Part shown: piece after piece, positions 1 to 64,000 of the stretch
Numbering within the stretch: position 1 is the first letter of the stretch
Layout of the letters: each line of letters starts with the position of its first letter
Assembly: GCF_000169155.1 (NCBI RefSeq)
Contig: NZ_AAWL01000001.1
Span: forward strand, 62,001-126,000
Length of the DNA stretch: 64,000 nucleotides
DNA from: Thermosinus carboxydivorans Nor1
Lineage (GTDB): Bacteria > Bacillota > Negativicutes > Sporomusales > Thermosinaceae
Direction of reading: 5' to 3'
Made by a program: the position numbers and the translations under genes
Notes under the pieces: model-generated
What the model was told of the DNA's origin: nothing
The model's input: only the letters and a program-made list of their open reading frames with translations
The model's database searches: none

Positions 1-83
1 AGGACTAAGTGAACCTTGCTCCGGTTTTTTAATTTTAAATTGAATAATTCATTCATAAAATTACTAAATTTTACATTGATATG

Positions 84-92
84 TGCTATAAT
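84..92 (+). promoter_or_regulatory. Extended -10 promoter element
   Basis: TGCTATAAT is an extended -10 element (TG-n-TATAAT) in an AT-rich stretch upstream of the transpeptidase gene. No good -35 is seen at 17 bp. The same ATATGTGCTATAATT string recurs in front of the PTS block near 33452. Confidence 0.45.
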
Positions 93-114
93 TTAAATAT
101 AAGTATTTTTTGTA

Positions 115-222
115 GTGGACAAATTGCGTTACGCCAAATGGTTTTTGCCGGTTTTGACCGTCCAGCTGCTTCTGGGAGCCGTCGCGATAACGGTCTTGCA
201 GCTGATCGGGTGGCAAGGCTAG
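115..222 (+). CDS. Possible 35-residue single-helix membrane peptide
   Basis: A GTG-started frame reads MDKLRYAKWFLPVLTVQLLL and continues hydrophobically to WQG before a TAG stop. It has a short positively charged N-terminus followed by one roughly 22-residue membrane helix, the usual shape of a small membrane subunit or leader peptide. It lies between an extended -10 element and the transpeptidase gene. Against it: no Shine-Dalgarno is visible before the GTG, and the family is not recognised. It could be a leaderless or translationally weak small protein, or chance. Confidence 0.3.
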   Translation: MDKLRYAKWFLPVLTVQLLLGAVAITVLQLIGWQG

Positions 223-267
223 TCCGGCAATACCGGTTTCAACAGGCAAATATAAGGAGGAGAAACT

Positions 268-1875
268 ATGGGGCAATACGATGCGTTATATAATCCATAT
301 CCTTCACGCCGCAGCGTGGTGTATGCCAGAAAAGGGATGGTGGCCACAACTCAGCCGTTAGCGGCCCAAGCCGGTCTGGACATGCTCAAGCGCGGGGGCA
401 ATGCAATTGATGCGGCGATTGCAACCGCCGCTTGTCTTACCGTGGTCGAGCCCACTTCTAACGGAATAGGCGGCGATGCTTTTGCCTTAGTTTGGACGAA
501 CGGGCAGCTTCATGGACTCAATGCCAGCGGGCCGGCCCCGCGGGGAATATCGGCCGATATTATTAGAAAAGCCGGCTACCAGAAAATGCCGGCGTTTGGC
601 TGGATACCGGTTACCGTTCCGGGAGCGCCGTCGGCCTGGGCGGAACTATCCCGAAAGTTCGGCAAACTTCCGCTCACCGAGGTGCTACGGCCTGCGATCG
701 AGTATGCGGAAAACGGCTATCCTGTGTCGCCGGTGATCAGCAAGCTCTGGAAGCTGGGGTTCGACCAGTACAAAGCGCTGTCCGGTGAAGAATTTAAGTA
801 TTGGTTTGAGACTTTTGCCCCGGCAGGACGGGCGCCAGCGGCCGGAGAAATTTGGCGCAGTCCTGACCATGCCCGGACGCTGCAGCTAATTGCCGAAACG
901 AAAGCTGAAGCGTTTTACCGGGGTGAGCTAGCCGAAAAAATTGATGCTTTTTCCCGGCGGTATGGTGGTTACTTGCGGCAAGAAGATTTAGCCGCTTACC
1001 GGCCAGAGTGGGTAGAACCCATAAAGGTTAATTACCGGGGTTATGATGTATGGGAAATCCCGCCCAATGGACACGGCCTGGTAGCCTTAATGGCCTTGAA
1101 CATCCTTAAAGGCTTTGATTTTGCGGCGAAAGAAGCGGTAGATACCTATCATAAGCAGTTTGAAGCTATCAAGCTGGCCTTTGCCGACGGTATGAAGTAT
1201 ATAACAGACCCAGCCAAAATGAAAGTAAGAGTGGAAGACCTGTTGTCTGACGCTTATGCGGCAGAAAGAAGAAAACTAATTACCGATAAGGCGCTTACGC
1301 CTGCGCCCGGACAACCGCCAAAGGGTGGCACGGTTTACCTTGCCACGGCTGACGGTGAAGGCAATATGGTTTCATATATCCAGAGCAACTATATGGGCTT
1401 CGGCTCTGGGTTGGTCGTTCCAGGAACAGGCATTAGCCTGCATAACCGGGGCAATAACTTCTCCCTTGATGCGGAGCATGACAACTGCATTGAGCCAGGC
1501 AAGAAACCTTATCATACGATTATTCCGGGTTTTTTGACCAAAGATGGAAAAGCGATAGGGCCTTTTGGCGTCATGGGCGGATTTGTGCAGCCGCAGGGAC
1601 ATGTTCAGGTTGTTATGAACACTGTTGATTTTGGCCTTAATCCACAGGCTGCGCTTGATGCGCCACGTTGGCAGTGGACAGAAGGAAAAACCATTGAAGT
1701 TGAGCACGCTTTTCCCGAGTATTTGGCCGAGGCGCTGCAGCGTATGGGACATGATATTAAGCGGACCGTAGGCAATCATACTATGGGACGCGGGCAAATT
1801 ATCTGGCGTGATGACCAGGGAGTGCTAGCGGGAGGCACCGAGCCGCGGGCCGACGGCGTAGTGGCTGCTTGGTAA
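268..1875 (+). CDS. Gamma-glutamyltranspeptidase family protein (YwrD-like)
   Basis: A 535-residue Ntn-hydrolase of the gamma-glutamyltranspeptidase family. The N-terminal half carries the family signature (ATTQPLAAQAGLDMLKRGGN, then AIDAAIA and EPTSNGIGGD). The putative autoprocessing and nucleophile threonine lies in GGTVYLATADGEGN near residue 353, followed by the GSGLVVPGTG and GFVQPQGHVQ blocks. There is no signal peptide; the start (NPYPSRRSVVYARKGM) resembles the cytoplasmic YwrD branch rather than secreted Ggt, so the substrate (gamma-glutamyl compound or another amide) is open. A strong AAGGAGGAG site sets the ATG start. The gene is monocistronic and ends at a hairpin terminator. Confidence 0.85.
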   Translation: MGQYDALYNPYPSRRSVVYARKGMVATTQPLAAQAGLDMLKRGGNAIDAAIATAACLTVVEPTSNGIGGDAFALVWTNGQLHGLNASGPAPRGISADIIRKAGYQKMPAFGWIPVTVPGAPSAWAELSRKFGKLPLTEVLRPAIEYAENGYPVSPVISKLWKLGFDQYKALSGEEFKYWFETFAPAGRAPAAGEIWRSPDHARTLQLIAETKAEAFYRGELAEKIDAFSRRYGGYLRQEDLAAYRPEWVEPIKVNYRGYDVWEIPPNGHGLVALMALNILKGFDFAAKEAVDTYHKQFEAIKLAFADGMKYITDPAKMKVRVEDLLSDAYAAERRKLITDKALTPAPGQPPKGGTVYLATADGEGNMVSYIQSNYMGFGSGLVVPGTGISLHNRGNNFSLDAEHDNCIEPGKKPYHTIIPGFLTKDGKAIGPFGVMGGFVQPQGHVQVVMNTVDFGLNPQAALDAPRWQWTEGKTIEVEHAFPEYLAEALQRMGHDIKRTVGNHTMGRGQIIWRDDQGVLAGGTEPRADGVVAAW

Positions 1876-1882
1876 ATATCAG

Positions 1883-1914
1883 AGCCTGCAATATTTAATG
1901 TTGCAGGCTTTTTA
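1883..1914 (+). terminator. Rho-independent terminator after the GGT-like gene
   Basis: AGCCTGCAA pairs with TTGCAGGCT across a 9-nt loop and is followed by TTTTTAT. Confidence 0.85.
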
Positions 1915-2030
1915 TATTGGCGCCTTTTAAAATAAGCTTCCCTGTCAGTAAGACTCAATAAGGCAGGACAAGTAATAATTTTTGCGAAACTATAGAATTA
2001 TACTAAGAAAAGGCAGGCGAGGTGATAGCT

Positions 2031-3713
2031 TTGCCTAATATTGGGCCGCTGCTGTGGGATATTGTCAGGAATGTTGCTCTGGTAGGGATAGGGGCGTACC
2101 TGACTACCCGGCTTCCTACCATCCGCCGCACCCTAACGGCATCGGAATACCGGCTGCTCGACAGAATAATATTGGCTATGGTATTTGGGGCTTTTTCCGC
2201 TTTCGGCAATTGGATCGGCATCCCGGTAATGGGGTCGTTTGCCAATACCCGTATCGTCGGCCCGGTGGCCGGAGGACTACTGGGCGGGCCGCTGGTAGGC
2301 ATCGGCGCCGGCATTATCGGCGCCATCCCGCGCTACTTTATGGGCGGCTTCACGATGTGGGCGGCGGTGCTGGCCAATATTGTCGCCGGTTGCATCAGCG
2401 GGTTGGTTCACAAAAAATGCGGGGCGCAGCGTATCAACTTAAAGGTGGCGTTAGCGACGGCGTTGCTTTGCGAAATTGTGCTCAAGGTCTTGGTTTTAAC
2501 CCTGTCCAAGCCATTTTCCGCGGCCTGGGAACTGGAAAAAGTCATCGCACTTCCAACCATTACCGCGAACAGCCTGGCGGTGGGGCTCTTCATATATATT
2601 GTTCGCGACGTTTTCGCCGAACAGGAAAAAGCTCAGGCCCGATCGGCTCAGCAGGCCATTCGGATGCTGCAGCAGACAAGCGGCTTTATGCATAAAGGGT
2701 TGAACAATGATACTGCCGGCAATGTGGCGCAGATTATTTACCGTGAAACAAACGCGGCCGCGGTGGCGATCACTGATACGGAAAAAGTGCTCGCCTTTGT
2801 CGGCGCAGGCGCCGATCATCATCGGCCCGGCCAGCCAATTTTGACGGGAGCCACTAAACAAGCCATTAAGGACCGCCGGACGATAATCATCAATAATAAA
2901 AATGAAGTAGGCTGTCCTGACAAGGGATGCCAGCTTACGGCCGTAGTAGCTGTGCCGCTCATTGTCAGTGACGAGCTCGTTGGTTCCATTAAACTTTACA
3001 AATCCGGCAACGAAGTTATTTCGTCCTATGAAGCCGAACTGATTCGGGGCATTGCCGATTTTTTGAGCCTTCAATTGGCCCAGCGCAAGCTTGTTGAGCA
3101 GCAGATGCTACTTGCCCAAGCTGAGTACAATATGCTTAAAGCCCAGATTAACCCCCACTTTTTATTTAACACACTAGGCACCATCAGGGCGATGACCCGG
3201 ATAGATCCGAGTGCGGCGCGGGCCCTGATTAAGGACTTATCCGATTTTTTGCGCAAGGTCTTGAATCGGGAAGAAGAAATAATAAGTCTGCGGGAAGAAC
3301 TGGAAACCGTTCGCACTTATGTCCGTATTCAGTGCGAACGGTTCCAGGACAGACTGAGATTTTTCGAACATATCCCGGAAGAACTTTTAGACTGCCGGGT
3401 GCCGGTGTTTTCGCTCCAGCCCCTGGTGGAAAATGCCGTAAAGCATGGTGTATCACCGAAAAAAACCGGTGGCACAGTTGTCTTGCGCGCGTGGAAAGAC
3501 CAAGACGACTTATGTATTGCGGTCGAAGACGACGGTGTAGGGTTTTCGGCAGCGAAAAGGGAAACGAGCGGCGGGATTGGCCTATATAATGTCCATAAAC
3601 GATTGCAAATACTTTATGGAAATAGATATGGCCTGCGTATTGAGAGTGCGGAAAAAGAGGGTACGAGAGTGATTATTCGTTTGCCTGAAGTGCGAGCGGG
3701 GGTGGTGGCGTGA
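2031..3713 (+). CDS. LytS-type sensor histidine kinase
   Basis: A membrane sensor kinase of the LytS family. About 190 N-terminal residues form a multi-helix 5TM-LYT-type domain with glycine-rich helices (GGLLGGPLVGIGAGIIGAI). A GAF-like domain follows (about 215-350), then the His_kinase domain with the phosphoacceptor motif INPHFLFNTLGTIRAM, and a C-terminal HATPase with N (LVENAVKHG), G1 (VEDDGVGF) and G2 (SGGIGLYNVHKRL) boxes. It overlaps the response regulator by 4 nt (GTGA). Start is uncertain: TTG at 2031 sits 8 nt after GAGG, while GTG at 2022 adds three residues. LytS relatives sense pyruvate or other small carboxylates. The carboxylate transporter next door fits such a role, which is inferred. 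Confidence 0.88.
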   Translation: MPNIGPLLWDIVRNVALVGIGAYLTTRLPTIRRTLTASEYRLLDRIILAMVFGAFSAFGNWIGIPVMGSFANTRIVGPVAGGLLGGPLVGIGAGIIGAIPRYFMGGFTMWAAVLANIVAGCISGLVHKKCGAQRINLKVALATALLCEIVLKVLVLTLSKPFSAAWELEKVIALPTITANSLAVGLFIYIVRDVFAEQEKAQARSAQQAIRMLQQTSGFMHKGLNNDTAGNVAQIIYRETNAAAVAITDTEKVLAFVGAGADHHRPGQPILTGATKQAIKDRRTIIINNKNEVGCPDKGCQLTAVVAVPLIVSDELVGSIKLYKSGNEVISSYEAELIRGIADFLSLQLAQRKLVEQQMLLAQAEYNMLKAQINPHFLFNTLGTIRAMTRIDPSAARALIKDLSDFLRKVLNREEEIISLREELETVRTYVRIQCERFQDRLRFFEHIPEELLDCRVPVFSLQPLVENAVKHGVSPKKTGGTVVLRAWKDQDDLCIAVEDDGVGFSAAKRETSGGIGLYNVHKRLQILYGNRYGLRIESAEKEGTRVIIRLPEVRAGVVA

Positions 3714-4459
3714 AGCTGAAAGTTCTCATCGTGGACGACGAGGAAATTATGTGCCGCGAGTTGAAATACTTGCTGGAAGAACAGGGGGCGGCCGAGGTTG
3801 TCGGTGTTTGCTATAACGGGGAAGATGCGCTGGCCATGGTTGGGTCAGTGAAACCTGACGCCGTATTTCTGGATGTCCGGATGCCTGGGCTGAGCGGTCT
3901 GGAAGTAGCCCGCCGCCTGTCTAGCCTGAAAGATCCGCCGCACGTGGTTTTCATCACCGCTTTTAGCGAATTTGCCGTTGAAGCGTTTGAAGTCAATGCT
4001 TTGCATTATATACTTAAACCCTTTGACGAGCAGGATATTGAAAAAGTTATAGAGCGGCTTATGCGCAGACGGCATGCTGCGTCGGGGGTTGAGCCAGAGA
4101 TGCTTCCCAAAGCGCCGCAGCATCTTCGCAAACTGTGCGTTGAGGGGCGGGACAGGCTGGAAGTCATCGATGTGGAGCGGATTCAGGTTATTTTTGCCAA
4201 GAACCGCATGGTTTACATTCAGACTGTTGACGGGACAAAATATGCGGCAAAACATACTTTGCAGGAATACGAGGAAATATTGGATAGTCGTCAGTTTTTT
4301 CGCTGTCACCGCAACTATATTGTTAATGTTGACCGAATCAAACAGCTCGCTACGTGGTTTCACCGCGGCTATATGCTGACGCTGGAGGGCAAGGAAGAGG
4401 TAGAGGTGCCGGTGGGCCGCATTTATGCCAAAAAGCTCAAAGAATATATTCAGTTTTAA
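3710..4459 (+). CDS. LytR/AlgR-type response regulator (REC-LytTR)
   Basis: A 249-residue DNA-binding response regulator. The receiver domain (1-120) holds the acidic pocket DDEE near residues 9-12, the phosphorylatable Asp in VFLDVRMPGLSG, and the conserved Lys in HYILKPFDE. The C-terminal LytTR domain (about 140-245) has FFRCHRNYIVNVDRI and VPVGRIYAKKLKEY, typical of beta-strand DNA recognition. The GTG start overlaps the kinase stop codon, so the two are translationally coupled. A terminator follows directly. The likely target is the carboxylate transporter gene 240 bp downstream; this is inferred from position. Confidence 0.92.
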   Translation: MKLKVLIVDDEEIMCRELKYLLEEQGAAEVVGVCYNGEDALAMVGSVKPDAVFLDVRMPGLSGLEVARRLSSLKDPPHVVFITAFSEFAVEAFEVNALHYILKPFDEQDIEKVIERLMRRRHAASGVEPEMLPKAPQHLRKLCVEGRDRLEVIDVERIQVIFAKNRMVYIQTVDGTKYAAKHTLQEYEEILDSRQFFRCHRNYIVNVDRIKQLATWFHRGYMLTLEGKEEVEVPVGRIYAKKLKEYIQF

Positions 4460-4470
4460 CAAAATGTCGT

Positions 4471-4512
4471 AAAACCACAAGCAGTCGGATTGTCGTTTGC
4501 TTGTGGTTTTTT
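4471..4512 (+). terminator. Rho-independent terminator after the two-component operon
   Basis: AACCACAAGCA pairs with TGCTTGTGGTT, ending in TTTTTTG. It separates the regulator pair from the transporter gene, which must have its own promoter in the 4513-4690 gap. That gap otherwise shows only two loose copies of CCGG-(A/T)C-(T/-)GGCAGG near 4605 and 4635. Confidence 0.85.
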
Positions 4513-4700
4513 GTATCCGCTTTCAGGTATTTCGGTCCCGATTTTTTGGCGCTCGTCAGAAAATGATGTACTAGCTTAAATATTCGCAATAACATCAAAA
4601 TGAGGGCCGGACTGGCAGGGGGCGTCTTAATCCCGGTCGGCAGGTTCTGGCGCAATGAGGACATCGCTCCGACAAAAAATTGACAAAGGAGGATAGGTGT

Positions 4701-6164
4701 ATGGCCAACCAATTTGAGGAATGGGGCAAAAAGTATGGCTTAATTGCCGCAATTTTAACCGGACTTGCTATTTGGGCAATCCCCACGCCGGCGTCCATGA
4801 CCGTTACCCAGCATAAACTGCTGGCGATCTTCGGCGGGGCGGTGGTCGCCTGGATAACCATCGGCATCAATTTTGCCGTAAGCACCTTTGCCATTATTAC
4901 ATTATTATACTTTTGGGTCGGCAACCCTGACGGCAAACTGGACAAAGCGGGCAACCTCATCCGGAACGCCGATTTCGCTGTAGGTGGCTTTGCCTCGTCG
5001 TCGCTGTGGCTGTTAGTGACCGGCTTTGTTATTTCTATCGCCATGACCAAATCAGGGGTAGCCAAACGGCTGGCGCTCTACATGATGCGCATTTGGGGGC
5101 GCACACCGGCGGGGGCGGTTTATGCTTCCATGCTGGCCAACTTTTTAATCGCCCCGCTGACGCCTTCTAATACTGCCCGCACGGCGGCCATGCTGCCCAT
5201 TGTGGAGGGCATTGCCGAAGCCTACCGGGCCGTGCCCGGACGGAGCAATTTCGGTAAAGCCTTAATGTTGGCTGGGACGTTTACGTCCAATATCACCGGG
5301 TCGGCCTTTCTTACCGGCACCATTCCCAACCCTGTGGCGGTCGGCATGATTGCGGCTGCGGCGGGGGCGTCAGTATATACCACTTGGAGTTACTGGGCAC
5401 TGGCGGCGGTGCCGACCAACATTATTATTTTGTATCTTACGGGACGGCTGTTGCTCAAGATGTATCCGCCGGAAGTGGCGGCCCTGCCCGGCGGCGTCGA
5501 GTATATCAAGCAGGAGCTTGCCGCTATGGGGCCGATGTCCGTCCGGGAAAAGAAAGCCATTCTTTACTTTTTTATCGCCCTTGTCTTATGGTCTACAGAT
5601 ATTTTCCATAAATTTAACTCCACAATGGTGGCTTTCCTGGTATCGTTGCTTATCTTTATGCCGAAAATCGGCGTCCTTGATTGGAAGGAAACGGAAAAAT
5701 CCCTGCCATGGGAGCTGTTTGTCTATTTCGGCGGCGTGCTGACCCTAAGCGGCGCCCTGATGAAGACTAAGGCCTTCGAGTGGCTGATAAAAACGCTGCT
5801 GGCTGCCCTCGGGCTTCAGAATATCCCCATGATGCCGCTGCTCATCATTTTGATCGGCTTCAGCATTTTCAGCCATGTCATCTGGTCGACGACAACGGCC
5901 ATGGCCGGTGTCATGATCCCCATCTATATCGGTCTTGCCCAGACGCTGGGTTTCAATGTCGTAGCCTTTGTGCTGCCGCTGGCGATCATGATGGCCTACG
6001 CCCTCTTTCTACCCTTTAATACCATGGGCAACATCATTATGTTCGGCACAGGCTATTATACCGTTACCGAGCAAATCAAGTCGTCGGCCGTGTTGGCACT
6101 TATTATCTGGGGATTGTGGATTGTTACCGCCTTTACCTGGTGGAAATGGATCGGCCTGCTATAA
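4701..6164 (+). CDS. DASS (SLC13/CitT-type) anion:Na+ symporter
   Basis: A 487-residue inner-membrane transporter of the divalent anion:sodium symporter family, with about 12 hydrophobic segments. Both family repeats are visible: SNTARTAAMLPIVEGIAEAY in the first half and an STTTAMAGVMIPIYIGLAQ block in the second. The long polar loop near residues 270-290 is usual. Start ATG follows AAAGGAGG at 8 nt. Likely substrates are di- or tricarboxylates (malate, succinate, tartrate, citrate). It lies between a LytS/LytR pair and genes for a LarA-domain protein and a GlcD oxidase, suggesting uptake of a hydroxycarboxylate. Exact substrate cannot be read from sequence. Confidence 0.88.
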   Translation: MANQFEEWGKKYGLIAAILTGLAIWAIPTPASMTVTQHKLLAIFGGAVVAWITIGINFAVSTFAIITLLYFWVGNPDGKLDKAGNLIRNADFAVGGFASSSLWLLVTGFVISIAMTKSGVAKRLALYMMRIWGRTPAGAVYASMLANFLIAPLTPSNTARTAAMLPIVEGIAEAYRAVPGRSNFGKALMLAGTFTSNITGSAFLTGTIPNPVAVGMIAAAAGASVYTTWSYWALAAVPTNIIILYLTGRLLLKMYPPEVAALPGGVEYIKQELAAMGPMSVREKKAILYFFIALVLWSTDIFHKFNSTMVAFLVSLLIFMPKIGVLDWKETEKSLPWELFVYFGGVLTLSGALMKTKAFEWLIKTLLAALGLQNIPMMPLLIILIGFSIFSHVIWSTTTAMAGVMIPIYIGLAQTLGFNVVAFVLPLAIMMAYALFLPFNTMGNIIMFGTGYYTVTEQIKSSAVLALIIWGLWIVTAFTWWKWIGLL

Positions 6165-6213
6165 TAATGAATAATAATGTAAATAAACTTGGATAGAAAG
6201 GGAGACGGTTAAT

Positions 6214-7488
6214 ATGGCAAAATTGCCGAAAATGGTGCGCATAAAACAGACCTTTGCCCGGCCGCGGGTCGACGATGCTAGCGCCGTGGCAACAGCTGAG
6301 CTGGCCAAATTGAGCCTGGGAGACCGGATAAAGCCGGGGCAAACGGTCGGCATTACCGTCGGCAGTCGGGGTATCCAGAACATCCTGACCATTCTCAAGG
6401 CGGCCATTGGATACGTCAGGTCGCTGGGTGCCCAGCCCATACTGCTGGCGGCGATGGGCAGTCATGGCGGAGGAACTGAGGCCGGTCAGCTCGAGGTGTT
6501 GGCGGGGCTTGGCATAACCGAAGAGGCGATGGGGGCGCCGATAGTTCCCTGTGCCATCAATGAAATAATTGGCCATACCCGCGAAGGCATTCCGGCCTAT
6601 ATCTTGAAATCTGCCCTGGAAGTTGACGGCATCTTGGTCATCAACCGGGTTAAAACCCATACATCGTTTAAAGGAAAAGTGGAGAGTGGCCTAATTAAGA
6701 AGCTGGTCGTCGGCCTCGGCGGCCCGCTGGGCGCTCAGCAGTTCCACGGTTTCGGCAGCGCCGAGTTGCCCCGGTTACTCGTTGAAATCGGGGAGGTGCT
6801 GCTGGCGAAACTGCCCATCCTGGGCGGGCTGGCGATAATCGAAAATGCCTACGAAGAAACGGCCCTCATCCGCGCTGTGTCGCCGGCGGGCATGATTGAC
6901 GAAGAAAGCGACCTGCTGGCTTATTCTAAAAGCCTTATGCCGGCCTTGCCGGCTGACAATCTCGATCTATTGATTATTGAAGAGATGGGCAAGAACTACA
7001 GCGGCACCGGCATCGATACCAATATTATCGGCAGGGCCCGCATTCAGGGCGTGCCTGAGCCGGAAAAACCGTTCATCAAGCGGATTGCCGTCCTCGATTT
7101 GTCGCATGAATCCCACGGCAACGCTACCGGTATCGGGCTGGCCGACTTTGTTACCAAGAAGCTGGTGGACAAAATGGACCGGCACAGTACCTACCTGAAC
7201 TGTCTGACCAGCACGTTTGTCGTGCGGGCGGCCATTCCCATGTATTTTGATACCGAGGAAAAGCTGCTTGATGCGGCGCTATATAGCCTAAGCGGCATTC
7301 CCGCCGAAAAGCTGCGCATCGTCATCATCCCGAATACATTGTTTTTAACCGAATGCCTGGTGTCGGAAGCGCTAATCCCTGAACTGGCGGCGCGGCCGGG
7401 CATCGAGATTTGCGGGGAACCGGAGGAATTTACTTTTGACGGCGAAGGCAACCTGCGCCTGCGGATTGGCCGGACAGTCCATGGCTAG
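6214..7488 (+). CDS. Lactate racemase-domain (DUF2088-type) protein
   Basis: A 424-residue soluble protein with a LarA N-terminal-like fold: VGITVGSRGI, PILLAAMGSHGGGTEAGQLE and a VINRVKTHTSFKGKVESGLIKK segment. It differs clearly from true LarA: the GGRKSxxPG lysine motif that forms the NPN-cofactor adduct is not present in its usual form. Members of this group occur beside hydroxyacid transporters and dehydrogenases in Negativicutes and related anaerobes. The gene follows the DASS transporter by 49 nt, with an AAGGGAG site. It may be a racemase or epimerase for the imported hydroxyacid; this is inference. A bona fide LarA-like paralogue lies at 50420. Confidence 0.7.
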   Translation: MAKLPKMVRIKQTFARPRVDDASAVATAELAKLSLGDRIKPGQTVGITVGSRGIQNILTILKAAIGYVRSLGAQPILLAAMGSHGGGTEAGQLEVLAGLGITEEAMGAPIVPCAINEIIGHTREGIPAYILKSALEVDGILVINRVKTHTSFKGKVESGLIKKLVVGLGGPLGAQQFHGFGSAELPRLLVEIGEVLLAKLPILGGLAIIENAYEETALIRAVSPAGMIDEESDLLAYSKSLMPALPADNLDLLIIEEMGKNYSGTGIDTNIIGRARIQGVPEPEKPFIKRIAVLDLSHESHGNATGIGLADFVTKKLVDKMDRHSTYLNCLTSTFVVRAAIPMYFDTEEKLLDAALYSLSGIPAEKLRIVIIPNTLFLTECLVSEALIPELAARPGIEICGEPEEFTFDGEGNLRLRIGRTVHG

Positions 7489-7574
7489 CTATACGAGCGC
7501 CACTTATACTTACTCACAGTGACGAATGCATTGAATTGATATAATAATTTTGAAATATAGGGAGGTATGAACTA

Positions 7575-8975
7575 ATGGTTCAATACAACAAAGTAACACC
7601 GGCAGTTATTGAGGCGCTAAAAGGCATTGTCGGCGAAAAATATGTCATTACCGACGGTGAAAAGATGCTCCCCTACAGCCATGACGAAGTTACCGACAGC
7701 CGCTACCACCATATGCCGGAAGTAGTCGTCCTGCCGCAGACGGCGCAGGAGATTGCCGAGATTGTCAAGCTGGCCAACCGCGAGCTTATTCCCATCGTAC
7801 CCCGCGGGGCGGGCACAGGCCTAGCCTGCGGCGCCGTACCGGTGTACGGCGGCATTGTCCTCAGCCTGGAGCGGATGAACCGCATCCTGGAAATCAATAC
7901 TGACAGCCTGTATATGGTGGTGGAACCCGGTGTCCGAACTGACGATGTCCAAAATGCCGCCCGTGAGGTTGGGCTGTTCTACGCCGGCGACCCGTGCAGT
8001 GGCGACAGTTGCTTCATTGGCGGGAATGTGGCCACCAATGCCGGCGGCAACCGGGCGGTAAAATACGGCACAACCCGCGACCAGGTATATTCAATTGAGG
8101 TGGTAACGCCGCGCGGCGATATTGTAACTTTGGGCGGCCGCCTGGAAAAAGTCACTACCGGCTACCGCCTCGACCAACTGATCATCGGTTCCGAAGGCAC
8201 GTTAGGGATCATTACCAAAATCACGCTTAAGCTAATGCCGCTGCCGCAGCATGTCGTCGATTTGCTGGCGGTATTCCCGGATATTGATACGGCCATCGGC
8301 CTGGTGCCCAAACTCATCAAAGCCGGGATAACGCCTACCTGTGTGGAGTTCATGGACAATGTTACCATTCGGAGCGTTGAGCGCTTCCTCAATGAAAAGC
8401 TCCCCCATAGCGAAAACGGCCATTATGTCATCGTCCAGGTCGAAGGCGAAAACGAAGACGACCTGGACAATAAGAGCGTGCTTTTGGACGAGCTGTGCAC
8501 CGAGCATGGCGCGTTGAGCGTTTTAGTTGCCGATCCCAAGAAGATCTGGCGGGCACGCAAGTCGTTCGCCGAGGCCGTTCGACACGAAAGCCTCATTCAG
8601 GCCAAGGAAGACATTGTCGTACCGGTTGACCAGATTCCGGCGATGATGCGCGAAATTGCAGCCTTAAGCGAAAAGTACGGCCTGGCAACCCGGACAGCCA
8701 GCCATGCCGGCGACGGCAACATTCACCTGAACATCCTGAAAGGCGACATGCCTGATGGGGAATGGGATGCCAAGCTTGACGCCTTCCAGCACGAACTGTA
8801 TAAGTGCGTTTACCGGCTGGGCGGCAAACTGTCCGGCGAGCACGGCATTGGCTATAAACGCAAACAGCTTATGCAAGAATTTACCGATCCGGTGGAACTA
8901 GAGATGATGCGGGCGATTAAGAAAGCCCTTGACCCCAATCTCATCCTCAACCCGGGGAAAATTTTCGATGTGTAA
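7575..8975 (+). CDS. glcD: GlcD-type FAD-linked hydroxyacid oxidase/dehydrogenase
   Basis: A 466-residue FAD-binding oxidoreductase of the GlcD / D-lactate dehydrogenase family (PCMH FAD domain plus FAD-oxidase C domain). The FAD pyrophosphate loop PRGAGTGLACGAVPV, the GGNVATNAGGNRAVKYGTTRD block, and C-terminal ASHAGDGNIHLN and SGEHGIGYKRKQLM are all present. It would oxidise glycolate or D-lactate (or similar) to the 2-oxoacid, passing electrons to an electron-transfer flavoprotein or iron-sulfur partner. No glcE, glcF or etfAB is adjacent, so the acceptor is unknown. GGGAGG precedes the ATG. The gene ends in a bidirectional hairpin shared with the efflux operon. Confidence 0.9.
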   Translation: MVQYNKVTPAVIEALKGIVGEKYVITDGEKMLPYSHDEVTDSRYHHMPEVVVLPQTAQEIAEIVKLANRELIPIVPRGAGTGLACGAVPVYGGIVLSLERMNRILEINTDSLYMVVEPGVRTDDVQNAAREVGLFYAGDPCSGDSCFIGGNVATNAGGNRAVKYGTTRDQVYSIEVVTPRGDIVTLGGRLEKVTTGYRLDQLIIGSEGTLGIITKITLKLMPLPQHVVDLLAVFPDIDTAIGLVPKLIKAGITPTCVEFMDNVTIRSVERFLNEKLPHSENGHYVIVQVEGENEDDLDNKSVLLDELCTEHGALSVLVADPKKIWRARKSFAEAVRHESLIQAKEDIVVPVDQIPAMMREIAALSEKYGLATRTASHAGDGNIHLNILKGDMPDGEWDAKLDAFQHELYKCVYRLGGKLSGEHGIGYKRKQLMQEFTDPVELEMMRAIKKALDPNLILNPGKIFDV

Positions 8976-8977
8976 GT

Positions 8978-9005
8978 ATAAGCGGGCGCTTGCGCGCCCG
9001 CTTAT
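8978..9005. terminator. Bidirectional hairpin between glcD and the RND operon
   Basis: ATAAGCGGGCGC pairs perfectly with GCGCCCGCTTAT around a 4-nt loop. It lies exactly between two converging stop codons. T-runs are short on both sides. Confidence 0.7.
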
Positions 9006-12000
9006 CATGTTTTGGGCCCGGTATGGCGGGCTTTAAATAGTTTGGCAAAACGGTACTTCTGTTTTCCATCGTCCAAGAGCGAATATACTACCGGTACGAC
9101 CAGCAGTGTCAGGATGGTGGAAGTAATCAGGCCACCAATAATGGCATGGGCCATCGGCGCCCGTGCTTCAGCACCAGGTCCGATGCCGAAAGCAAGAGGC
9201 AGCATACCGAACACCATGGCCGCGGTAGTCATCATGATAGGCCGCATCCGGATGCGGGCGGCTTCCACCAGGGCGGTATCGCGGTCGATGCCTTCCGCCC
9301 GGCGCTGTTTGGTAAAGTCGATGAGCAGGATGGCGTTTTTCGTTACCAGGCCCATGAGCATGATAACCCCGATCAACGACATGATGCTGAGGTCGCTCTT
9401 CATAACCAAAAGTCCCAGGATCGCCCCGATAATCGCCAGGGGCAGCGACAGCATGATGGCAAAGGGGTCAATGTAACTTTCAAACTGGGCGGCCAGCACG
9501 AAGAAGATAAAGATGACCGCCAAGGCTAGCGCCATACCGATGCTCGTAAAGGATTCGCCCATTCGCTCGGCTTCGCCGGTGGCAACAAAACTGTACCCTG
9601 GTGGCAGCGGAATTTGCTTTAATTTTTCCGTCAACACTTTATTAAATTTGCCAAGAGAAGTCCCTTCCAGGTTGGCTGACAGCTGAATTTGTTTTTGCCG
9701 GTCATAGCGGCGGATTTCGCTCGGGCTGGTGGCATATACCGTTTCGGTTACCTGGGACAGCGGCGCCATAATGGTCTGACCGCGGCTGTCGCGGTATTTT
9801 GCGGGCAGGTAAATGCCGGATAAGTCGCTTAAGCTAACGCGGTTTTCAGGGGCAAGGCGGATGCGCACATCGAACCGGTCATCGCCGTCCTTGTACTGGC
9901 TGACTACCAGTCCGTTGAACATGGTGCGCAGTGTATCGGCCACGCTGGCCGTAGACACGCCAAGGTCGGCGGCCTGGTCATGCTTGATCCGGATCTGGGC
10001 GTCCGGTTTGCCCGGTTTATAGGTTGAGGTAACATCTACCGCTCCCGGCGTCATCTCGATGACATGCTGGGTCTGCTCGGCAATTTCGGCAAGGGTGTCC
10101 AGGTTTTCGCCCCGGATGACTAGTGTGACCGGTTTGCTTTCATTTAGTCCCGCTTTTTTGGTTACACTGACCTTCACACCCGGGATGGCGTTGAGTTTGC
10201 CGCGCAGTTCGGCGATAATCTGGTCGTCGCTGCGTTTGCGCTGCTGCTTTTCCGTCAGTCGGGTATAAATCTTAATGGTGTCGGCGTCAGCCACGCTGTA
10301 CGTCATCGTGACTTCCGGCACGGCGCGGATGATTTCCGTCAGCCGGTCGGCCAGCGCTGACGAGCCAGCCACGCTCATGCCGGCATCAACGTCGACGGTC
10401 ACGGAAAATTCGGCATTATCGGTACGGCTGATAAAGTTCGAACCCAGGAAAGGAACAAGCCCCAGGCTGGCGATAAACATCAGCACTGCCGCCGCCGCTA
10501 CCTTGCCCCGCTTGGTTAAGGCCGACGCCAAAAAAGCGCTGTACCGCTCCGTCAGGCGGTCAAAGTGCCGGTTCCACCAGGTAATGAACCGCCCCAGGGC
10601 ATTGTTTTTTTGCCCGTGGGCAATATCCAGGTAGTTGGCGGACAGCATCGGCGTGAGCGTGAATGCGACGAACAGCGATACCAGTACGCTGAACGCAACG
10701 GTAATGCCGAACTGTTTAAAGAACTGGCCGACAATGCCGCTCATCAAGCCTACCGGCACAAACACCGCCACTAAGGTAAGGGTAGTGGCCGTAACGGCCA
10801 GGCCGATTTCCTGCGTGCCTTCCAACGCAGCGGTAAATTTATCCTTGCCCATTTCCATATGGCGGACAATGTTTTCGATGACTACGATAGCGTCATCGAT
10901 TAACAGGCCAACCGCCAGGGACAGGGCCATCAGCGACATGGTGTTTAGAGTAAAATTGAGCAGTTTCATAATGAAGAAGGTGGAAATAATCGACGCCGGT
11001 ATGGCGATGGCGCTGATCATGGTGCTGCGCCAGTTGCCGAGGAACAGGAAAACGATGGCCACGGCCAGTACGCCGCCCAGCACCAGGTTGAAGATCACAT
11101 CGTCCACGGACTCCTTAATGGTCCGGGAATTATCGCGCACCAGGACAAGTTCAACCCCGGGCGGCAGGTCTTTTTTCAGCTCCTCCAGAACTTTTTTCAC
11201 ATCTTTGACGACCTGGACGGTGTTGGTTCCTGACTGCTTCATGATGTCAAGACCGATCGCTTCCCGACCGTTGAACTTGGTAATACTGGTTGGTTCCTCG
11301 GTGGTGTCCGTTACCGTGGCAATATTGGCGACATATAGCTGGACGTTGTCGCGCCGGCCGACAGGAGCGTTTAAAAAGTCTTGCACAGTTTTATAGTTGC
11401 CAGCCGTCCGCATGACCACTTCCCGGTCGCCGTGCGTGACCTTGCCTCCCGGCACTTCCAGGTTTTCGCCGCGCAGGTTGTCGACAATTTCCGGTATGGT
11501 CAGGCCGTAGGCGGCGATTTTATCTTTGTCTAAATTAATCTGGATTTCGCGCTTGCTCGCGCCGTAAACGTTAATTGCGCCAACGCCGTTAACAGTTTCC
11601 AGGCGGCGTTTGATGACATCATCGACCAAAATGGTAAGTTCGCGCACGCTCATGTTGCCGGTGACGACGACAGAAGCGATGGGCGCTTCCGACGGGTCAA
11701 ACCGCATGATGACCGGTTCATCAGCGTCCTGCGGCAGTTCGCCCCGGATGCGCCCGATCTTGTCCCGCACGTCTTGGGCGGCCGTTGCCGGCGAGGTTTC
11801 CAAGGTAAACTCAATGGTGGTGTAAGACACGCCTTCCCTGATAGTGGAATAGATGTGCTTCACGCCAGCGATAGAACTGACCGCCTCTTCCACTTTTTGG
11901 GTAATCTTTGTTTCAACCTGTTCTGGGGAGGCGCCGCGGTAGGTTACCATGACGGTAACGTAAGGAAATTCGACATTAGGCCATTCGTCGACATTGAGTG

Positions 12001-12091
12001 TTGCATAGCTGAAGAAGCCCAGGACAATAAGCGCCAAAATGGTTACTGTGGCGAAAACCGGGCGTTTTAAACTAATGCTTGTCAGTATCAT
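9005..12091 (-). CDS. RND (AcrB/HAE1-family) efflux pump inner-membrane subunit
   Basis: A 1028-residue resistance-nodulation-division transporter, normal length for AcrB/MexB. The proton-relay residues are visible in helix 4 (GLLIDDAIVVIENIVRHMEM) and helix 10 (GLVTKNAILLIDFTKQRRAEG). The N-terminus (SLKRPVFATVTILALIVLG) is the usual first membrane helix, and two large periplasmic loops follow TM1 and TM7. It forms a proton-driven tripartite pump with the adjacent periplasmic adaptor; an outer-membrane TolC-type channel is not in this window. It is the third gene of tetR-MFP-RND, 10 nt after the adaptor gene. The presence of an RND pump argues for a diderm cell. Confidence 0.95.
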   Translation of the reverse strand: MILTSISLKRPVFATVTILALIVLGFFSYATLNVDEWPNVEFPYVTVMVTYRGASPEQVETKITQKVEEAVSSIAGVKHIYSTIREGVSYTTIEFTLETSPATAAQDVRDKIGRIRGELPQDADEPVIMRFDPSEAPIASVVVTGNMSVRELTILVDDVIKRRLETVNGVGAINVYGASKREIQINLDKDKIAAYGLTIPEIVDNLRGENLEVPGGKVTHGDREVVMRTAGNYKTVQDFLNAPVGRRDNVQLYVANIATVTDTTEEPTSITKFNGREAIGLDIMKQSGTNTVQVVKDVKKVLEELKKDLPPGVELVLVRDNSRTIKESVDDVIFNLVLGGVLAVAIVFLFLGNWRSTMISAIAIPASIISTFFIMKLLNFTLNTMSLMALSLAVGLLIDDAIVVIENIVRHMEMGKDKFTAALEGTQEIGLAVTATTLTLVAVFVPVGLMSGIVGQFFKQFGITVAFSVLVSLFVAFTLTPMLSANYLDIAHGQKNNALGRFITWWNRHFDRLTERYSAFLASALTKRGKVAAAAVLMFIASLGLVPFLGSNFISRTDNAEFSVTVDVDAGMSVAGSSALADRLTEIIRAVPEVTMTYSVADADTIKIYTRLTEKQQRKRSDDQIIAELRGKLNAIPGVKVSVTKKAGLNESKPVTLVIRGENLDTLAEIAEQTQHVIEMTPGAVDVTSTYKPGKPDAQIRIKHDQAADLGVSTASVADTLRTMFNGLVVSQYKDGDDRFDVRIRLAPENRVSLSDLSGIYLPAKYRDSRGQTIMAPLSQVTETVYATSPSEIRRYDRQKQIQLSANLEGTSLGKFNKVLTEKLKQIPLPPGYSFVATGEAERMGESFTSIGMALALAVIFIFFVLAAQFESYIDPFAIMLSLPLAIIGAILGLLVMKSDLSIMSLIGVIMLMGLVTKNAILLIDFTKQRRAEGIDRDTALVEAARIRMRPIMMTTAAMVFGMLPLAFGIGPGAEARAPMAHAIIGGLITSTILTLLVVPVVYSLLDDGKQKYRFAKLFKARHTGPKT

Positions 12092-12101
12092 AGCCTTCTC
12101 C

Positions 12102-13202
12102 TTACTTTGCTACAAAGATTGCGTCACCGTCTTTAAGCTTGTTGACGTTGGTGATAGCGACAAGCTGCCCCGCCGTAAGCCCGCTTTTGATTTCAATGTA
12201 GTCACCTAACGGCGCGCCTATTTCCACCTGGCGTCTTACCGCTTTATCGCCGTCAACTACATAGACGTAGTAAAGTCCCTGCTTTTGAAAAAGGGCGGCC
12301 TGGGGAACGGTTAAAACCGGCGCTTCCTCGCCGGTAATCAGCTGTACTTTAACAAACATACCGGGTTTCAAGAGGCCCTCGGCATTATCAATGGCAATTT
12401 TGGTGCGGAACATGCGGCTCGATGCACCGGCGGCAGGGTTGATGACGGCCACCTTGCCGGTAAAAGTGCGGCCGGGATAGGCGTCAACCGTGATTTCGGC
12501 CGTTTGTCCGACCCGCACCGCCCCCGCGTCTTTTTGCTCAATATTGACGACGGCATAGACATTGTTAATGTCTTCAACCGTTAAAAGCTGCATTCCCGCT
12601 GCCACCACCTGGCCGATGGTAGCTGTTTTGTTGGCAACTATGCCGTCGACCGGCGCGGTGACGGTAGCATAACCGTACTGTTGCCGGGCGCTGGACAGAT
12701 TGGCGTAAGCGCTGGACAGGTCGGCCTGCGCCACTTTGAGGCGAGTTTCCACGCTGTCGAGCATTTGGCGGGAAATGGCGTTTTGCTGATAAAGCGTCAA
12801 ATAGCGCTGATAGTCGGCCTGCACATTGTCGTAGTTGGCCTGCGCCCGCGTTACGGCGTCCTGGGCCATCCGGACGGCATTGGCCAGCTCGACGCTTTCC
12901 AGCGTGACAAGGGGCTGGCCGGCGGTAACGCGCTGGCCGTCCTGAACCAGCACCTGCTCGATGCGGCCGGCGATTTTGGCGCTTACGGTCGCTGATGTTT
13001 CGCCTTCAATCGTGCCGGTAAGGGTAATCTTGGGTACCTTGCCCCGCATGCTTGCCTCGGCTACCGTTACGGCAAGGGCGGAGGCGGCCGGCGCTTCTTT
13101 TTGGGCCTGGCCAATCGGGATTATTCCTTTCTGCACGGCAAGGATAAGGGCGATAGCCGCCATAATCGGCACAATCCAGTATTTTCGTTTAAATCCTCTC
13201 AC
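12102..13202 (-). CDS. RND periplasmic adaptor (membrane fusion protein)
   Basis: A 366-residue HlyD/AcrA-type adaptor. The N-terminus (MRGFKRKYWIVPIMAAIALI) is a signal-anchor helix without a lipobox Cys. A barrel-sandwich half-motif (AKIAGRIEQVLVQDGQRVTAGQ) precedes a coiled-coil hairpin at about residues 105-170. The second lipoyl half (ATVTAPVDGIVANKTATIGQ), a beta-barrel domain (NVYAVVNIEQKDAGAV) and a membrane-proximal domain follow. It links the RND pump to an outer-membrane channel. The GTG start overlaps the tetR stop (GTGA), so the gene is translationally coupled to its regulator. Confidence 0.93.
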   Translation of the reverse strand: MRGFKRKYWIVPIMAAIALILAVQKGIIPIGQAQKEAPAASALAVTVAEASMRGKVPKITLTGTIEGETSATVSAKIAGRIEQVLVQDGQRVTAGQPLVTLESVELANAVRMAQDAVTRAQANYDNVQADYQRYLTLYQQNAISRQMLDSVETRLKVAQADLSSAYANLSSARQQYGYATVTAPVDGIVANKTATIGQVVAAGMQLLTVEDINNVYAVVNIEQKDAGAVRVGQTAEITVDAYPGRTFTGKVAVINPAAGASSRMFRTKIAIDNAEGLLKPGMFVKVQLITGEEAPVLTVPQAALFQKQGLYYVYVVDGDKAVRRQVEIGAPLGDYIEIKSGLTAGQLVAITNVNKLKDGDAIFVAK

Positions 13203-13771
13203 TGATTGTCACTCTCCCCAGCCTTTGTCAGTACACCGTTTAAAAATACATCGGTCACGGCATCCAGTGCTTCGGAAAGACTAAGATTGTTTTCCGCTAG
13301 AAAACGGTAATCGAGCAATTCGCCGACAGCGCCGAGCAACATCTGGGCTGCTACCCGGCTGTGAATCGGCCGGATGAAGCCTTCTCTTTTGCCAGCCTCC
13401 AAAAGGTTCATAACAACTGCCGTGTGTTCCCGGCGGTACCGTTCGATTTTTTGCCATTCCTGAGGTCTGAACTTTTTAATATCCTCCATGACCCAATCGT
13501 TGATTTTGCCAAACAATTTCGGCCTTACGGTCAACACGGCAGCAAGCAGCCGGGGAAACGGCTCGGCACTGGCAAGGATTTGCTCCTTCTGGGCCACCAT
13601 ATCAGCTAAGGCGGCATCAATAATTGCCGCAATTAATGCATCCTTGGACGGATAATATTGGTACAGCGTTTTTTTGCTAATGCCGAGCCGCGCCGCGACC
13701 GCATCGACGGTGAATTTTACGCCCCGTTCGTTCATTTCCTGAGCAGCGGCTGCCAATATGCGTTCTTTCAT
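13199..13771 (-). CDS. TetR-family repressor of the efflux operon
   Basis: A 190-residue TetR regulator. The N-terminal helix-turn-helix reads VDAVAARLGISKKTLYQYYP then SKDALI, and a ligand-binding helical domain follows. The ATG at 13771 sits 6 nt after GGGAGGAG; an upstream in-frame ATG would add 15 residues without a ribosome site. It is the first gene of an operon with the adaptor and RND pump, and probably represses all three. An inverted repeat over the -10 of its own promoter (13822-13847) is a good operator candidate. The inducer is not predictable. Confidence 0.92.
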   Translation of the reverse strand: MKERILAAAAQEMNERGVKFTVDAVAARLGISKKTLYQYYPSKDALIAAIIDAALADMVAQKEQILASAEPFPRLLAAVLTVRPKLFGKINDWVMEDIKKFRPQEWQKIERYRREHTAVVMNLLEAGKREGFIRPIHSRVAAQMLLGAVGELLDYRFLAENNLSLSEALDAVTDVFLNGVLTKAGESDNQ

Positions 13772-13821
13772 CACTTCTCCTCCCAAGCCGTTTATATGTA
13801 TGGATTTTTCTGTCAACGAAG

Positions 13822-13864
13822 GAAACTATTTTTGTTTTTATAGTTTCTAAATTGATATTAGCAA
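13822..13864 (-). promoter_or_regulatory. tetR operon promoter with overlapping inverted-repeat operator
   Basis: Read on the minus strand, TTGCTA (13864-13859) and TATAAA (13842-13837) are spaced by 16 bp. GAAACTAT (13822-13829) and ATAGTTTC (13840-13847) form an 8-bp inverted repeat with a 10-bp centre that covers the -10. A further AAACTAT half-site lies at 13863-13869 over the -35. This arrangement is typical of TetR autorepression. Confidence 0.6.
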
Positions 13865-14010
13865 ACTATGCGCACAGAGGCAAGCTTTTTTTATGTGACA
13901 CACTGTACCCGTGATACGCTGGTGCCCCAAAATAAGGTCAGGCTGTGGGGTGCCCGGCAAGCGGCAGCGGAATACAATGTAGCAGACATGGCGACAAGGG
14001 GCGAGAAAAC

Positions 14011-14979
14011 ATGAGCATGCAAAAGCGGTTTAGCCGGTGGAACGAATGGCTGGCCCGGCGGATGTTTTTGCTGGTGCTATTGGCGTTGGGCCTTGGTTTT
14101 AGTGTGAAGCTGCCGGCAGGGCCGGCTGTTAAAGGGACGGTGATTGTCCTTTTTGCTTACATGACTTTCGTTACTTCCATCGGCGTTAGTTTTCGTCAGT
14201 TTTTTCGCGTTCTCAGCCGCCCATGGGTGCCGCTGTGGGTGCTTGTTCTTGTCCACGTTGTTACACCGCTGGTGGCGTGGGGGGCGGGCCAGCTTTTTTA
14301 TCCCGATGATGCCCAGCTGCGCCTGGGCTATCTTATCGGTGCCTCTATTCCCATTGGCGTAACGTCGATAATCTGGACATCGCTTACAAAGGGCAATTTG
14401 GCCGTGTCGTTGGTGGCGGTTACTCTCGATACCCTGGCAGCCCCGGTGCTGTATCCGCTGTTTTTCAAGGTAGTGGCCGGGCAGGCGCTGGCTTTTGATT
14501 TTGCCGGCATGGTATTGGAACTTCTGGGGATGATTACCATCCCCAGTCTGGCGGGTATGGCCCTCCATGATGCAGGGGGCGGCCGGTTTGCCCGGTTTGC
14601 CAAAACGGCCGGCGGCTGCAGCGCGAAAGTAGCTTTTTTTCTCGTTGTCTTTATTAACGCCTCGCTGGTGGCCCCGGCAATGGAGTGGAGCCTGACGCTG
14701 CTAAAAATGCTGCTGGTCAGCTTGCTGATGGTGACCGCCGCCTATGCGGTGGGTTTTCTTGGCTCCTTCTTCTTACGGGTGCGGTCGCGCGACATTGTCA
14801 TGGCCATGATTTACAATGTGGGCCTGCGTAATATCGCTTTTGGCCTGGTGGTAGCGTTAACGTACTTTCCGCCGGTGGTGGCGGTGCCGGTGACGCTGTT
14901 TATGCTGTATCAGCAACCGCTGGCTACCATTATTCCCTATTTGTTTGCCCGGTTTGACCGCCTGTGTCGGTCGGAATAA
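14011..14979 (+). CDS. Bile acid:Na+ symporter (BASS) family transporter
   Basis: A 322-residue polytopic membrane protein with about 9-10 helices, of the BASS family (YocS/PanS-like). Motifs include LGYLIGASIPIGVTSIIWTS and YNVGLRNIAFGLVVAL, which line the sodium and substrate site in this fold. The ATG at 14011 follows AAGGGGCGAG; a longer upstream frame lacks hydrophobicity or a site. Bacterial relatives move bile acids, pantoate, 2-oxoacids or other organic anions. It is transcribed divergently from the tetR operon and is probably monocistronic. The substrate is not determinable here. Confidence 0.85.
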   Translation: MSMQKRFSRWNEWLARRMFLLVLLALGLGFSVKLPAGPAVKGTVIVLFAYMTFVTSIGVSFRQFFRVLSRPWVPLWVLVLVHVVTPLVAWGAGQLFYPDDAQLRLGYLIGASIPIGVTSIIWTSLTKGNLAVSLVAVTLDTLAAPVLYPLFFKVVAGQALAFDFAGMVLELLGMITIPSLAGMALHDAGGGRFARFAKTAGGCSAKVAFFLVVFINASLVAPAMEWSLTLLKMLLVSLLMVTAAYAVGFLGSFFLRVRSRDIVMAMIYNVGLRNIAFGLVVALTYFPPVVAVPVTLFMLYQQPLATIIPYLFARFDRLCRSE

Positions 14980-15143
14980 ACCCGGCTGGGAACAGGCTTT
15001 TGCCAGGGCAAAGCGGTTCACTATTAGGTTACGGCCATAATCGGGGCGGTGGCAGCGGAATAATAAAAGGAAGCAGGAGCGAGGATAGTCAACAGGGAAT
15101 TGATGGAGAGTGACAATATTGTTGCCGCAAAGGACGGAGATAG

Positions 15144-16517
15144 ATGAAATTACCGCAGGTTTTTCTGGAAAAAATGCAGGATCTGCTGGGCGGCGAATTC
15201 GCCGCTTTTCGCCAGAGCTATGAGCAGCCGCGGGCGGCGGGGCTTCGGGCGAACAGCCTGAAAGTGACGGCGGCAAATCTGCGCGAGCTTTTGCCGTTTG
15301 CCGTCGAGCCGGTGCCATGGTGCCCGGACGGCTTTTATTACGATGATACCGCTGTACGGCCGGCCAAACACCCCTACTTTTATGCCGGACTGTATTATAT
15401 CCAGGAACCGAGCGCCATGCTGCCGGCCCAGATGCTGTCCGCCCAGCCGGGAGAGCGGGTGCTCGACCTGTGCGCCGCCCCGGGCGGCAAGTCGGTGCAG
15501 CTTGCCGGTCAATTGGCGCGGCAAGGACTACTCGTTGCCAACGACATTCATCCGCAGCGGGCGAAGGCGCTGCTAAAAAATCTCGAGCGGTGCGGCGCCG
15601 TTAACGCCGTGGTGTGTAATGAAACGCCTGACCGTTTGGCCCGAGTCTTCACCGGCTTTTTCGATAAAATTTTGGTCGACGCCCCCTGCTCCGGGGAAGG
15701 CATGTTCCGCAAAGACCCGGACATGGTCCGGGCATGGAGCGAGCAGGCGGTGACCAAATACGCCGCCTGGCAGGCGGACATCCTTCGCCATGTCCCGGCC
15801 ATGCTGCGCCCCGGCGGCACGGTTGTATACTCAACATGCACCTTCTCGCCCGAAGAAAATGAGGAACAGATAGGCCGGTTTCTCGTCGGCCATCCGGATT
15901 TCGCGTTAGAAGGCAGCGAGCGGCTGTGGCCTCATAAGGTACGGGGCGAAGGGCATTTTGCGGCCAAAATGACCCGCCGACAGACGTCTGCCGGGGACGA
16001 GCCTGTTTCGGCGTTGCCCCGGCGGACGCCGCTTGCACCGGCGGTGCGGCAGGCGCTGGCTGACTTTGCCCGTCAGGTATGGGGTCACGCCGACGCCTGG
16101 GCAGCGTGGCTGCCGGAGGACGGTACGGTTGTTGAGCGGGCCGGCCATGTCCTGTGGGAAAGCGCTGCTCTTCCTGACTTAAAAGGGCTAAAAATCTTGC
16201 GTTCCGGCTGGCTGCTCGGCACGGTGGAAAAGGGGCGGTTTCGCCCCAGTCAGGCGCTGGCCCTTGGTTTGCCAGAGCCGGCCGTCGCCAATGCCCGGCA
16301 GCGCTGTGACTTTACTGCCCGGGATGAAGCGGGGCGGTATGCCGCCGTCCGCTATTTGCGCGGCGAGACCGTCCAAGTGGACGAACGGGATTGGCCGGCC
16401 GGCTGGCATCTGGTGACGGTGGACGGCTTCGCCTTGGGGTGGGCTAAGGGCGCCGGCGGCTGGCTGAAAAACGAATATCCTCCCGGCTGGCGCTGGGAGG
16501 ACGGGGAGGAAGGATGA
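15144..16517 (+). CDS. RsmF-like 16S rRNA m5C methyltransferase (NOL1/NOP2/Sun family)
   Basis: A 457-residue SAM-dependent RNA cytosine-5 methyltransferase. The SAM motif VLDLCAAPGGKSVQLA, the VDAPCSGEGMFRKDP motif and the YSTCTFSPEENEEQ motif supply the two cysteines used in catalysis and product release. The extra C-terminal part (about 300-457) contains a ferredoxin-like and PUA-like RNA-binding tail, as in RsmF/YebU rather than RsmB. Start ATG follows GGACGGAG. It is 1 nt upstream of an rRNA pseudouridine synthase gene, forming an rRNA-modification pair. Confidence 0.92.
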   Translation: MKLPQVFLEKMQDLLGGEFAAFRQSYEQPRAAGLRANSLKVTAANLRELLPFAVEPVPWCPDGFYYDDTAVRPAKHPYFYAGLYYIQEPSAMLPAQMLSAQPGERVLDLCAAPGGKSVQLAGQLARQGLLVANDIHPQRAKALLKNLERCGAVNAVVCNETPDRLARVFTGFFDKILVDAPCSGEGMFRKDPDMVRAWSEQAVTKYAAWQADILRHVPAMLRPGGTVVYSTCTFSPEENEEQIGRFLVGHPDFALEGSERLWPHKVRGEGHFAAKMTRRQTSAGDEPVSALPRRTPLAPAVRQALADFARQVWGHADAWAAWLPEDGTVVERAGHVLWESAALPDLKGLKILRSGWLLGTVEKGRFRPSQALALGLPEPAVANARQRCDFTARDEAGRYAAVRYLRGETVQVDERDWPAGWHLVTVDGFALGWAKGAGGWLKNEYPPGWRWEDGEEG

Positions 16518-16518
16518 G

Positions 16519-17256
16519 ATGGCCGGCAAAGAGCGGCAGCGGCTGGACAAAGTGCTGGCTCATTTGGGTTATGGTTCACGGCGGGAAATTAAAAAAATGG
16601 TAAAGGCCGAGCGTGTCATCGTCAACGGCGCGGTTGTCCGCGACCCGGAGCTGCATGTTTTTCCCTGGCAGGATCGCATCGAAGTGGATGGTGAGCCCAT
16701 CCATTACCGTGAATATATTTATTTAATGATGAATAAGCCCCAGGGCGTACTATCGGCCACCGAGGATGCGGCCGGTAAAGTGGTGGTCGACCTGCTGCGG
16801 CCCGAGCATAAGGCTTTTGCCCCCTTTCCTGTCGGCAGGCTGGATAAGGATACCGAGGGACTGCTGCTATTGACCAACGATGGCCAGCTGGCCCACCGGT
16901 TGCTTGCGCCGAAAAAGCATGTGCCGAAGCGTTACTACGCCCGAGTGAAGGGCGTAGTAACCGATGAGGACAAGGGAGCTTTCCAGGCTGGCATTACGCT
17001 CGACGACGGCTACCGAACGCTGCCGGCCGAGCTAACCATTTTGCACGCCGGTCCGGTGTCGGAGGTCGAACTGGTCATATATGAAGGTAAATTCCATCAG
17101 GTTAAGCGCATGTTTGCCGCCCGAGGGAAAACGGTTACTTACCTCAAACGGCTGGCCATGGGAGCATTGGTTTTGGACGAAAAATTAGCTCCCGGCGAGT
17201 ACCGGGAGCTGACAGCAGACGAACTGGCGTCGCTCGGCGCAGTTCAAGTTTCGTAG
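16519..17256 (+). CDS. RsuA-family 16S rRNA pseudouridine synthase
   Basis: A 245-residue pseudouridine synthase. An N-terminal S4 RNA-binding domain (RLDKVLAHLGYGSRREIKKM) precedes the catalytic domain with the nucleophile Asp in FPVGRLDKDTEGLLLLTNDG and the closing KFHQVKRMFAARGK motif. Length and motif set fit RsuA (pseudouridine 516 of 16S rRNA) better than RluB/E. It is coupled to the preceding methyltransferase. Its 3' end overlaps the convergent amidohydrolase gene by 13 bp, and its coding sequence contains a hairpin that probably terminates that minus-strand gene. Confidence 0.92.
   Translation: MAGKERQRLDKVLAHLGYGSRREIKKMVKAERVIVNGAVVRDPELHVFPWQDRIEVDGEPIHYREYIYLMMNKPQGVLSATEDAAGKVVVDLLRPEHKAFAPFPVGRLDKDTEGLLLLTNDGQLAHRLLAPKKHVPKRYYARVKGVVTDEDKGAFQAGITLDDGYRTLPAELTILHAGPVSEVELVIYEGKFHQVKRMFAARGKTVTYLKRLAMGALVLDEKLAPGEYRELTADELASLGAVQVS
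17177..17210 (-). terminator. Minus-strand terminator embedded in the rsuA coding sequence
   Basis: On the minus strand AGCTCCCGG (17210-17202) pairs with CCGGGAGCT (17195-17187) and is followed by AATTTTTCG. It lies 34 nt past the amidohydrolase stop. On the + strand the hairpin lacks a T-run, so rsuA is not prematurely ended. Confidence 0.65.
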
Positions 17257-18863
17257 ACCACTTTGCCGCCGACGATGGTGCACACGGCCCGGGTAGCGGG
17301 GATGGCTTCCGGCGGGATCGCCAAAATATCCTGTGACAGAACGACGATGTCGGCCAGCTTGCCAGGCGTAAGGGAGCCTTTTTCGTGCTCGGCAAATTCA
17401 GCATAGGCGCCGCTCACAGTGTAGGCGCGGACGGCTTCTTCTACCGTTACTTTTTGTTCTGGTACCCAGCCGTCCGGATATTGGCCATCTTTGGTGCGGC
17501 GGGTTACAGCAGCATAAATGCCGAGGAAGGGGCTGAGGGGTGCGACCGGCCAGTCGGTGCCGAAAGTGACGGTGACGCCGGCATCTAACAGGGAGCGGAA
17601 GGCGTAAGTGTAGCGGCAGCGGGCGGCGCCCAGGCGGCGTTCGGCCCAGCCGCCGTCGTCGAGGATGTGGGCCGGCTGCACGGAGGCGATAACGCCCAGG
17701 GCGGCCATACGCTTAATATCTTCCGGGCGCAGGTGCTGGGCGTGCTCGATGCGGAAGCGCCGGTCACGGGGCCCATTGGCGGCCATGACCGCGGCAAAAA
17801 TATCAAGCAGTAAATGGTTGGCACGGTCGCCGATGGCGTGGACGGACACGCTTAAGCCGGCCCGGTCGGCAGCGCCGATGCGCTCCTGCATGCTGCCAGG
17901 GGGATACATCTCGTCTTGCAGCAGGCCGGCAGTGTGGGGGGCATCACAGTAGGGCTCGAACATATATGCAGTGGCCGAGCCGAGGGAACCGTCAACAAAC
18001 CCCTTGACCCCGCCCAGCCGCAGCCACTTATCCGCCGGCGCCCCCTCGGCGCGGAGGGCAACCTGCTGTTGCCAGCTAGTCAAAGGCGTGCGGGCGTAAA
18101 TGCGCAACGTCAGTAGTCCGCGGGCGTGAAACCGGCAAAAGGCATTCCAGTCGTGCCAGTCTTTCCAGGCGGTTACGTCCTGCACCGAAGTCACGCCCAG
18201 CGCTGCGGCATGGCGGAGGGCGGCGGCCAGCGCCGCATCATATTCCTTTTCCTCAGGCGGCGGAATGACGCGCTGCACCAACTCCATGGCGGCGTCCCTA
18301 AGGATTCCGGTAGGCTCGCCGGTCGCCGGGTCGCGATCGAGCTGGCCGCCGGCCGGGTCGGTCGTAGTACGGGTAATACCGGCAAGGGTGAGGGCGGCGC
18401 TGTTGGCGACGGCCATATGCAGGTCGCTGCGGGTTACAAAGACAGGGTGGTTAGGTGTATAAGGGTCGAGCAAGGCTTTGTCCGGCAGCTTGCCGTCCGG
18501 CCATTCTTCCTGGTCCCAGCCGCCACCGGTCACCCACTGGCCGGGCGGCAGGGCGCGAGCCCGGCGGGCGATTGTCTCCGCGAACGCCTGGCGGGTAGCC
18601 GTTCCCCGCAGGTCAAGAGTAAGCAGCTGGAGACCGCCCATCAGCAGATGGGTGTGATTATCAATGAAGCCCGGCAGTGCCCGCCGGCCAGCAAGGTTGA
18701 TAAGTTCGGTGCGCCGAGCGCGGTAGGGGCGGACCGTTGCTTCATCACCTACGGCCAGGATACGGTCGCCGCTGATGGCGACAGCCGTGGCGGCAGGACA
18801 TGCCGCATCGCCAGTCCAAAACAGCCCATTATACAGGATAAGATCGGCGGTCGGGGTAGTCAT
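17244..18863 (-). CDS. YtcJ-like metal-dependent amidohydrolase
   Basis: A 539-residue amidohydrolase-3 family enzyme. Metal ligands are visible in GFIDNHTHLLMGG (HxH), SVHAIGDRANH, IEHAQHL and FGTDWPVAPL. The DQEEWPDGKLPD and VFVTRSDLHMAVANS blocks are typical of the YtcJ/NfdA group, which hydrolyses N-substituted formamides or similar amides. No signal peptide is present, so the enzyme is cytoplasmic. The ATG at 18863 has GGGAGG 6 nt upstream; an upstream ATG would add seven residues without a site. The gene is monocistronic and converges on rsuA with a 13-bp 3' overlap. The substrate is unknown. Confidence 0.88.
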   Translation of the reverse strand: MTTPTADLILYNGLFWTGDAACPAATAVAISGDRILAVGDEATVRPYRARRTELINLAGRRALPGFIDNHTHLLMGGLQLLTLDLRGTATRQAFAETIARRARALPPGQWVTGGGWDQEEWPDGKLPDKALLDPYTPNHPVFVTRSDLHMAVANSAALTLAGITRTTTDPAGGQLDRDPATGEPTGILRDAAMELVQRVIPPPEEKEYDAALAAALRHAAALGVTSVQDVTAWKDWHDWNAFCRFHARGLLTLRIYARTPLTSWQQQVALRAEGAPADKWLRLGGVKGFVDGSLGSATAYMFEPYCDAPHTAGLLQDEMYPPGSMQERIGAADRAGLSVSVHAIGDRANHLLLDIFAAVMAANGPRDRRFRIEHAQHLRPEDIKRMAALGVIASVQPAHILDDGGWAERRLGAARCRYTYAFRSLLDAGVTVTFGTDWPVAPLSPFLGIYAAVTRRTKDGQYPDGWVPEQKVTVEEAVRAYTVSGAYAEFAEHEKGSLTPGKLADIVVLSQDILAIPPEAIPATRAVCTIVGGKVVYET

Positions 18864-18922
18864 AGCATACCTCCCGGTTTCCATATTTTTTATAATACGG
18901 CGCAGATGAACTGCCAGCAGCC

Positions 18923-19084
18923 TTAACTGGATTTTAGGATATAGATTCCGGCGATCATAAAGCCGATACCGATAAGCGACCGTCCGATCGATACTTTATC
19001 GCCGAGGATGACGATCGAAAAGAAGAGGAGAAATAGATAATAGATAAGCGTTATTTTGTTTTTTCCACGAAATGCACGATTTTC
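18923..19084 (-). pseudogene. Remnant: C-terminal end of a small multidrug/EamA-type transporter
   Basis: An open minus-strand frame without a start encodes FRGKNKITLIYYLFLLFFSI, then VILGDKVSIGRSLIGIGFMI, then AGIYILKSS and a stop. This matches the last two helices of the drug/metabolite transporter superfamily (the loop ILGDKVS followed by a glycine-rich helix). The sequence upstream of ENRAFRGK is charged, not membrane-like, and no start or ribosome site is found, so only the C-terminus survives. The 18864-19225 gap otherwise shows no gene. Confidence 0.5.
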
Positions 19085-19225
19085 CTGCCGTCGCCTCGCC
19101 AGCCGCGCTTGCGGCGCTTGCCGTTATTTTTGGCTGGGCAAGCAGACGTTCGGCAGGGAATTTGGTAGAAGCAAGCGAACTCAATTTTTGAATATTATGG
19201 CCATGCTTTGCGGGAGAGAAAACAA

Positions 19226-19993
19226 TTGTTGACACGCCGACAATTTTTGAAATTGTTCGCCACAACGGTTGCGGTAACGAGCGCCTTGGAACTTGTTATG
19301 CAGATGCCTACCGGCAGTGGTGCCGCCAACCGGGAAATTCCTATCTTGCTTTATCACCGGGTAGGACATACCCGCGGCCACCTCACCGTCTCGCCCGAGC
19401 GGTTCGCCGCCGATTTGGCCGAACTGGCCGCCGCTGGCTACCGGACAATTACCCTTGAGCAGTTTGAAGCATTTCTCCAGGACCGCAATGTTGAACTGCC
19501 TGATAAACCGCTGCTCATCACTTTCGACGATGGATACCGGGATAACTACGAGCAGGCTTTTCCTCTTTTGCAGCGGTACAATATGCAGGCCGCCTTTTTT
19601 ATCATTACCGGGATGATCGGTCAGCCGGAGCGGCTGTCGGGCGCTCAGATCAGGGAGATGGCCGGCGCGGGCATGTCCTTTGGTTCCCATACCGTCAGCC
19701 ACCGCAGCCTGGGTGACCTGCCGGTGCCGGAAATTCAGCAGGAGCTGGCCCTCTCCAAGTTTGACCTGGAGGACTTACTTGGCCGACCGGTGCGCTCCAT
19801 CGCCTATCCCAAGGGCAGCTATAATTACGATACGATCAAACTGGCCGAGGAAAACGGCTATGTCGCCGGGTTTACCACCCTTCACGGCAAAAGCTCAAAG
19901 AAGACCCACCCATTTGCCTTGCGGCGCATCCCCTTGTTCAGTTTTGACGGCGATATTTGGACGATTATGGCCAAACGGGGGCGGGCGGAGTGA
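19226..19993 (+). CDS. Tat-exported polysaccharide deacetylase (NodB-type)
   Basis: A 255-residue exported carbohydrate esterase. The N-terminus ([20 protein letters not shown]) has a twin-arginine signal. The NodB domain shows [17 protein letters not shown] (metal Asp), [15 protein letters not shown] (HxxxH metal ligands) and [11 protein letters not shown]. It removes acetyl groups from peptidoglycan or another polysaccharide in the envelope. The start is TTG at 19226, 7 nt after GGGAGAG; a TTG at 19208 would add six residues. A hairpin terminator follows, shared with convergent corA. Confidence 0.88.
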
Positions 19994-19998
19994 AAAGC

Positions 19999-20037
19999 AA
20001 AAGCATCAGGACCATCTCGTCAGTCCTGATGCTTTTA
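19999..20037. terminator. Terminator between the deacetylase and corA
   Basis: AAAGCATCAGGAC pairs with GTCCTGATGCTTT across a 10-nt loop, with T-rich flanks (TTTTATATTG) on the + side and an A-rich + strand (GAAAAGCA) that gives Ts on the minus side. Confidence 0.8.
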
Positions 20038-20053
20038 TATTGCCCGTCGGATC

Positions 20054-21007
20054 CTAAAACATGCCTTTTTTCCATAGGGTAAATGCACTGATACCGGTAA
20101 TAGTTGTCGACAACAGGAATACATAGAAGAACCCATAATCACTGTCTTTAAAGGGTACATCGACGTTCATCCCCCAGAAACTGGCAATTACTGTGGGAAT
20201 GGCCAGCAAGATGGTCATGGCCGCGAGAAATTTCATGACTATGTTTAGATTGTTGGAAATGATGGAAGCAAAGGCATCCATCATGCTGCTAAGGATGTTG
20301 CCATACATTTCGACCATTTCGATGGCCTGCTTGTTTTCAATGATGACGTCTTCCAAGAGGTCTTCGTCTTCTTCATACATTTTAATCAGGTGCTGCAGTT
20401 GGGTGTTGCTGCGCAGGCGCAGCAACTTTTCCAGTACGATGCCGTTGGACCGCAGCGATGCGGTGAAATAGGTAAGGCCTTTTTGTAATTCTAGGAGTTG
20501 GAAAAATTCCTGATTTTGCATCGACTGCCGGAGCTGCAGTTCAATATCGTCGGAGCGGCGGTTGATTTGCTCGAGATATTTAAGATACAGCGTGGCCGAT
20601 TTGTACAGGATTTGAAACAGAAACCGCGTCTTTTTAAAGGTGCTGAAGGTTTTGGCAGTGGCGCTGTTGAAGCAGGCCAGGACGTCGTTGGGCTCCAGAC
20701 AGACTGTGATAAAGCAGTCAGCGGTGATAATAATGCCGAGCGGCAGCGTATCGTACATGTCTTTGCCCCGCATAATGGGAATGTTGGTAATTACCAGTAC
20801 ATAGTTATCCTCGATTTCCACACGGGACCGTTCTTCCTCGTCCAGCGCCGCCTTGATGACGTCGTGCGGCAGACTAGTAACGGCCGCAACGGCGTCGATT
20901 TCTTCTGCCGTGGGGTTGATAAGGTTATACCATGCCCCCTTGACCGGTGTCGAATTAAGCGACAGTTCGTACAGCGTTTCACAATTGCTCTTATAGATTT
21001 TGAGCAC
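20054..21007 (-). CDS. corA: CorA-family Mg2+/divalent cation channel
   Basis: A 317-residue CorA channel subunit. A large acidic cytoplasmic domain (helices with EEERSRVEIEDNYVLVITNI and the long coiled stalk) leads to two C-terminal helices. The signature loop between them reads FWGMNVDVPF (GMN). The C-terminus WKKGMF is the usual basic tail. Start is GTG at 21007, 8 nt after AAAGGAGG; an ATG ten codons upstream lacks a site. The pentamer would import magnesium (or cobalt/nickel). The 21008-21320 gap upstream holds its promoter region and the tRNA-Ser promoter; no known Mg riboswitch was recognised. Confidence 0.93.
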   Translation of the reverse strand: MLKIYKSNCETLYELSLNSTPVKGAWYNLINPTAEEIDAVAAVTSLPHDVIKAALDEEERSRVEIEDNYVLVITNIPIMRGKDMYDTLPLGIIITADCFITVCLEPNDVLACFNSATAKTFSTFKKTRFLFQILYKSATLYLKYLEQINRRSDDIELQLRQSMQNQEFFQLLELQKGLTYFTASLRSNGIVLEKLLRLRSNTQLQHLIKMYEEDEDLLEDVIIENKQAIEMVEMYGNILSSMMDAFASIISNNLNIVMKFLAAMTILLAIPTVIASFWGMNVDVPFKDSDYGFFYVFLLSTTITGISAFTLWKKGMF

Positions 21008-21273
21008 GGTGTTTCCTCCTTTCGTGTGGGGAAACACCCATTCTTGTATTTCTAAAACTTAGAAAAGCAAGAAAAATGGATATTTCCCCTCTTTTGTTGT
21101 AAAAATAATCGTGTCGATGAACTAGGTCGGTCTACATCCATTTTTCTCACCTGCCCGAGTTTTTTTATCTGTTTACTTAAACTATAATCCTATATACTAT
21201 AATAGTCAATAGAAAGGATAAAAATAACCGCGCATCGTAAGGGTTGGTGCAAAATTTCCCAGGCGCATATTAG

Positions 21274-21302
21274 TTGACAAGGTTTTTGTTGACTGCTATA
21301 AT
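21274..21302 (+). promoter_or_regulatory. Consensus sigma-A promoter for the tRNA-Ser pair
   Basis: TTGACA (21274-21279), a 17-bp spacer and TATAAT (21297-21302) with an extended TGC. The first tRNA begins 19 nt downstream. Confidence 0.85.
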
Positions 21303-21320
21303 ACTAAATGTGTCGGGCAC

Positions 21321-21409
21321 GGAGGGGTGTCCGAGTGGTTTATGGAGCTGGTCTTGAAAACCAGTGATCCCGCAAGGGACCGTGGGTTCGAATCCCACCC
21401 CCTCCGCCA
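21321..21409 (+). tRNA. tRNA-Ser (anticodon TGA)
   Basis: An 89-nt class II tRNA with acceptor GGAGGGG pairing with CCCCTCC, encoded CCA, and anticodon stem CTGGT/ACCAG around the TGA anticodon. The long variable arm GATCCCGCAAGGGACC identifies serine. It is the first of two serine tRNAs behind a consensus promoter. Confidence 0.95.
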
Positions 21410-21442
21410 TTCGCGCAGGATGGTGGGAAAAGTAGCATATAC

Positions 21443-21533
21443 GGAGTGGTACTCAAGTGGCTGAAGAGGACGGTTTGCTAAATCGTTAGGGGTCGTAAGG
21501 CCCGCGAGGGTTCAAATCCCTCCCACTCCGCCA
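21443..21533 (+). tRNA. tRNA-Ser (anticodon GCT)
   Basis: A 91-nt class II tRNA with acceptor GGAGTGG pairing with CCACTCC, encoded CCA, anticodon stem ACGGT/ATCGT around GCT, and a long variable arm (GGGGTCGTAAGGCCC). It lies 33 nt after the TGA isoacceptor and is probably cotranscribed with it. Confidence 0.95.
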
Positions 21534-21712
21534 TACATAACAACAGCGGCTATCGGGCAAAGGTCGATGGCCGTTTTTATTTTGCCCTGACAGGAGAAAA
21601 TTTCCTGTAGGATGAAGCAGGATTTTAAAAAAATCGGGAGAATAACCATTATGGCAAAATGCCAACCCGGCCAACGCAGCTACGGCGGGATTGCCGATAA
21701 GGGTGAGCGGAA

Positions 21713-22057
21713 ATGGGACAACACGAAACAATTTATATCGTTGGGAATGCGAAAGCGGGGCAGAATAATCCCATCACCCTTAATTACGGTCAGTTTTTTA
21801 TCGCTTTTGTCGTCCACCGGGAAACGGGCGAGATATTGGAATGCGGCGCCTCGGTGATGCTGGATGTGACCAACCGGTTTATTCGGCAGCTGTTTGTCGG
21901 AAAAAGCATGGAAACCAGTCCGTTTGAGGTGCAGAAAGAATTGGAAGCACGCTATTTCGGCTCTTCGCAGAAGGCGATTTTAACAGCCTTTAAGGACGCG
22001 CAGCGGAAATTTAATCTTTACAAGCAGGGTGAAAAAGTCGACCTGCAGGGTATATAA
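21713..22057 (+). CDS. DUF3870 family protein
   Basis: A 114-residue soluble protein resembling DUF3870: TIYIVGNAKAGQNNPIT, then GQFFIAFVVHRETGEILECG and a C-terminal FVGKSMETSPFEVQKELEARY. The family has no established role; members are small cytoplasmic proteins, often near amino-acid or dicarboxylate metabolism genes in anaerobic Firmicutes. The ribosome site is weak (GGGTGAGCGG). An alternative frame in the same region starts earlier but lacks family similarity. A long hairpin terminator follows. Confidence 0.7.
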   Translation: MGQHETIYIVGNAKAGQNNPITLNYGQFFIAFVVHRETGEILECGASVMLDVTNRFIRQLFVGKSMETSPFEVQKELEARYFGSSQKAILTAFKDAQRKFNLYKQGEKVDLQGI

Positions 22058-22105
22058 TTTTAAGCAAGTAAATAAGAGCGCTGCTTCATTTATCATGCGT
22101 AAATG

Positions 22106-22156
22106 AAATCCAGCGGAAAACCCGGTGCTGTACCGGCTGTTTCCGGCTGGATTTTT
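22106..22156 (+). terminator. Long hairpin terminator after the DUF3870 gene
   Basis: AAATCCAGC pairs with GCTGGATTT. An inner GGAAAAC/GTTTCC pairing and a CCGG/CCGG tip extend it, followed by a T-run. Confidence 0.75.
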
Positions 22157-22206
22157 GTTTGCTTGCCGGCGGGTCGACCGCAACAACCAGTGGAGGGTGA
22201 TACGCC

Positions 22207-23295
22207 ATGAAGATTACCGCAATCAAGGTCGGAAAAGTACGCATACCCCTGAAAAAGCCGTTTAAGACGGCCCTGCGCACGGTATATGCCGCGGAAGACA
22301 TTGTTGTTAAGGTTATTACTGATGAGGGGGTTATAGGGTTTGGCAGCGCTGCGCCGACCGCCGTCATCACCGGCGATACCCAGGGCGCCATTGTGGCCGC
22401 CATCTGGGACTGTATTGCCCCGAAGATCATCGGGATGGAAGCCGACCGGCTGGAGGAGTTGATGGCCGCACTGGACGGGGCCGCGGTCCATAATACCAGC
22501 GCCAAGGCGGCCGTAGACATCGCGCTGTACGACCTTTTCGGCAAAATTCACGGCCTGCCGGTATACAAGCTGTTCGGTGGCTACCGGCGGGAAGTGACGA
22601 CCGACCTGACAATAAGCGTCAATTCTCCGGAAGAGATGGTCCAGGACGCGTTGGAAGCGGTAGCGGCCGGCTACTCGGAACTGAAGATCAAGGTAGGTAC
22701 CGATGCCGAGCTGGATATCCGCCGGGTCAAGGCCGTTCGCCAGGCCGTCGGGCCGGCCGTCAAGATCCGCTTGGATGCCAACCAGGGCTGGAAGCCCAAA
22801 GAAGCGGTCCGTACCATCCGGCGCATGGAAGACCTGGGACTGGCGATTGAACTGGTCGAGCAGCCGGTTGCGGCGCAAGACCTCGAAGGGCTGAAATTTG
22901 TCACCGATCACGTCGAAACAGATATTTTGGCCGACGAGGCTGTCTCCGGCCCGGCAGATGCCTTCCGCATCCTCGCGATGCGGGCCGCTGACCTGATTAA
23001 TATTAAACTGATGAAAGCCGGCGGTTTGCACAATGCCCTTAAAATTTGCCATTTGGCGGAAACCATGGGCGTTGAGTGCATGATGGGCTGTATGCTTGAG
23101 AGCAAAATCGGCATCACGGCGGCGGCCAGCTTTGCCGCCGCGAAAAAGAACATTACCCGGGCCGATCTGGATGCGGCCGTGCTGCTGGCGGAAGACCCCG
23201 TATTAGGTGGCGTGGCTTTCGACCAAAATCGGATTTTACTGCCGGAGGCGCCGGGTTTTGGCGTCGAAGACGTAAAAGGTTGGCAGGAAATCTGA
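22207..23295 (+). CDS. Dipeptide epimerase (L-Ala-D/L-Glu epimerase-like, enolase superfamily)
   Basis: A 362-residue member of the mandelate-racemase/muconate-lactonizing branch of the enolase superfamily. Catalytic and metal residues are visible in order: ELKIKVG (KxK base), IRLDANQGW (Asp), LVEQPVAA (Glu), ILADEAVSG (Asp) and NIKLMKAGGL (second base Lys). This set fits L-Ala-D/L-Glu epimerases, which recycle murein peptides, though other dipeptide specificities share it. GGAGGGTG precedes the ATG. It is followed by a dicarboxylate or amino-acid carrier gene, in line with catabolism of recovered amino acids. Confidence 0.88.
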   Translation: MKITAIKVGKVRIPLKKPFKTALRTVYAAEDIVVKVITDEGVIGFGSAAPTAVITGDTQGAIVAAIWDCIAPKIIGMEADRLEELMAALDGAAVHNTSAKAAVDIALYDLFGKIHGLPVYKLFGGYRREVTTDLTISVNSPEEMVQDALEAVAAGYSELKIKVGTDAELDIRRVKAVRQAVGPAVKIRLDANQGWKPKEAVRTIRRMEDLGLAIELVEQPVAAQDLEGLKFVTDHVETDILADEAVSGPADAFRILAMRAADLINIKLMKAGGLHNALKICHLAETMGVECMMGCMLESKIGITAAASFAAAKKNITRADLDAAVLLAEDPVLGGVAFDQNRILLPEAPGFGVEDVKGWQEI

Positions 23296-23434
23296 TCTGG
23301 CCGGGTGGTGCGCTCAGCATGCGGCGCTTTGGCCGGACAGTTTTCCATATAGGCGGTACAAGGGAGGAGAGACAGCTGACAGCGGCTAGTGAACAGTACG
23401 TAGAATTTTAGCAAGAAAGAAGGAGGAAGTTCAT

Positions 23435-24805
23435 TTGGGCATTGTTATTTCGTTGATTGTCACTTTTTGGGTCGGCTATCTTATAACCCGCAAGTACAAG
23501 CCACAGCCGGTCTTGTTCATGGCCGGCCTGATCCTGATGTTCTGCGGGGTGGCCTTAGGGCTGGGCGCCATCCTGCCGGCAAAAAACAGCACGGGATCGG
23601 TCTTTTTTGATGCCTTTGAGTTTATCAAACAGACCTTCAGTTCCCGGGCGGCGGGGTTGGGTCTCAACATCATGGCAGTAGGCGGCTTTGCCCGCTATAT
23701 GGACCACATTGGTGCCAGCAAAGCGCTGGTTAGGCTCACTATTCGTCCTCTGCTGGCTCTACGGGCGCCTTATCTTGTGATGGCCGCCTCCTGGGTCGTA
23801 GGCATGCTACTCGGCCTGTGCATCAACAGCGCATCCGGCCTGGCCATGCTGCTCATGGTAACGCTTTTCCCCGTCCTAGTAAGCCTCGGCGTCAGCCGCC
23901 TGTCCGCTACGGCGGTGATTGCCACGACGCTTTGCCTCGATTGGAGCCCCAGCGACACGGGTACGATTTTGTCGGCGCAGACCGCCGGTCTCGATCCGGT
24001 GCTGTACTGGACCAATTATCAAATCCCAATCGCTTTAACGGTCATGCCGGTAGTGGCCGGTCTCCATTACTTTACGCAAAAGTGGATGGACAAGCGGGAC
24101 GGCCATGAGGTAGTGCCCATTGTATTGGACAAGACAAATGCCGACAATGATGAAGAATGTGTTCCCATGATTTACGCTATTTTGCCTACGTTACCTCTGG
24201 CACTCATTCTGATTTTCAGCAACCTGTGGATTTCCTGGATCAAGATGGACATCATTAAGGCGATGTTTATCGGCGTGTTTATTGCCATGATCTTCGAATA
24301 TGTCCGCACGCGCGACGGGAAGAAGGTCCTCGATGGCATTCAGTCCTTCTTTGACGGGCTGGGCATGCAAATGGCCAATGTTATTACCCTTATTGTCGCC
24401 GGTGAAACTTTTGCCAAGGGTCTTACTACCATCGGCACTATTGACGCCATCATCAAAGGCGCTCAAACCTCCGGTTTCGGCGCTACCGGCATGATCCTGG
24501 TGATGGTCGGCATTATCGCCGGCTGCTCCATCGTCATGGGCTCCGGCAACGCACCTTTCTTCGCGTTTGCTTCGCTGACGCCCACCGTCGCGGCCAAAAT
24601 GGGGGTTGCTCCCGTTCTGATGCTGCTGCCCATGCATTTTGCCGCCAGCATCGCGCGCAGCGTATCGCCTATTACCGCCGTTATTGTCGTTTCGTCCAGC
24701 ATGGGCGGTGTCTCGCCGTTTGACTTGGTGAAGCGAACCGCCATTCCTATGGCGGGCGCCATGCTTGTCAACGTTATCGGTACTTTTGTCTATTTCTACC
24801 GGTAA
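23435..24805 (+). CDS. dcuC: DcuC-family anaerobic C4-dicarboxylate carrier
   Basis: A 456-residue polytopic membrane protein with about 12 helices, of the DcuC family. Typical blocks are GLGLNIMAVGGFARYMDHIG, the LCLDWSPSDTGTILSAQTAG segment and a conserved second half with IVMGSGNAPFFAFASLTP and ARSVSPITAVIVVSSSMGG. The family exchanges or exports C4-dicarboxylates such as succinate during fermentation. Start is TTG, 9 nt after AAGGAGG. It may be cotranscribed with the epimerase gene 139 nt upstream. A tight terminator follows. Confidence 0.9.
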   Translation: MGIVISLIVTFWVGYLITRKYKPQPVLFMAGLILMFCGVALGLGAILPAKNSTGSVFFDAFEFIKQTFSSRAAGLGLNIMAVGGFARYMDHIGASKALVRLTIRPLLALRAPYLVMAASWVVGMLLGLCINSASGLAMLLMVTLFPVLVSLGVSRLSATAVIATTLCLDWSPSDTGTILSAQTAGLDPVLYWTNYQIPIALTVMPVVAGLHYFTQKWMDKRDGHEVVPIVLDKTNADNDEECVPMIYAILPTLPLALILIFSNLWISWIKMDIIKAMFIGVFIAMIFEYVRTRDGKKVLDGIQSFFDGLGMQMANVITLIVAGETFAKGLTTIGTIDAIIKGAQTSGFGATGMILVMVGIIAGCSIVMGSGNAPFFAFASLTPTVAAKMGVAPVLMLLPMHFAASIARSVSPITAVIVVSSSMGGVSPFDLVKRTAIPMAGAMLVNVIGTFVYFYR

Positions 24806-24823
24806 TTATATGCAATTTTTTTC

Positions 24824-24847
24824 GACGCCAACATGGCGTCTTTTTTT
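24824..24847 (+). terminator. Terminator after dcuC
   Basis: GACGCC-AACAT-GGCGTC followed by seven Ts. Confidence 0.85.
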
Positions 24848-24899
24848 GTACCACCACTTGCCACTTTCCGCTTACCATTTTCCAGGGTAAATAAAAGAG

Positions 24900-24927
24900 T
24901 TTACAACTGATGAAAATTGGCGATAAT
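24900..24927 (+). promoter_or_regulatory. Candidate promoter of the Wadjet operon
   Basis: TTTACA (24900-24905), a 16-bp spacer and GATAAT (24922-24927), 116 nt before the first jet gene and after the dcuC terminator. Confidence 0.4.
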
Positions 24928-25042
24928 TACAAGCAGGACTTTGATACAAATTGTCGGAATTTAAGGCATTAGAGATTAGCCGTTGGCCGAGTCGATTCTT
25001 TATAGGACGAGGCGCGGACAGCGGCCTTTAGGGAATGATGGC

Positions 25043-26554
25043 ATGAACGAACAGGACTTGCGGCCGATTGTGGAAACAAGCTATCTTAACCGGGAAAATA
25101 GCTGGCGCTACCGGGCGATTCTGCGCTACTGTTTTGTGCAGCATGAACGACTGCATCACTATGTATATCCGGAAGAAATTTACCAGCACCTGAAGGCAAG
25201 CCCCTTTTTTGCCGAATATACCGAAGACCAGCTGCAGCAGGACCTAAAGCAGCTGGTCGAGTGGAAGAACCTCATTCCTCGCCAGGAGACGGGGCGGGTA
25301 CATACGATTGAGGATTTTAAACGGAAAAAGTTTCGCTATCAATGCACGCCCTACACGATTGAAATCGAGCGGATGGTGGCGCGCCTGCAGCAGTTAGGCG
25401 ACAGTTTCGGCGGGTCGCTGGAGGCAACGCTGTTTGAACGGCTGCTTACTGCCCTTACCAGGCTGCTGGCGGAAGGCCCGTCGCTGCCGCCGGAAGAACT
25501 TTTTCGGGCCTGGGATGACCTTTACGGCCATTTTCGTTCCCTGGTCCAGAATGCTTCCGACTACCTTGCCCATCTCAAAAGCGATAAAGTGGAAGAACAG
25601 ATGCAGACCGAGGCCTTTATCGCCTATAAATCCGCATTTACCCAGTACCTGCAGAATTTTATTCTCGGCATGCAGCGCACGGCCGCCAAAATCGAGGCCG
25701 TATTGAAAAAAGCGCCAGCCGATAGGGTGAAGCTCATTGCCGAACGGCTGGCCGAATACCAGCTCAGCATTCCCCGCCTGGACAGCCAGCCCAGCCGGGA
25801 AGAATGGGTGACATTGTACCTTGACCAGTATGCCAGTTTGGCCGAGTGGTTTTTGGGGCGGCCCAACCACCCCAGTGAACTCATCACCCTCCAGAACGAA
25901 ACGACCGATACTATCCGTCGTATTGCCCGCTTTGCCCAGCGGATCAGCGAGCGCCATCAGGCTTTTCGCAGCCGGCGCCATGATTACCTCTATTTGGCGG
26001 GGTGGTTTGCCCGCACGGAGGGGTTAGACGAAGCTCACCGGCTGGCGGCGATGTTGTTTGGCGTACCCCATTCGCGTCATTTGTATGCCCAGCCGCGCGC
26101 GAGCGACGACTTTGACTTGACGGTTTGGGCCGAACCGCCAACCATAGTAACGACCGCGCCCCGCCTGCCTGGTATGCGGGAACGGAGCCGGCCGGGAGCG
26201 CTCATTGACCGCCGCGCCGAAAAAGAGGCGGCGCTGGCCGCGTATATTCGCGCCCAGCACGACCGGGAAAGGCTGATTGACCAGCTTATTGTCGACAACA
26301 AAATCGTGCTGGCCGACCTGCCGGAGGTTGACCCGCATGTGCGCAAGACCTTGCTGGCCTGGATTGCCCGCTGCATGCAGCGCGAAGACCGCACCATCCA
26401 GACGGAAGCGGGCAGACGCATCCGGCTGGTAACCGCCCCGGGCGGCCACCGGGTAGTTTTGCGCAGTGCTGACGGATGGCTGGAACTGCCCGCGTTTATT
26501 ATTGAATTCGTCGACGCCCGGCCGGCTATGAAGGCAGGTGAGGCCCGTGGCTGA
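25043..26554 (+). CDS. jetA: Wadjet JetA (DUF2397/TIGR02677 type, kleisin-like)
   Basis: A 503-residue protein starting MNEQDLRPIVETSYLNRENS. Winged-helix-like N-terminus (YRAILRYCFVQHERLHHYVY, then EEIYQHL), a long helical middle with Gln/Leu-rich segments, and a C-terminal ERLIDQLIVDNKIVLADLPE region match the DUF2397 family. These are the kleisin-like subunits of SMC-type Wadjet complexes. ATG at 25043 is chosen over an upstream TTG (24983) because family similarity starts there. It is the first of four overlapping or closely spaced genes. In the known mechanism, JetABC extrudes DNA loops and detects small circular DNA. Confidence 0.85.
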   Translation: MNEQDLRPIVETSYLNRENSWRYRAILRYCFVQHERLHHYVYPEEIYQHLKASPFFAEYTEDQLQQDLKQLVEWKNLIPRQETGRVHTIEDFKRKKFRYQCTPYTIEIERMVARLQQLGDSFGGSLEATLFERLLTALTRLLAEGPSLPPEELFRAWDDLYGHFRSLVQNASDYLAHLKSDKVEEQMQTEAFIAYKSAFTQYLQNFILGMQRTAAKIEAVLKKAPADRVKLIAERLAEYQLSIPRLDSQPSREEWVTLYLDQYASLAEWFLGRPNHPSELITLQNETTDTIRRIARFAQRISERHQAFRSRRHDYLYLAGWFARTEGLDEAHRLAAMLFGVPHSRHLYAQPRASDDFDLTVWAEPPTIVTTAPRLPGMRERSRPGALIDRRAEKEAALAAYIRAQHDRERLIDQLIVDNKIVLADLPEVDPHVRKTLLAWIARCMQREDRTIQTEAGRRIRLVTAPGGHRVVLRSADGWLELPAFIIEFVDARPAMKAGEARG

Positions 26555-27713
26555 GATGGAAGAAGTGCGGGAGGCGTTGGCGCTGCTACTAGAGAACTAC
26601 TGGATTGTTCGGGAAGAAGCCCCGGAGCAGTATAATCTCATTCGCCGGCATGAGGCTCATTTGCGGCGCTATTTTTTGGAAAAATGCGGCTGGCGGTTGA
26701 TGGCGACACCGCAATTTTACAAGCTGGAAAAAATTCCGGCCCAGCCGGCGTCCTGGATGGGTATTCAAGAGTTTAGCCATCCCCGAGACTACGCGCTTTT
26801 GTGCTGTGTGTTAGCTTTTTTGGAAGAAAAAAGCGTAAATGAACAGTTTTTGCTCAGTGATTTGTGCGAAAGTTTGCTCGCGCTTTATCCGCACGAAGCG
26901 GACGAACGGCTCAATTGGGAAAGTTACGAGCATCGCCGGTCGCTGGTGCGGGCGCTTAAGTTCGCCGTGGAACGTGGCCTTGTCCGTCTGGTTGACGGCG
27001 ACAGCGAACAGTTCGCCCTGCGGGCGGAAAGCGAAGCACTGTATGAAGTGACGGTGCTGGCCCGCTATTTTCTGCGCTCATACCCCAAGGATCTCCATCA
27101 GTACAAGTCGTTGGCCGAACTGCAGTCAGCCGAGCTGTTTGACGACGAGGCGACAACGGGGCGCGGGCGGCGGGCCCGGGTTTACCGGCAGCTCTTGCTT
27201 ACGGCGGCGTACAATGCTGCCGACGCCCGGCCGGAAGATTTCCTCTATTTGCGGAATATGCACCGCCGGCTGCGGGACGAGCTGGAGAGCTATACGGGGC
27301 TGCAGTTTGAGCTCTATAAAGACTGTGTCCTACTCACTAGTCCGGAGCGGACGAACTGGTGCAAACAGATTTTCCCCTTTTATCAAAGCGGCCTCCACAC
27401 CGTTATTCTGCACTTGGCCAGTTTTTGCCGCGACCGCTGGCCGGCCGGCGAGGGTTGGCAGCAGAGCTTTAGCCCGGTAGCATTTGAGCGGCTGGTCGGC
27501 GAATGTCGTGAATGCTATGGCGCCGGGTGGACGAAGGAATATCGCACGGCAACTCTCAGCCGGCTGGCGGCGGAAGTGTTAGCCGAACTGGAGGGGTGGA
27601 ATATGGCGGCTTATGATCCGGAAACCGGCTTTATCACGCTCAGGCCGGCGCTGGCAAGGCTGGCCGGGCGTTATCCGGACGGCTGGCCGTCAAGGTCCGA
27701 GCCAGCAGACTAA
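26547..27713 (+). CDS. jetB: Wadjet JetB (DUF2398/TIGR02678 type, KITE-like)
   Basis: A protein of about 388 residues matching DUF2398: an N-terminal EEVREALALLLENYWIVREE, then QYNLIRRHEAHLRRYFLEKC and a GWRLMATPQFYKLEKIP block, which is the family's hallmark opening. A winged-helix region (LFAFLEEK-like helices, YEHRRSLVRALKFAVERGLV) follows. It would be the KITE-type partner that bridges JetA and the JetC heads. The start overlaps the jetA stop; GTG at 26547, GTG at 26538 and ATG at 26556 are all possible, and 26547 gives the best spacing to AGGTG. It is the second gene of the operon. Confidence 0.83.
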   Translation: MAEMEEVREALALLLENYWIVREEAPEQYNLIRRHEAHLRRYFLEKCGWRLMATPQFYKLEKIPAQPASWMGIQEFSHPRDYALLCCVLAFLEEKSVNEQFLLSDLCESLLALYPHEADERLNWESYEHRRSLVRALKFAVERGLVRLVDGDSEQFALRAESEALYEVTVLARYFLRSYPKDLHQYKSLAELQSAELFDDEATTGRGRRARVYRQLLLTAAYNAADARPEDFLYLRNMHRRLRDELESYTGLQFELYKDCVLLTSPERTNWCKQIFPFYQSGLHTVILHLASFCRDRWPAGEGWQQSFSPVAFERLVGECRECYGAGWTKEYRTATLSRLAAEVLAELEGWNMAAYDPETGFITLRPALARLAGRYPDGWPSRSEPAD

Positions 27714-27741
27714 ACAGCCGACCCTAAAGTGAGGGATGAAA

Positions 27742-30700
27742 ATGACAAGGCAAACCGCCCGGGAGCGGGACCAATGGCGCCTGAGTCGCGCCGGGCTAAT
27801 AAACTTCTGGTATTATGACGATGAAGAATTTCATTTTGCCGATGGCCGGCTGCTCTTGCGCGGCGCTAACGGCTCCGGCAAGTCGGTGACTATGCAGAGC
27901 CTGATTACCGTGCTGCTGGACGGGGTAAAGACACCTGACCGGCTAGACAGTTTTGGGTCGCGATCACGCCGGATGGAAGACTATCTTTTAGGGGAAAAAG
28001 AGCTGGTCAATCGCGATGAACGGACCGGCTATCTCTATCTTGAATACAAGCGCCGCGGCAGCGCGCAGTACCTGACCACTGGCATCGGACTGCAGGCCCG
28101 CCGCGGCAGCAGTCTCGACTTTTGGGGATTTGTCATCACCGATAACCGGCGGATTAGACATGATCTTTTGCTATACAAAGAGGAGATTAATCCCTTGGAC
28201 GGCACGGTCGAGCGCGTTCCTCTGACGCGGGCGGAGCTGGAAAGGGCAATTGGGTCCGGTGGGCAGGTGGTGCGCAGCCAGAAGGAGTATATGGAACTGG
28301 TAAACCGCCACATTTTTGGCTTTGCCTCGCTTGAGCAGTATGAGGAACTGATGAAATTGCTCATCCAGCTGCGCAGCCCGAAACTGTCCAAGGATTTTAA
28401 ACCCAGCGTAATTTACGATATATTGAACGAAGCGCTGCCGCCTTTGTCGGACGAGGAACTGCGCCCGTTGTCGGAAACGATCGAGAGTATGCAGCGCACC
28501 AAAGACCAGATTGAGCAGCTGGAACGGGACAAGCAGGCCCTCGATCGGTTGTGCCGGAACTATGACCTCTACAATACCTATGTGCTGGCGGAAAAGGCCG
28601 ATTTGGCCCACAAAGCAGAGCGGCGGCTTGCCAAACTGCAGCGCGAACAGGAAGAACTCCGCCAGCGGCTGGCGGAAGATGGCCGCCAATTGGTCGAGGC
28701 AAGACAGCGCCGGGAGGAGCTAAAGCGGGAAGAGACCGTACTGGCCCGAGAGCGCGAAGACCTGCAGCAGCACGATGCTTTTCGGGCCCAGCAGCAGAAA
28801 CAGCAGCACGAAACCCAGCTTAATCAGGTTACCGCACTGCAGCGGGACAAGGCGGCCAAACTGGCGGAAAAACAGCGGCGCGAACGGCAGGAACAGCACA
28901 AGTTGCGCGACTATGAGGCGAGGGCGGAGGAGTGCCGCGCTCGCCAGGAAGAACTGCTGCAAGATATGAACGATGCCGCCGGTCAGGCGGCTTTTGCCGA
29001 GCATAAAGCGCTAGCCGGCGCGTTGGCTGAAGGGAACGCCGCTTTTTCATTCGCCGCTTGGCGCCGGGCCGCCGGCAGCTATAGCGGCCGGTTGAGCGAA
29101 GTGCTGGGGCTGCTTCGGCGCCAGGCCGAGCTGCAGCTGCGCCGGCAGGAAATTGACAAAGAGCTGGGCGAGGAGCGCCGGGTGTTGGACGAATACCGCG
29201 CTGAATACCGTCGCCTGGAACAGCAGTTTAGCGAAGCCCGCGACCAGCTGCTTGCGGACCTGCATTATTGGCGGCAGCAGCATGGCCGGTGGCTGCCGCT
29301 CGCGCAGGACGAACTACGCGATGCGGCGCAAGCCATTCAGGGCTTGTACGAAACCCGGGCCTGGCCGGATGTGGAGGCCCCGCTGGCTGCCGCTTACGGC
29401 CGGCGCGTGCAGGTGATAAACCAGGAACTGGGTCTTATTAATGCCGAGCTAAAGGTACTGGAAGAAGAGGAGCGGGAGCTGACGGCCGCGCTGAATGACT
29501 GGCGCGCCCGGCGCGAGCCGGAACCGCCGCGGCTGAGCGACGCGCAGGCGGCACGGGCGCTATTGGCTGAACGCAATATTCCCTTTTTGCCGTTCTACGC
29601 CGCGGTTGAGTTCAACCCCGACGTTTCTCCGGACATGCGCGAACGGATCGAGGCCGCCCTCACCGATATGGGGCTTTTGGATGCGCTCATTGTGCCCCGG
29701 CAGCGGCGGCAGGACATTCCCCCGGACATTTACGGCGCCGTCATTCAGCCAGCGCCACAAATTATGGCGGTGACGCTGGCCGATTACCTTTATCCCACGC
29801 CGGTTGACGGCGTAGCGGTGACAGCCGCCGATATCGATGACGTACTCCGCAGCATTATCGTCGAAGATGTAAAGCTTTGGGGCGAAGCGGCGGAAGACGG
29901 CGCGGGCGCCGCTCTTGCCGCGAATGGCGCCTACTGCATCGGGCCGGTGACAGGCAGAGCTCCCCGCCGCCAGACGGCCATGTTTATTGGCCGGCAGGCG
30001 CGCGAGGCGTACCGGCGTCGGCAAATTGCCGCGCTGGAAGAACAGCTGGCGGCCCTGGCGCTTAAGCAGGAAGCGCTTTATGGACGGGCGGCCGAGCTGC
30101 AGGAAACGCTGGAGCGCGCCAGCCAGGCCAAGGCCAATTTTCCCGCCGATACGGCGCTTCGTGCTTTGCACCACGAGAAGCTGGCCGTGGCCGCCAATAT
30201 TTCGCGTCAGGAGCAGGCCGTTGAACGGGTGGACGCCCGGCTCCGCGCGGTTGTCCGCGACCTGCAGGAGCTGCGCGGTGCGCTTGCGCAGGCCAGCGCC
30301 GGCCTTGCGCTGCCGCTGCGGGAAGGGGACTATGCCGCGGCCGTGCAGGCAATGGCCGACTACCAGGCCAGTCTGCACGAGCTGGAATTATGTTGTCAGG
30401 ACTATACCAACCTTATGGCCAACGCCCGGAGGTGTCGGGAATTTTTGACCGATATCCGGCAGGAAGTGGATGACTTAAAAGGCGAGCTACTGGTTTTGGA
30501 CGGCCAGGCCGCCCAGCTGCGTCTGGCCATTGCCCACCTGGAAAGCCGTCTGCAGGAACTGGGTGCGGACGAACTCCAGGCGCGCATCCGCAACGTGGCC
30601 AGACGGCTGGACGAAATTCCGGCGGAAACGGCTGCGGTGATTGAGGCGATTGTCACCCTGCAGGCCAGTATCGAAACCGGCGAGCGGCGGCTGGCGCAGC

Positions 30701-31986
30701 TGACTGAGAGCTGTGCTTTCCTGGACCAGGTATGCCGGTGCTGGCAGCAGGCGGTGGAGGACGAGCTGAAATTGGGCCTTGTCTATCCTGGGGAGGGAAC
30801 GTGGCCGACGGTTTCGGCTATTATCCAGGAAAAAGGCGGTATCCTGAAACAGGATCGCCTGAACCGGACGACGGTCACCGGCCGCTTGAGCGAGTCTTTT
30901 TATGCCGAGAACAATGTGCTGATGGAATACCGGATGCAGCTTGAGCCGATGACGGCTGAGTCGTACGGGCTACCTGAGTTGCCGGCAGACGTTGATGACA
31001 GCGGCGAACTGGCGGGGGAACTGGACAGGCTGCGCGAGAAGCGGCAGCGCCAGGTCATTACCCTGGACTATGAAGGCCGCCGACTAAACCCGTATCAGCT
31101 CCGGGAAGCGCTGGACCGACAGCTTGACATGCTGCGGTTGGTGTTGTCCGAGAAGGACAAAGAATTATATGAAGAAGTCATCCTCAATAACATCGGTCGT
31201 CTCATCAACCGGCGGATTAACGCCGCCGAGCAATGGGTCGAGGATATGAACCGCTTGATGCGCCAGCGTGATACGTCCAGCGGTTTGAGGTTTAAGCTGG
31301 AATGGAAAGCCAGGCCGGCGGAGCAAGATGACGAGCTGGATACTGAGGAATTGGTGCGGCTCTTACATGCCGACCCGACAGCGCTGCGGGACGACGACCT
31401 CAGCAAAATCGAGCGCCATTTTAAGGCGCGGATTGAGCGGGCCAAGCAGGCCAGCGACGGCGGGGGGCAAGGGGCGGAAAGCGCCACGACCTTTCAGCAG
31501 GCAGTGCGGGAGGTGCTCGATTACCGCCGGTGGTTTCAGTTCCGGCTGTATTATGAGCAGGCCGGCCTGACGTGGCGGGAGCTGACCGACCGGGCATTCT
31601 TTAGATTTAGCGGCGGGGAAAAGGCGATGGCCATGTATATTCCGCTCTTTTCGGCTGTTTATTCGCGCTATCAGGAAGCGCGGTACGACGCTCCCTATAT
31701 TATCACTCTGGACGAAGCCTTTGCCGGCGTGGACGAAAACAATATCCGCGACATGTTTGCCTTGGTGGAACAGTTAGGCTTTAATTACATCATGAACTCG
31801 CAGGCGTTGTGGGGCGATTATGATGTGGTGCCGGCCCTGACGGTGTACGAGCTGGTCCGTCCCAAAAACAGCCCGTATGTGACGGTGGTGCGTTACCACT
31901 GGAACGGCCAAGCGCGGTCCTTAGCCGTAACCGGCGAGGACGATGGCGGCCTGTTCGAAGTGGCCGCAGCCACGCAAACAGATTAG
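27742..31986 (+). CDS. jetC: Wadjet JetC (SMC/MukB-like ATPase, TIGR02680 type)
   Basis: A 1414-residue SMC-like motor. Walker A is LLRGANGSGKSVTMQSL near residues 40-56. Long coiled coils run from about 245 to 600 and 740 to 1020 (dense Gln/Arg/Glu heptads), broken by a globular hinge-like region (about 600-740). The C-terminal head carries the ABC signature RFSGGEKAMAMYIPLFS and Walker B YIITLDEAFAGVDENN. ATG at 27742 is 7 nt after GTGAGGG. With JetA and JetB it would form the DNA-translocating complex that recognises plasmid-sized circles. Length fits TIGR02680 members (about 1350-1400). Confidence 0.9.
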   Translation: MTRQTARERDQWRLSRAGLINFWYYDDEEFHFADGRLLLRGANGSGKSVTMQSLITVLLDGVKTPDRLDSFGSRSRRMEDYLLGEKELVNRDERTGYLYLEYKRRGSAQYLTTGIGLQARRGSSLDFWGFVITDNRRIRHDLLLYKEEINPLDGTVERVPLTRAELERAIGSGGQVVRSQKEYMELVNRHIFGFASLEQYEELMKLLIQLRSPKLSKDFKPSVIYDILNEALPPLSDEELRPLSETIESMQRTKDQIEQLERDKQALDRLCRNYDLYNTYVLAEKADLAHKAERRLAKLQREQEELRQRLAEDGRQLVEARQRREELKREETVLAREREDLQQHDAFRAQQQKQQHETQLNQVTALQRDKAAKLAEKQRRERQEQHKLRDYEARAEECRARQEELLQDMNDAAGQAAFAEHKALAGALAEGNAAFSFAAWRRAAGSYSGRLSEVLGLLRRQAELQLRRQEIDKELGEERRVLDEYRAEYRRLEQQFSEARDQLLADLHYWRQQHGRWLPLAQDELRDAAQAIQGLYETRAWPDVEAPLAAAYGRRVQVINQELGLINAELKVLEEEERELTAALNDWRARREPEPPRLSDAQAARALLAERNIPFLPFYAAVEFNPDVSPDMRERIEAALTDMGLLDALIVPRQRRQDIPPDIYGAVIQPAPQIMAVTLADYLYPTPVDGVAVTAADIDDVLRSIIVEDVKLWGEAAEDGAGAALAANGAYCIGPVTGRAPRRQTAMFIGRQAREAYRRRQIAALEEQLAALALKQEALYGRAAELQETLERASQAKANFPADTALRALHHEKLAVAANISRQEQAVERVDARLRAVVRDLQELRGALAQASAGLALPLREGDYAAAVQAMADYQASLHELELCCQDYTNLMANARRCREFLTDIRQEVDDLKGELLVLDGQAAQLRLAIAHLESRLQELGADELQARIRNVARRLDEIPAETAAVIEAIVTLQASIETGERRLAQLTESCAFLDQVCRCWQQAVEDELKLGLVYPGEGTWPTVSAIIQEKGGILKQDRLNRTTVTGRLSESFYAENNVLMEYRMQLEPMTAESYGLPELPADVDDSGELAGELDRLREKRQRQVITLDYEGRRLNPYQLREALDRQLDMLRLVLSEKDKELYEEVILNNIGRLINRRINAAEQWVEDMNRLMRQRDTSSGLRFKLEWKARPAEQDDELDTEELVRLLHADPTALRDDDLSKIERHFKARIERAKQASDGGGQGAESATTFQQAVREVLDYRRWFQFRLYYEQAGLTWRELTDRAFFRFSGGEKAMAMYIPLFSAVYSRYQEARYDAPYIITLDEAFAGVDENNIRDMFALVEQLGFNYIMNSQALWGDYDVVPALTVYELVRPKNSPYVTVVRYHWNGQARSLAVTGEDDGGLFEVAAATQTD

Positions 31987-31995
31987 GGGGCGTTT

Positions 31996-33375
31996 ATGGA
32001 TCGGGAAGAACTATTGACAGCAGCGGCCGCTTATTTTGGCCGGCCGGGTTTTCACCGGCTGCTGGCGGGTTTGGCCGCTAAATATCGGAGTTTGAACCGG
32101 TTAGGGGGCGTGGTCGTACTAAACGACCCCACCGCTGAAGAACGGGCCGAACTGGAAGCATTGCTGCGCCGCCGCCTGGCGCCCGGGGCTATCCGTGTAT
32201 CGGCCCGGGAGTTTGCCGCCGCGCTGGCGGCGACCAAGTTTGGCGCCCTTGACCCGAAAGAAGTATTGGAAAGATGGTTGGGCAGCGAGCTAATCAGTAA
32301 CCAGGAACGCCGCCGGCGGCGCTGGCGGTGCAGGGCGATGCTCCTTGAGCGGCTAACGGCGCGGTTTCCTCACCCGTTTTGCCAAAAATGGCTGCAAGCG
32401 CTGCTGGCCAAAGAGACGAACATCCGGTGGGCGCCGGACGGCAATGTAGCGCCGGCGTTTGTCGCCGATTTGGAGCTGGCTTTGCAGGCCATCAGCCGGT
32501 TGCCGGACGAGTATCAGCGCCTGCCCGTATTTGCCCAAAAGGTGTGCGGCGACCCGCACGGGTTGGACAGCGACCGCGACGCAGGCAAGCTGTTTTTGGT
32601 GGCGTTGCGCTTTCTGCGAAACGAAGAAGCGAAGACCGGCCCGGATCCGGATCCGGATAACGACCGACCGCTGTCGTCAGCCGAGGAAGTGGGCGAGCTG
32701 TTATATCATTTCCGCTTGCTGCGCGATGATGTGCTTAATTTTGCCACCTGCTACGGTCTGGCCGCCTATGCCGGCGCGAGCGAACTCATCTACTGGCGGG
32801 CGGCGGCCGCGGCCGGCGCGCCCTTAAACATTCCCTTGCGCGAGCTTGTCCGGGTTACGGCAGTAAGGCCGCTCGCGGCGCCGGCCCGGCCTGATGATTT
32901 GTTTGACGTTTATCTGGTGGAAAACTCCGGGGTCTTTTCCGCTTTGCTTGACGCGGTCACAGCGGATAGAAACGCTGCGGCCGCGCCAACTGGCGCGGCG
33001 CGCCCGTTAGTCTGCCTGCACGGGCAGTTTAAGCTGGCTTCCTGGGCGCTGCTTGATCGCCTTATTGCCAGCGGTGCCGTTCTTCACTATTCCGGTGATT
33101 TCGACCCAGAAGGGCTGCAGATGGCTCAGAAACTATTATGCCGCTATCCCGGCCGGGTGCGCCTGTGGCGGATGACGCCCGCTGATTATGCGGCCGCCCG
33201 GCCGGCAGCGCCGCTGGACGAGCGGCGGCTGAAAAAGCTGGCCGCCGTGGACCATCCCGTACTGGCGCCGTTGGCAAAGTATATTGCCGCCCGGCGCCTG
33301 GCGGCGTATCAGGAAGGGATTTTGCCGCTTTTGGCAGCTGATTTAGCTTGCTTGGCATCAGGTGTTGGCGGGTAG
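31996..33375 (+). CDS. jetD: Wadjet JetD (DUF3323-DUF2399/TIGR02679 type nuclease)
   Basis: A 459-residue protein with a DUF3323-like N-terminal region and a C-terminal DUF2399 domain that adopts a TOPRIM-like fold. The acidic motif LHYSGDFDPEGLQMAQKL near residue 365 is the expected metal-binding Asp cluster, preceded by a conserved Glu in VYLVENSGVFSALL. JetD is the topoisomerase VI-like endonuclease that cleaves DNA trapped by JetABC. AGGGGG precedes the ATG, 9 nt after jetC. No clear terminator follows; a perfect 15-bp palindrome (TTTAGAATTTCTAAA) lies at 33406-33420. Confidence 0.87.
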   Translation: MDREELLTAAAAYFGRPGFHRLLAGLAAKYRSLNRLGGVVVLNDPTAEERAELEALLRRRLAPGAIRVSAREFAAALAATKFGALDPKEVLERWLGSELISNQERRRRRWRCRAMLLERLTARFPHPFCQKWLQALLAKETNIRWAPDGNVAPAFVADLELALQAISRLPDEYQRLPVFAQKVCGDPHGLDSDRDAGKLFLVALRFLRNEEAKTGPDPDPDNDRPLSSAEEVGELLYHFRLLRDDVLNFATCYGLAAYAGASELIYWRAAAAAGAPLNIPLRELVRVTAVRPLAAPARPDDLFDVYLVENSGVFSALLDAVTADRNAAAAPTGAARPLVCLHGQFKLASWALLDRLIASGAVLHYSGDFDPEGLQMAQKLLCRYPGRVRLWRMTPADYAAARPAAPLDERRLKKLAAVDHPVLAPLAKYIAARRLAAYQEGILPLLAADLACLASGVGG

Positions 33376-33436
33376 AGACCTTGGGTAGTGCATTTGCTAT
33401 TGCAATTTAGAATTTCTAAATATATTTAAAATATAC

Positions 33437-33465
33437 TTGTGTGTCATATCAATATGTGCTATAAT
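33437..33465 (+). promoter_or_regulatory. Promoter of glcT
   Basis: TTGTGT (33437-33442), a 17-bp spacer and TATAAT (33460-33465) with extended TGC. The start site would fall about 20 nt before the RAT. Confidence 0.7.
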
Positions 33466-33489
33466 TCAAACCAAAAGATTGATATATTC

Positions 33490-33518
33490 TGGCGTGTTAC
33501 GGTAACGGCATTAGCCAG
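33490..33518 (+). promoter_or_regulatory. Ribonucleic antiterminator (RAT) in the glcT leader
   Basis: TGGCGTGTTACGGTAACGGC followed by ATTAGCCAG resembles LicT/GlcT-type RAT sequences (GTGTTAC core, paired GGC/GCC ends). Its 3' end overlaps the 5' arm of the following terminator, so RAT folding and the terminator exclude each other. Confidence 0.65.
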
Positions 33519-33572
33519 TAAGAATAGTTGTTGTTGGTTTAGCCAATAATTATTCTTACTGGTTATTATTTT
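33515..33572 (+). terminator. Leader terminator controlling glcT
   Basis: CCAGTAAGAATA (33515-33526) pairs with TATTCTTACTGG (33551-33562), with inner TTGG/CCAA pairing, and is followed by TTATTATTTTT. GlcT bound to the RAT would disrupt it. Confidence 0.85.
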
Positions 33573-33592
33573 TGGCAGAGGGGGCTTAGCAA

Positions 33593-34444
33593 ATGGCTAT
33601 ATCTCAAGGCCCATTTACCGTGCAACGGACATTAAGCAATAATGCTGTCTTAGCCAAAACGGTCGAAGGAAACGATGTCATCCTTTTGGGTAAAGGCTTG
33701 GGATTTGGCCGCAAGGAAGGAGATTTATTAGTCAGCCCAAACTATGAAAAAATTTTTGTTGTTCCTGAAGGCGGTGAAAAGCAAGCTTTACATTTGATAG
33801 ACCAGCTTGATCCGGCCGTTATACAGATTACGGAAGAAATTATAAAGTTAGTGAAACTCAAACTGGGAGAAGTTTTACATTCCCGTATATATTTAGGATT
33901 GGCAGACCATATCAATTTCGCCTTAATTCGCCTTTCGCAAGGGATGGAGATTAAAAATCCTTTTATTTCTGAGATTGAAGTCATGTATCCAGAAGAGTTC
34001 AGTATTGCTAAGCAAGGGGCGAATTTGATTGCTGAAAGGCTAAACGTTACCATCCCGCGTGAGGAAATCGGGTTTATTGCCCTACACCTGCATGCGGCTA
34101 GACATAACCGACCTGTTGGCGAAAGTTTAAAATATTCGGAAATTATCAATCAGGTGGTAAACTACCTGGAGACTAAGGTGGGGCCGCTAAAAGAATGTGG
34201 GGGGCTTAGTTACGCACGGCTGCTTTCTCATTTACAGAGCTGTATTAACAGGTTGATAACCAATAAGACGATAGAAAATCCAATTATCGAGCAACTAAAG
34301 GAAAAGTTTGCGGAATCTTATCAGCTGGCCCGACAGGTGGGCGATATTATAGGGAAAGGTTTAGGAATAGAAGTTCCGGATGCCGAGATTGGATATTTAA
34401 CGATACACTTGGAACGGCTTCGGAGCCACAGTAGCGAGAACTAA
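33593..34444 (+). CDS. glcT: GlcT/LicT-type transcriptional antiterminator (BglG family)
   Basis: A 283-residue BglG-family antiterminator. An N-terminal co-antiterminator RNA-binding domain (1-60: QRTLSNNAVLAK, GKGLGFGRKEGD) precedes two PTS regulation domains with phosphorylatable His in LADHINFALIRL, LHLHAARHN, LLSHLQSC and LTIHLERL. It sits directly before the glucose EIICBA gene, which fits GlcT. PTS phosphorylation state would switch its binding to RAT hairpins. Unusually, it has a RAT and terminator in front of itself as well as in front of ptsG, so it probably controls its own synthesis. Confidence 0.92.
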   Translation: MAISQGPFTVQRTLSNNAVLAKTVEGNDVILLGKGLGFGRKEGDLLVSPNYEKIFVVPEGGEKQALHLIDQLDPAVIQITEEIIKLVKLKLGEVLHSRIYLGLADHINFALIRLSQGMEIKNPFISEIEVMYPEEFSIAKQGANLIAERLNVTIPREEIGFIALHLHAARHNRPVGESLKYSEIINQVVNYLETKVGPLKECGGLSYARLLSHLQSCINRLITNKTIENPIIEQLKEKFAESYQLARQVGDIIGKGLGIEVPDAEIGYLTIHLERLRSHSSEN

Positions 34445-34458
34445 ATAGGCGATAAGCA

Positions 34459-34486
34459 ACGTGTTACTGGTAAAGCAGGCATGAGT
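34459..34486 (+). promoter_or_regulatory. RAT in front of ptsG
   Basis: ACGTGTTACTGGTAAAGCAG followed by GCATGAGT closely resembles the Bacillus ptsG RAT bound by GlcT. It shares its last 8 bases with the 5' arm of the terminator that follows. Confidence 0.8.
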
Positions 34487-34529
34487 TGTTTCCCAAGGGA
34501 GAATTCCCTTGCGGCAACTCATGCTTTTT
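34479..34529 (+). terminator. Leader terminator controlling ptsG
   Basis: GCATGAGTTG (34479-34488) pairs with CAACTCATGC (34515-34524), with an inner AAGGGA/TCCCTT hairpin, followed by TTTTT. It is the off-state partner of the ptsG RAT. Confidence 0.88.
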
Positions 34530-34587
34530 CATTTTAGGTATGCGAGGTTTAATTTCCATTAAAACTACTAAAAGGAAGGGGAGAACG

Positions 34588-36627
34588 ATGTTAAAAAAGT
34601 CATTTGGCATTCTTCAACAGGTAGGTAAGTCATTAATGCTTCCCGTGGCGCTATTGCCGGCGGCAGGTATATTATTGGCCTGCGGCAATGCATTGCAAAA
34701 TCCAGCAATGATTAATATTCTTCCGGCTCTGGATAATCAGGTGATTCATGCTTTTGCCAAAGTAATGGAGCAGGCTGGCGGAATTATTTTCGCAAATCTT
34801 TCCTTATTATTTGCCGTCGGTGTGGCGGTAGGTTTGTCAGGCGGTGAAGGGGTTGCGGGGCTAGCAGCCATTGTTGGTTTTCTTATTATGAATGTGACCA
34901 TGGGACTGGTGACAGGTATTACCCCGGACATGGTGACCGGGAAAAATCCAGCGTATAGTAATGTGTTGGGCATTCCAACGCTGCAAACCGGTGTTTTTGG
35001 CGGTATTATCGTTGGTATTATGGCTGCCCAAATATACAAACGTTTCTATAATATTGAGATGCCTTCCTATTTGGGATTTTTTGCTGGGAAACGGTTTGTG
35101 CCAATTGTTACTGCTGCTGCGGCTCTTATGCTGGGAATTGCGATGACTTTTGTTTGGCCGCCGATACAAGAAGGGCTCAATTCATTTTCACGTAATATGA
35201 TCGATACTAATAAGACGGCTGCGGCTTTTATTTTTGGGGTCATCGAACGTGCGCTTATACCTTTTGGCTTGCACCATATATTTTATAATCCTTTCTGGTA
35301 TCAGTTCGGGGAGTATGTCAGCAAAAGCGGCCAAATAATCAATGGTGACCAGAGCATTTTCTTTGCCCAGCTAAAAGACGGAGTTCCGTTTACAGCCGGC
35401 ACCTTTATGACAGGTAAATTCCCGTTCATGATGTTTGGTCTGCCCGCAGCGGCGCTGGCTATTTATCATGAGGCCAAACCGGAGAAAAAAGCCAGTGTTG
35501 CCGGTATTATGGCTTCGGCAGCCTTGACCTCTTTCTTAACTGGTATTACGGAACCGATTGAGTTTTCCTTCTTGTTTGTTGCTCCGGTACTGTTCGGAAT
35601 CCATACTATTTTTGCTGGTCTTTCGTTTATGTTTATGCATATTTTAAATGTAAAAATCGGCATGACATTTTCTGGCGGGGTAATTGATTATTTGCTTTTT
35701 GGCGTTATTCCGAATCGTACGGCCTGGTGGCTGGTAATTCCTGTTGGTTTGGTTTTCTCTGTCATTTACTACTTCGGTTTCCGGTTTGCTATCCGTACCT
35801 GGGATCTAAAGACCCCCGGCAGAGAAGACGAAGCAGAAAATATAAATAGCGCTGCGACCAATGCAAGTTTGGCAGCGGAAGTGCTGCAGGCTTTGGGTGG
35901 CAAAGAGAATCTGGTAGACGTGGATGCCTGCATTACCCGTTTGCGTGTAAGTGTAAAGAATATTGGCAGTGTGGATCAAGATAAACTTAAAAAGTTAGGC
36001 GCAGCTGGCGTCATGGTAATAGGTGACAATTTGCAAGTTGTTTTCGGTCCTAAATCAGACTCAATAAAAACGCAGATTATAGACATTATTAATGGTCAAA
36101 CGCTTCAGGTTGCGGACAATGCCCGTGTAGCCATGACAAATACTGAAGCGGCAGCACCTCAAATAAAACGAGTATATGAAGGTTTTGTTGCGCCGGTGGA
36201 CGGGAAACTTTTGAGTTTAAACAATGTCCCTGATCAAGTATTTTCACAAAAAGTGATGGGCGACGGGTTTGCCATTGAACCTGTTAACGGCGAGGTAGTG
36301 TCGCCAGTGGATGGCACAGTCAGCGTGGTGCACAGTAGCAAACATGCTGTCGGCATTACCGCTAATAACGGGCTGGAACTAATAATCCATTTTGGTATTG
36401 ATACCGTTAACTTAAAGGGCGAGGGATTTACAACGCTTGTAAATGTCGGTGATAAAGTAAAAGCCGGGCAACCGATCCTTAAGGTGGATTTGGAATTGGT
36501 GAAAGGAAAAGTGGCGTCCGTTATAACTCCCATTATTTTTACAAATCTTGGAGCCAAAAGCGTTGCTGTTCAGGCCGGGGAGAATGTGAAACGGGGACAA
36601 GCCATGAATATTTTAGTAGACCAATAA
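34588..36627 (+). CDS. ptsG: PTS glucose transporter EIICBA
   Basis: A 679-residue membrane permease and phosphotransferase in the order IIC-IIB-IIA. IIC (1-410) has the glucose-family blocks PVALLPAAGILLACGNALQN, LGFFAGKRFVPIVTA, IPFGLHHIFYNPFWY and FLTGITEPIEFSFLFVAPVL. IIB carries the phosphocysteine in VDACITRLRVSV near residue 450. IIA has the active His in LIIHFGIDTVNLKGEGF. It closely resembles Bacillus PtsG. ATG at 34588 follows GGAAGGGGAG; an upstream in-frame ATG at 34486 lies inside the terminator. It takes up glucose as glucose-6-phosphate. Expression would depend on GlcT antitermination. Confidence 0.95.
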   Translation: MLKKSFGILQQVGKSLMLPVALLPAAGILLACGNALQNPAMINILPALDNQVIHAFAKVMEQAGGIIFANLSLLFAVGVAVGLSGGEGVAGLAAIVGFLIMNVTMGLVTGITPDMVTGKNPAYSNVLGIPTLQTGVFGGIIVGIMAAQIYKRFYNIEMPSYLGFFAGKRFVPIVTAAAALMLGIAMTFVWPPIQEGLNSFSRNMIDTNKTAAAFIFGVIERALIPFGLHHIFYNPFWYQFGEYVSKSGQIINGDQSIFFAQLKDGVPFTAGTFMTGKFPFMMFGLPAAALAIYHEAKPEKKASVAGIMASAALTSFLTGITEPIEFSFLFVAPVLFGIHTIFAGLSFMFMHILNVKIGMTFSGGVIDYLLFGVIPNRTAWWLVIPVGLVFSVIYYFGFRFAIRTWDLKTPGREDEAENINSAATNASLAAEVLQALGGKENLVDVDACITRLRVSVKNIGSVDQDKLKKLGAAGVMVIGDNLQVVFGPKSDSIKTQIIDIINGQTLQVADNARVAMTNTEAAAPQIKRVYEGFVAPVDGKLLSLNNVPDQVFSQKVMGDGFAIEPVNGEVVSPVDGTVSVVHSSKHAVGITANNGLELIIHFGIDTVNLKGEGFTTLVNVGDKVKAGQPILKVDLELVKGKVASVITPIIFTNLGAKSVAVQAGENVKRGQAMNILVDQ

Positions 36628-36696
36628 CACCAGATCATCAAGCCGACAAATCAGCATCACAAGTAATGAACCGATTTTTAACCGCCAAGATAATCA

Positions 36697-36767
36697 TGCC
36701 AATAATTGGCACCACAAAGCATGAAAAGTAAGTTTTTGAACCGATTCTCGCGCGACAACTGTCGCGC
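36697..36767. repeat. Palindromic segment between ptsG and hprK
   Basis: The 300-bp gap holds no gene but is structured. TGCCAATAATTGGCA is a perfect 15-bp palindrome (36697-36711), and GCGCGACA-AC-TGTCGCGC (36750-36767) is an 8-bp stem. GAACCGATT occurs twice (36668, 36738). The following text (CCTTTGCGTCCTTTGCGG near 36775, GTGTCCTCTGTGG near 36862) has the look of a decayed dispersed intergenic repeat. Function unknown. Confidence 0.5.
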
Positions 36768-36931
36768 ACGTAGCCCTTTGCGTCCTTTGCGGTTTAACGC
36801 TTTTTAGGGTAGGACGCAGAGACGTGATATTCATCGCGCAAAATTTAAAAACTATTTTCCGTGTCCTCTGTGGTTGCCTTTAACGATTTTCCAGGTAGAC
36901 ACATTACTAAAGAATAAGAAGAGTGGTCAAA

Positions 36932-37840
36932 ATGCTGCAGGTTAATCAACTGGTAGACGAATTCGAATTTGAGGTTAAAGCGGGACATGGTGGATTAAAT
37001 AAAGAAATTACGGATTATAGCTTAAAACGCCCTGGTGCGGAATTGATGGGTTTTTTAACGTATTTGACACCAAAGCGTATCCAGATATACGGACGAACTG
37101 AGCTAGGACTTATTCAACAGTTTGACGAGGCGATGCGGCGGGAACGTCTTGCCCGGGTAATGGTTCCTGAAGTCCCTTGTGTAATTGTTACCCGTGGGTT
37201 GCCGGTACCTGTGGAGTTATTGGCGTTAGCCAATGAACGTAATATTCCGCTGTTAACGACGCATCGTTCTACGACTCGCCTATTCTCTCTTTTAATTCGC
37301 TATCTTACCAATCGTTTGGCTCCCAGTATGCTTATTCACGGTGTACTGGTAGATGTATATGGCGTAGGTGTCCTAATTACCGGGGAAAGTGGGATCGGTA
37401 AAAGCGAAACAGCGTTGGAACTCATAAAAGATGGACATTTGTTAGTGGCCGATGATGCTGTGGAAGTGCGGCGGGTCGACGAAGAGAATATACGAGGTAC
37501 TGCTCCAAGTCATATTCGCCATTTGCTCGAACTAAGAGGGTTGGGGATTTTGGATGTCACGTTGTTGTTTGGTGCAGGTTCCGTCCGGGATGAGAAGGAT
37601 ATTCATTTAATTGTTCATCTGGAGGAATGGCAACAAGGGAAAATGTACGACCGCTTAGGGTTTGACCCTCCTCAGACGCGCGAGATTTTAGGGATTGCTG
37701 TTCCCGAAATCACGTTGCCGGTCCGTCCGGGACGAAATATGGCCAGCATGATCGAAGTTGCCGTGATGCAGCAGCGGTTACGAGGTTATCAAGCCGGCTA
37801 TCGTCCAAGATTAGCGCCAATAAATAAAAACAATATTTAA
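36932..37840 (+). CDS. hprK: HPr kinase/phosphorylase
   Basis: A 302-residue HprK. The N-terminal domain (about 1-130) is followed by the kinase domain with Walker A TGESGIGKSETALEL near residue 151, ADDAVEVRRV, the signature LELRGLGILDV and the C-terminal loop VRPGRNMASMIEVAVMQQRL. It phosphorylates HPr on Ser46 and reverses this, coupling glycolytic state to catabolite repression. ATG at 36932 has GAAGAG 8 nt upstream; GTG at 36923 is an alternative. It lies directly upstream of its substrate gene ptsH. Confidence 0.95.
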   Translation: MLQVNQLVDEFEFEVKAGHGGLNKEITDYSLKRPGAELMGFLTYLTPKRIQIYGRTELGLIQQFDEAMRRERLARVMVPEVPCVIVTRGLPVPVELLALANERNIPLLTTHRSTTRLFSLLIRYLTNRLAPSMLIHGVLVDVYGVGVLITGESGIGKSETALELIKDGHLLVADDAVEVRRVDEENIRGTAPSHIRHLLELRGLGILDVTLLFGAGSVRDEKDIHLIVHLEEWQQGKMYDRLGFDPPQTREILGIAVPEITLPVRPGRNMASMIEVAVMQQRLRGYQAGYRPRLAPINKNNI

Positions 37841-37857
37841 CGAAGGGAATGTTGATG

Positions 37858-38118
37858 ATGATAGAAAGAACAGTAATGCTTAAAAATGCTAACGGCCTGC
37901 ATGCGCGGCCGGCCGCTTTGCTGGTGCAAAAGGCTAGCGCCTTTCCGTGTGAAATTACTTTGCGCAAAGGGGACAAACAGGCCAATGCGAAAAGTATCAT
38001 GAGCGTAATTGCCTTGGGGATAGGGCCAAACGAGCAGTTAACTATCGTTGCGGCAGGCGAGCAAGCTGCGGAAGCGTTGCAAGTCATTGGTGACTTTCTG
38101 GAGGCATTGACGGAGTAA
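37858..38118 (+). CDS. ptsH: Phosphocarrier protein HPr
   Basis: An 86-residue HPr. Starting at ATG 37858 (MIERTVMLKNANGLHARPAA) puts the EI-phosphorylated His exactly at position 15 and the HprK target Ser in KSIMSVIALGIG exactly at 46, the canonical numbering. This supports the third of three clustered ATGs (37849, 37855, 37858). It receives phosphate from EI and passes it to EIICBA. The presence of Ser46 beside hprK shows the Firmicute-type regulatory HPr, not an energy-coupling-only form. Confidence 0.95.
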   Translation: MIERTVMLKNANGLHARPAALLVQKASAFPCEITLRKGDKQANAKSIMSVIALGIGPNEQLTIVAAGEQAAEALQVIGDFLEALTE

Positions 38119-38134
38119 AAGGAGGGGGACAACG

Positions 38135-39871
38135 ATGCAATATCGGGGAATTGCGGCCGCGCCTGGCTATGCTTTGGGGACAGCCTTTTTATTACAAGAA
38201 AAAGAAATACCGGTAATTAAACAAAACATCGCGGCGGAAGACACAGGGGCGGAAATAGATCGCCTTGAAAAAGCACTCTGTCAGGCGATTCGGGAAATTG
38301 AAAAGATACAGGAGGAGACCCGTCAAAAACTTGGTGACGATAAAGCTGCCATTTTTGCGGCTCATATCATGCTGCTTACTGATCCCGAATATATCGGCAA
38401 TATCAAACAAAAGATTGTGGCGGAGGCAATCAATGCAGAAGCGGCTGTTAAAGAGGTGACCGACCATTTTTTAAACATGTTTGCCTGCATTGAAGATGAG
38501 TATCTTCGGGAACGGGCCGCTGACTTGCGGGATGTCAGCCAACGCCTTCTCAAGCGTTTGCAGGGTATACAGTCGGTTGATCTGGCTGATATTGCTGAGA
38601 ATGTCATTTTGTGCGCTCATGATTTGACCCCTTCGGATACGGCCCAGTTAGACCGGAACAAGGTGGTTGGTTTCGTAACAAATAGCGGCGGGCGTACTTC
38701 GCATTCCGCCATCATGGCCCGTTCGCTGGAAATTCCTGCAGTTGTCGGGCTGATGGATATTACGGCAAAAGTTAGACCGGGAGATTTTGTGATTGTTGAT
38801 GGTAATGAAGGAACTGTTTTTATTAACCCGCCCAATGAACTGATCGAACAATACCGGGAAAAGAAAGCTCAATTTATAAAGCGGCAAAAAGAAGCCAAAA
38901 AGCTGGTAAACGAGCCTTCGATTACCCTTGACGGGACAAAAGTAGAACTAGTAGCAAATATTGGCAATCCGGAAGATGCCAAATGGGCGGTAGCCAACGG
39001 CGCTGAAGGAATCGGCTTATTTCGGACAGAGTTTTTATATATGGGCAGAAATGAACTCCCTTCCGAGGAAGAACAATTTGAAGCCTATAAAACAGTTGTG
39101 ACCATGTTTGGCGCACAACGGCCGATAGTCATTCGCACCCTGGATATTGGCGGCGATAAAGAATTATCATATATGGATATGCCTAAGGAAAAAAACCCTT
39201 TCTTAGGATACCGTGCTATTCGCCTTTGCCTCGACCGGCCTGAAATTTTTAAGACCCAGCTTCGAGCGATTTTGCGCGCCAGTGCCTATGGAAACATCAA
39301 ACTGATGTACCCGATGATTGCCACGTTGCAGGAGCTTAGAGCAGCCAACCAGATTCTTGAAGCGGCTAAACAAGAATTGGCCAGTGAAAACATTCCTTTT
39401 AACACAGCAATGGAAGTCGGCATCATGGTTGAAATTCCTGCCGTCGCTGTTTTAGCCGATCAGTTCGCAACAGAAGTTGATTTCTTCAGTATCGGAACAA
39501 ATGATCTGATTCAGTATACTATGGCTGCTGACCGTATGAATGAAAAAGTATCTTATCTCTATCAACCGTTTAATCCAGCGGTGCTGCGCTTGATCCAAGG
39601 GGTGATTGCGGCGGCGCATAAAGCGGGAAAATGGGTTGGAATGTGTGGGGAGATGGCTGGCGATTTAGCTGCAATTCCCATCCTGCTGGGCATGGGCCTT
39701 GATGAATTTAGTATGAGCGCAAACGCAATTTTACCTGCCCGTGCTTTATTAAGGCAGTTAACGCAAAAAGATGCGCAGCGCATTGCCCAAGCTGTCCTAA
39801 AGATGGATGATGCCAAAGAAATAAGAGATTTTGTGGAACAAGCGGTTTCGGCTATTGTTACGTTGCGGTGA
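38135..39871 (+). CDS. ptsI: PTS enzyme I
   Basis: A 578-residue phosphoenolpyruvate-protein phosphotransferase. The HPr-binding and phosphohistidine domain carries the active His in GGRTSHSAIMARSLEIPAVV near residue 190. The PEP-binding TIM barrel shows GIGLFRTEFLYMGR, IRTLDIGGDKEL, SIGTNDLIQYTMAADR and the catalytic Cys in GMCGEMAGD near residue 503. AAAGGAGGGG gives a strong ribosome site 16 nt after ptsH. It supplies phosphate to HPr for glucose uptake. Confidence 0.97.
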   Translation: MQYRGIAAAPGYALGTAFLLQEKEIPVIKQNIAAEDTGAEIDRLEKALCQAIREIEKIQEETRQKLGDDKAAIFAAHIMLLTDPEYIGNIKQKIVAEAINAEAAVKEVTDHFLNMFACIEDEYLRERAADLRDVSQRLLKRLQGIQSVDLADIAENVILCAHDLTPSDTAQLDRNKVVGFVTNSGGRTSHSAIMARSLEIPAVVGLMDITAKVRPGDFVIVDGNEGTVFINPPNELIEQYREKKAQFIKRQKEAKKLVNEPSITLDGTKVELVANIGNPEDAKWAVANGAEGIGLFRTEFLYMGRNELPSEEEQFEAYKTVVTMFGAQRPIVIRTLDIGGDKELSYMDMPKEKNPFLGYRAIRLCLDRPEIFKTQLRAILRASAYGNIKLMYPMIATLQELRAANQILEAAKQELASENIPFNTAMEVGIMVEIPAVAVLADQFATEVDFFSIGTNDLIQYTMAADRMNEKVSYLYQPFNPAVLRLIQGVIAAAHKAGKWVGMCGEMAGDLAAIPILLGMGLDEFSMSANAILPARALLRQLTQKDAQRIAQAVLKMDDAKEIRDFVEQAVSAIVTLR

Positions 39872-39929
39872 GCAGCGGAATTTACCCACATGCAGGACTG
39901 CTTATAAAAATTCGGTTTGTACCTCATAA

Positions 39930-40919
<990 letters not shown>

Positions 40920-41003
40920 TAAAAGACCAATTAGAACCGCTTTAGAAGGAAGAAGACGATCGAGCCGGCTATTGTTTTTCGCTTCAATCCCTTTGATCAG
41001 TCC

Positions 41004-41039
41004 CAAGGGCCTGCTGATGCAATCATCAGCAGGCCCTTG
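41004..41039. terminator. Strong stem-loop between pfkA and the small minus-strand gene
   Basis: CAAGGGCCTGCTGATG pairs perfectly over 16 bp with CATCAGCAGGCCCTTG around CAAT. It is 4 nt past the stop of the small minus-strand gene. Neither side has a good T-run, so it may act as an RNA 3' stabiliser or a weak terminator for both genes. Confidence 0.6.
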
Positions 41040-41043
41040 AGCA

Positions 41044-41169
41044 TTAATGCTGCTCTTTTGCTTTGTTCCGCGTGATGCGTTGATGGCCATTGACCCGCAG
41101 GTTGCCCTGCTGGGCTTCTGCTGCCTGATTGGCGCTTTGGGCGGTGGGACCCGCGCCGTGCTTAATCAT
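41044..41169 (-). CDS. Small 41-residue hypothetical protein
   Basis: A minus-strand ATG at 41169 is preceded by GAGGAGGTAACACC, an almost ideal ribosome site with 6-nt spacing. It encodes MIKHGAGPTAQSANQAAEAQ, then a short Q/N-rich basic tail (QGNLRVNGHQRITRNKAKEQ) ending in His, then TAA and a 16-bp stem-loop. The composition (Ala, Gln, Asn, Lys, Arg, no Cys or Trp) is like small spore or coat-associated basic proteins, but no family is recognised. A plus-strand reading of the same DNA has no ribosome site. Confidence 0.6.
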   Translation of the reverse strand: MIKHGAGPTAQSANQAAEAQQGNLRVNGHQRITRNKAKEQH

Positions 41170-41282
41170 GGTGTTACCTCCTCTGCCTATATGGTTTATT
41201 GTGCGCATAAAGGGTTGGCATCATACAGCTGGTTGCGATATTATAGTATAGGAATAAAGACCCAGTAAAGGAGGCAGCGGTA

Positions 41283-41963
41283 ATGCCGATCAAACGTTGG
41301 CTCGCCATGCTACTGGTTTTACTGCTGCTTTGCCGACCGGTGCAGGCTTTTGGCTGGTTGGACCCGGCGGCGGTAGCGACGATAAAGGAATTTTTGAATG
41401 CTCAAACGCTTGATCAGCTCAGGCAGGGAGTGGTGGCAGTCCCAGAGGAGGTAGTCAATGAGTACCTTGCCGGGGCGTTGGCGAACTTTCCGGGCATTAC
41501 GGAGGCTCGCGTTACTATTCTGCCGGACAATAAACTCAGGTTGGCCTTTACGGCCAGACAAACGGGACGCGTCGTGGTCGAAGGCCGGATTATGAAATTC
41601 GTGCAGAACCAGGACGAGTCGCAGATGGTGGTAGCGGTCGGCAAACGCTCGCTGCGCGACCGACCCGTCGCTTCATGGCTATTTTCGCATTTGAGCCTGG
41701 GGGCGCTTGTCAAATTGTTCGGCAATCCGTTAACCGGCGCCGGCGATTATTTTGTCGCGCGTTTTGACGGCAATCTGCTGGTTGTCGACTTCAGGCCGTA
41801 TATTGACCAATCGCCGCTAAGGACAGTCACCTTTGCCGGTCGCAGTCTGGTCGACCTAATTGCCGTAGATGCGGTGACAACCGGCAGCGGCGTCCTGTAT
41901 CTTCATGTTTCTTATCATGGGCCGGGGGAACTACTCGCGTTGCTGCGCCAATTTCTCGACTAG
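41283..41963 (+). CDS. Exported protein of unknown function (DUF2993-like)
   Basis: A 226-residue protein with a clear signal peptide (MPIKRWLAMLLVLLLLCRPV, cleavage near AFG). The body is rich in beta-strand patterns (EARVTILPDNKLRLAFTARQ, VVVEGRIMKFVQ) with a TVTFAGRSLVDLI motif, and is faintly like DUF2993 lipid-binding envelope proteins. AAAGGAGG precedes the ATG. It stands 22 nt before another exported hypothetical and is probably cotranscribed with it. Function unknown; an envelope role is inferred from export only. Confidence 0.75.
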   Translation: MPIKRWLAMLLVLLLLCRPVQAFGWLDPAAVATIKEFLNAQTLDQLRQGVVAVPEEVVNEYLAGALANFPGITEARVTILPDNKLRLAFTARQTGRVVVEGRIMKFVQNQDESQMVVAVGKRSLRDRPVASWLFSHLSLGALVKLFGNPLTGAGDYFVARFDGNLLVVDFRPYIDQSPLRTVTFAGRSLVDLIAVDAVTTGSGVLYLHVSYHGPGELLALLRQFLD

Positions 41964-41985
41964 ATAGAACAACGTAAATGGAGGA

Positions 41986-42516
41986 ATGGGGAATATGAAA
42001 GTTAAGATTGTTCTCAGCGCGCTTATCTTTCTGCTGGTCGCCAGTCCGGCGATATCTTTTGCCGGCGTTACCGACGATAACGCCCTGGCCGCCATAGCCC
42101 TGTATATTGATACCTCCGGTCGCTATGTGCCGGGGCTGGATATGCTGAACAAAGCCTTGAACGAGGTCATCCGCTACAAAGTCAACGCCCTCTTTTTGGG
42201 CAGTGAAGTTCAGTGCGGCAACGAGGTGCTGCGCGAGCTCAAGCGGTACAATGTGGCGACGGCGGCTGACGCTACGCCGGACGCGCTCACCGCTTACGCC
42301 AAGGCGCGGCATGTAAACTATATCATTCTGCTGGCCGTCCATCCGTTGGACGTAACCTTGGATATTAAGGCCTATTCGAGCGCCGCTAACGCCTATATTG
42401 TGGACAAAACGGTGACGGCGCCCGACGGCGGGGCGGCTTTATCCATGCTGGACAGTCTGTCGGGCCTCTTGGGGGACGAGCTTGCGAGTGTGCTGACCAT
42501 GATTATTAAAGGTTAA
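41986..42516 (+). CDS. Exported hypothetical protein
   Basis: A 176-residue protein with a signal peptide (MKVKIVLSALIFLLVASPAI, cleavage near SFA). The remainder alternates helices and strands (LAAIALYIDTSG, VNALFLGSEVQCGNEVLREL, HVNYIILLAVHPLDVTLDIK), somewhat like periplasmic TolB-N or LpoB-type folds, but no family is identified. It has a GGAGG site and follows the previous exported gene closely, suggesting a two-gene envelope operon. The sequence to the next gene ends in a hairpin terminator at 42700. Confidence 0.7.
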   Translation: MGNMKVKIVLSALIFLLVASPAISFAGVTDDNALAAIALYIDTSGRYVPGLDMLNKALNEVIRYKVNALFLGSEVQCGNEVLRELKRYNVATAADATPDALTAYAKARHVNYIILLAVHPLDVTLDIKAYSSAANAYIVDKTVTAPDGGAALSMLDSLSGLLGDELASVLTMIIKG

Positions 42517-42699
42517 GCCGGGCTAAACCGCTAATGAAAAACGCCAATCAGGGGGCATAATGTTAGCGATAGTAAACAAGTACGCTTTAAAGTCGGAGCA
42601 AGGGAACACGGATGATATGAATATTAAAACCGGCCTCGAGATTGTGAAGATGCACAGCGATTATCAGTAAAAAAATCGCGAGCGAACAGATATGCGATG

Positions 42700-42727
42700 G
42701 CGGCGTTCGCAAAGGTCGCCGCTTTTT
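42700..42727 (+). terminator. Terminator upstream of dinB
   Basis: GCGGCG and CGCCGC close an 11-nt loop, followed by TTTTT. It lies inside the extended open frame upstream of dinB, which shows that the real dinB start is downstream of it. Confidence 0.7.
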
Positions 42728-42819
42728 ACGTGGTGCTAGTGTTGGTTTATTGGATAGGCTTTACAATCACGAACTTGCGTTCTATGATAAGAGTAAAAGC
42801 AAGCCAAGCGGGTGATAAT

Positions 42820-43968
42820 ATGCAGCGCTGGATTATTCATGTGGATATGGATGCCTTTTATGCCGCGGTTGAGCAGCGCGACAATCCCGAGTTCAGGGGC
42901 CGGCCGGTGATTATCGGCGGCGTGGGCGGCCGGGGCGTGGTGGCGACCGCGTCCTACGAGGCCCGGCAGTTTGGCGTACGTTCCGCCATGTCGATGGCCG
43001 AGGCGCGGCGGCGTTGTCCGCACGGCGTCTTTTTGGCGCCTGACCACGATAAATATGCTCGCATATCGGCCCAAATCCGCGCAATCCTCGACCGGTTTTC
43101 ACCGCTGGTGGAGCCGCTGGCGCTGGATGAAGCCTTTTTGGACGTCACTGGTATGGAACTTTTGTACCCTGACCCGGTGGCCATCGCCCGAGCCATCAAG
43201 GCCGCCATCCGGGAGGAAGTGAAGCTCACGGCTTCCGCCGGCGTTGCCCCCAATAAGTTTCTAGCCAAGCTGGCCTCCGACCTCAATAAGCCGGACGGGC
43301 TGACGGTGATACGGCCGGAGGAAGCGGCGGCGTTCTTGGCCCCGCTGCCGGTGAGCCGCCTGTGGGGCATAGGGGAGGCGACGGCGGCAGCGCTGGCCCG
43401 GGTGGGGATTACTACCATCGGTCAACTGGCTGCGGTGGAGACAAGCCTGCTGGAAAAGTACTGCGGCAAGGCGGCCCGTGATTTACAGCGGCTGGCCTGC
43501 GGCCTTGACGACCGGCCGGTTATTCCATACCAGGAGCCGAAGTCGATCGGCAACGAAGTGACTTTTGCCGAGGATCTTTTTCGCCGGGAAGAAATGGAGA
43601 CCGAACTGTTAGCGCTGGCGGAAAAGATCGGCTGGCGGCTAAGAACCGGCGGCTATGCCGGCCGCACCATCACGCTCAAGGTGCGGTTTGCGTCTTTCCG
43701 CACCCTTACCCGCAGCCGGACGCTAAGCGAGCCTACTAATCTGGATGAAACCATTTTTGCCACCGCGCGCCGACTGCTTGATGCCGTTACCTTGACCGAA
43801 GGGGTGCGGCTGCTCGGGGTGACCGTGTCGCATCTCCACCACGGCGGCGGACAGCTCGCGCTTTTTGGTGGCGATGACGATAAGCGGCAGGCCGTTTACC
43901 GGGCCGTTGACAAACTGCGTGAGCGCTTTGGGACGGGGATTATTACGCGGGGGCGGCTACTGAGGTGA
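42820..43968 (+). CDS. dinB: DNA polymerase IV (Y family)
   Basis: A 382-residue translesion polymerase. Catalytic acidic residues lie in IIHVDMDAFYAAVEQRDNPE and LALDEAFLDVTGMEL; SYEARQFGVRSAMSMAEA and GVAPNKFLAKLASDLNKP are family signatures. The helix-hairpin-helix thumb (LWGIGEATAAALARVGITTI) and little-finger domain follow. The C-terminus ends without an obvious beta-clamp QLxLF motif, but GGGQLALFGGDDD near residue 355 is a good clamp-binding match. The open frame extends 41 codons upstream, yet that part includes a terminator, so ATG 42820 is used. Its 3' end overlaps the convergent small gene by 12 bp. Confidence 0.94.
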   Translation: MQRWIIHVDMDAFYAAVEQRDNPEFRGRPVIIGGVGGRGVVATASYEARQFGVRSAMSMAEARRRCPHGVFLAPDHDKYARISAQIRAILDRFSPLVEPLALDEAFLDVTGMELLYPDPVAIARAIKAAIREEVKLTASAGVAPNKFLAKLASDLNKPDGLTVIRPEEAAAFLAPLPVSRLWGIGEATAAALARVGITTIGQLAAVETSLLEKYCGKAARDLQRLACGLDDRPVIPYQEPKSIGNEVTFAEDLFRREEMETELLALAEKIGWRLRTGGYAGRTITLKVRFASFRTLTRSRTLSEPTNLDETIFATARRLLDAVTLTEGVRLLGVTVSHLHHGGGQLALFGGDDDKRQAVYRAVDKLRERFGTGIITRGRLLR

Positions 43969-44268
43969 AAAGCGGCGTAGCCGTTCTTCCAGGGCGGCGA
44001 GCGCGGTTTCGGGACGCAGGCCGGTGATATTGACCCGCACCGGCGCGGGGTGGTTTTCCAAGGCGCCAGCACCAATGGTAATATCGGCCGTTTCGGTTAC
44101 ACTACTAAAGGAGGTGGCCATATCGGGATGGTAGCCCGTGTACAGTAAAGCGTCTACCTTGACGCCTGGTCGGCAGGCTTCATAAAGATCGATGACCGTG
44201 TAGCCTTTCCGGCGCAAAAGCTCAGCAAGGGCTCCCATATGGGCCTGGAGAGCGACGACTTTGGGCAT
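43957..44268 (-). CDS. UPF0180 (YkuS)-like protein
   Basis: A 103-residue protein beginning MPKVVALQAHMGALAELLRR then KGYTVIDLYEA, the pattern of UPF0180/YkuS (short N-terminal strand, Leu-rich helix, KGYxVxDL). The middle holds DALLYTGYHPDMATSFSSVT, similar to the VVTGQDxNxMGI block of that family. The start at 44268 follows AGGAAGG at about 9 nt; an ATG two codons upstream is too close to the site, and a longer frame reads through the divergent promoter region. It is transcribed away from the peptidase gene. Function unknown. Confidence 0.7.
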   Translation of the reverse strand: MPKVVALQAHMGALAELLRRKGYTVIDLYEACRPGVKVDALLYTGYHPDMATSFSSVTETADITIGAGALENHPAPVRVNITGLRPETALAALEERLRRFSPQ

Positions 44269-44410
44269 GGGCATCTTCCTTCCTAAAGGGAGTTCGCCGT
44301 TAGTATGCGCCGGAGCATACTTTTTCCATGCCTGGGACGCAAGGAAAGGAGGAATATGCCAGCCTGCGGCTAATTTTGGTAGTGTAAACGCCAAGAGGAG
44401 GTTTTATGGT

Positions 44411-45538
44411 ATGATCAATCGGGAACGGATGCTGGCCGAGTTTTTTGAACTGGTTAAAATCAAATGTTCGACCAGAGCCGAACGGGAAGTGGCCGATCTG
44501 TTAAAAACGCGGCTTACCGCACTCGGCCTGGAAGTGACGGAAGATAATGTGGGCGAGAAAATCGGCGGCAACTGCGGCAATGTTTTCGCCTACCTTAAGG
44601 GCTCTATCCCGACGGCGCCGGTTTTAATGCTGAGCGCCCACCTTGACTGCGTTGAGCCTTGCGCCGGCATTGAGCCGGTGCTGAAAGACGGCATTATTAC
44701 TTCGGCCGGCGACACCATCCTTGGCAGTGACGATAAGTCCGGGGTAGAAGCCATTATGGAAGCGCTGCGCGTCGTGCGCGAGCAGCAGCTGCCGCATGGT
44801 GACATTCAGGTGGTCTTTACCGTAGCCGAGGAAGGCGGCCTGAATGGTTCCAAGAATATGGATCCGGCTTGGCTCAAGGCCGATCTGGGCTATGCCCTCG
44901 ACTCCAGCGGCGAACCGGGCAAGATTATTGTCGCCGCGCCTGGTCAAAATAAAATTAGTGTCGTCATTCATGGCAAGAGTGCCCATGCCGGCCTGGCTCC
45001 GGAAGAAGGCGTTAATGCCATAGTCGTTGCCGGCAAGGCCCTGGCCGAGCTTAAGGATGGTCGGATTGACGAAGAAACGACGGCTAACGTCGGCAATATT
45101 AAAGGCGGCGGCGCCACCAACATTGTGCCCGACCGGGTGGAAATTACTTGCGAGGCCCGCAGCCGCAACCTGGCGAAACTCGAGACCCAGACCGAGCACA
45201 TGGTAACGACCTTTGAACGGGTGGCGGCGGCGAATGGCGCCCGGGCGGAAGTGAAAGTGACGAAAGCCTACGACCCCTATGTTTTGTCGCCTGACGCACC
45301 GGTTGTGACGCTGGCTAGGAAGGCGGCGGAAAGCATCGGTCTTGAGCCTAAGCTGACGGGCACCGGCGGCGGCAGCGACGCCAATTTCTTCAATAGCTAT
45401 GGTGTACCGACGGCAGTGCTGGGCACCGGTATGAACAAGGTTCATACTACGGATGAGTTTATTAAGGAAGAACACCTGTATAAGACGGCCGAGCTGGTGG
45501 TAGCGCTCATCCAGACGGCAGCGCAAATGAATAAGTAA
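44411..45538 (+). CDS. M20 family peptidase T-like metallopeptidase (PepT2 group)
   Basis: A 375-residue M20-type zinc peptidase. Metal and catalytic residues appear in LMLSAHLDCVEPC (His, Asp), TILGSDDKSGVEAIME (Asp), VFTVAEEGGLNGSKNM (Glu-Glu) and the C-terminal GTGGGSDANFFNSYG. A dimerisation domain (about 175-290) with IHGKSAHAGLAPEEGVNA interrupts the catalytic domain. No signal peptide. The ATG at 44411 lies 10 nt after GGAGG; upstream in-frame codons read through a divergent control region. It likely trims tripeptides or other small peptides. A terminator follows. Confidence 0.9.
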   Translation: MINRERMLAEFFELVKIKCSTRAEREVADLLKTRLTALGLEVTEDNVGEKIGGNCGNVFAYLKGSIPTAPVLMLSAHLDCVEPCAGIEPVLKDGIITSAGDTILGSDDKSGVEAIMEALRVVREQQLPHGDIQVVFTVAEEGGLNGSKNMDPAWLKADLGYALDSSGEPGKIIVAAPGQNKISVVIHGKSAHAGLAPEEGVNAIVVAGKALAELKDGRIDEETTANVGNIKGGGATNIVPDRVEITCEARSRNLAKLETQTEHMVTTFERVAAANGARAEVKVTKAYDPYVLSPDAPVVTLARKAAESIGLEPKLTGTGGGSDANFFNSYGVPTAVLGTGMNKVHTTDEFIKEEHLYKTAELVVALIQTAAQMNK

Positions 45539-45545
45539 ATAATGG

Positions 45546-45571
45546 AAGCTGCGCCTATGGCGCAGCTTTTT
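45546..45571 (+). terminator. Terminator after the peptidase gene
   Basis: AAGCTGCGCC-TAT-GGCGCAGCTT followed by TTTC. Confidence 0.85.
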
Positions 45572-45703
45572 CTATATTATCGGCAACAAAATATATATAA
45601 TCTTATCTGATATTTGTATATCACCTGCGCTATAGCTTCCCCTTATCGACGGAAAAGTGGTATAATAATGTCGATTTATGGCTTGCCGTGTAGGAGGGAG
45701 AAG

Positions 45704-46237
45704 ATGCAACGAAAATATAACTGGTTTATCGGTTTAGTTTCGGTCGTGCTTACCATCGCTCTGCTTGCCGGCGGCCAAGTGCTGTGGCAGAAATACGCCG
45801 TAGCCAAACCGCTTGATAAAATGCTGCAGGGTATTGACGGGGTGGAACGCGCCACCTGGGAAGAGGGGGCGAAAAAAGAGGACGTTAAAATTCACGTTAT
45901 GCTGCGCCAGGTAGGTAATCTGCCGAAGACATATAGCGAAATTACCGATGGCTGCAGGCAAATTTTAGGCAGCAGAGGTTTTAAAATCATAATTCATGAC
46001 AATCGGACGCCTGAGTTAGAACAGTTTTATTACAGAGTCCACTATTTCATCCAGGAGGCTATTTTTACCGGCAATTTCGCCCTCATGGCCGAACGCCTAG
46101 AGGAGCAGGCCGCCCAAAACGGCGTAGCCGTCCAGGCTTATGTCGACGCCCGCCATGTTTATCTGAAATTGACTAAAGACGGCGGTGAAATGTACGAAGT
46201 GGTGCCTCGAACAGTTGACAGCCGGGAGGTGAAATGA
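45704..46237 (+). CDS. Membrane-anchored hypothetical protein coupled to an FtsH-like protease
   Basis: A 177-residue protein with an N-terminal signal anchor (NWFIGLVSVVLTIALLAGGQ) and a soluble extracytoplasmic or cytoplasmic domain of mixed helices and strands (KMLQGIDGVERATWEEGAKK, EDVKIHVMLRQVGNLPKTY). No family is recognised. The ATG at 45704 is 7 nt after AGGAGGGAG; a longer frame starts in the promoter region. Its stop overlaps the start of the FtsH-like gene (ATGATG over TGA), so the two are translationally coupled. It may act as adaptor or regulator of that protease; this is inferred from coupling only. Confidence 0.7.
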   Translation: MQRKYNWFIGLVSVVLTIALLAGGQVLWQKYAVAKPLDKMLQGIDGVERATWEEGAKKEDVKIHVMLRQVGNLPKTYSEITDGCRQILGSRGFKIIIHDNRTPELEQFYYRVHYFIQEAIFTGNFALMAERLEEQAAQNGVAVQAYVDARHVYLKLTKDGGEMYEVVPRTVDSREVK

Positions 46238-47733
46238 TGTATTTCCTGGAAGTTGGCACAGGTATTGCGACAGGAGTGATTTTGTACCTCCTGTGGCAGG
46301 GAGTAAATATTCTGCCGGTTTTGTTTGTGCTGGGGCTGATTGCTGCATCGGTGTATATGGGTGTTAACCGTCCGGGCGGTAAATCCTTCGCCGTCGTGGG
46401 CGGACGCGGCAGTGAGGAACGGCTTATTGACTTTGAAGATATCGGCGGCCAGGAAGTGGCCAAAAAAGAGCTGCGTGAAGCCCTTGACTTTATTAAAGAT
46501 GTAGAGCGGATTAAGAGCCTGGGCATCAGGCCCATCAAGGGCATCCTGCTCAGCGGGCCGCCCGGTACCGGTAAAACGCTTTTGGCCAAGGCGGCGGCCA
46601 AGTATATGGACTCGGTCTTTATTGCCGCCAGCGGCTCTGAGTTTGTCGAAATGTATGTGGGCGTGGGCGCCCAGCGGGTGCGCCAGCTGTTCAAGCAGGC
46701 CCGCACCCTGGCTATGCGGCAAGGCAAGACGAGCGCCGTCATCTTTATTGATGAGATTGAGGTGTTAGGCGGCAAGCGGGGCCAGCACCATGGTCATTTG
46801 GAATATGACCAGACGCTCAACGAACTGCTGGTCCAGATGGACGGCTTATCGAGCGACGATGACGTCCGGCTGCTGGTTATCGGCGCAACCAACCGGCTGG
46901 ATATTCTCGACCCGGCCCTGCTCAGACCGGGGCGGTTTGACCGGCAGGTAAAGGTTGATTTGCCGGACAAAACGGGCCGGCTGCACATTCTGCAGCTCCA
47001 CACCCGTAATAAGCCGCTGGCCGAGGACGTTTCGCTTGACGAGATTGCCCGGGACACTTTCGGTTTCTCCGGTGCCCATCTAGAAAGCGTGGCTAACGAA
47101 GCGGCCATTATCGCCCTGCGGGAAGGGGCGGCCCAAATTACCCGCGAGCACCTCAGGGCGGCGGTGGATAAAGTGATTATGGGCGAGAAGCTTGACCGTC
47201 TGCCAAGTGCGGCGGAAAAACGCCGCATCGCCGTGCATGAAGCCGGCCACGCCATTGTCAGCGAGTTTATTGAGCCCGGCTCAGTCGCCGGCGTTAATGT
47301 AGCCTCTCGCGGCAATGCCCTGGGCTATGTGCGCCAGACCCAACAAGATGACATGTACCTTTATACCGCCGATTACTTGCGCGGCCGTATCGCCGTGGCG
47401 CTAGCCGGGGCGGTGGCGGAGGAGCTGGAGTTCGGTAACCGCAGTACGGGTGCGGGCAATGACTTTAAGCAAGCCGCCGATTTGGCCAAGCAGATTATTT
47501 TCGGCGGTATGTCCGAACTGGGGATTGTCTCGCCTGAGGATATACCGAAAGAGAAACTGCACAACGCCATTACGGCTATCTTAAGCGACGTGGAGACAGG
47601 GGTACGCGCCATTCTGCGCGACCAGAAAGCAGCGCTCGACAGGGTGGTCACCGCCCTGCTGCAACGCGAGAGTATCGCCGGCGACGAGCTGCGGGCCATG
47701 CTTGGCGAAGCAGGCTATAGTCAATGTGCGTAA
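46234..47733 (+). CDS. Short FtsH-like membrane AAA+ zinc protease
   Basis: A 499-residue FtsH paralogue. Two closely spaced helices at the N-terminus (about 4-22 and 28-44) lack the roughly 70-residue exterior domain of canonical FtsH. The AAA domain has Walker [21 protein letters not shown], Walker [14 protein letters not shown] and second region of homology [20 protein letters not shown]. The M41 zinc site is [15 protein letters not shown], with the third ligand Asp in [16 protein letters not shown]. It is shorter than housekeeping FtsH (about 600-650) and is coupled to a membrane-anchored partner gene, so it is probably specialised. Confidence 0.9.
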
Positions 47734-47736
47734 AAT

Positions 47737-47772
47737 AACAGCAGGTCAGCGAATTAGGCTGAACCTGCTGTT
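47737..47772. terminator. Bidirectional hairpin between the protease and ytpB genes
   Basis: AACAGCAGGT pairs with ACCTGCTGTT, with inner CAGC/GCTG pairing. It is placed between converging genes. Confidence 0.7.
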
Positions 47773-47782
47773 TGCCTATTTT

Positions 47783-48853
47783 CTACAATATTTTTCCCCG
47801 CCGCAGCAGGCGACAGAGATTATGGACAAATCTGGCGTAGGGACCGGCGGCAGCGAGTAGCGCCTGCTTAATGGCCCGCTCGCGGGGCGCTTCGGTCTTT
47901 GGGTCGGATAAGTACATGGCGACCAGACCGTAGATGACTGTTTCCGTGAAGGGGTGGGCAGGCAAGGCCGCCGCTCTGGCCAGGGCTTCACGCAGAAAAA
48001 GGGTGAGCCGCTGTGTTATTTCGGCGTCACTCTGATAGTAGGCCACAAAGTTGAGGTCGCCGTGGGCCCGGTCTTCCGCTGCGTCGATAAAATAGTCGAG
48101 GAGGATATGGAGCCCAGAAATCCAGGGGAAATAAGCGGCGTCAAAACTTTGGGCCTGTGCCGCCGTAAGGCGGGGGTTGGCCGCGGCGGCGCATAGCATA
48201 AACATCCCCAGCGTTGAGCCGGTGGCGGCGGCGAACTCCCAGCCAGAGATGCCAGGATAGGCGCCGAGGTGGCAGGCGACCCAGGTGTGGATCTTCGCTT
48301 CCCGCACCGCCGGGTCCAGGTGCTTGTAAGTTTGGAGCTCGCTATACAGGCCGGCCAGGCGCAGGACATGGGGCTTTACCAATAGGTAAGCCGGCAGTTT
48401 GGCGGTTTCTTGCTGGCAGGTGCGGACCAGGGCAGCCAAGTAGCCACCGTCGTTGCGAAACGGGTAATGGCGGTAGTAGTCATGTAGCGGCGCGCTGGGG
48501 TCGAGGGCATCGGTCATGGCTAGGTGGAGCTGACGAAAGGCCGCCTCATCACTAACGCCGGCGCGGTCGCAGAGGTTGTCCAGATAATCGCTGATGGTCT
48601 GGAGCGCCACTACCAACCGGATAAAATCAGGGGTGGATACGCCCTCATATAAGCTATAGATGCTGCCTCCCTGGCAGTGAAATTTTTTGTCGCGAATGCT
48701 GGCTAGGGCTTGTTCGGCAAGCTGGGGACAAGCCCGGCGGCCGGCATGTTCGCGCCAGCTGGCGAGTTCGCGGCTCACCATGGGAAAAACCTGGCCGACG
48801 AATTTAAGGATGAGGCTGAGACTGGCGGCGCGGCTGGCAAGTTGGCGTACCAC
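47783..48853 (-). CDS. ytpB: YtpB-like tetraprenyl-beta-curcumene synthase (DUF2600)
   Basis: A 356-residue all-helical protein of the DUF2600 family. Motifs resemble YtpB: FHCQGGSIYSLYEG, ISDYLDNLCDRAG (Asp-rich), the TWVACHLGAYPGISGWEFAA block, and LHILLDYFIDAAEDRAHGDL. In Bacillus this enzyme cyclises tetraprenyl diphosphate to a C35 sesquarterpene found in spores and membranes. It is an isolated gene on the minus strand with GGGGGGAGG-like sequence before the start. The 48854-49166 gap upstream is AT-rich with no convincing gene or promoter. Confidence 0.88.
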   Translation of the reverse strand: MVRQLASRAASLSLILKFVGQVFPMVSRELASWREHAGRRACPQLAEQALASIRDKKFHCQGGSIYSLYEGVSTPDFIRLVVALQTISDYLDNLCDRAGVSDEAAFRQLHLAMTDALDPSAPLHDYYRHYPFRNDGGYLAALVRTCQQETAKLPAYLLVKPHVLRLAGLYSELQTYKHLDPAVREAKIHTWVACHLGAYPGISGWEFAAATGSTLGMFMLCAAAANPRLTAAQAQSFDAAYFPWISGLHILLDYFIDAAEDRAHGDLNFVAYYQSDAEITQRLTLFLREALARAAALPAHPFTETVIYGLVAMYLSDPKTEAPRERAIKQALLAAAGPYARFVHNLCRLLRRGKIL

Positions 48854-49166
48854 CGTTATTCCTCCCCCCCGCTGAGGTAATCTACGAATATTTTACCTCT
48901 CGAGTTGATTGACTAATCGATGGCTAGAGGAATTTTTTGATAAGTTCGATGTTTTGCCATCAGCGGCTTGGCAAAGCCTTGATAAATATCCTGCTTTGGT
49001 ATTTTCGCGGGTAGGCCGGCATTACCTTCAACTAAAGAAAATTGAAATAAGTCAATTTTTAAATAAGTCAAGCTTGATCCCACATTTTTTTATTTTCGGC
49101 AGGAATATTACACCAATACGTCATATTATCATAGTAATACTTTAATATAATGAAGGAGTGGAGAGT

Positions 49167-50185
49167 GTGTCGAAAAAGTGGTTTAAACTTACCGCTATAC
49201 TTACGCTTATGCTGTTTGTTGTCGTATTCGCGGCCGGGTGCAGCTCTGGCCAGCAGCCGCAGCAAGCAGCAGCGCCCAAGACTAAGCAGGTCAAAATCGC
49301 TATTTCTACCTGGTCGGGATTTGGCCCCTTATTTATTGCCCGCGACAAGGGTTTTTTCAAGAAATACGGCATTGACATGGATATTCAGATGATCCAGGGG
49401 CTTGCTGAGCGCAAGCAAGCGCTGGCTGGCAGAAAAGTTGACGGACTGGCTATCACGTTTGATATTGTTTCCCAGACCGTTGCGGCCGGACTGCCTGTGA
49501 AAGTTATCTGGGCCCTTGCCGACTCGGCCGGCGGCGACGGGATCCTGGTGAAGTCCGGCATTAATTCGGTACAGGACCTCAGGGGCAAAGAAGTGGCTTT
49601 TGACTACGGCACGGTCTCTCATGTCTTTTTGACTATGGTGCTGGACAAAGCAGGCATGACGGAGAAAGACATAAAAATTGTGCAGATGACCGGTGGTGAT
49701 GCCGGGGCGGCGTTTGTTTCCGGCAAAATTGACGCCGCTGTCACCTGGGAACCGTGGCTGAGCAAAGCGACCAAGGAAAGCAAAGGCAAAGTGCTGGCTA
49801 CCTCCAAAGACTTTCCCGGGCTGATTGTTGACACCATCGCCTTCCATGCCGATTTTGCTAAGGAAAACCCGGACGTCCTGCAGGGCGTGGTCAATGCCAT
49901 GAAGGATGCCATGGACTGGTATGCCGCCAATCCGGATGAAGGCAATAAAATCATGGCCCAGGGCTTGAAGATAAGCGAGCAGGAAATGAAGGAGAACCTG
50001 CAGGGTGAATTAAGCTTATCAATTACCAGGATAATGTGAAGATGTTCGGTGATGCCGATAAACCCGGCGTTTTCTACGATAACATGAATAAGATTATCAA
50101 CTTGTACTACGATAAGAAGATTATTAACACTAAGCCTGATCCCAAGCAGATTATTGATACCAGCTACCTGAAAAAAGCAAAGTAA
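49167..50185 (+). pseudogene. Frameshifted ABC transporter substrate-binding lipoprotein (NMT1/SsuA-like)
   Basis: The N-terminal part (SKKWFKLTAILTLMLFVVVF then AAGCSSGQQ) is a lipoprotein signal with lipobox AAGC. The body (KQVKIAISTWSGFGPLFIAR, DKGFFKKYGIDMDIQ) matches periplasmic-binding proteins for nitrate, sulfonate, taurine or thiamin precursors. The open frame stops at 50039, but the typical family tail (KLINYQDNVKMFGDADKPGV through TKPDPKQIIDTSYLKKAK) continues in another frame to 50185. One missing base near 50012 (GGTGAATT, probably GGTGAAATT) explains it. GTG at 49167 has AAGGAG at 8 nt. No permease or ATPase gene is adjacent, so it is an orphan receptor. Confidence 0.85.
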
Positions 50186-50190
50186 CACGG

Positions 50191-50220
50191 CAAAACGCCG
50201 GGCTACAGCCCGGTGTTTTG
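50191..50220 (+). terminator. Hairpin after the substrate-binding protein gene
   Basis: CAAAAC-G-CCGGGC pairs with GCCCGG-T-GTTTTG around a 4-nt loop. It lacks a terminal T-run but lies 6 nt after the restored stop codon, which supports the reading that the gene extends to 50185. Confidence 0.6.
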
Positions 50221-50295
50221 CGCTAGTCGTAGAAGCGTGCCGCATGCTGTGGGACAGTTTGCCAATAGCGGAGCGCAAGGTTTTGGCGCTCTTGC

Positions 50296-50325
50296 TTGAC
50301 CCTGTCTTTTGCCGGTTGCTATAAT
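50296..50325 (+). promoter_or_regulatory. Promoter of the larA-like gene
   Basis: TTGACC (50296-50301), an 18-bp spacer and TATAAT (50320-50325) with extended TGC. Transcription would start about 25 nt before the leader hairpin. Confidence 0.75.
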
Positions 50326-50354
50326 ATTATATGTTTGAATTTTGCCAGATAGGT

Positions 50355-50394
50355 CCCAGGGCAAGTTTCTGCCGGAAATTTGCCCTGGGCTTTT
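50355..50394 (+). terminator. Leader hairpin (possible attenuator) before larA
   Basis: CCCAGGGCAA (50355-50364) pairs with TTGCCCTGGG (50380-50389), inner TTTC/GAAA pairing, then CTTTT. It lies between the promoter and the AAAGGAGG site of the next gene, so it would end transcripts unless prevented. Confidence 0.6.
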
Positions 50395-50419
50395 CCGCAA
50401 ATTAAAGGAGGCTAAAGGT

Positions 50420-51715
50420 ATGGCAACCTTTCATCTCGGTTTTGGCAAGGGGACCTTGCCGGTCACGCTGCCCGACGAAAAAATCCTGGCAGTTATCGAA
50501 GGAAGGCCGGTGCAGCCGGTTGGCGACGTTCGGGCGGCGGTGCAGGCCGCGCTGCGACGTCCGATTGGCGCACCGCCGCTGGCGGAGGTGATAAAACCGG
50601 GTGACAAGGTGGCGATCGTTGCCAGCGATGTAACGCGGGCGTGGCTAAAACAAGACCAGTTTCTCCCCGTCCTGCTGGACGAGCTGAATGGCGCCGGGAT
50701 TCCTGATGACGATATCTTTCTTGTTGTCGCCCTTGGCGCGCACCGGCGGCACAGTGAGGCCGAGCATGTGGCAACCTATGGCCAGGAAGTGGTTAGCCGG
50801 ATCCGCATTTTGCAAAGCTATGCTCTGGACGAAGATGACTTTGTCTATGTAGGCGTCACCAGTCGCGGCGTGCGGGCTTGTCTCAATCGCCATGTGGTCG
50901 GCGCCGACAAAGTCATCCTGACTGGCGGCATTGTCTATCATTCGATGGCCGGGTTTGGCGGTGGCCGCAAGAGCATTGTGCCAGGCATCGCCAGCTATCA
51001 AACTATTCAGGCTAACCATAATTTTTGTCTGCACCCGGAGATCGGCAAAGGGACAAATCCCCACTGTGACAGCGGCAAACTGGCCGGCAACCCTATGCAT
51101 GAAGATTTAATGGAAATTGCGGCCATGCTTAATCCCGCCTTTTTACTAAATGCGATAATGACGGCTGACGGCCAGTTCGCCGGGTTTGTGGCCGGCCACT
51201 GGCGCGCCGCCTGGGAGGAAGGCTGCCGCACGGTCGAAGCCATCTTCGGCGTACCGGTCACGGGAAAGGCTGACCTGGTCATTGCCAGCGCCGGCGGGTA
51301 TCCCAAGGACATCAACCTGTACCAGGGGACCAAGGCTCAGGACAACGCTATGCTGGCCTGCAAGGACGGCGGGGTGGTCATTTTGGTGCTCGCATGTCCG
51401 GATATTGCCGAGCCGCCTGACTTCAGCGGCTGGTTTGATTATCAGTCGCTCTACGACCGGGAGCTGGCTCTGCGCCAAGCCTTTACCGTCCCTGGGTTTG
51501 TGGCGTTAAAATGCGGCGAATATGTGCGTCGGACGCCCAATATTGTCGTTACCTTGCCGGAAAACCGGGACTTTATTGCCAAGACCGGCATGATCCCGGC
51601 CGCTTCACTTGAGGAAGCACTGGCCATCGCCGAGGCGAAACTGGGGCGTAAAGATTATACGATCACCGTCATGCCCCACGGCGCCAATACCGTGCCGCTA
51701 ATTAAAACGCAATAA
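50420..51715 (+). CDS. larA: LarA-type nickel-dependent lactate racemase homologue
   Basis: A 431-residue protein of the LarA superfamily. The adduct-forming Lys lies in MAGFGGGRKSIVPGIASYQT near residue 184, as in LarA, followed by the His in IQANHNF; other family His residues are in VVALGAHRRHSEAE and GGIVYHSMAGF. These support binding of the nickel-pincer NPN cofactor. It would interconvert D- and L-lactate or another 2-hydroxyacid in the cytoplasm. larB, larC and larE are not in the window. ATG 50420 is 9 nt after AAAGGAGG. The gene is preceded by a promoter and a terminator-like leader hairpin. Confidence 0.85.
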   Translation: MATFHLGFGKGTLPVTLPDEKILAVIEGRPVQPVGDVRAAVQAALRRPIGAPPLAEVIKPGDKVAIVASDVTRAWLKQDQFLPVLLDELNGAGIPDDDIFLVVALGAHRRHSEAEHVATYGQEVVSRIRILQSYALDEDDFVYVGVTSRGVRACLNRHVVGADKVILTGGIVYHSMAGFGGGRKSIVPGIASYQTIQANHNFCLHPEIGKGTNPHCDSGKLAGNPMHEDLMEIAAMLNPAFLLNAIMTADGQFAGFVAGHWRAAWEEGCRTVEAIFGVPVTGKADLVIASAGGYPKDINLYQGTKAQDNAMLACKDGGVVILVLACPDIAEPPDFSGWFDYQSLYDRELALRQAFTVPGFVALKCGEYVRRTPNIVVTLPENRDFIAKTGMIPAASLEEALAIAEAKLGRKDYTITVMPHGANTVPLIKTQ

Positions 51716-51733
51716 TCAATAATTAATAAAGAT

Positions 51734-51765
51734 AAAGCTGCTGCCTGACCGGGCAGCTTTATTGC
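51734..51765 (+). terminator. Terminator after larA
   Basis: AAAGCTGC pairs with GCAGCTTT over an 11-nt loop, followed by ATTGCTGTT. The T-run is weak. Confidence 0.55.
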
Positions 51766-51826
51766 TGTTGGGCCTACTTGGTACAAGAAATAATTATAAC
51801 TATATAAGATATTATGATTGCCTATG

Positions 51827-51840
51827 ACTGTTAACACAGT
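51827..51840 (+). promoter_or_regulatory. Inverted repeat upstream of the hydrogenase operon
   Basis: ACTGT-TAAC-ACAGT, 131 bp before the first gene, in an AT-rich control region (51766-51970). Possible regulator site. Confidence 0.3.
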
Positions 51841-51916
51841 AGGAAATGGGGTGCGGATATGTAGAAAATACCTATCAAAATTTCGTTATTTTTTCATAAG
51901 AAATACTAATCCGAAT

Positions 51917-51932
51917 TGTGAAAATGGTCACA
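51917..51932 (+). promoter_or_regulatory. CRP/FNR-family binding site (TGTGA-N6-TCACA)
   Basis: TGTGAAAATGGTCACA is a perfect match to the CRP-type consensus, extended by TT and AA on the flanks. It lies 39 bp before the molybdoenzyme start codon. Anaerobic respiratory operons are commonly controlled by this regulator family. Confidence 0.6.
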
Positions 51933-51970
51933 AGTTTTGTGATAAACCAATCTATAAGGAGGCGAACGAA

Positions 51971-54157
51971 ATGTGGGCCAAACGATTTACCCGGCGAACC
52001 TTTCTCAAAGCGGCGGCGACAACGGCCGCTGTCTTGGGCGCTGGCGGAACCTTTTCCTTCGGTGACTGGTTGAAAACGGCCAGTGCCGCTACGGTAACCA
52101 AGGTTCCGTCCATTTGTGAGACCTGCTCGGCCGCTTGCGGCCTGTGGGTGCATGTCAAAAACGGACGGATCTGGAAAGTGAGCGGGCAAAAAGATCATCC
52201 CGCCAGCAAAGGGCGGTTGTGCGCCCGCGGCCATGCCGGCATGCTGCTGGCGTACCACAAGGACCGCATCACCCACCCCATGAAACGGATGGGCGAAAAC
52301 TGGTATGTGCCTATTACCTGGGAGCAGGCGTACACCGAAATTGCCGCCAAGCTCAAACAGGTCTTGGCCGAACATGGGCCGGAAAAATTCTTTATTTCCC
52401 ATAATCCCCGACCGACCGGTAAATTTTATCTGGACCGGTTTTTGGCGGCTGTCGGGTCATCGACGCTTCAGTCCCATCACTCGATGTGCAGTACCGCCCG
52501 CGATGTAGCCTACAAATGGACAACCGGCGGCATGGCCACGGCCGACATCGGTAAGACCAAGTATATCGTCTTTTTGGGCCGCAACTACGCCGAAGGTTTA
52601 TCCCCGTCAAGCGTAGCCAATCTTGTCGCCGCCCATGAGCGTGGCGCCAAAATCATTATCGTCGACCCCCGGCATAATGCGTCCTGTCTTTTTGGGCAAT
52701 GGGTTCCCATCCGGCCCGGTACCGACTTGGCGCTGCTATTGGCTATTGCCCATGTGCTCATTAAGGAAGATCTCTATGACAAGGATTTTGTCACTAACTA
52801 CTGCGTCGGCTTTGACGAATTCAAGCAGGCCATGGCGCCGTATACGCCGGAGTGGGCAGCCGCGATTACCGATATCCCGGCCGCGACCATTTACGAGATT
52901 GCCCGCGGCTTGGGCCAAAACCGACCGGCCAGCTGCATCGAACAGGGCTACAAGGCTCCGAACGGCACCAACTACGCTAATGGTACCCAGATGTTCCGCG
53001 CGCTGGCCTGTGTTAACGCGCTGCTCGGCAACTACGGCCAAGACGGCGGCATGAAGTTTCCGGTCGGGCCCAAGTTGGGCTCGCTTGATCCTAAGAAATA
53101 TCCTGCTCCGCCGAAAGCCAAGGTCCCGCGTTGCGACGGCGTCGGCATCAAAGGGGAATTCCCGCTCTGCCAGCCGAGTCAGGGCATAGTTCATCTCATG
53201 CCCAAGATGGCGATGGAGGGCCGGGCCAAAGCCGGCTTTTTACACCGGATTAATCCGGTGCGCAACGCGCCCGACCCGGAATTTATGATGAAGGGCTACA
53301 AACAGCTTGACCTGATGGTTGTGTGCGATGTTAAGTGGTCAGAAACAGCCATGTGCGCCCACTATGTCTTGCCTGAGTGCAGTCCGGCCGAGCGCGAGGA
53401 CCTGCCTGACGGTCTGTCCGGCAGTAGACCGGCTGTTACCATGCGCTCGCAGGCGATTGACGTCATCCACCCCGAGACCAAGCATTTGGCCGACATCATT
53501 ACCGAACTGGCAAGTTATATGGGGCTGGAAAAGTACTTCAACTTTACCCGGGAAGAAGTAGCGGCTGCGATGGTGAAGCCGCTGGGCATTACGCTTGACG
53601 ATTTGCGGGCCAAGGGCACCATTGGTTTGCCGGGCGGTCAGAAGCCGGGCGTGCCCGAATTTAAGACCGAAACGAAGAAAGTGGAACTCTACTGCAAAGC
53701 CTTTGCCGACAACGGTTTCGACCCGCTGCCGAAATGGCAGCCGCCGCTAACCAAGGCCGACAAAAACACGTTTGTTCTCATCCATGGCAAGCAGGCTTTC
53801 ATGTCCCATACGGCAACTGCTAGCGACCCCTACCTCTTGGCGATTGCCCGCAAATATGATCTTGAGCGCATTTGGATTAACGCCGACCGGGCGAAAAAAC
53901 TCGGCATCAAAGACGGCGATCTGGTCGAAGTGTCTTCGCCGCTGGCGACCCGTAGAGTCCGGGCCAAGGTGACGGAGCGCATTCATCCGGATGCGGCGTA
54001 CCTGCCGGCCGGCTACGGGCGGTTTGCGCCATTTCTTAAAATCGGACGGGGCTTTGGCGTCAATCCCAACGACTTTGTACCCTTCCGCACCGAACCTATC
54101 TCCGGGCATGCCATGATGATGGAAGTGGCGGTCCATATTCGAAAGGCGGGTGAATAA
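51971..54157 (+). CDS. Tat-exported molybdopterin oxidoreductase (PhsA/PsrA-like)
   Basis: A 728-residue DMSO-reductase-family catalytic subunit. The twin-arginine signal is FTRRTFLKAAATTAAVLGAG. The [4Fe-4S] motif CETCSAACGLWVHVKNG, closing with GRLCARGHAG, follows. The probable Mo ligand is Cys in SHHSMCSTARDVAY, as in thiosulfate/polysulfide reductases. The C-terminal molydopterin-dinucleotide domain has NADRAKKLGIKDGDLVEVSS. AAGGAGG precedes the ATG. It is the first gene of an operon with a ferredoxin-type subunit and a [NiFe] hydrogenase; no NrfD/PsrC membrane anchor is encoded. The substrate (sulfur compound, arsenate or other) is not resolved. Confidence 0.9.
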   Translation: MWAKRFTRRTFLKAAATTAAVLGAGGTFSFGDWLKTASAATVTKVPSICETCSAACGLWVHVKNGRIWKVSGQKDHPASKGRLCARGHAGMLLAYHKDRITHPMKRMGENWYVPITWEQAYTEIAAKLKQVLAEHGPEKFFISHNPRPTGKFYLDRFLAAVGSSTLQSHHSMCSTARDVAYKWTTGGMATADIGKTKYIVFLGRNYAEGLSPSSVANLVAAHERGAKIIIVDPRHNASCLFGQWVPIRPGTDLALLLAIAHVLIKEDLYDKDFVTNYCVGFDEFKQAMAPYTPEWAAAITDIPAATIYEIARGLGQNRPASCIEQGYKAPNGTNYANGTQMFRALACVNALLGNYGQDGGMKFPVGPKLGSLDPKKYPAPPKAKVPRCDGVGIKGEFPLCQPSQGIVHLMPKMAMEGRAKAGFLHRINPVRNAPDPEFMMKGYKQLDLMVVCDVKWSETAMCAHYVLPECSPAEREDLPDGLSGSRPAVTMRSQAIDVIHPETKHLADIITELASYMGLEKYFNFTREEVAAAMVKPLGITLDDLRAKGTIGLPGGQKPGVPEFKTETKKVELYCKAFADNGFDPLPKWQPPLTKADKNTFVLIHGKQAFMSHTATASDPYLLAIARKYDLERIWINADRAKKLGIKDGDLVEVSSPLATRRVRAKVTERIHPDAAYLPAGYGRFAPFLKIGRGFGVNPNDFVPFRTEPISGHAMMMEVAVHIRKAGE

Positions 54158-54159
54158 GC

Positions 54160-54696
54160 ATGCCGCGTTACGCGATGATTATTGACGTAAAAAAATGTAT
54201 TGGCTGTTTTGCTTGTCAGGTGGCCTGCCAAACCCAAAACGAACTGCCGCCGGAAAACGCCTTGATCCGCTTTGAGGATAAAGAAGAGGGCAAATATCCG
54301 AACGTCAAGTATACCGTCCTGCCGGTTCAGTGCCAGCACTGCCAGGACGCGCCGTGCGTGCCGGCCTGTCCCACGACTGCTTCGTATAAACATGAGACCG
54401 GGGTCACGCTTGTCGACAAGAATAAATGCATGGGCTGCCGGCGCTGCATTGCCGCCTGCCCGTACAACGTCCGCACATATATCGCGGATGAGGGTGTTGT
54501 CCAGGGGTGCACCCTGTGCCTGCTGACCGAAGTGGCCAAGGGGCACGAACCGGTCTGTGTACAAACTTGTCTGACGAAAGCGCGCTATTTTGGGGATTTG
54601 GACAACCCACAGGGCGAATTCGCCAAACTGCTGCCGAAAGCACGGCCCCTGCGTCCTGACTTCGGCAGCAGACCAACACTGCTTTACATATTTTAA
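54160..54696 (+). CDS. Four-cluster ferredoxin subunit (PhsB/NrfC/DmsB-like)
   Basis: A 178-residue iron-sulfur protein. Cysteine sets for four [4Fe-4S] clusters are visible: CIGCFACQVACQTQN, CQHCQDAPCVPACPTTA, CMGCRRCIAACPYNVRTY and the GCTLCLL...CVQTC set. There is no signal peptide, so it would travel through Tat with the molybdoenzyme or hydrogenase as a hitch-hiker. It begins 3 nt after the molybdoenzyme gene and 21 nt before the hydrogenase small subunit. It probably wires electrons between the hydrogenase small subunit and the molybdenum centre. Confidence 0.92.
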   Translation: MPRYAMIIDVKKCIGCFACQVACQTQNELPPENALIRFEDKEEGKYPNVKYTVLPVQCQHCQDAPCVPACPTTASYKHETGVTLVDKNKCMGCRRCIAACPYNVRTYIADEGVVQGCTLCLLTEVAKGHEPVCVQTCLTKARYFGDLDNPQGEFAKLLPKARPLRPDFGSRPTLLYIF

Positions 54697-54716
54697 ACAC
54701 TCGGGAGGGATAAAGG

Positions 54717-55694
54717 ATGCGTAACTTAACCCGCCGTGACTTTTTGCGCCTTTGCGGGGCAACCGGCGCCGCGCTGGGGCTGTCCAATGTCCTGCATGCC
54801 GAAATCGTCGAGGCGTTCAGCGGCCCGGCCGCCGGCCACCCACCCGTAGTGTGGCTGCAGGGCGGTTCGTGCAGCGGCTGTTCGGTATCGCTCTTAAACA
54901 GCGTTGCGCCTGATATCGGCAAGGTACTAACCGATATTATCAGTTTGAAATTCCACCAGACCCTTATGGCCGCTGCCGGCGAGCCGGCTATGGCCGTATT
55001 GGATGAAGTCCGTGCACGGTATGCCGGTCAATACTATCTGGTGGTGGAGGGGGCGGTACCGGTAGCCGCCGGTCGCCATACCGCGACCTTGGGCGAACAT
55101 AATGGTCAGCCGGTGCCTTTTGCTGACCGGGTCCGGCAAATGGCCGCTAAGGCCAAGGCCGTCATGGCCGTTGGCACTTGTGCCGCCTACGGGGGCATTC
55201 CCGCTGCCGGCGTAAATCCGACGGCCAGCAAGGCGGTCAGCGCCGTTGTTCGCGGTACGCCGCTCGTCAATGTGCCCGGTTGTCCGATCCATCCGGACTG
55301 GGTGCTGGGAACGCTTCTCCATCTTATCCGGTACGGTATGCCCGAACTGGATAAATTGCAGCGGCCGCTCATGTTCTTTGGCAAGAGCATCCACGATATT
55401 TGCGAGCGTCGGCCGGACTTTGATCAAGGCCGGTTTGCGAAAAAGCTGTCTGAGCCGGGATGTCTGTATAAGCTGGGGTGCAAAGGGCCAATGGCCTTTG
55501 GCGACTGCGCCGAACGGAAATTTAATAACGGGGCTAACTGGTGCGTTGGGGCCAACTCGCCTTGTCTGTCCTGCACCGGGCCGGAATTTCCTGATGCGTC
55601 GGCGCCCTTCTTTGTGAAAATTAAAGAGTACGGGCCGGCCGGCACGCCGTCGCCGCAGCCGCCCCACACGAAAATCTTCGGGGGTGAACAATAA
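54717..55694 (+). CDS. [NiFe] hydrogenase small subunit, Tat-exported
   Basis: A 325-residue hydrogenase small subunit. The N-terminal twin-arginine signal is NLTRRDFLRLCGATGAALGL. Proximal cluster ligands lie in WLQGGSCSGCSVSLLNSV and AVGTCAAYGGIPAAG, with VNVPGCPIHPDWVLG. C-terminal cysteines (GCLYKLGCKGPMAFGDC, then GANSPCLSCTGPEFPD) bind the medial and distal clusters as in group 1 uptake enzymes. There is no C-terminal membrane helix, unlike HyaA, so the complex may be soluble in the periplasm or held by partners. Its stop overlaps the large subunit start (TAATG). Confidence 0.93.
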   Translation: MRNLTRRDFLRLCGATGAALGLSNVLHAEIVEAFSGPAAGHPPVVWLQGGSCSGCSVSLLNSVAPDIGKVLTDIISLKFHQTLMAAAGEPAMAVLDEVRARYAGQYYLVVEGAVPVAAGRHTATLGEHNGQPVPFADRVRQMAAKAKAVMAVGTCAAYGGIPAAGVNPTASKAVSAVVRGTPLVNVPGCPIHPDWVLGTLLHLIRYGMPELDKLQRPLMFFGKSIHDICERRPDFDQGRFAKKLSEPGCLYKLGCKGPMAFGDCAERKFNNGANWCVGANSPCLSCTGPEFPDASAPFFVKIKEYGPAGTPSPQPPHTKIFGGEQ

Positions 55695-57097
55695 TGCGTC
55701 GCATATCCATTGATCCCGTTACGCGCTTGGAAGGACACCTCAAGATCGAAGTCACCGTTGACGGCCGCCAAGTAACGGATGCGCACGCCGTCGGGACGCT
55801 GTACCGCGGTTTTGAGCCGATTTTGGCCGGCCGCGACCCCCGGGATGCCGTATTTTTAACGCAGCGCATCTGCGGCGTCTGCCCGGTCAGCCATGCCACG
55901 GCGGCCGCGCTGGCGCTTGACGATGTCACCGGCGTCGCCGTACCCCACAACGGCCGCCTGCTCCGTAATCTCATCCTGGGTGGCAACTACCTCCAGTCGC
56001 ACATTATCCACTTCTATCAGCTGTCGCTACCCGATTATGTCCAGGGACCGGATATCGCCCCCTTTGCTCCGCGCTACAGCGGCGACTACCGCCTGAACAA
56101 GGAAACGAGCGACCGGCTGCTTGGCCACTATTTTAAGGCCCTTGAAATCCGCCGCAAATGCCATGAGATGGTGGCCCAGTTCAGCGGCAAAATGCCCCAC
56201 CAGGCATCGATCATTGCCGGCGGTGTCACCCAGAATGCGACCAAAGAGCGCATAGCCGCTTATCGCAAGCTGCTGGCCGAAGTTGCCGCTTTTATCAACA
56301 ACGAATACCAGGAAGACGTGGGCGTTATCGCCTCCGCGTATAACGATTACTTCAAATTGGGTCGCGGTCCCGCCAACTTCCTTGTTTACGGCGCCTTCCC
56401 GCTGGATGACGCCGGCCGGGACTTCTTATTTACTCCCGGAGCCTATATTAATGGCAAACTTGTCACGCTGGACAAAGAAAAAATTACCGAAGACGTTACC
56501 CATGCCTGGTATACTAGTGCTGGCGATGGCAAACCGGCCGAGGCGGTCACCCAGGACCAGTGCAACAAAGCGGGCGCCTATAGTTGGGTTAAGGCGCCGC
56601 GCTACGACGGCATGGTCTGCGAAGTGGGGCCGCTCGCTCGCATGTGGATAAGCGGCCGCTATACCAACGGTGTATCGGTGATGGACCGGATCGTCGCCCG
56701 CATGCTGGAAGCCAAACTTGTCGCCCAAACGCTGCCAGTGTGGCTGGATGAATTGGAAATCGGCGGACCGTGCGAGGCCGCCGTGGAAATACCGTACATG
56801 GGCGTCGGCGTCGGTCTTACCGAGGCGCCGCGGGGCGCACTCGGCCACTGGGTGGTTATTAACAACTACCGCATTGAGCGTTACCAGGCCGTGGTGCCGA
56901 CCACCTGGAACGCCTCGCCCCGCGACAAGGCGGGACAACCGGGGCCGCTCGAGACAGCACTGATCGGGCTACCCGTGCTCGATGCCGACAACCCGCTCGA
57001 CGTTGTTCGGACCGTTCATTCCTTCGACCCCTGTTTAGCCTGTGCCGTACATGTTATAAAACCGTCAAGCCGGATGGACCAATTCAGAGTCAAGTAA
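55694..57097 (+). CDS. [NiFe] hydrogenase large subunit
   Basis: A 467-residue catalytic subunit. The L1 motif is TQRICGVCPVSHATAAALAL near residues 55-75 and the L2 motif is FDPCLACAVHV at the C-terminus; together they supply four Cys ligands to Ni-Fe. The 14 residues after the last His (VIKPSSRMDQFRVK) would be removed by a maturation protease, which is not encoded here. It has no signal peptide and would be co-exported with the small subunit. It is the last gene of the four-gene operon and is followed by a terminator. No cytochrome b subunit is present. Confidence 0.94.
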   Translation: MRRISIDPVTRLEGHLKIEVTVDGRQVTDAHAVGTLYRGFEPILAGRDPRDAVFLTQRICGVCPVSHATAAALALDDVTGVAVPHNGRLLRNLILGGNYLQSHIIHFYQLSLPDYVQGPDIAPFAPRYSGDYRLNKETSDRLLGHYFKALEIRRKCHEMVAQFSGKMPHQASIIAGGVTQNATKERIAAYRKLLAEVAAFINNEYQEDVGVIASAYNDYFKLGRGPANFLVYGAFPLDDAGRDFLFTPGAYINGKLVTLDKEKITEDVTHAWYTSAGDGKPAEAVTQDQCNKAGAYSWVKAPRYDGMVCEVGPLARMWISGRYTNGVSVMDRIVARMLEAKLVAQTLPVWLDELEIGGPCEAAVEIPYMGVGVGLTEAPRGALGHWVVINNYRIERYQAVVPTTWNASPRDKAGQPGPLETALIGLPVLDADNPLDVVRTVHSFDPCLACAVHVIKPSSRMDQFRVK

Positions 57098-57109
57098 ACA
57101 AAACGAAGT

Positions 57110-57137
57110 AGCCCGGGGGGTTTCCGGGCTGCGTTTC
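57110..57137 (+). terminator. Terminator after the hydrogenase operon
   Basis: AGCCCGG pairs with CCGGGCT across GGGGTTT, followed by GCGTTTC. Confidence 0.6.
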
Positions 57138-57263
57138 ATCGTGCGGTGCATAGCCCGCATTTTGGCGGGGGAAAATATAAAATATATAGCAGCAAGCAGG
57201 ATTTTTGCGCTCCAACCCGTATATTATGTAAAAATTCTATTTTCTAAAGGCGAGGAGTTGCAA

Positions 57264-57554
57264 ATGAGCGAAATATACCGCGTAGCCATTCATCATGACA
57301 ATGATAACGGATATATTGAATACGACCCGGGCACGAAGACCATAAAGGTAGTTTTAGCTGACGATGGCAAGCGGCGGCAGGTAGAGGCTTTCCTGTCGAG
57401 AAAGCATGTTATCCGGATGGCGCAGAAGACGCTGCGGGACTTTAAGGATGCGGTAGCCGTTCCCACGGAAAGTGTAGAACAATTGAAATTGGCTCTGACC
57501 CGGCTGTGGGAGCATACCGGCGTGTATGTGGATTGGAGCCGGCCGTTGGTATAG
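57264..57554 (+). CDS. Small hypothetical protein
   Basis: A 96-residue soluble protein starting MSEIYRVAIHHDNDNGYIEY. Strand-rich N-terminus (TIKVVLADDGKRRQVEAFLS) and a helical C-terminus (EQLKLALTRLWEHTGVYVDW). No family is recognised. The ATG at 57264 has GGCGAGGAG at about 6 nt; the upstream extension is not supported. It follows the hydrogenase operon after a terminator, so it is probably transcribed separately. It precedes the DnaA-box cluster. Confidence 0.7.
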   Translation: MSEIYRVAIHHDNDNGYIEYDPGTKTIKVVLADDGKRRQVEAFLSRKHVIRMAQKTLRDFKDAVAVPTESVEQLKLALTRLWEHTGVYVDWSRPLV

Positions 57555-57568
57555 GACAGATCGGTATG

Positions 57569-57598
57569 AGCCTGACCAGCTTTGGTCAGGCTTTTTTA
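57569..57598 (+). terminator. Terminator before the DnaA-box cluster
   Basis: AGCCTGACC pairs with GGTCAGGCT across a 6-nt loop, followed by TTTTTT. Confidence 0.9.
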
Positions 57599-57619
57599 TT
57601 TGACGGTTGCACGCAGGAG

Positions 57620-57816
57620 TTATCCACAGAATTATTCACAAAGAGCCAACAAATGTGGATAAAAAGGGAACGGGACGGGGCAACAAAGGTGTAACAGTCA
57701 ACCGATGAACCCAAACAGTCTGTGACAGGCTGTGGATAAAAACGGGGGACGGACCTGTGGACAATTACCAAAAACCAGCATTTATGCGGGTTTGCTCTTG
57801 TGGATATTGTGGATAA
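57620..57816. promoter_or_regulatory. Cluster of seven DnaA boxes
   Basis: Within 197 bp there are four exact TTATCCACA boxes (57620-57628 on +; 57654-57662, 57731-57739 and 57808-57816 on -) and three one-mismatch forms: TTATTCACA (57632-57640, +), TTGTCCACA (57756-57764, -) and ATATCCACA (57799-57807, -). The last two minus-strand boxes abut with no gap. The 57599-57836 gap has no gene. No dnaA, dnaN or rpmH is near, and gene strand does not switch here, so a DnaA-titration or regulatory cluster is more likely than oriC. Confidence 0.8.
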
Positions 57817-57836
57817 AAAATTCTATCCGAAAAAAT

Positions 57837-57865
57837 TTGACACCGTCAACGTATTATGCTATAAT
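57837..57865 (+). promoter_or_regulatory. Consensus promoter for tRNA-Arg
   Basis: TTGACA (57837-57842), a 17-bp spacer and TATAAT (57860-57865) with extended TGC, 40 nt before the tRNA and immediately after the last DnaA box. Confidence 0.85.
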
Positions 57866-57905
57866 CCTTTTTGTCGGCAAGACAAAAAGCCGGTCTAATG
57901 GATGT

Positions 57906-57982
57906 CTGCCCGTAGCTCAGCTGGATAGAGCGTTTGACTACGAATCAAAAGGTCAGAGGTTCGAATCCTCTCGGGCAGGCCA
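57906..57982 (+). tRNA. tRNA-Arg (anticodon ACG)
   Basis: A 77-nt cloverleaf: acceptor CTGCCCG/CGGGCAG, D stem GCTC/GAGC, anticodon stem TTTGA/TCAAA with loop CTACGAA (anticodon ACG), T arm AGAGG-TTCGAAT-CCTCT, and encoded CCA. ACG would be read with inosine at position 34. Confidence 0.95.
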
Positions 57983-58106
57983 TTTTTGCGAATTAATAGC
58001 ACAGGCTTTTACCAGGCCTGTGCTTTTTGTTATAACGGGATAGCGGAAAGTGGACCAACACATTGCCGCAGCTCGGCGCGGCAAGAAAAACGGCAGGAGG
58101 CATAGC

Positions 58107-60836
58107 GTGGCATATAAAAAGAAGCTTATTGAAGTGGCGCTCCCGCTAGAAGTCATTAACGACGCCGCGTCACGCGAAAAGTCTATCCGTCAGGGCCATC
58201 CGTCGACGCTCCATTTATGGTGGTCGCGCAAGCCGCTTGCGGTGTGCCGGGCGGTACTGTTTGCCTCGCTGGTAGACGACCCTTCCAGCCATCCGGAGCA
58301 GTTTCCTGACGAAAAAGCTCAGGAGCAGGAGCGGCAGCGACTGTTTGCTATTCTCGGCGACCTGGTAAAGTGGGAAAATAGCGGTAATGAGCAAGTTTTA
58401 GAAATGGCCCGCGCGGAAATATTAAAATCAACAGGCGGCGAACCGCCGCCGGTATACGATCCTTTTTGCGGCGGCGGCTCTATCCCGCTGGAAGCGCAGC
58501 GGCTAGGGCTCTATGCGCGGGGCAGCGATTTAAATCCGGTAGCGGTGCTGATTACCAAGACCTTAATCGAATTACCGGCTAAATTCGCAGGCCGCCCGCC
58601 GGTCAACCCGGTAGCCCGGGAAAAATCTGGCCCAAACAACGGTTGGCAAAAAGCAGCAGGCTTGGCTGCCGACATCCGCTACTACGGCCGGTGGCTGCGG
58701 GATGAAGCGGAAAAACGGTTAGGTCGCCTGTATCCTAAAGTAAAGCTGCCGGCCGCGGGCGGCGAAGGGACGATAATTGCCTGGTTGTGGGTGCGGACAG
58801 TTAAATGCCCTAACCCGGCTTGCGGGTGTGACATGCCGCTCGCCAGCAAATTTTTGCTTTCAGCCAAAAAAGGCCAAGAAGTTTGGGTTGAACCGCAAGT
58901 TGACCGGGCCAAAGCGCAAGTTAGTTTTGTTGTGCGGACAGGGCCGGGCCAACCGCCCGCCGGAACGGTCAACCGGCGAGGTGCTATATGCATTTGTTGC
59001 GGAACGCCGGTACCCCTGGATTATATAAGGAAACTAGGCCGGCAAGGCCGCATTGGCGGCGCCGTCATTGCTCAGGTGATAGCAGGCAAAGAAGGCAAGA
59101 TATATGTTTCGCCCAGTGAGAATAACGAGTCCATTCCCCCGTCCGATTTCTTAACCGACTTAGCAGCAGCGCGAATTTCAGGTTATTTTAATCCGCCCAA
59201 TTATGGCTACGATTCTATCGGCTCGCTGTATAACCCGCGCCAGCGCTATGCACTGGCGACCTTTGCCGGGCTGGTGAAGGAAGCCAAAGCGCAGTGTTTA
59301 CGGGATGGCGGCGATGAGGATTACGCCACAGCGGTAGCGACTTATCTTGCCCTGGCGGTAGGGCGTCTGGCCAACCGGCTCAGTTCGTTTGCGATCTGGA
59401 ATATCCACCGGGAAACCATCGAACAGACCTTTTCCGAACAAGGGGTGGCCATGGCTTGGGACTATGCTGAAGCCAACCCGTTCAGCGGCTCAACAGGGAG
59501 CTGGGAAGGGTCGTTGGAATGGATTCCCAAATGTCTGGAGCTGTTGCCGGGAGGAGGATATGGCACGGCTGAACAAAGGGATGCAACCGCGGCCTGGGAC
59601 GATGCGGGCAAGTGGCTGATTTCCACCGACCCGCCATACTACAGTAGTATTACTTACGCCGATTTCGCCGACTTTTTCTACGGCGTTTTACGCCAGGCGC
59701 TGAAAGAGGATTATCCGGAGCTGTTTGCCACGGTAGCCACGCCCAAAGCAGCGGAGATAGTGGCGGCATGGCACCGGTTTGACGGTGACAGGGTGCGGGC
59801 CAGTCAACATTTCCGCAACCAGCTGGCAAGAGCGGTAAAAAATATCTATGCCGCCATGCACGACGATTATCCGGCGACGATTTATTATGCCTTCAAAGAA
59901 CAGGAAGTGACGGAAAAGGGCGAGGGGTATTATACCGCCTGGGAAAGCATCTTGGGGGTGCTGATCGAAACCGGGCTGCAGATTGTTTGTACCTGGCCGC
60001 TGCGGACGGAACGGGTTACGGGCCGCAAAACGACCAAAAATGCGTTGGCTTCATCCATCGTATTAGTATGCCGAAAAAGAGCGCCTAACGCTCCGGTGGC
60101 AACGCGGCGAGAGTTCATAGCGGCTGTCAAACGCGGACTGCCGGCCGCGCTGAAGGGTTTGGAGCAAAGCAACATTCCGCCAGTAGACCTGGCGCAGGCG
60201 GCAATAGGACCTGGCATGGCCATCTTTTCTCAATACAGCAAGGTGTATGAAGCCACTGGCAAGCCGATGGCGGTGCGGACGGCACTGGCGATTGTCAATC
60301 AGGAATTTGACGCCTATCTAGCGGCCCAGGAAGGCATGCTGGACGAAGACACCCGTTTTTGCGTTGCCTGGTTTGAGCAGTTCGGCCTGCGCGAAGCACC
60401 GTTTGGCGCGGCCGATGTCTTGGCTCGCGCCAAGAACACGTCGGTCGAAAGGCTGGTGGGTGACGGCGTGTTGGCAACGGCGAAAGGTAAGGTCAGGTTG
60501 CTGAAGTGGGAAGAACTGGCTGATGATTGGCAGCCCGGGCATGAACGCCGGATCACTGCCTGGCGCGTTGTCCAGCAGCTTCTTAAAGCGCTACTGGGTT
60601 CCGGGGGCGAAGACGCCGCCGCCCGGCTGGCTCACTGCCTGGACGGCGCCAGCGTGGCACAGGCCAGGGCGCTGGCTTACCGCCTCTACGCGATTTGTGA
60701 GCGAAAAGGATGGGCTGAAGAGGGACTAGCCTACAATTCGCTAGTCGTATCCTGGCCGGCGATCGAGCAGAAGATGGCGCAGTTTGCCATGGAACCTTCT
60801 GCCCAGGGTGAATTGGTCTTTATTAACGAAAGTTAA
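58107..60836 (+). CDS. DUF1156-type adenine-specific DNA methyltransferase
   Basis: A 909-residue protein. The N-terminus (MAYKKKLIEVALPLEVINDA, then SREKSIRQGHPSTLHLWWSR) is the DUF1156 signature. SAM-binding YDPFCGGGSIPLEAQRLGL lies near residue 118, a zinc-ribbon-like segment (CPNPACGCDMP and CICCGTP) near 232-310, and the catalytic motif TDPPYYSSITYADFADFFYG near 508. GTG at 58107 is 6 nt after GCAGGAGG. In other genomes DUF1156 methylases sit with DUF499 and helicase genes in phage-defence clusters; none is present here, so this is an orphan beside tRNA-Arg. Its target is unknown. Confidence 0.88.
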   Translation: MAYKKKLIEVALPLEVINDAASREKSIRQGHPSTLHLWWSRKPLAVCRAVLFASLVDDPSSHPEQFPDEKAQEQERQRLFAILGDLVKWENSGNEQVLEMARAEILKSTGGEPPPVYDPFCGGGSIPLEAQRLGLYARGSDLNPVAVLITKTLIELPAKFAGRPPVNPVAREKSGPNNGWQKAAGLAADIRYYGRWLRDEAEKRLGRLYPKVKLPAAGGEGTIIAWLWVRTVKCPNPACGCDMPLASKFLLSAKKGQEVWVEPQVDRAKAQVSFVVRTGPGQPPAGTVNRRGAICICCGTPVPLDYIRKLGRQGRIGGAVIAQVIAGKEGKIYVSPSENNESIPPSDFLTDLAAARISGYFNPPNYGYDSIGSLYNPRQRYALATFAGLVKEAKAQCLRDGGDEDYATAVATYLALAVGRLANRLSSFAIWNIHRETIEQTFSEQGVAMAWDYAEANPFSGSTGSWEGSLEWIPKCLELLPGGGYGTAEQRDATAAWDDAGKWLISTDPPYYSSITYADFADFFYGVLRQALKEDYPELFATVATPKAAEIVAAWHRFDGDRVRASQHFRNQLARAVKNIYAAMHDDYPATIYYAFKEQEVTEKGEGYYTAWESILGVLIETGLQIVCTWPLRTERVTGRKTTKNALASSIVLVCRKRAPNAPVATRREFIAAVKRGLPAALKGLEQSNIPPVDLAQAAIGPGMAIFSQYSKVYEATGKPMAVRTALAIVNQEFDAYLAAQEGMLDEDTRFCVAWFEQFGLREAPFGAADVLARAKNTSVERLVGDGVLATAKGKVRLLKWEELADDWQPGHERRITAWRVVQQLLKALLGSGGEDAAARLAHCLDGASVAQARALAYRLYAICERKGWAEEGLAYNSLVVSWPAIEQKMAQFAMEPSAQGELVFINES

Positions 60837-61060
60837 TTGGCGTAGGTTAAAATAATATGGATGTTTTTGGTATTGGCCAATGCTTTGACGGCGTTCTGAT
60901 AGGCGCTGCTGGAAAGGCAGGCAGGGTTGGCGACCCGGATGGTCACCGCGTCGTAGCTGTCGCGGATGATTGTCCAGCCGTTGCCGCGAATGATCTTTTT
61001 TCTATGGTCATTGACCGTGCTGTTTTTCTTACTGCCGGCAAAATTCGCTTTGGTCTTCAT
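60833..61060 (-). CDS. Small basic hypothetical protein
   Basis: A 75-residue protein (MKTKANFAGSKKNSTVNDHR start, then KKIIRGNGWTIIRDSYDAVT and a C-terminal NTKNIHIILTYAN). It has a basic N-terminal tail and an alternating alpha/beta C-terminal half. ATG 61060 has AGGAGA 9 nt upstream; GTG at 61069 abuts that site. It converges on the methylase gene with a 4-bp stop overlap. No family is recognised. It might be a small nucleic-acid-binding protein, judged only from charge. Confidence 0.6.
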   Translation of the reverse strand: MKTKANFAGSKKNSTVNDHRKKIIRGNGWTIIRDSYDAVTIRVANPACLSSSAYQNAVKALANTKNIHIILTYAN

Positions 61061-61095
61061 TTTGCTCACTCTCCTGACAGTTTGGTTTATTAAGG

Positions 61096-61140
61096 AAGGC
61101 GCTTTACGCCCGCTGTCGCGGGAGTAAAGCGCCTTTGCTT
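61096..61140. terminator. Hairpin upstream of the small minus-strand gene
   Basis: AAGGCGCTTTAC pairs with GTAAAGCGCCTT, with inner CCCGC/GCGGG. The + side continues TGCTTTC. It could end read-through from the methylase on the + strand, or form the leader of the minus-strand gene. Confidence 0.5.
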
Positions 61141-61209
61141 TCTCTTGATTATTTACACATATCTTAACATATCAGCCGAAATAATAGCAATTATTTCATT
61201 AATAGTATG

Positions 61210-61223
61210 CTGTATACATACAG
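61210..61223 (+). promoter_or_regulatory. Inverted repeat upstream of gltS
   Basis: CTGTAT-AC-ATACAG in the AT-rich 61141-61414 control region. A regulator site is possible. The TGTTGTCTTTTGTAG element at 61296-61310 is discussed under findings. Confidence 0.3.
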
Positions 61224-61414
61224 TAGTTTAATAGAAACAAACTATTTGTTATATTTGTAACATAATTAATTTTCAGTTTTTACCGCAAGATTTTTTGTTG
61301 TCTTTTGTAGTTTATTGTAGACATATAAATACAATAATAAAAGGTATCATGCTTGGCCGCATGGTTCTGTTCAATAAATAATTAGTGGGACAAAATAAAA
61401 AAGGGGGGGACCTT

Positions 61415-62641
61415 ATGGAAACCAAAGTTGTAAATGGCCTTCTAATTCTAAAACTAAATATGATTCAAACAGTAGCCCTAGCAATCATTGTTTACTACCT
61501 TGGCGCGGCCATCCGGCGGCGTATTCCCCTGCTGATACGGTTCAGTATTCCTGCTCCTGTAGTGGGCGGCCTGCTCTTTGCCGGTCTGGCCACTTTCCTG
61601 CGGACCCAGGGCATACTGGGATTTGAGCTTGACAGCACCATGCAATCGGCTCTCATGATCATGTTCTTTACTACTATTGGTATGGGTGCCAGCGTCATGC
61701 TGCTCAAACGCGGCGGGCTGCCGCTGATAATCTTTTTTGTTTTAGCTGTTGTGCTTGCCGTACTCCAGAATGTTATCGGCATCGTCCTGGCGAAAGCCAC
61801 AGGCATCCATCCGCTGTTTGGCATAATTGGCGGTGCGGTAACCCTGATGGGTGGTCTGGGCACCGGCGGCGCTTTTGGTCCGCTGTTTGAAAGCTGGGGG
61901 GTTACCGGCGCTACTACAGCGGCCATTGCCTGTGCTACGTTCGGTATGGTGGCCGGCAGCCTCATGGGTGGTCCGTTTGGTGAAACCTTGATTAAGAAGT
62001 ACAACATTGCTACTCCTGCGCAGCAAGGCATCCGCGTTGACGCCGCCGCAACGGCTGTTCAGGAAACTGAGAATACCGTTGATGGCGCTACGCTGATGAA
62101 AGCTCTTGGCTTCATTCTCGCGGCAATGGGGATTGGCTCGATCGTAAGTTTCTATCTCAACAAGGCCGGCATTACGTTGCCTGCGTATATCGGCGCCATG
62201 ATCGTGGCGGCGGTCATCCGCAATATTGGCGATGTCACCAAAAGCTATGAGATTAACGAAGGTGCTGTGGAAATCATTTCCGACATTTCGCTTGCCGTGT
62301 ATCTCACGATGGCCATTAACGGTTTGAAACTATGGGAGCTTATCAACCTTGCCCTCCCGCTGACCATTATCTTGATTGGCCAGTGCATCCTGATGCTGCT
62401 ATTCTGCTGGCTGTTGGTATACTTCATTATGGGCCGTGACTACGAGGCAGTGCAGCTGTCGGTCGGCATGATCGGCTTTGGCATGGGTGCTACGCCTAAT
62501 GCCCTGGTCAACATGGCCGCCCTTAGCGAAAAATACGGTCCGGCGCCCAAGGCTTTCCTCATAGTACCGCTCATTGGCGCGTTCCTCATAGACTTTGCCA
62601 ATGCATTGATTATAACCGGTATGGGCAATATGTTCCGCTAA
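61415..62641 (+). CDS. gltS: GltS-type sodium/glutamate symporter
   Basis: A 408-residue polytopic membrane protein of the ESS (GltS) family. Characteristic blocks are FSIPAPVVGGLLFAGLATFL, MIMFFTTIGMGASVMLLKRG, GGAVTLMGGLGTGGAFGPLF and in the second half LAVYLTMAINGLKLWELINL and VGMIGFGMGATPNALVNMAA. The inverted repeats with pore-loop GxGT/GMGATP signatures are visible. AAGGGGGGGA precedes ATG 61415. It imports glutamate with sodium. A glutamate dehydrogenase gene lies 0.9 kb downstream, and both leaders share a motif, suggesting joint control of glutamate use. Confidence 0.93.
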   Translation: METKVVNGLLILKLNMIQTVALAIIVYYLGAAIRRRIPLLIRFSIPAPVVGGLLFAGLATFLRTQGILGFELDSTMQSALMIMFFTTIGMGASVMLLKRGGLPLIIFFVLAVVLAVLQNVIGIVLAKATGIHPLFGIIGGAVTLMGGLGTGGAFGPLFESWGVTGATTAAIACATFGMVAGSLMGGPFGETLIKKYNIATPAQQGIRVDAAATAVQETENTVDGATLMKALGFILAAMGIGSIVSFYLNKAGITLPAYIGAMIVAAVIRNIGDVTKSYEINEGAVEIISDISLAVYLTMAINGLKLWELINLALPLTIILIGQCILMLLFCWLLVYFIMGRDYEAVQLSVGMIGFGMGATPNALVNMAALSEKYGPAPKAFLIVPLIGAFLIDFANALIITGMGNMFR

Positions 62642-62658
62642 AAACGGAACATAAATAT

Positions 62659-62701
62659 AAAGACAGAGTCAAGCTGCTTCGCGCCTTGACTCTGTCTTTT
62701 T
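62659..62701. terminator. Terminator after gltS
   Basis: AAAGACAGAGTCAAG pairs with CTTGACTCTGTCTTT over an 11-nt loop with T-runs on both strands. It can serve the convergent minus-strand gene too. Confidence 0.9.
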
Positions 62702-62712
62702 GTCAGTCGGGG

Positions 62713-63193
62713 TCAGTAACCGTAATCGACTCGATACCATATATCGTTTATTTTTTCCCATTCCTGAACATGGGTAGATTTATTTACTCCGATAACAGGG
62801 TGTTCCAAGATAAGTTCCAGATGTGCTCTGCCTTTGTTGCCGGCCAACTCGACTTCGACAATGTGCACTTCCATGCGGTAGGTGTGTTGCGCATCGCGGA
62901 GGTTGCGGAATTCAATCAGGCTGGGCTTGGGAACGTCTTTGAAATAGCTGAGGTGGTACATCGCTTCATAATTGCGGTCGAGAAAAGCGTTGCGATATGC
63001 TTCTACCCGGGAATAGAGGGCCTGGTAATCAAGTTCCTGCAGGGTCGCCTTGACCTGGATATTATTGATTAGCTGGGCTTTTAAATACAGGTCCAGTTTA
63101 TTCTGGACAGTAGCCGGCAAACAAAACGGATAAGCCGATTACTACCACCGGCAGCCACCAGATGAACCGCTGAATAACGGGCAGGCTGGTCAA
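62713..63193 (-). pseudogene. Frameshifted membrane-anchored hypothetical protein
   Basis: A minus-strand TTG at 63193, 8 nt after GGGAGG, opens a signal-anchor (TSLPVIQRFIWWLPVVVIGL, then SVLFAG) that stops at CPE. The conserved-looking domain continues in another frame as PATVQNKLDLYLKAQLINNI to RVDYGY at 62713. Removing one T from GTTTTGTTTG near 63130 joins the two (giving SVCLPATV), so a single-base insertion in a T-run is likely. The soluble part (about 135 residues, NTF2/Cystatin-like length) has no recognised family. Confidence 0.6.
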
Positions 63194-63450
63194 AATGCAT
63201 TCCTCCCGGTCGATAAAATATGGGCTGGGTATTTTGTCTATCCTTTTAACGGTCTCGGTTCACCCCGGGCGTCGCCGGGTTGGTGACTCTATTGCTATAT
63301 TATTCCATCGATTGCCAATAATTCCTGCCGGAATGTTTACAAGGCTTACAGTCGTCCTGCTAACAAAAAGCCAGTCTTGTCCGTTTGACAAGGACAATGG
63401 CACACGGAATAATTAGATTTTTCAGAGATTAACATGTATAATTTTAAAAC

Positions 63451-63480
63451 TTTTTCTGTTGTTTTTTGTAGGCTTGATAG
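63451..63480 (+). promoter_or_regulatory. Leader element shared with gltS, upstream of gdhA
   Basis: TGTTGTTTTTTGTAG (63457-63471) matches TGTTGTCTTTTGTAG (61296-61310) at 14 of 15 positions, at about the same distance (95 and 105 nt) from the start codons. The rest of the 63194-63565 gap shows no gene. Confidence 0.4.
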
Positions 63481-63565
63481 TATCATTAAGCAATGAACAG
63501 AAACATTGCGGCCAAGTAAGAAAAATATTTTTTCTCAATCAAATCTTCTCAAGAGGTGTTATAGA

Positions 63566-64000
63566 GTGGAGCAAAAACAACATCTTAATCCTTTGGAAGT
63601 GGCGCAGCAGCAGCTGGAAACTGCCGCCAACCACTTAAAGCTTGACCCGCGTATCCATGCTATTCTCAGAGAGCCGAAGCGCTTTTTCGAAGTATCCATA
63701 CCGGTGCGTATGGACGACGGTAGTGTCCGCGTTTTTAAAGGCTACCGTTCGCAGCACTGCGATGCCATCGGGCCGACCAAAGGCGGTATCCGTTTCCATC
63801 CCGACGTTACTCCCGACGAAGTGAAAGCATTGTCTATTTGGATGACTTTCAAATGCGGCGTCATCGGCCTGCCTTACGGCGGTGGCAAAGGCGGCGTTGT
63901 TTGCAATCCGCAGGAATTGTCGCAGGATGAATTAGAGCGGCTTAGCCGCGGCTATATCCGGGCTATTGCCCAATTTGTGGGCGCAGATAAGGACATTCCG
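63566..64000 (+). CDS. gdhA: Glutamate dehydrogenase (N-terminal part, runs off the window)
   Basis: The first 145 residues of a Glu/Leu/Phe/Val dehydrogenase-family enzyme, cut by the window end. It begins [20 protein letters not shown]. The family blocks [20 protein letters not shown], the [20 protein letters not shown] segment and the substrate-binding [16 protein letters not shown], with catalytic Lys, are present. GTG at 63566 follows AAGAGGTG at 7 nt. It would interconvert glutamate and 2-oxoglutarate plus ammonia. The order gltS then gdhA fits glutamate uptake and catabolism. Confidence 0.93.

Follow-up and report, generated by a model that had tools for sequence, protein, structure and literature searches.

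A type II Wadjet operon beside a variable phosphotransferase block in Thermosinus carboxydivorans Nor1

Our analysis of a stretch of 64,000 nucleotides from the genome of Thermosinus carboxydivorans Nor1 (hereafter the window) indicated that its jetABCD operon is, with high probability, a resident and presumably functional type II Wadjet system that would restrict incoming plasmids, judging from the sequence, from a structure prediction and from analogy with characterized relatives. The direct evidence consists of the gene content, the gene order, the protein families, the intact motifs, the predicted JetD fold, the conservation and the purifying selection. What the analysis adds to an initial annotation of the window, in which the operon had been labelled type III, is a corrected type (II instead of III) and a clearer genomic setting.

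Gene content and Wadjet type

The four genes are contiguous on the forward strand from position 25043 to 33375 in the order jetA-jetB-jetC-jetD, the arrangement expected of type II Wadjet, and encode a kleisin-like subunit (jetA, 25043..26554, 503 amino acids), a KITE-like subunit (jetB, 26538..27713, 391 amino acids), an SMC/MukB-like ATPase (jetC, 27736..31986, 1416 amino acids) and a TOPRIM nuclease (jetD, 31996..33375, 459 amino acids). In the list of open reading frames, jetA and jetB overlap by 17 nt, and gaps of 22 nt and 9 nt separate jetB from jetC and jetC from jetD, respectively. Comparison with homologues placed the start of jetA at the ATG at 25043, which they have in common; the alternative start at 24983 was rejected as a merely longer mechanical reading. 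A terminator-like hairpin (24824..24840, forward strand) lies 3' of dcuC and 5' of the operon, in line with the earlier remark that dcuC is terminated before the operon. The only Rfam elements found between 20000 and 43000 were two tRNA-Ser genes.

All four products scored above the curated cut-offs of their NCBIfam models, namely TIGR02677 for JetA (E = 6e-118), TIGR02678 for JetB (E = 3e-87), TIGR02680 for JetC (E = 1e-299) and TIGR02679 for JetD (E = 6e-68), and the Pfam domains were DUF2397 in JetA, DUF2398 in JetB, SbcC_Walker_B (PF13558) in JetC and DUF3323 with DUF2399 in JetD. Because the open reading frames and the HMM families over cut-off agree with it, the first reading of four tightly spaced kleisin, KITE, SMC and TOPRIM genes was correct in gene content and coordinates, and the HMM comparison that it had proposed (DUF2397, DUF2398, TIGR02680 and TIGR02679/DUF2399) matched all four proteins.

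The best PADLOC models were JetA2 (E = 4e-186), JetB2 (E = 2e-134), JetC2 (E = 0) and JetD2 (E = 1e-129). In addition, JetA, JetB and JetC each matched exactly one distinct PDB sequence, over the full length, and these were the JetA, JetB and JetC chains of entries 9qe0/9qe1 (E = 8.6e-122, 2.5e-84 and 7.7e-291, respectively), which we infer to be the type II Wadjet complex of Neobacillus vireti; the sequence search returned no PDB match for JetD. Since the best PADLOC models and the matches of JetABC to 9qe0/9qe1 agree, the operon is, by sequence, Wadjet type II and not type III. A type III system, as the initial annotation had it, would have to be reconciled with four best models of the Jet-2 set, with a single and weak type-3 match (JetD3, E = 0.0026, versus E = 1e-129 for JetD2) and with the resemblance of JetABC to the 9qe0/9qe1 structure, itself probably of type II, and we give this reading next to no credence. 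Among the type-I models, JetB1 and JetC1 gave weak matches, and JetA1 and JetD1 gave none.

SMC families are related to each other, and a housekeeping condensin of the MukBEF or MksBEF kind, organising the chromosome and not serving defence, could account for the weak match of JetB to MksE (24.7 bits, E = 3.4e-5, below the cut-off of 27) and for the generic SMC matches of JetC, which were likewise weak and below cut-off. However, the HMM scans found no match over cut-off to MukB, MukE, MukF or MksE families among the four proteins, although ordinary MukBEF/condensin matches, named in the initial annotation as evidence against its reading, were specifically looked for. The full-length matches to Wadjet families, the co-encoded TOPRIM nuclease and the patchy presence of TIGR02680, which was over cut-off in 7 of the 60 nearest-relative genomes (the window's own counted) and in 27 genomes of a 300-genome sample of the class, make a condensin extremely improbable and argue for Wadjet.

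Integrity of the genes and predicted fold of JetD

The ATPase motifs of JetC were compared with those of seven relatives, with identity down to 45%. In the Walker A motif GANGSGKS (residues 43-50; 27862..27885), G43 and N45-S50 were invariant, as were the ABC signature FSGGEKAM (residues 1291-1298; 31606..31629) and, in the Walker B motif YIITLDEAF (31696..31722), which belongs to the PF13558 domain, residues D1326 and E1327. In JetD, the TOPRIM glutamate E309 of the motif VENS (32920..32922) and D368, D370, P371, E372 and G373 of the motif DFDPEG (33097..33114) were invariant in 74 JetD proteins, together with R175, P187, H188, D191, N310, G343, Y365, Y438, Q439 and E440 (numbering of the window protein); all of these motifs are on the forward strand. 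Broken Walker or TOPRIM residues, the second kind of contrary evidence that had been named at the outset, were looked for as well, and the residues proved intact, as had been read from the sequence at first.

No internal stop codon was found in jetA-jetD, either in the window copy or in that of the congener (genome G001), and the dN/dS ratios between these two were 0.077 (jetA), 0.138 (jetB), 0.130 (jetC) and 0.276 (jetD), from which, with both copies free of internal stops, we conclude that the operon is under purifying selection. The ratio of jetD is above those of the other three genes mainly through its low dS of 0.127. All four genes appear to be complete and intact; the families over cut-off, the matches to 9qe0/9qe1, the dN/dS ratios and the predicted fold of JetD bear out the earlier statement to this effect.

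The AlphaFold2 model of JetD had a mean pLDDT of 93.9 and a pTM of 0.87. It resembled subunit A of topoisomerase VI (1d3y; Z = 16.1, 243 aligned residues, rmsd 3.8 A), the nuclease MksG of Corynebacterium glutamicum (8b7f; Z = 14.4, 227 aligned residues, rmsd 5.6 A) and the type I JetD of Pseudomonas aeruginosa (7til; Z = 12.3, 268 aligned residues, rmsd 12.8 A), and the large rmsd to the last structure suggests a different domain arrangement. The published JetD and MksG proteins are without the 5Y-CAP tyrosine (PMC10586767, PMC10123090).

Genomic setting and the neighbouring PTS block

The congener keeps the operon with 93-96% protein identity and has the same upstream epimerase and dcuC genes. 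Nucleotide similarity between the two genomes ends at 33336, just short of the jetD stop codon, within the final codons of the gene, and restarts at 41004. The intervening block of 7.67 kb (33337..41003, forward strand), which lies outside the Wadjet operon and is absent from the congener, encodes GlcT, PtsG, HPr kinase, HPr, PtsI and PfkA in the order glcT-ptsG-hprK-HPr-ptsI-pfkA, and its glcT and hprK had no counterpart anywhere in the congener genome. The third-position GC of the block is 0.42-0.44 (0.56 for HPr) versus 0.64-0.75 in the surrounding genes and 0.67-0.71 in jetABCD, so that the compositional distinctness of the PTS neighbour, already pointed out in the initial annotation, is confirmed. 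Direct or inverted repeats of at least 9 bases were not found at the ends of the block, and no transposase was recognised in it. The congener has a strong hairpin directly 3' of jetD; the matching hairpin of the window (41005..41038, forward strand) has been displaced by the block and lies 7.6 kb away, behind it.

The simplest reading of the two sequences would be that a Wadjet operon already in place acquired the PTS block at its 3' end; loss of the block from the congener is a less likely alternative, a grading based on composition and on the comparison of two genomes. As judged from this alignment, the variable segment is the PTS/glycolysis block and not the Wadjet operon. Six order-level relatives retain DUF3870-epimerase-dcuC or just dcuC, and a search of the order-level relatives for an empty Wadjet site gave no clean one, because the genes flanking the other side of the operon never adjoin dcuC in these six. 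In the synteny comparison that had been proposed for deciding whether the operon is an insertion, the operon and its upstream genes were shared by the congener, and the variable element was the PTS block.

Owing to the junction with the block, approximately the last 13 codons of jetD differ from their counterparts in the congener; they lie at the extreme end of the conserved family region, the match to the HMM extending to residue 450 of 459. This change of the 3' end could in principle affect JetD, and a junction inside the last jetD codons, together with a post-jetD hairpin that in the window sits 7.6 kb off, is what might be expected of a decayed or silenced system in which JetD or the expression of jetD is impaired. 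On the other hand, jetD is open to residue 459, the invariant residues, including Y438-Q439-E440, precede the junction, and the C-terminal tail of JetD is variable among homologues; we consider decay very unlikely and retain the reading of a probably functional system.

Several observations concern the surroundings of the operon and of its relatives. A strong hairpin at 33500-33565 (CCAGTAAGAATA...TATTCTTACTGG), just 5' of glcT, is possibly the regulatory terminator/antiterminator of that gene and had no Rfam match. In the congener, the C-terminal part of a tyrosine recombinase (locus L014, 18043-18680) is flanked by the epimerase gene on one side and, on the other, by a stretch matching the window's second tRNA-Ser; it may be a remnant of integration at tRNA-Ser and is absent from the window. 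Directly after a tRNA-Arg gene, the window encodes a DUF1156 DNA adenine methylase of 928 amino acids (57906-60836; PADLOC HmaB, E = 9.5e-293), for which the adjoining open reading frames offered no obvious HmaA or HmaC partner.

In a genome from another family of the order (G015; locus L018, 8009-19897), a type II Wadjet operon adjoins hprK-glcT-ptsG, which are divergent and located 5' of jetA; compared with the window, hprK is 81% identical and glcT just 34%. That a glucose-PTS/HPr-kinase block recurs near type II Wadjet through a functional or regulatory link from sugar status to plasmid defence, for instance in the form of read-through coupling between the two operons, is a very doubtful proposition.

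Distribution

A scan of GTDB yielded at least 490 confirmed loci, of which 80, mainly from Bacillota, were kept for comparison; among the loci obtained, the nearest named relatives came from Negativicutes/Sporomusaceae assemblies. In 72 of these 80 loci, all four genes were present on a single strand and arranged A-B-C-D, and most of the remaining loci were cut by contig ends. Related JetC sequences also occurred on 24 plasmid records, mostly of Streptomyces. Elsewhere in the order the operon occupies different places, and a varied genomic location is usual for defence systems. The operon of the window is an ordinary new example, shared with the sister species and common in the class. With it, the known type II Wadjets, of which there are already hundreds, gain one well-preserved member. 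It is a candidate obstacle to transforming the host with plasmids, and it supplies a further sequence for comparing type II JetD, of which sequence searching found no solved chain.

Two Wadjet loci deserve separate mention. In Sulfidibacter corallicola (L095, 2334-10778), a type II-like Wadjet has jetD upstream and a longer open reading frame that contains jetB, and jetA was not recognised in it. In another genome (G038; locus L019, 329-9647), type II Wadjet adjoins a type I-C CRISPR-Cas cluster (Cas3, Cas5c, Cas8c, Cas7 and Cas1).

Proposed mode of action

By analogy with its relatives, JetA (kleisin), JetB (KITE) and JetC (SMC ATPase) would form an ATP-driven, loop-extruding motor acting on DNA without sequence specificity; completed extrusion of a small circle would activate the TOPRIM nuclease JetD, which would then cut the circle, and incoming plasmids would be restricted in this way. 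Loop extrusion, the sensing of size and circularity, cleavage and plasmid restriction are taken over from published Wadjet work, in which the extrusion of DNA loops and the cut by JetD have been described for type I (PMC10586767; see also PMC10123090) and the cleavage of circular DNA for the type II system nvJET (PMC12647877).

Comparison with known systems

The closest known system is nvJET of N. vireti LMG 21834, which has the same subunit families, with JetA, JetB and JetC alignable end to end and a similarly long JetC (1371 amino acids versus 1416 here). It differs in its host, which belongs to a lineage other than Negativicutes, and it has been purified and cleaves circular DNA (PMC12647877). 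A hinge without a central channel, as in nvJET, is among the features that define type II Wadjet. The initial annotation had called its architecture less studied, a remark explained by most of the published work being on type I (PMC10586767); it holds relative to type I only, since the type II Wadjet of N. vireti has been obtained in purified form and cleaves circles, and a structural description of it is cited in PMC12647877 (ref. 30 there).

Type I Wadjet and MksBEFG (E. coli GF4-3, P. aeruginosa PA14 and C. glutamicum) have the same composition of kleisin, KITE, SMC and TOPRIM nuclease, and their JetD fold resembles the one predicted here (8b7f, 7til). They differ in their families, TIGR02680 not being over cut-off in the C. 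glutamicum control genome, and in the length of the type I JetC models, which comprise about 1100-1150 positions versus the 1416 amino acids of JetC here. With topoisomerase VI subunit A and Spo11, the modelled JetD appears to have the TopoVI-A fold in common over residues ~125-459 (Z = 13.5-16.1), but JetD is without a TopoVI-B partner and works with an SMC motor instead.
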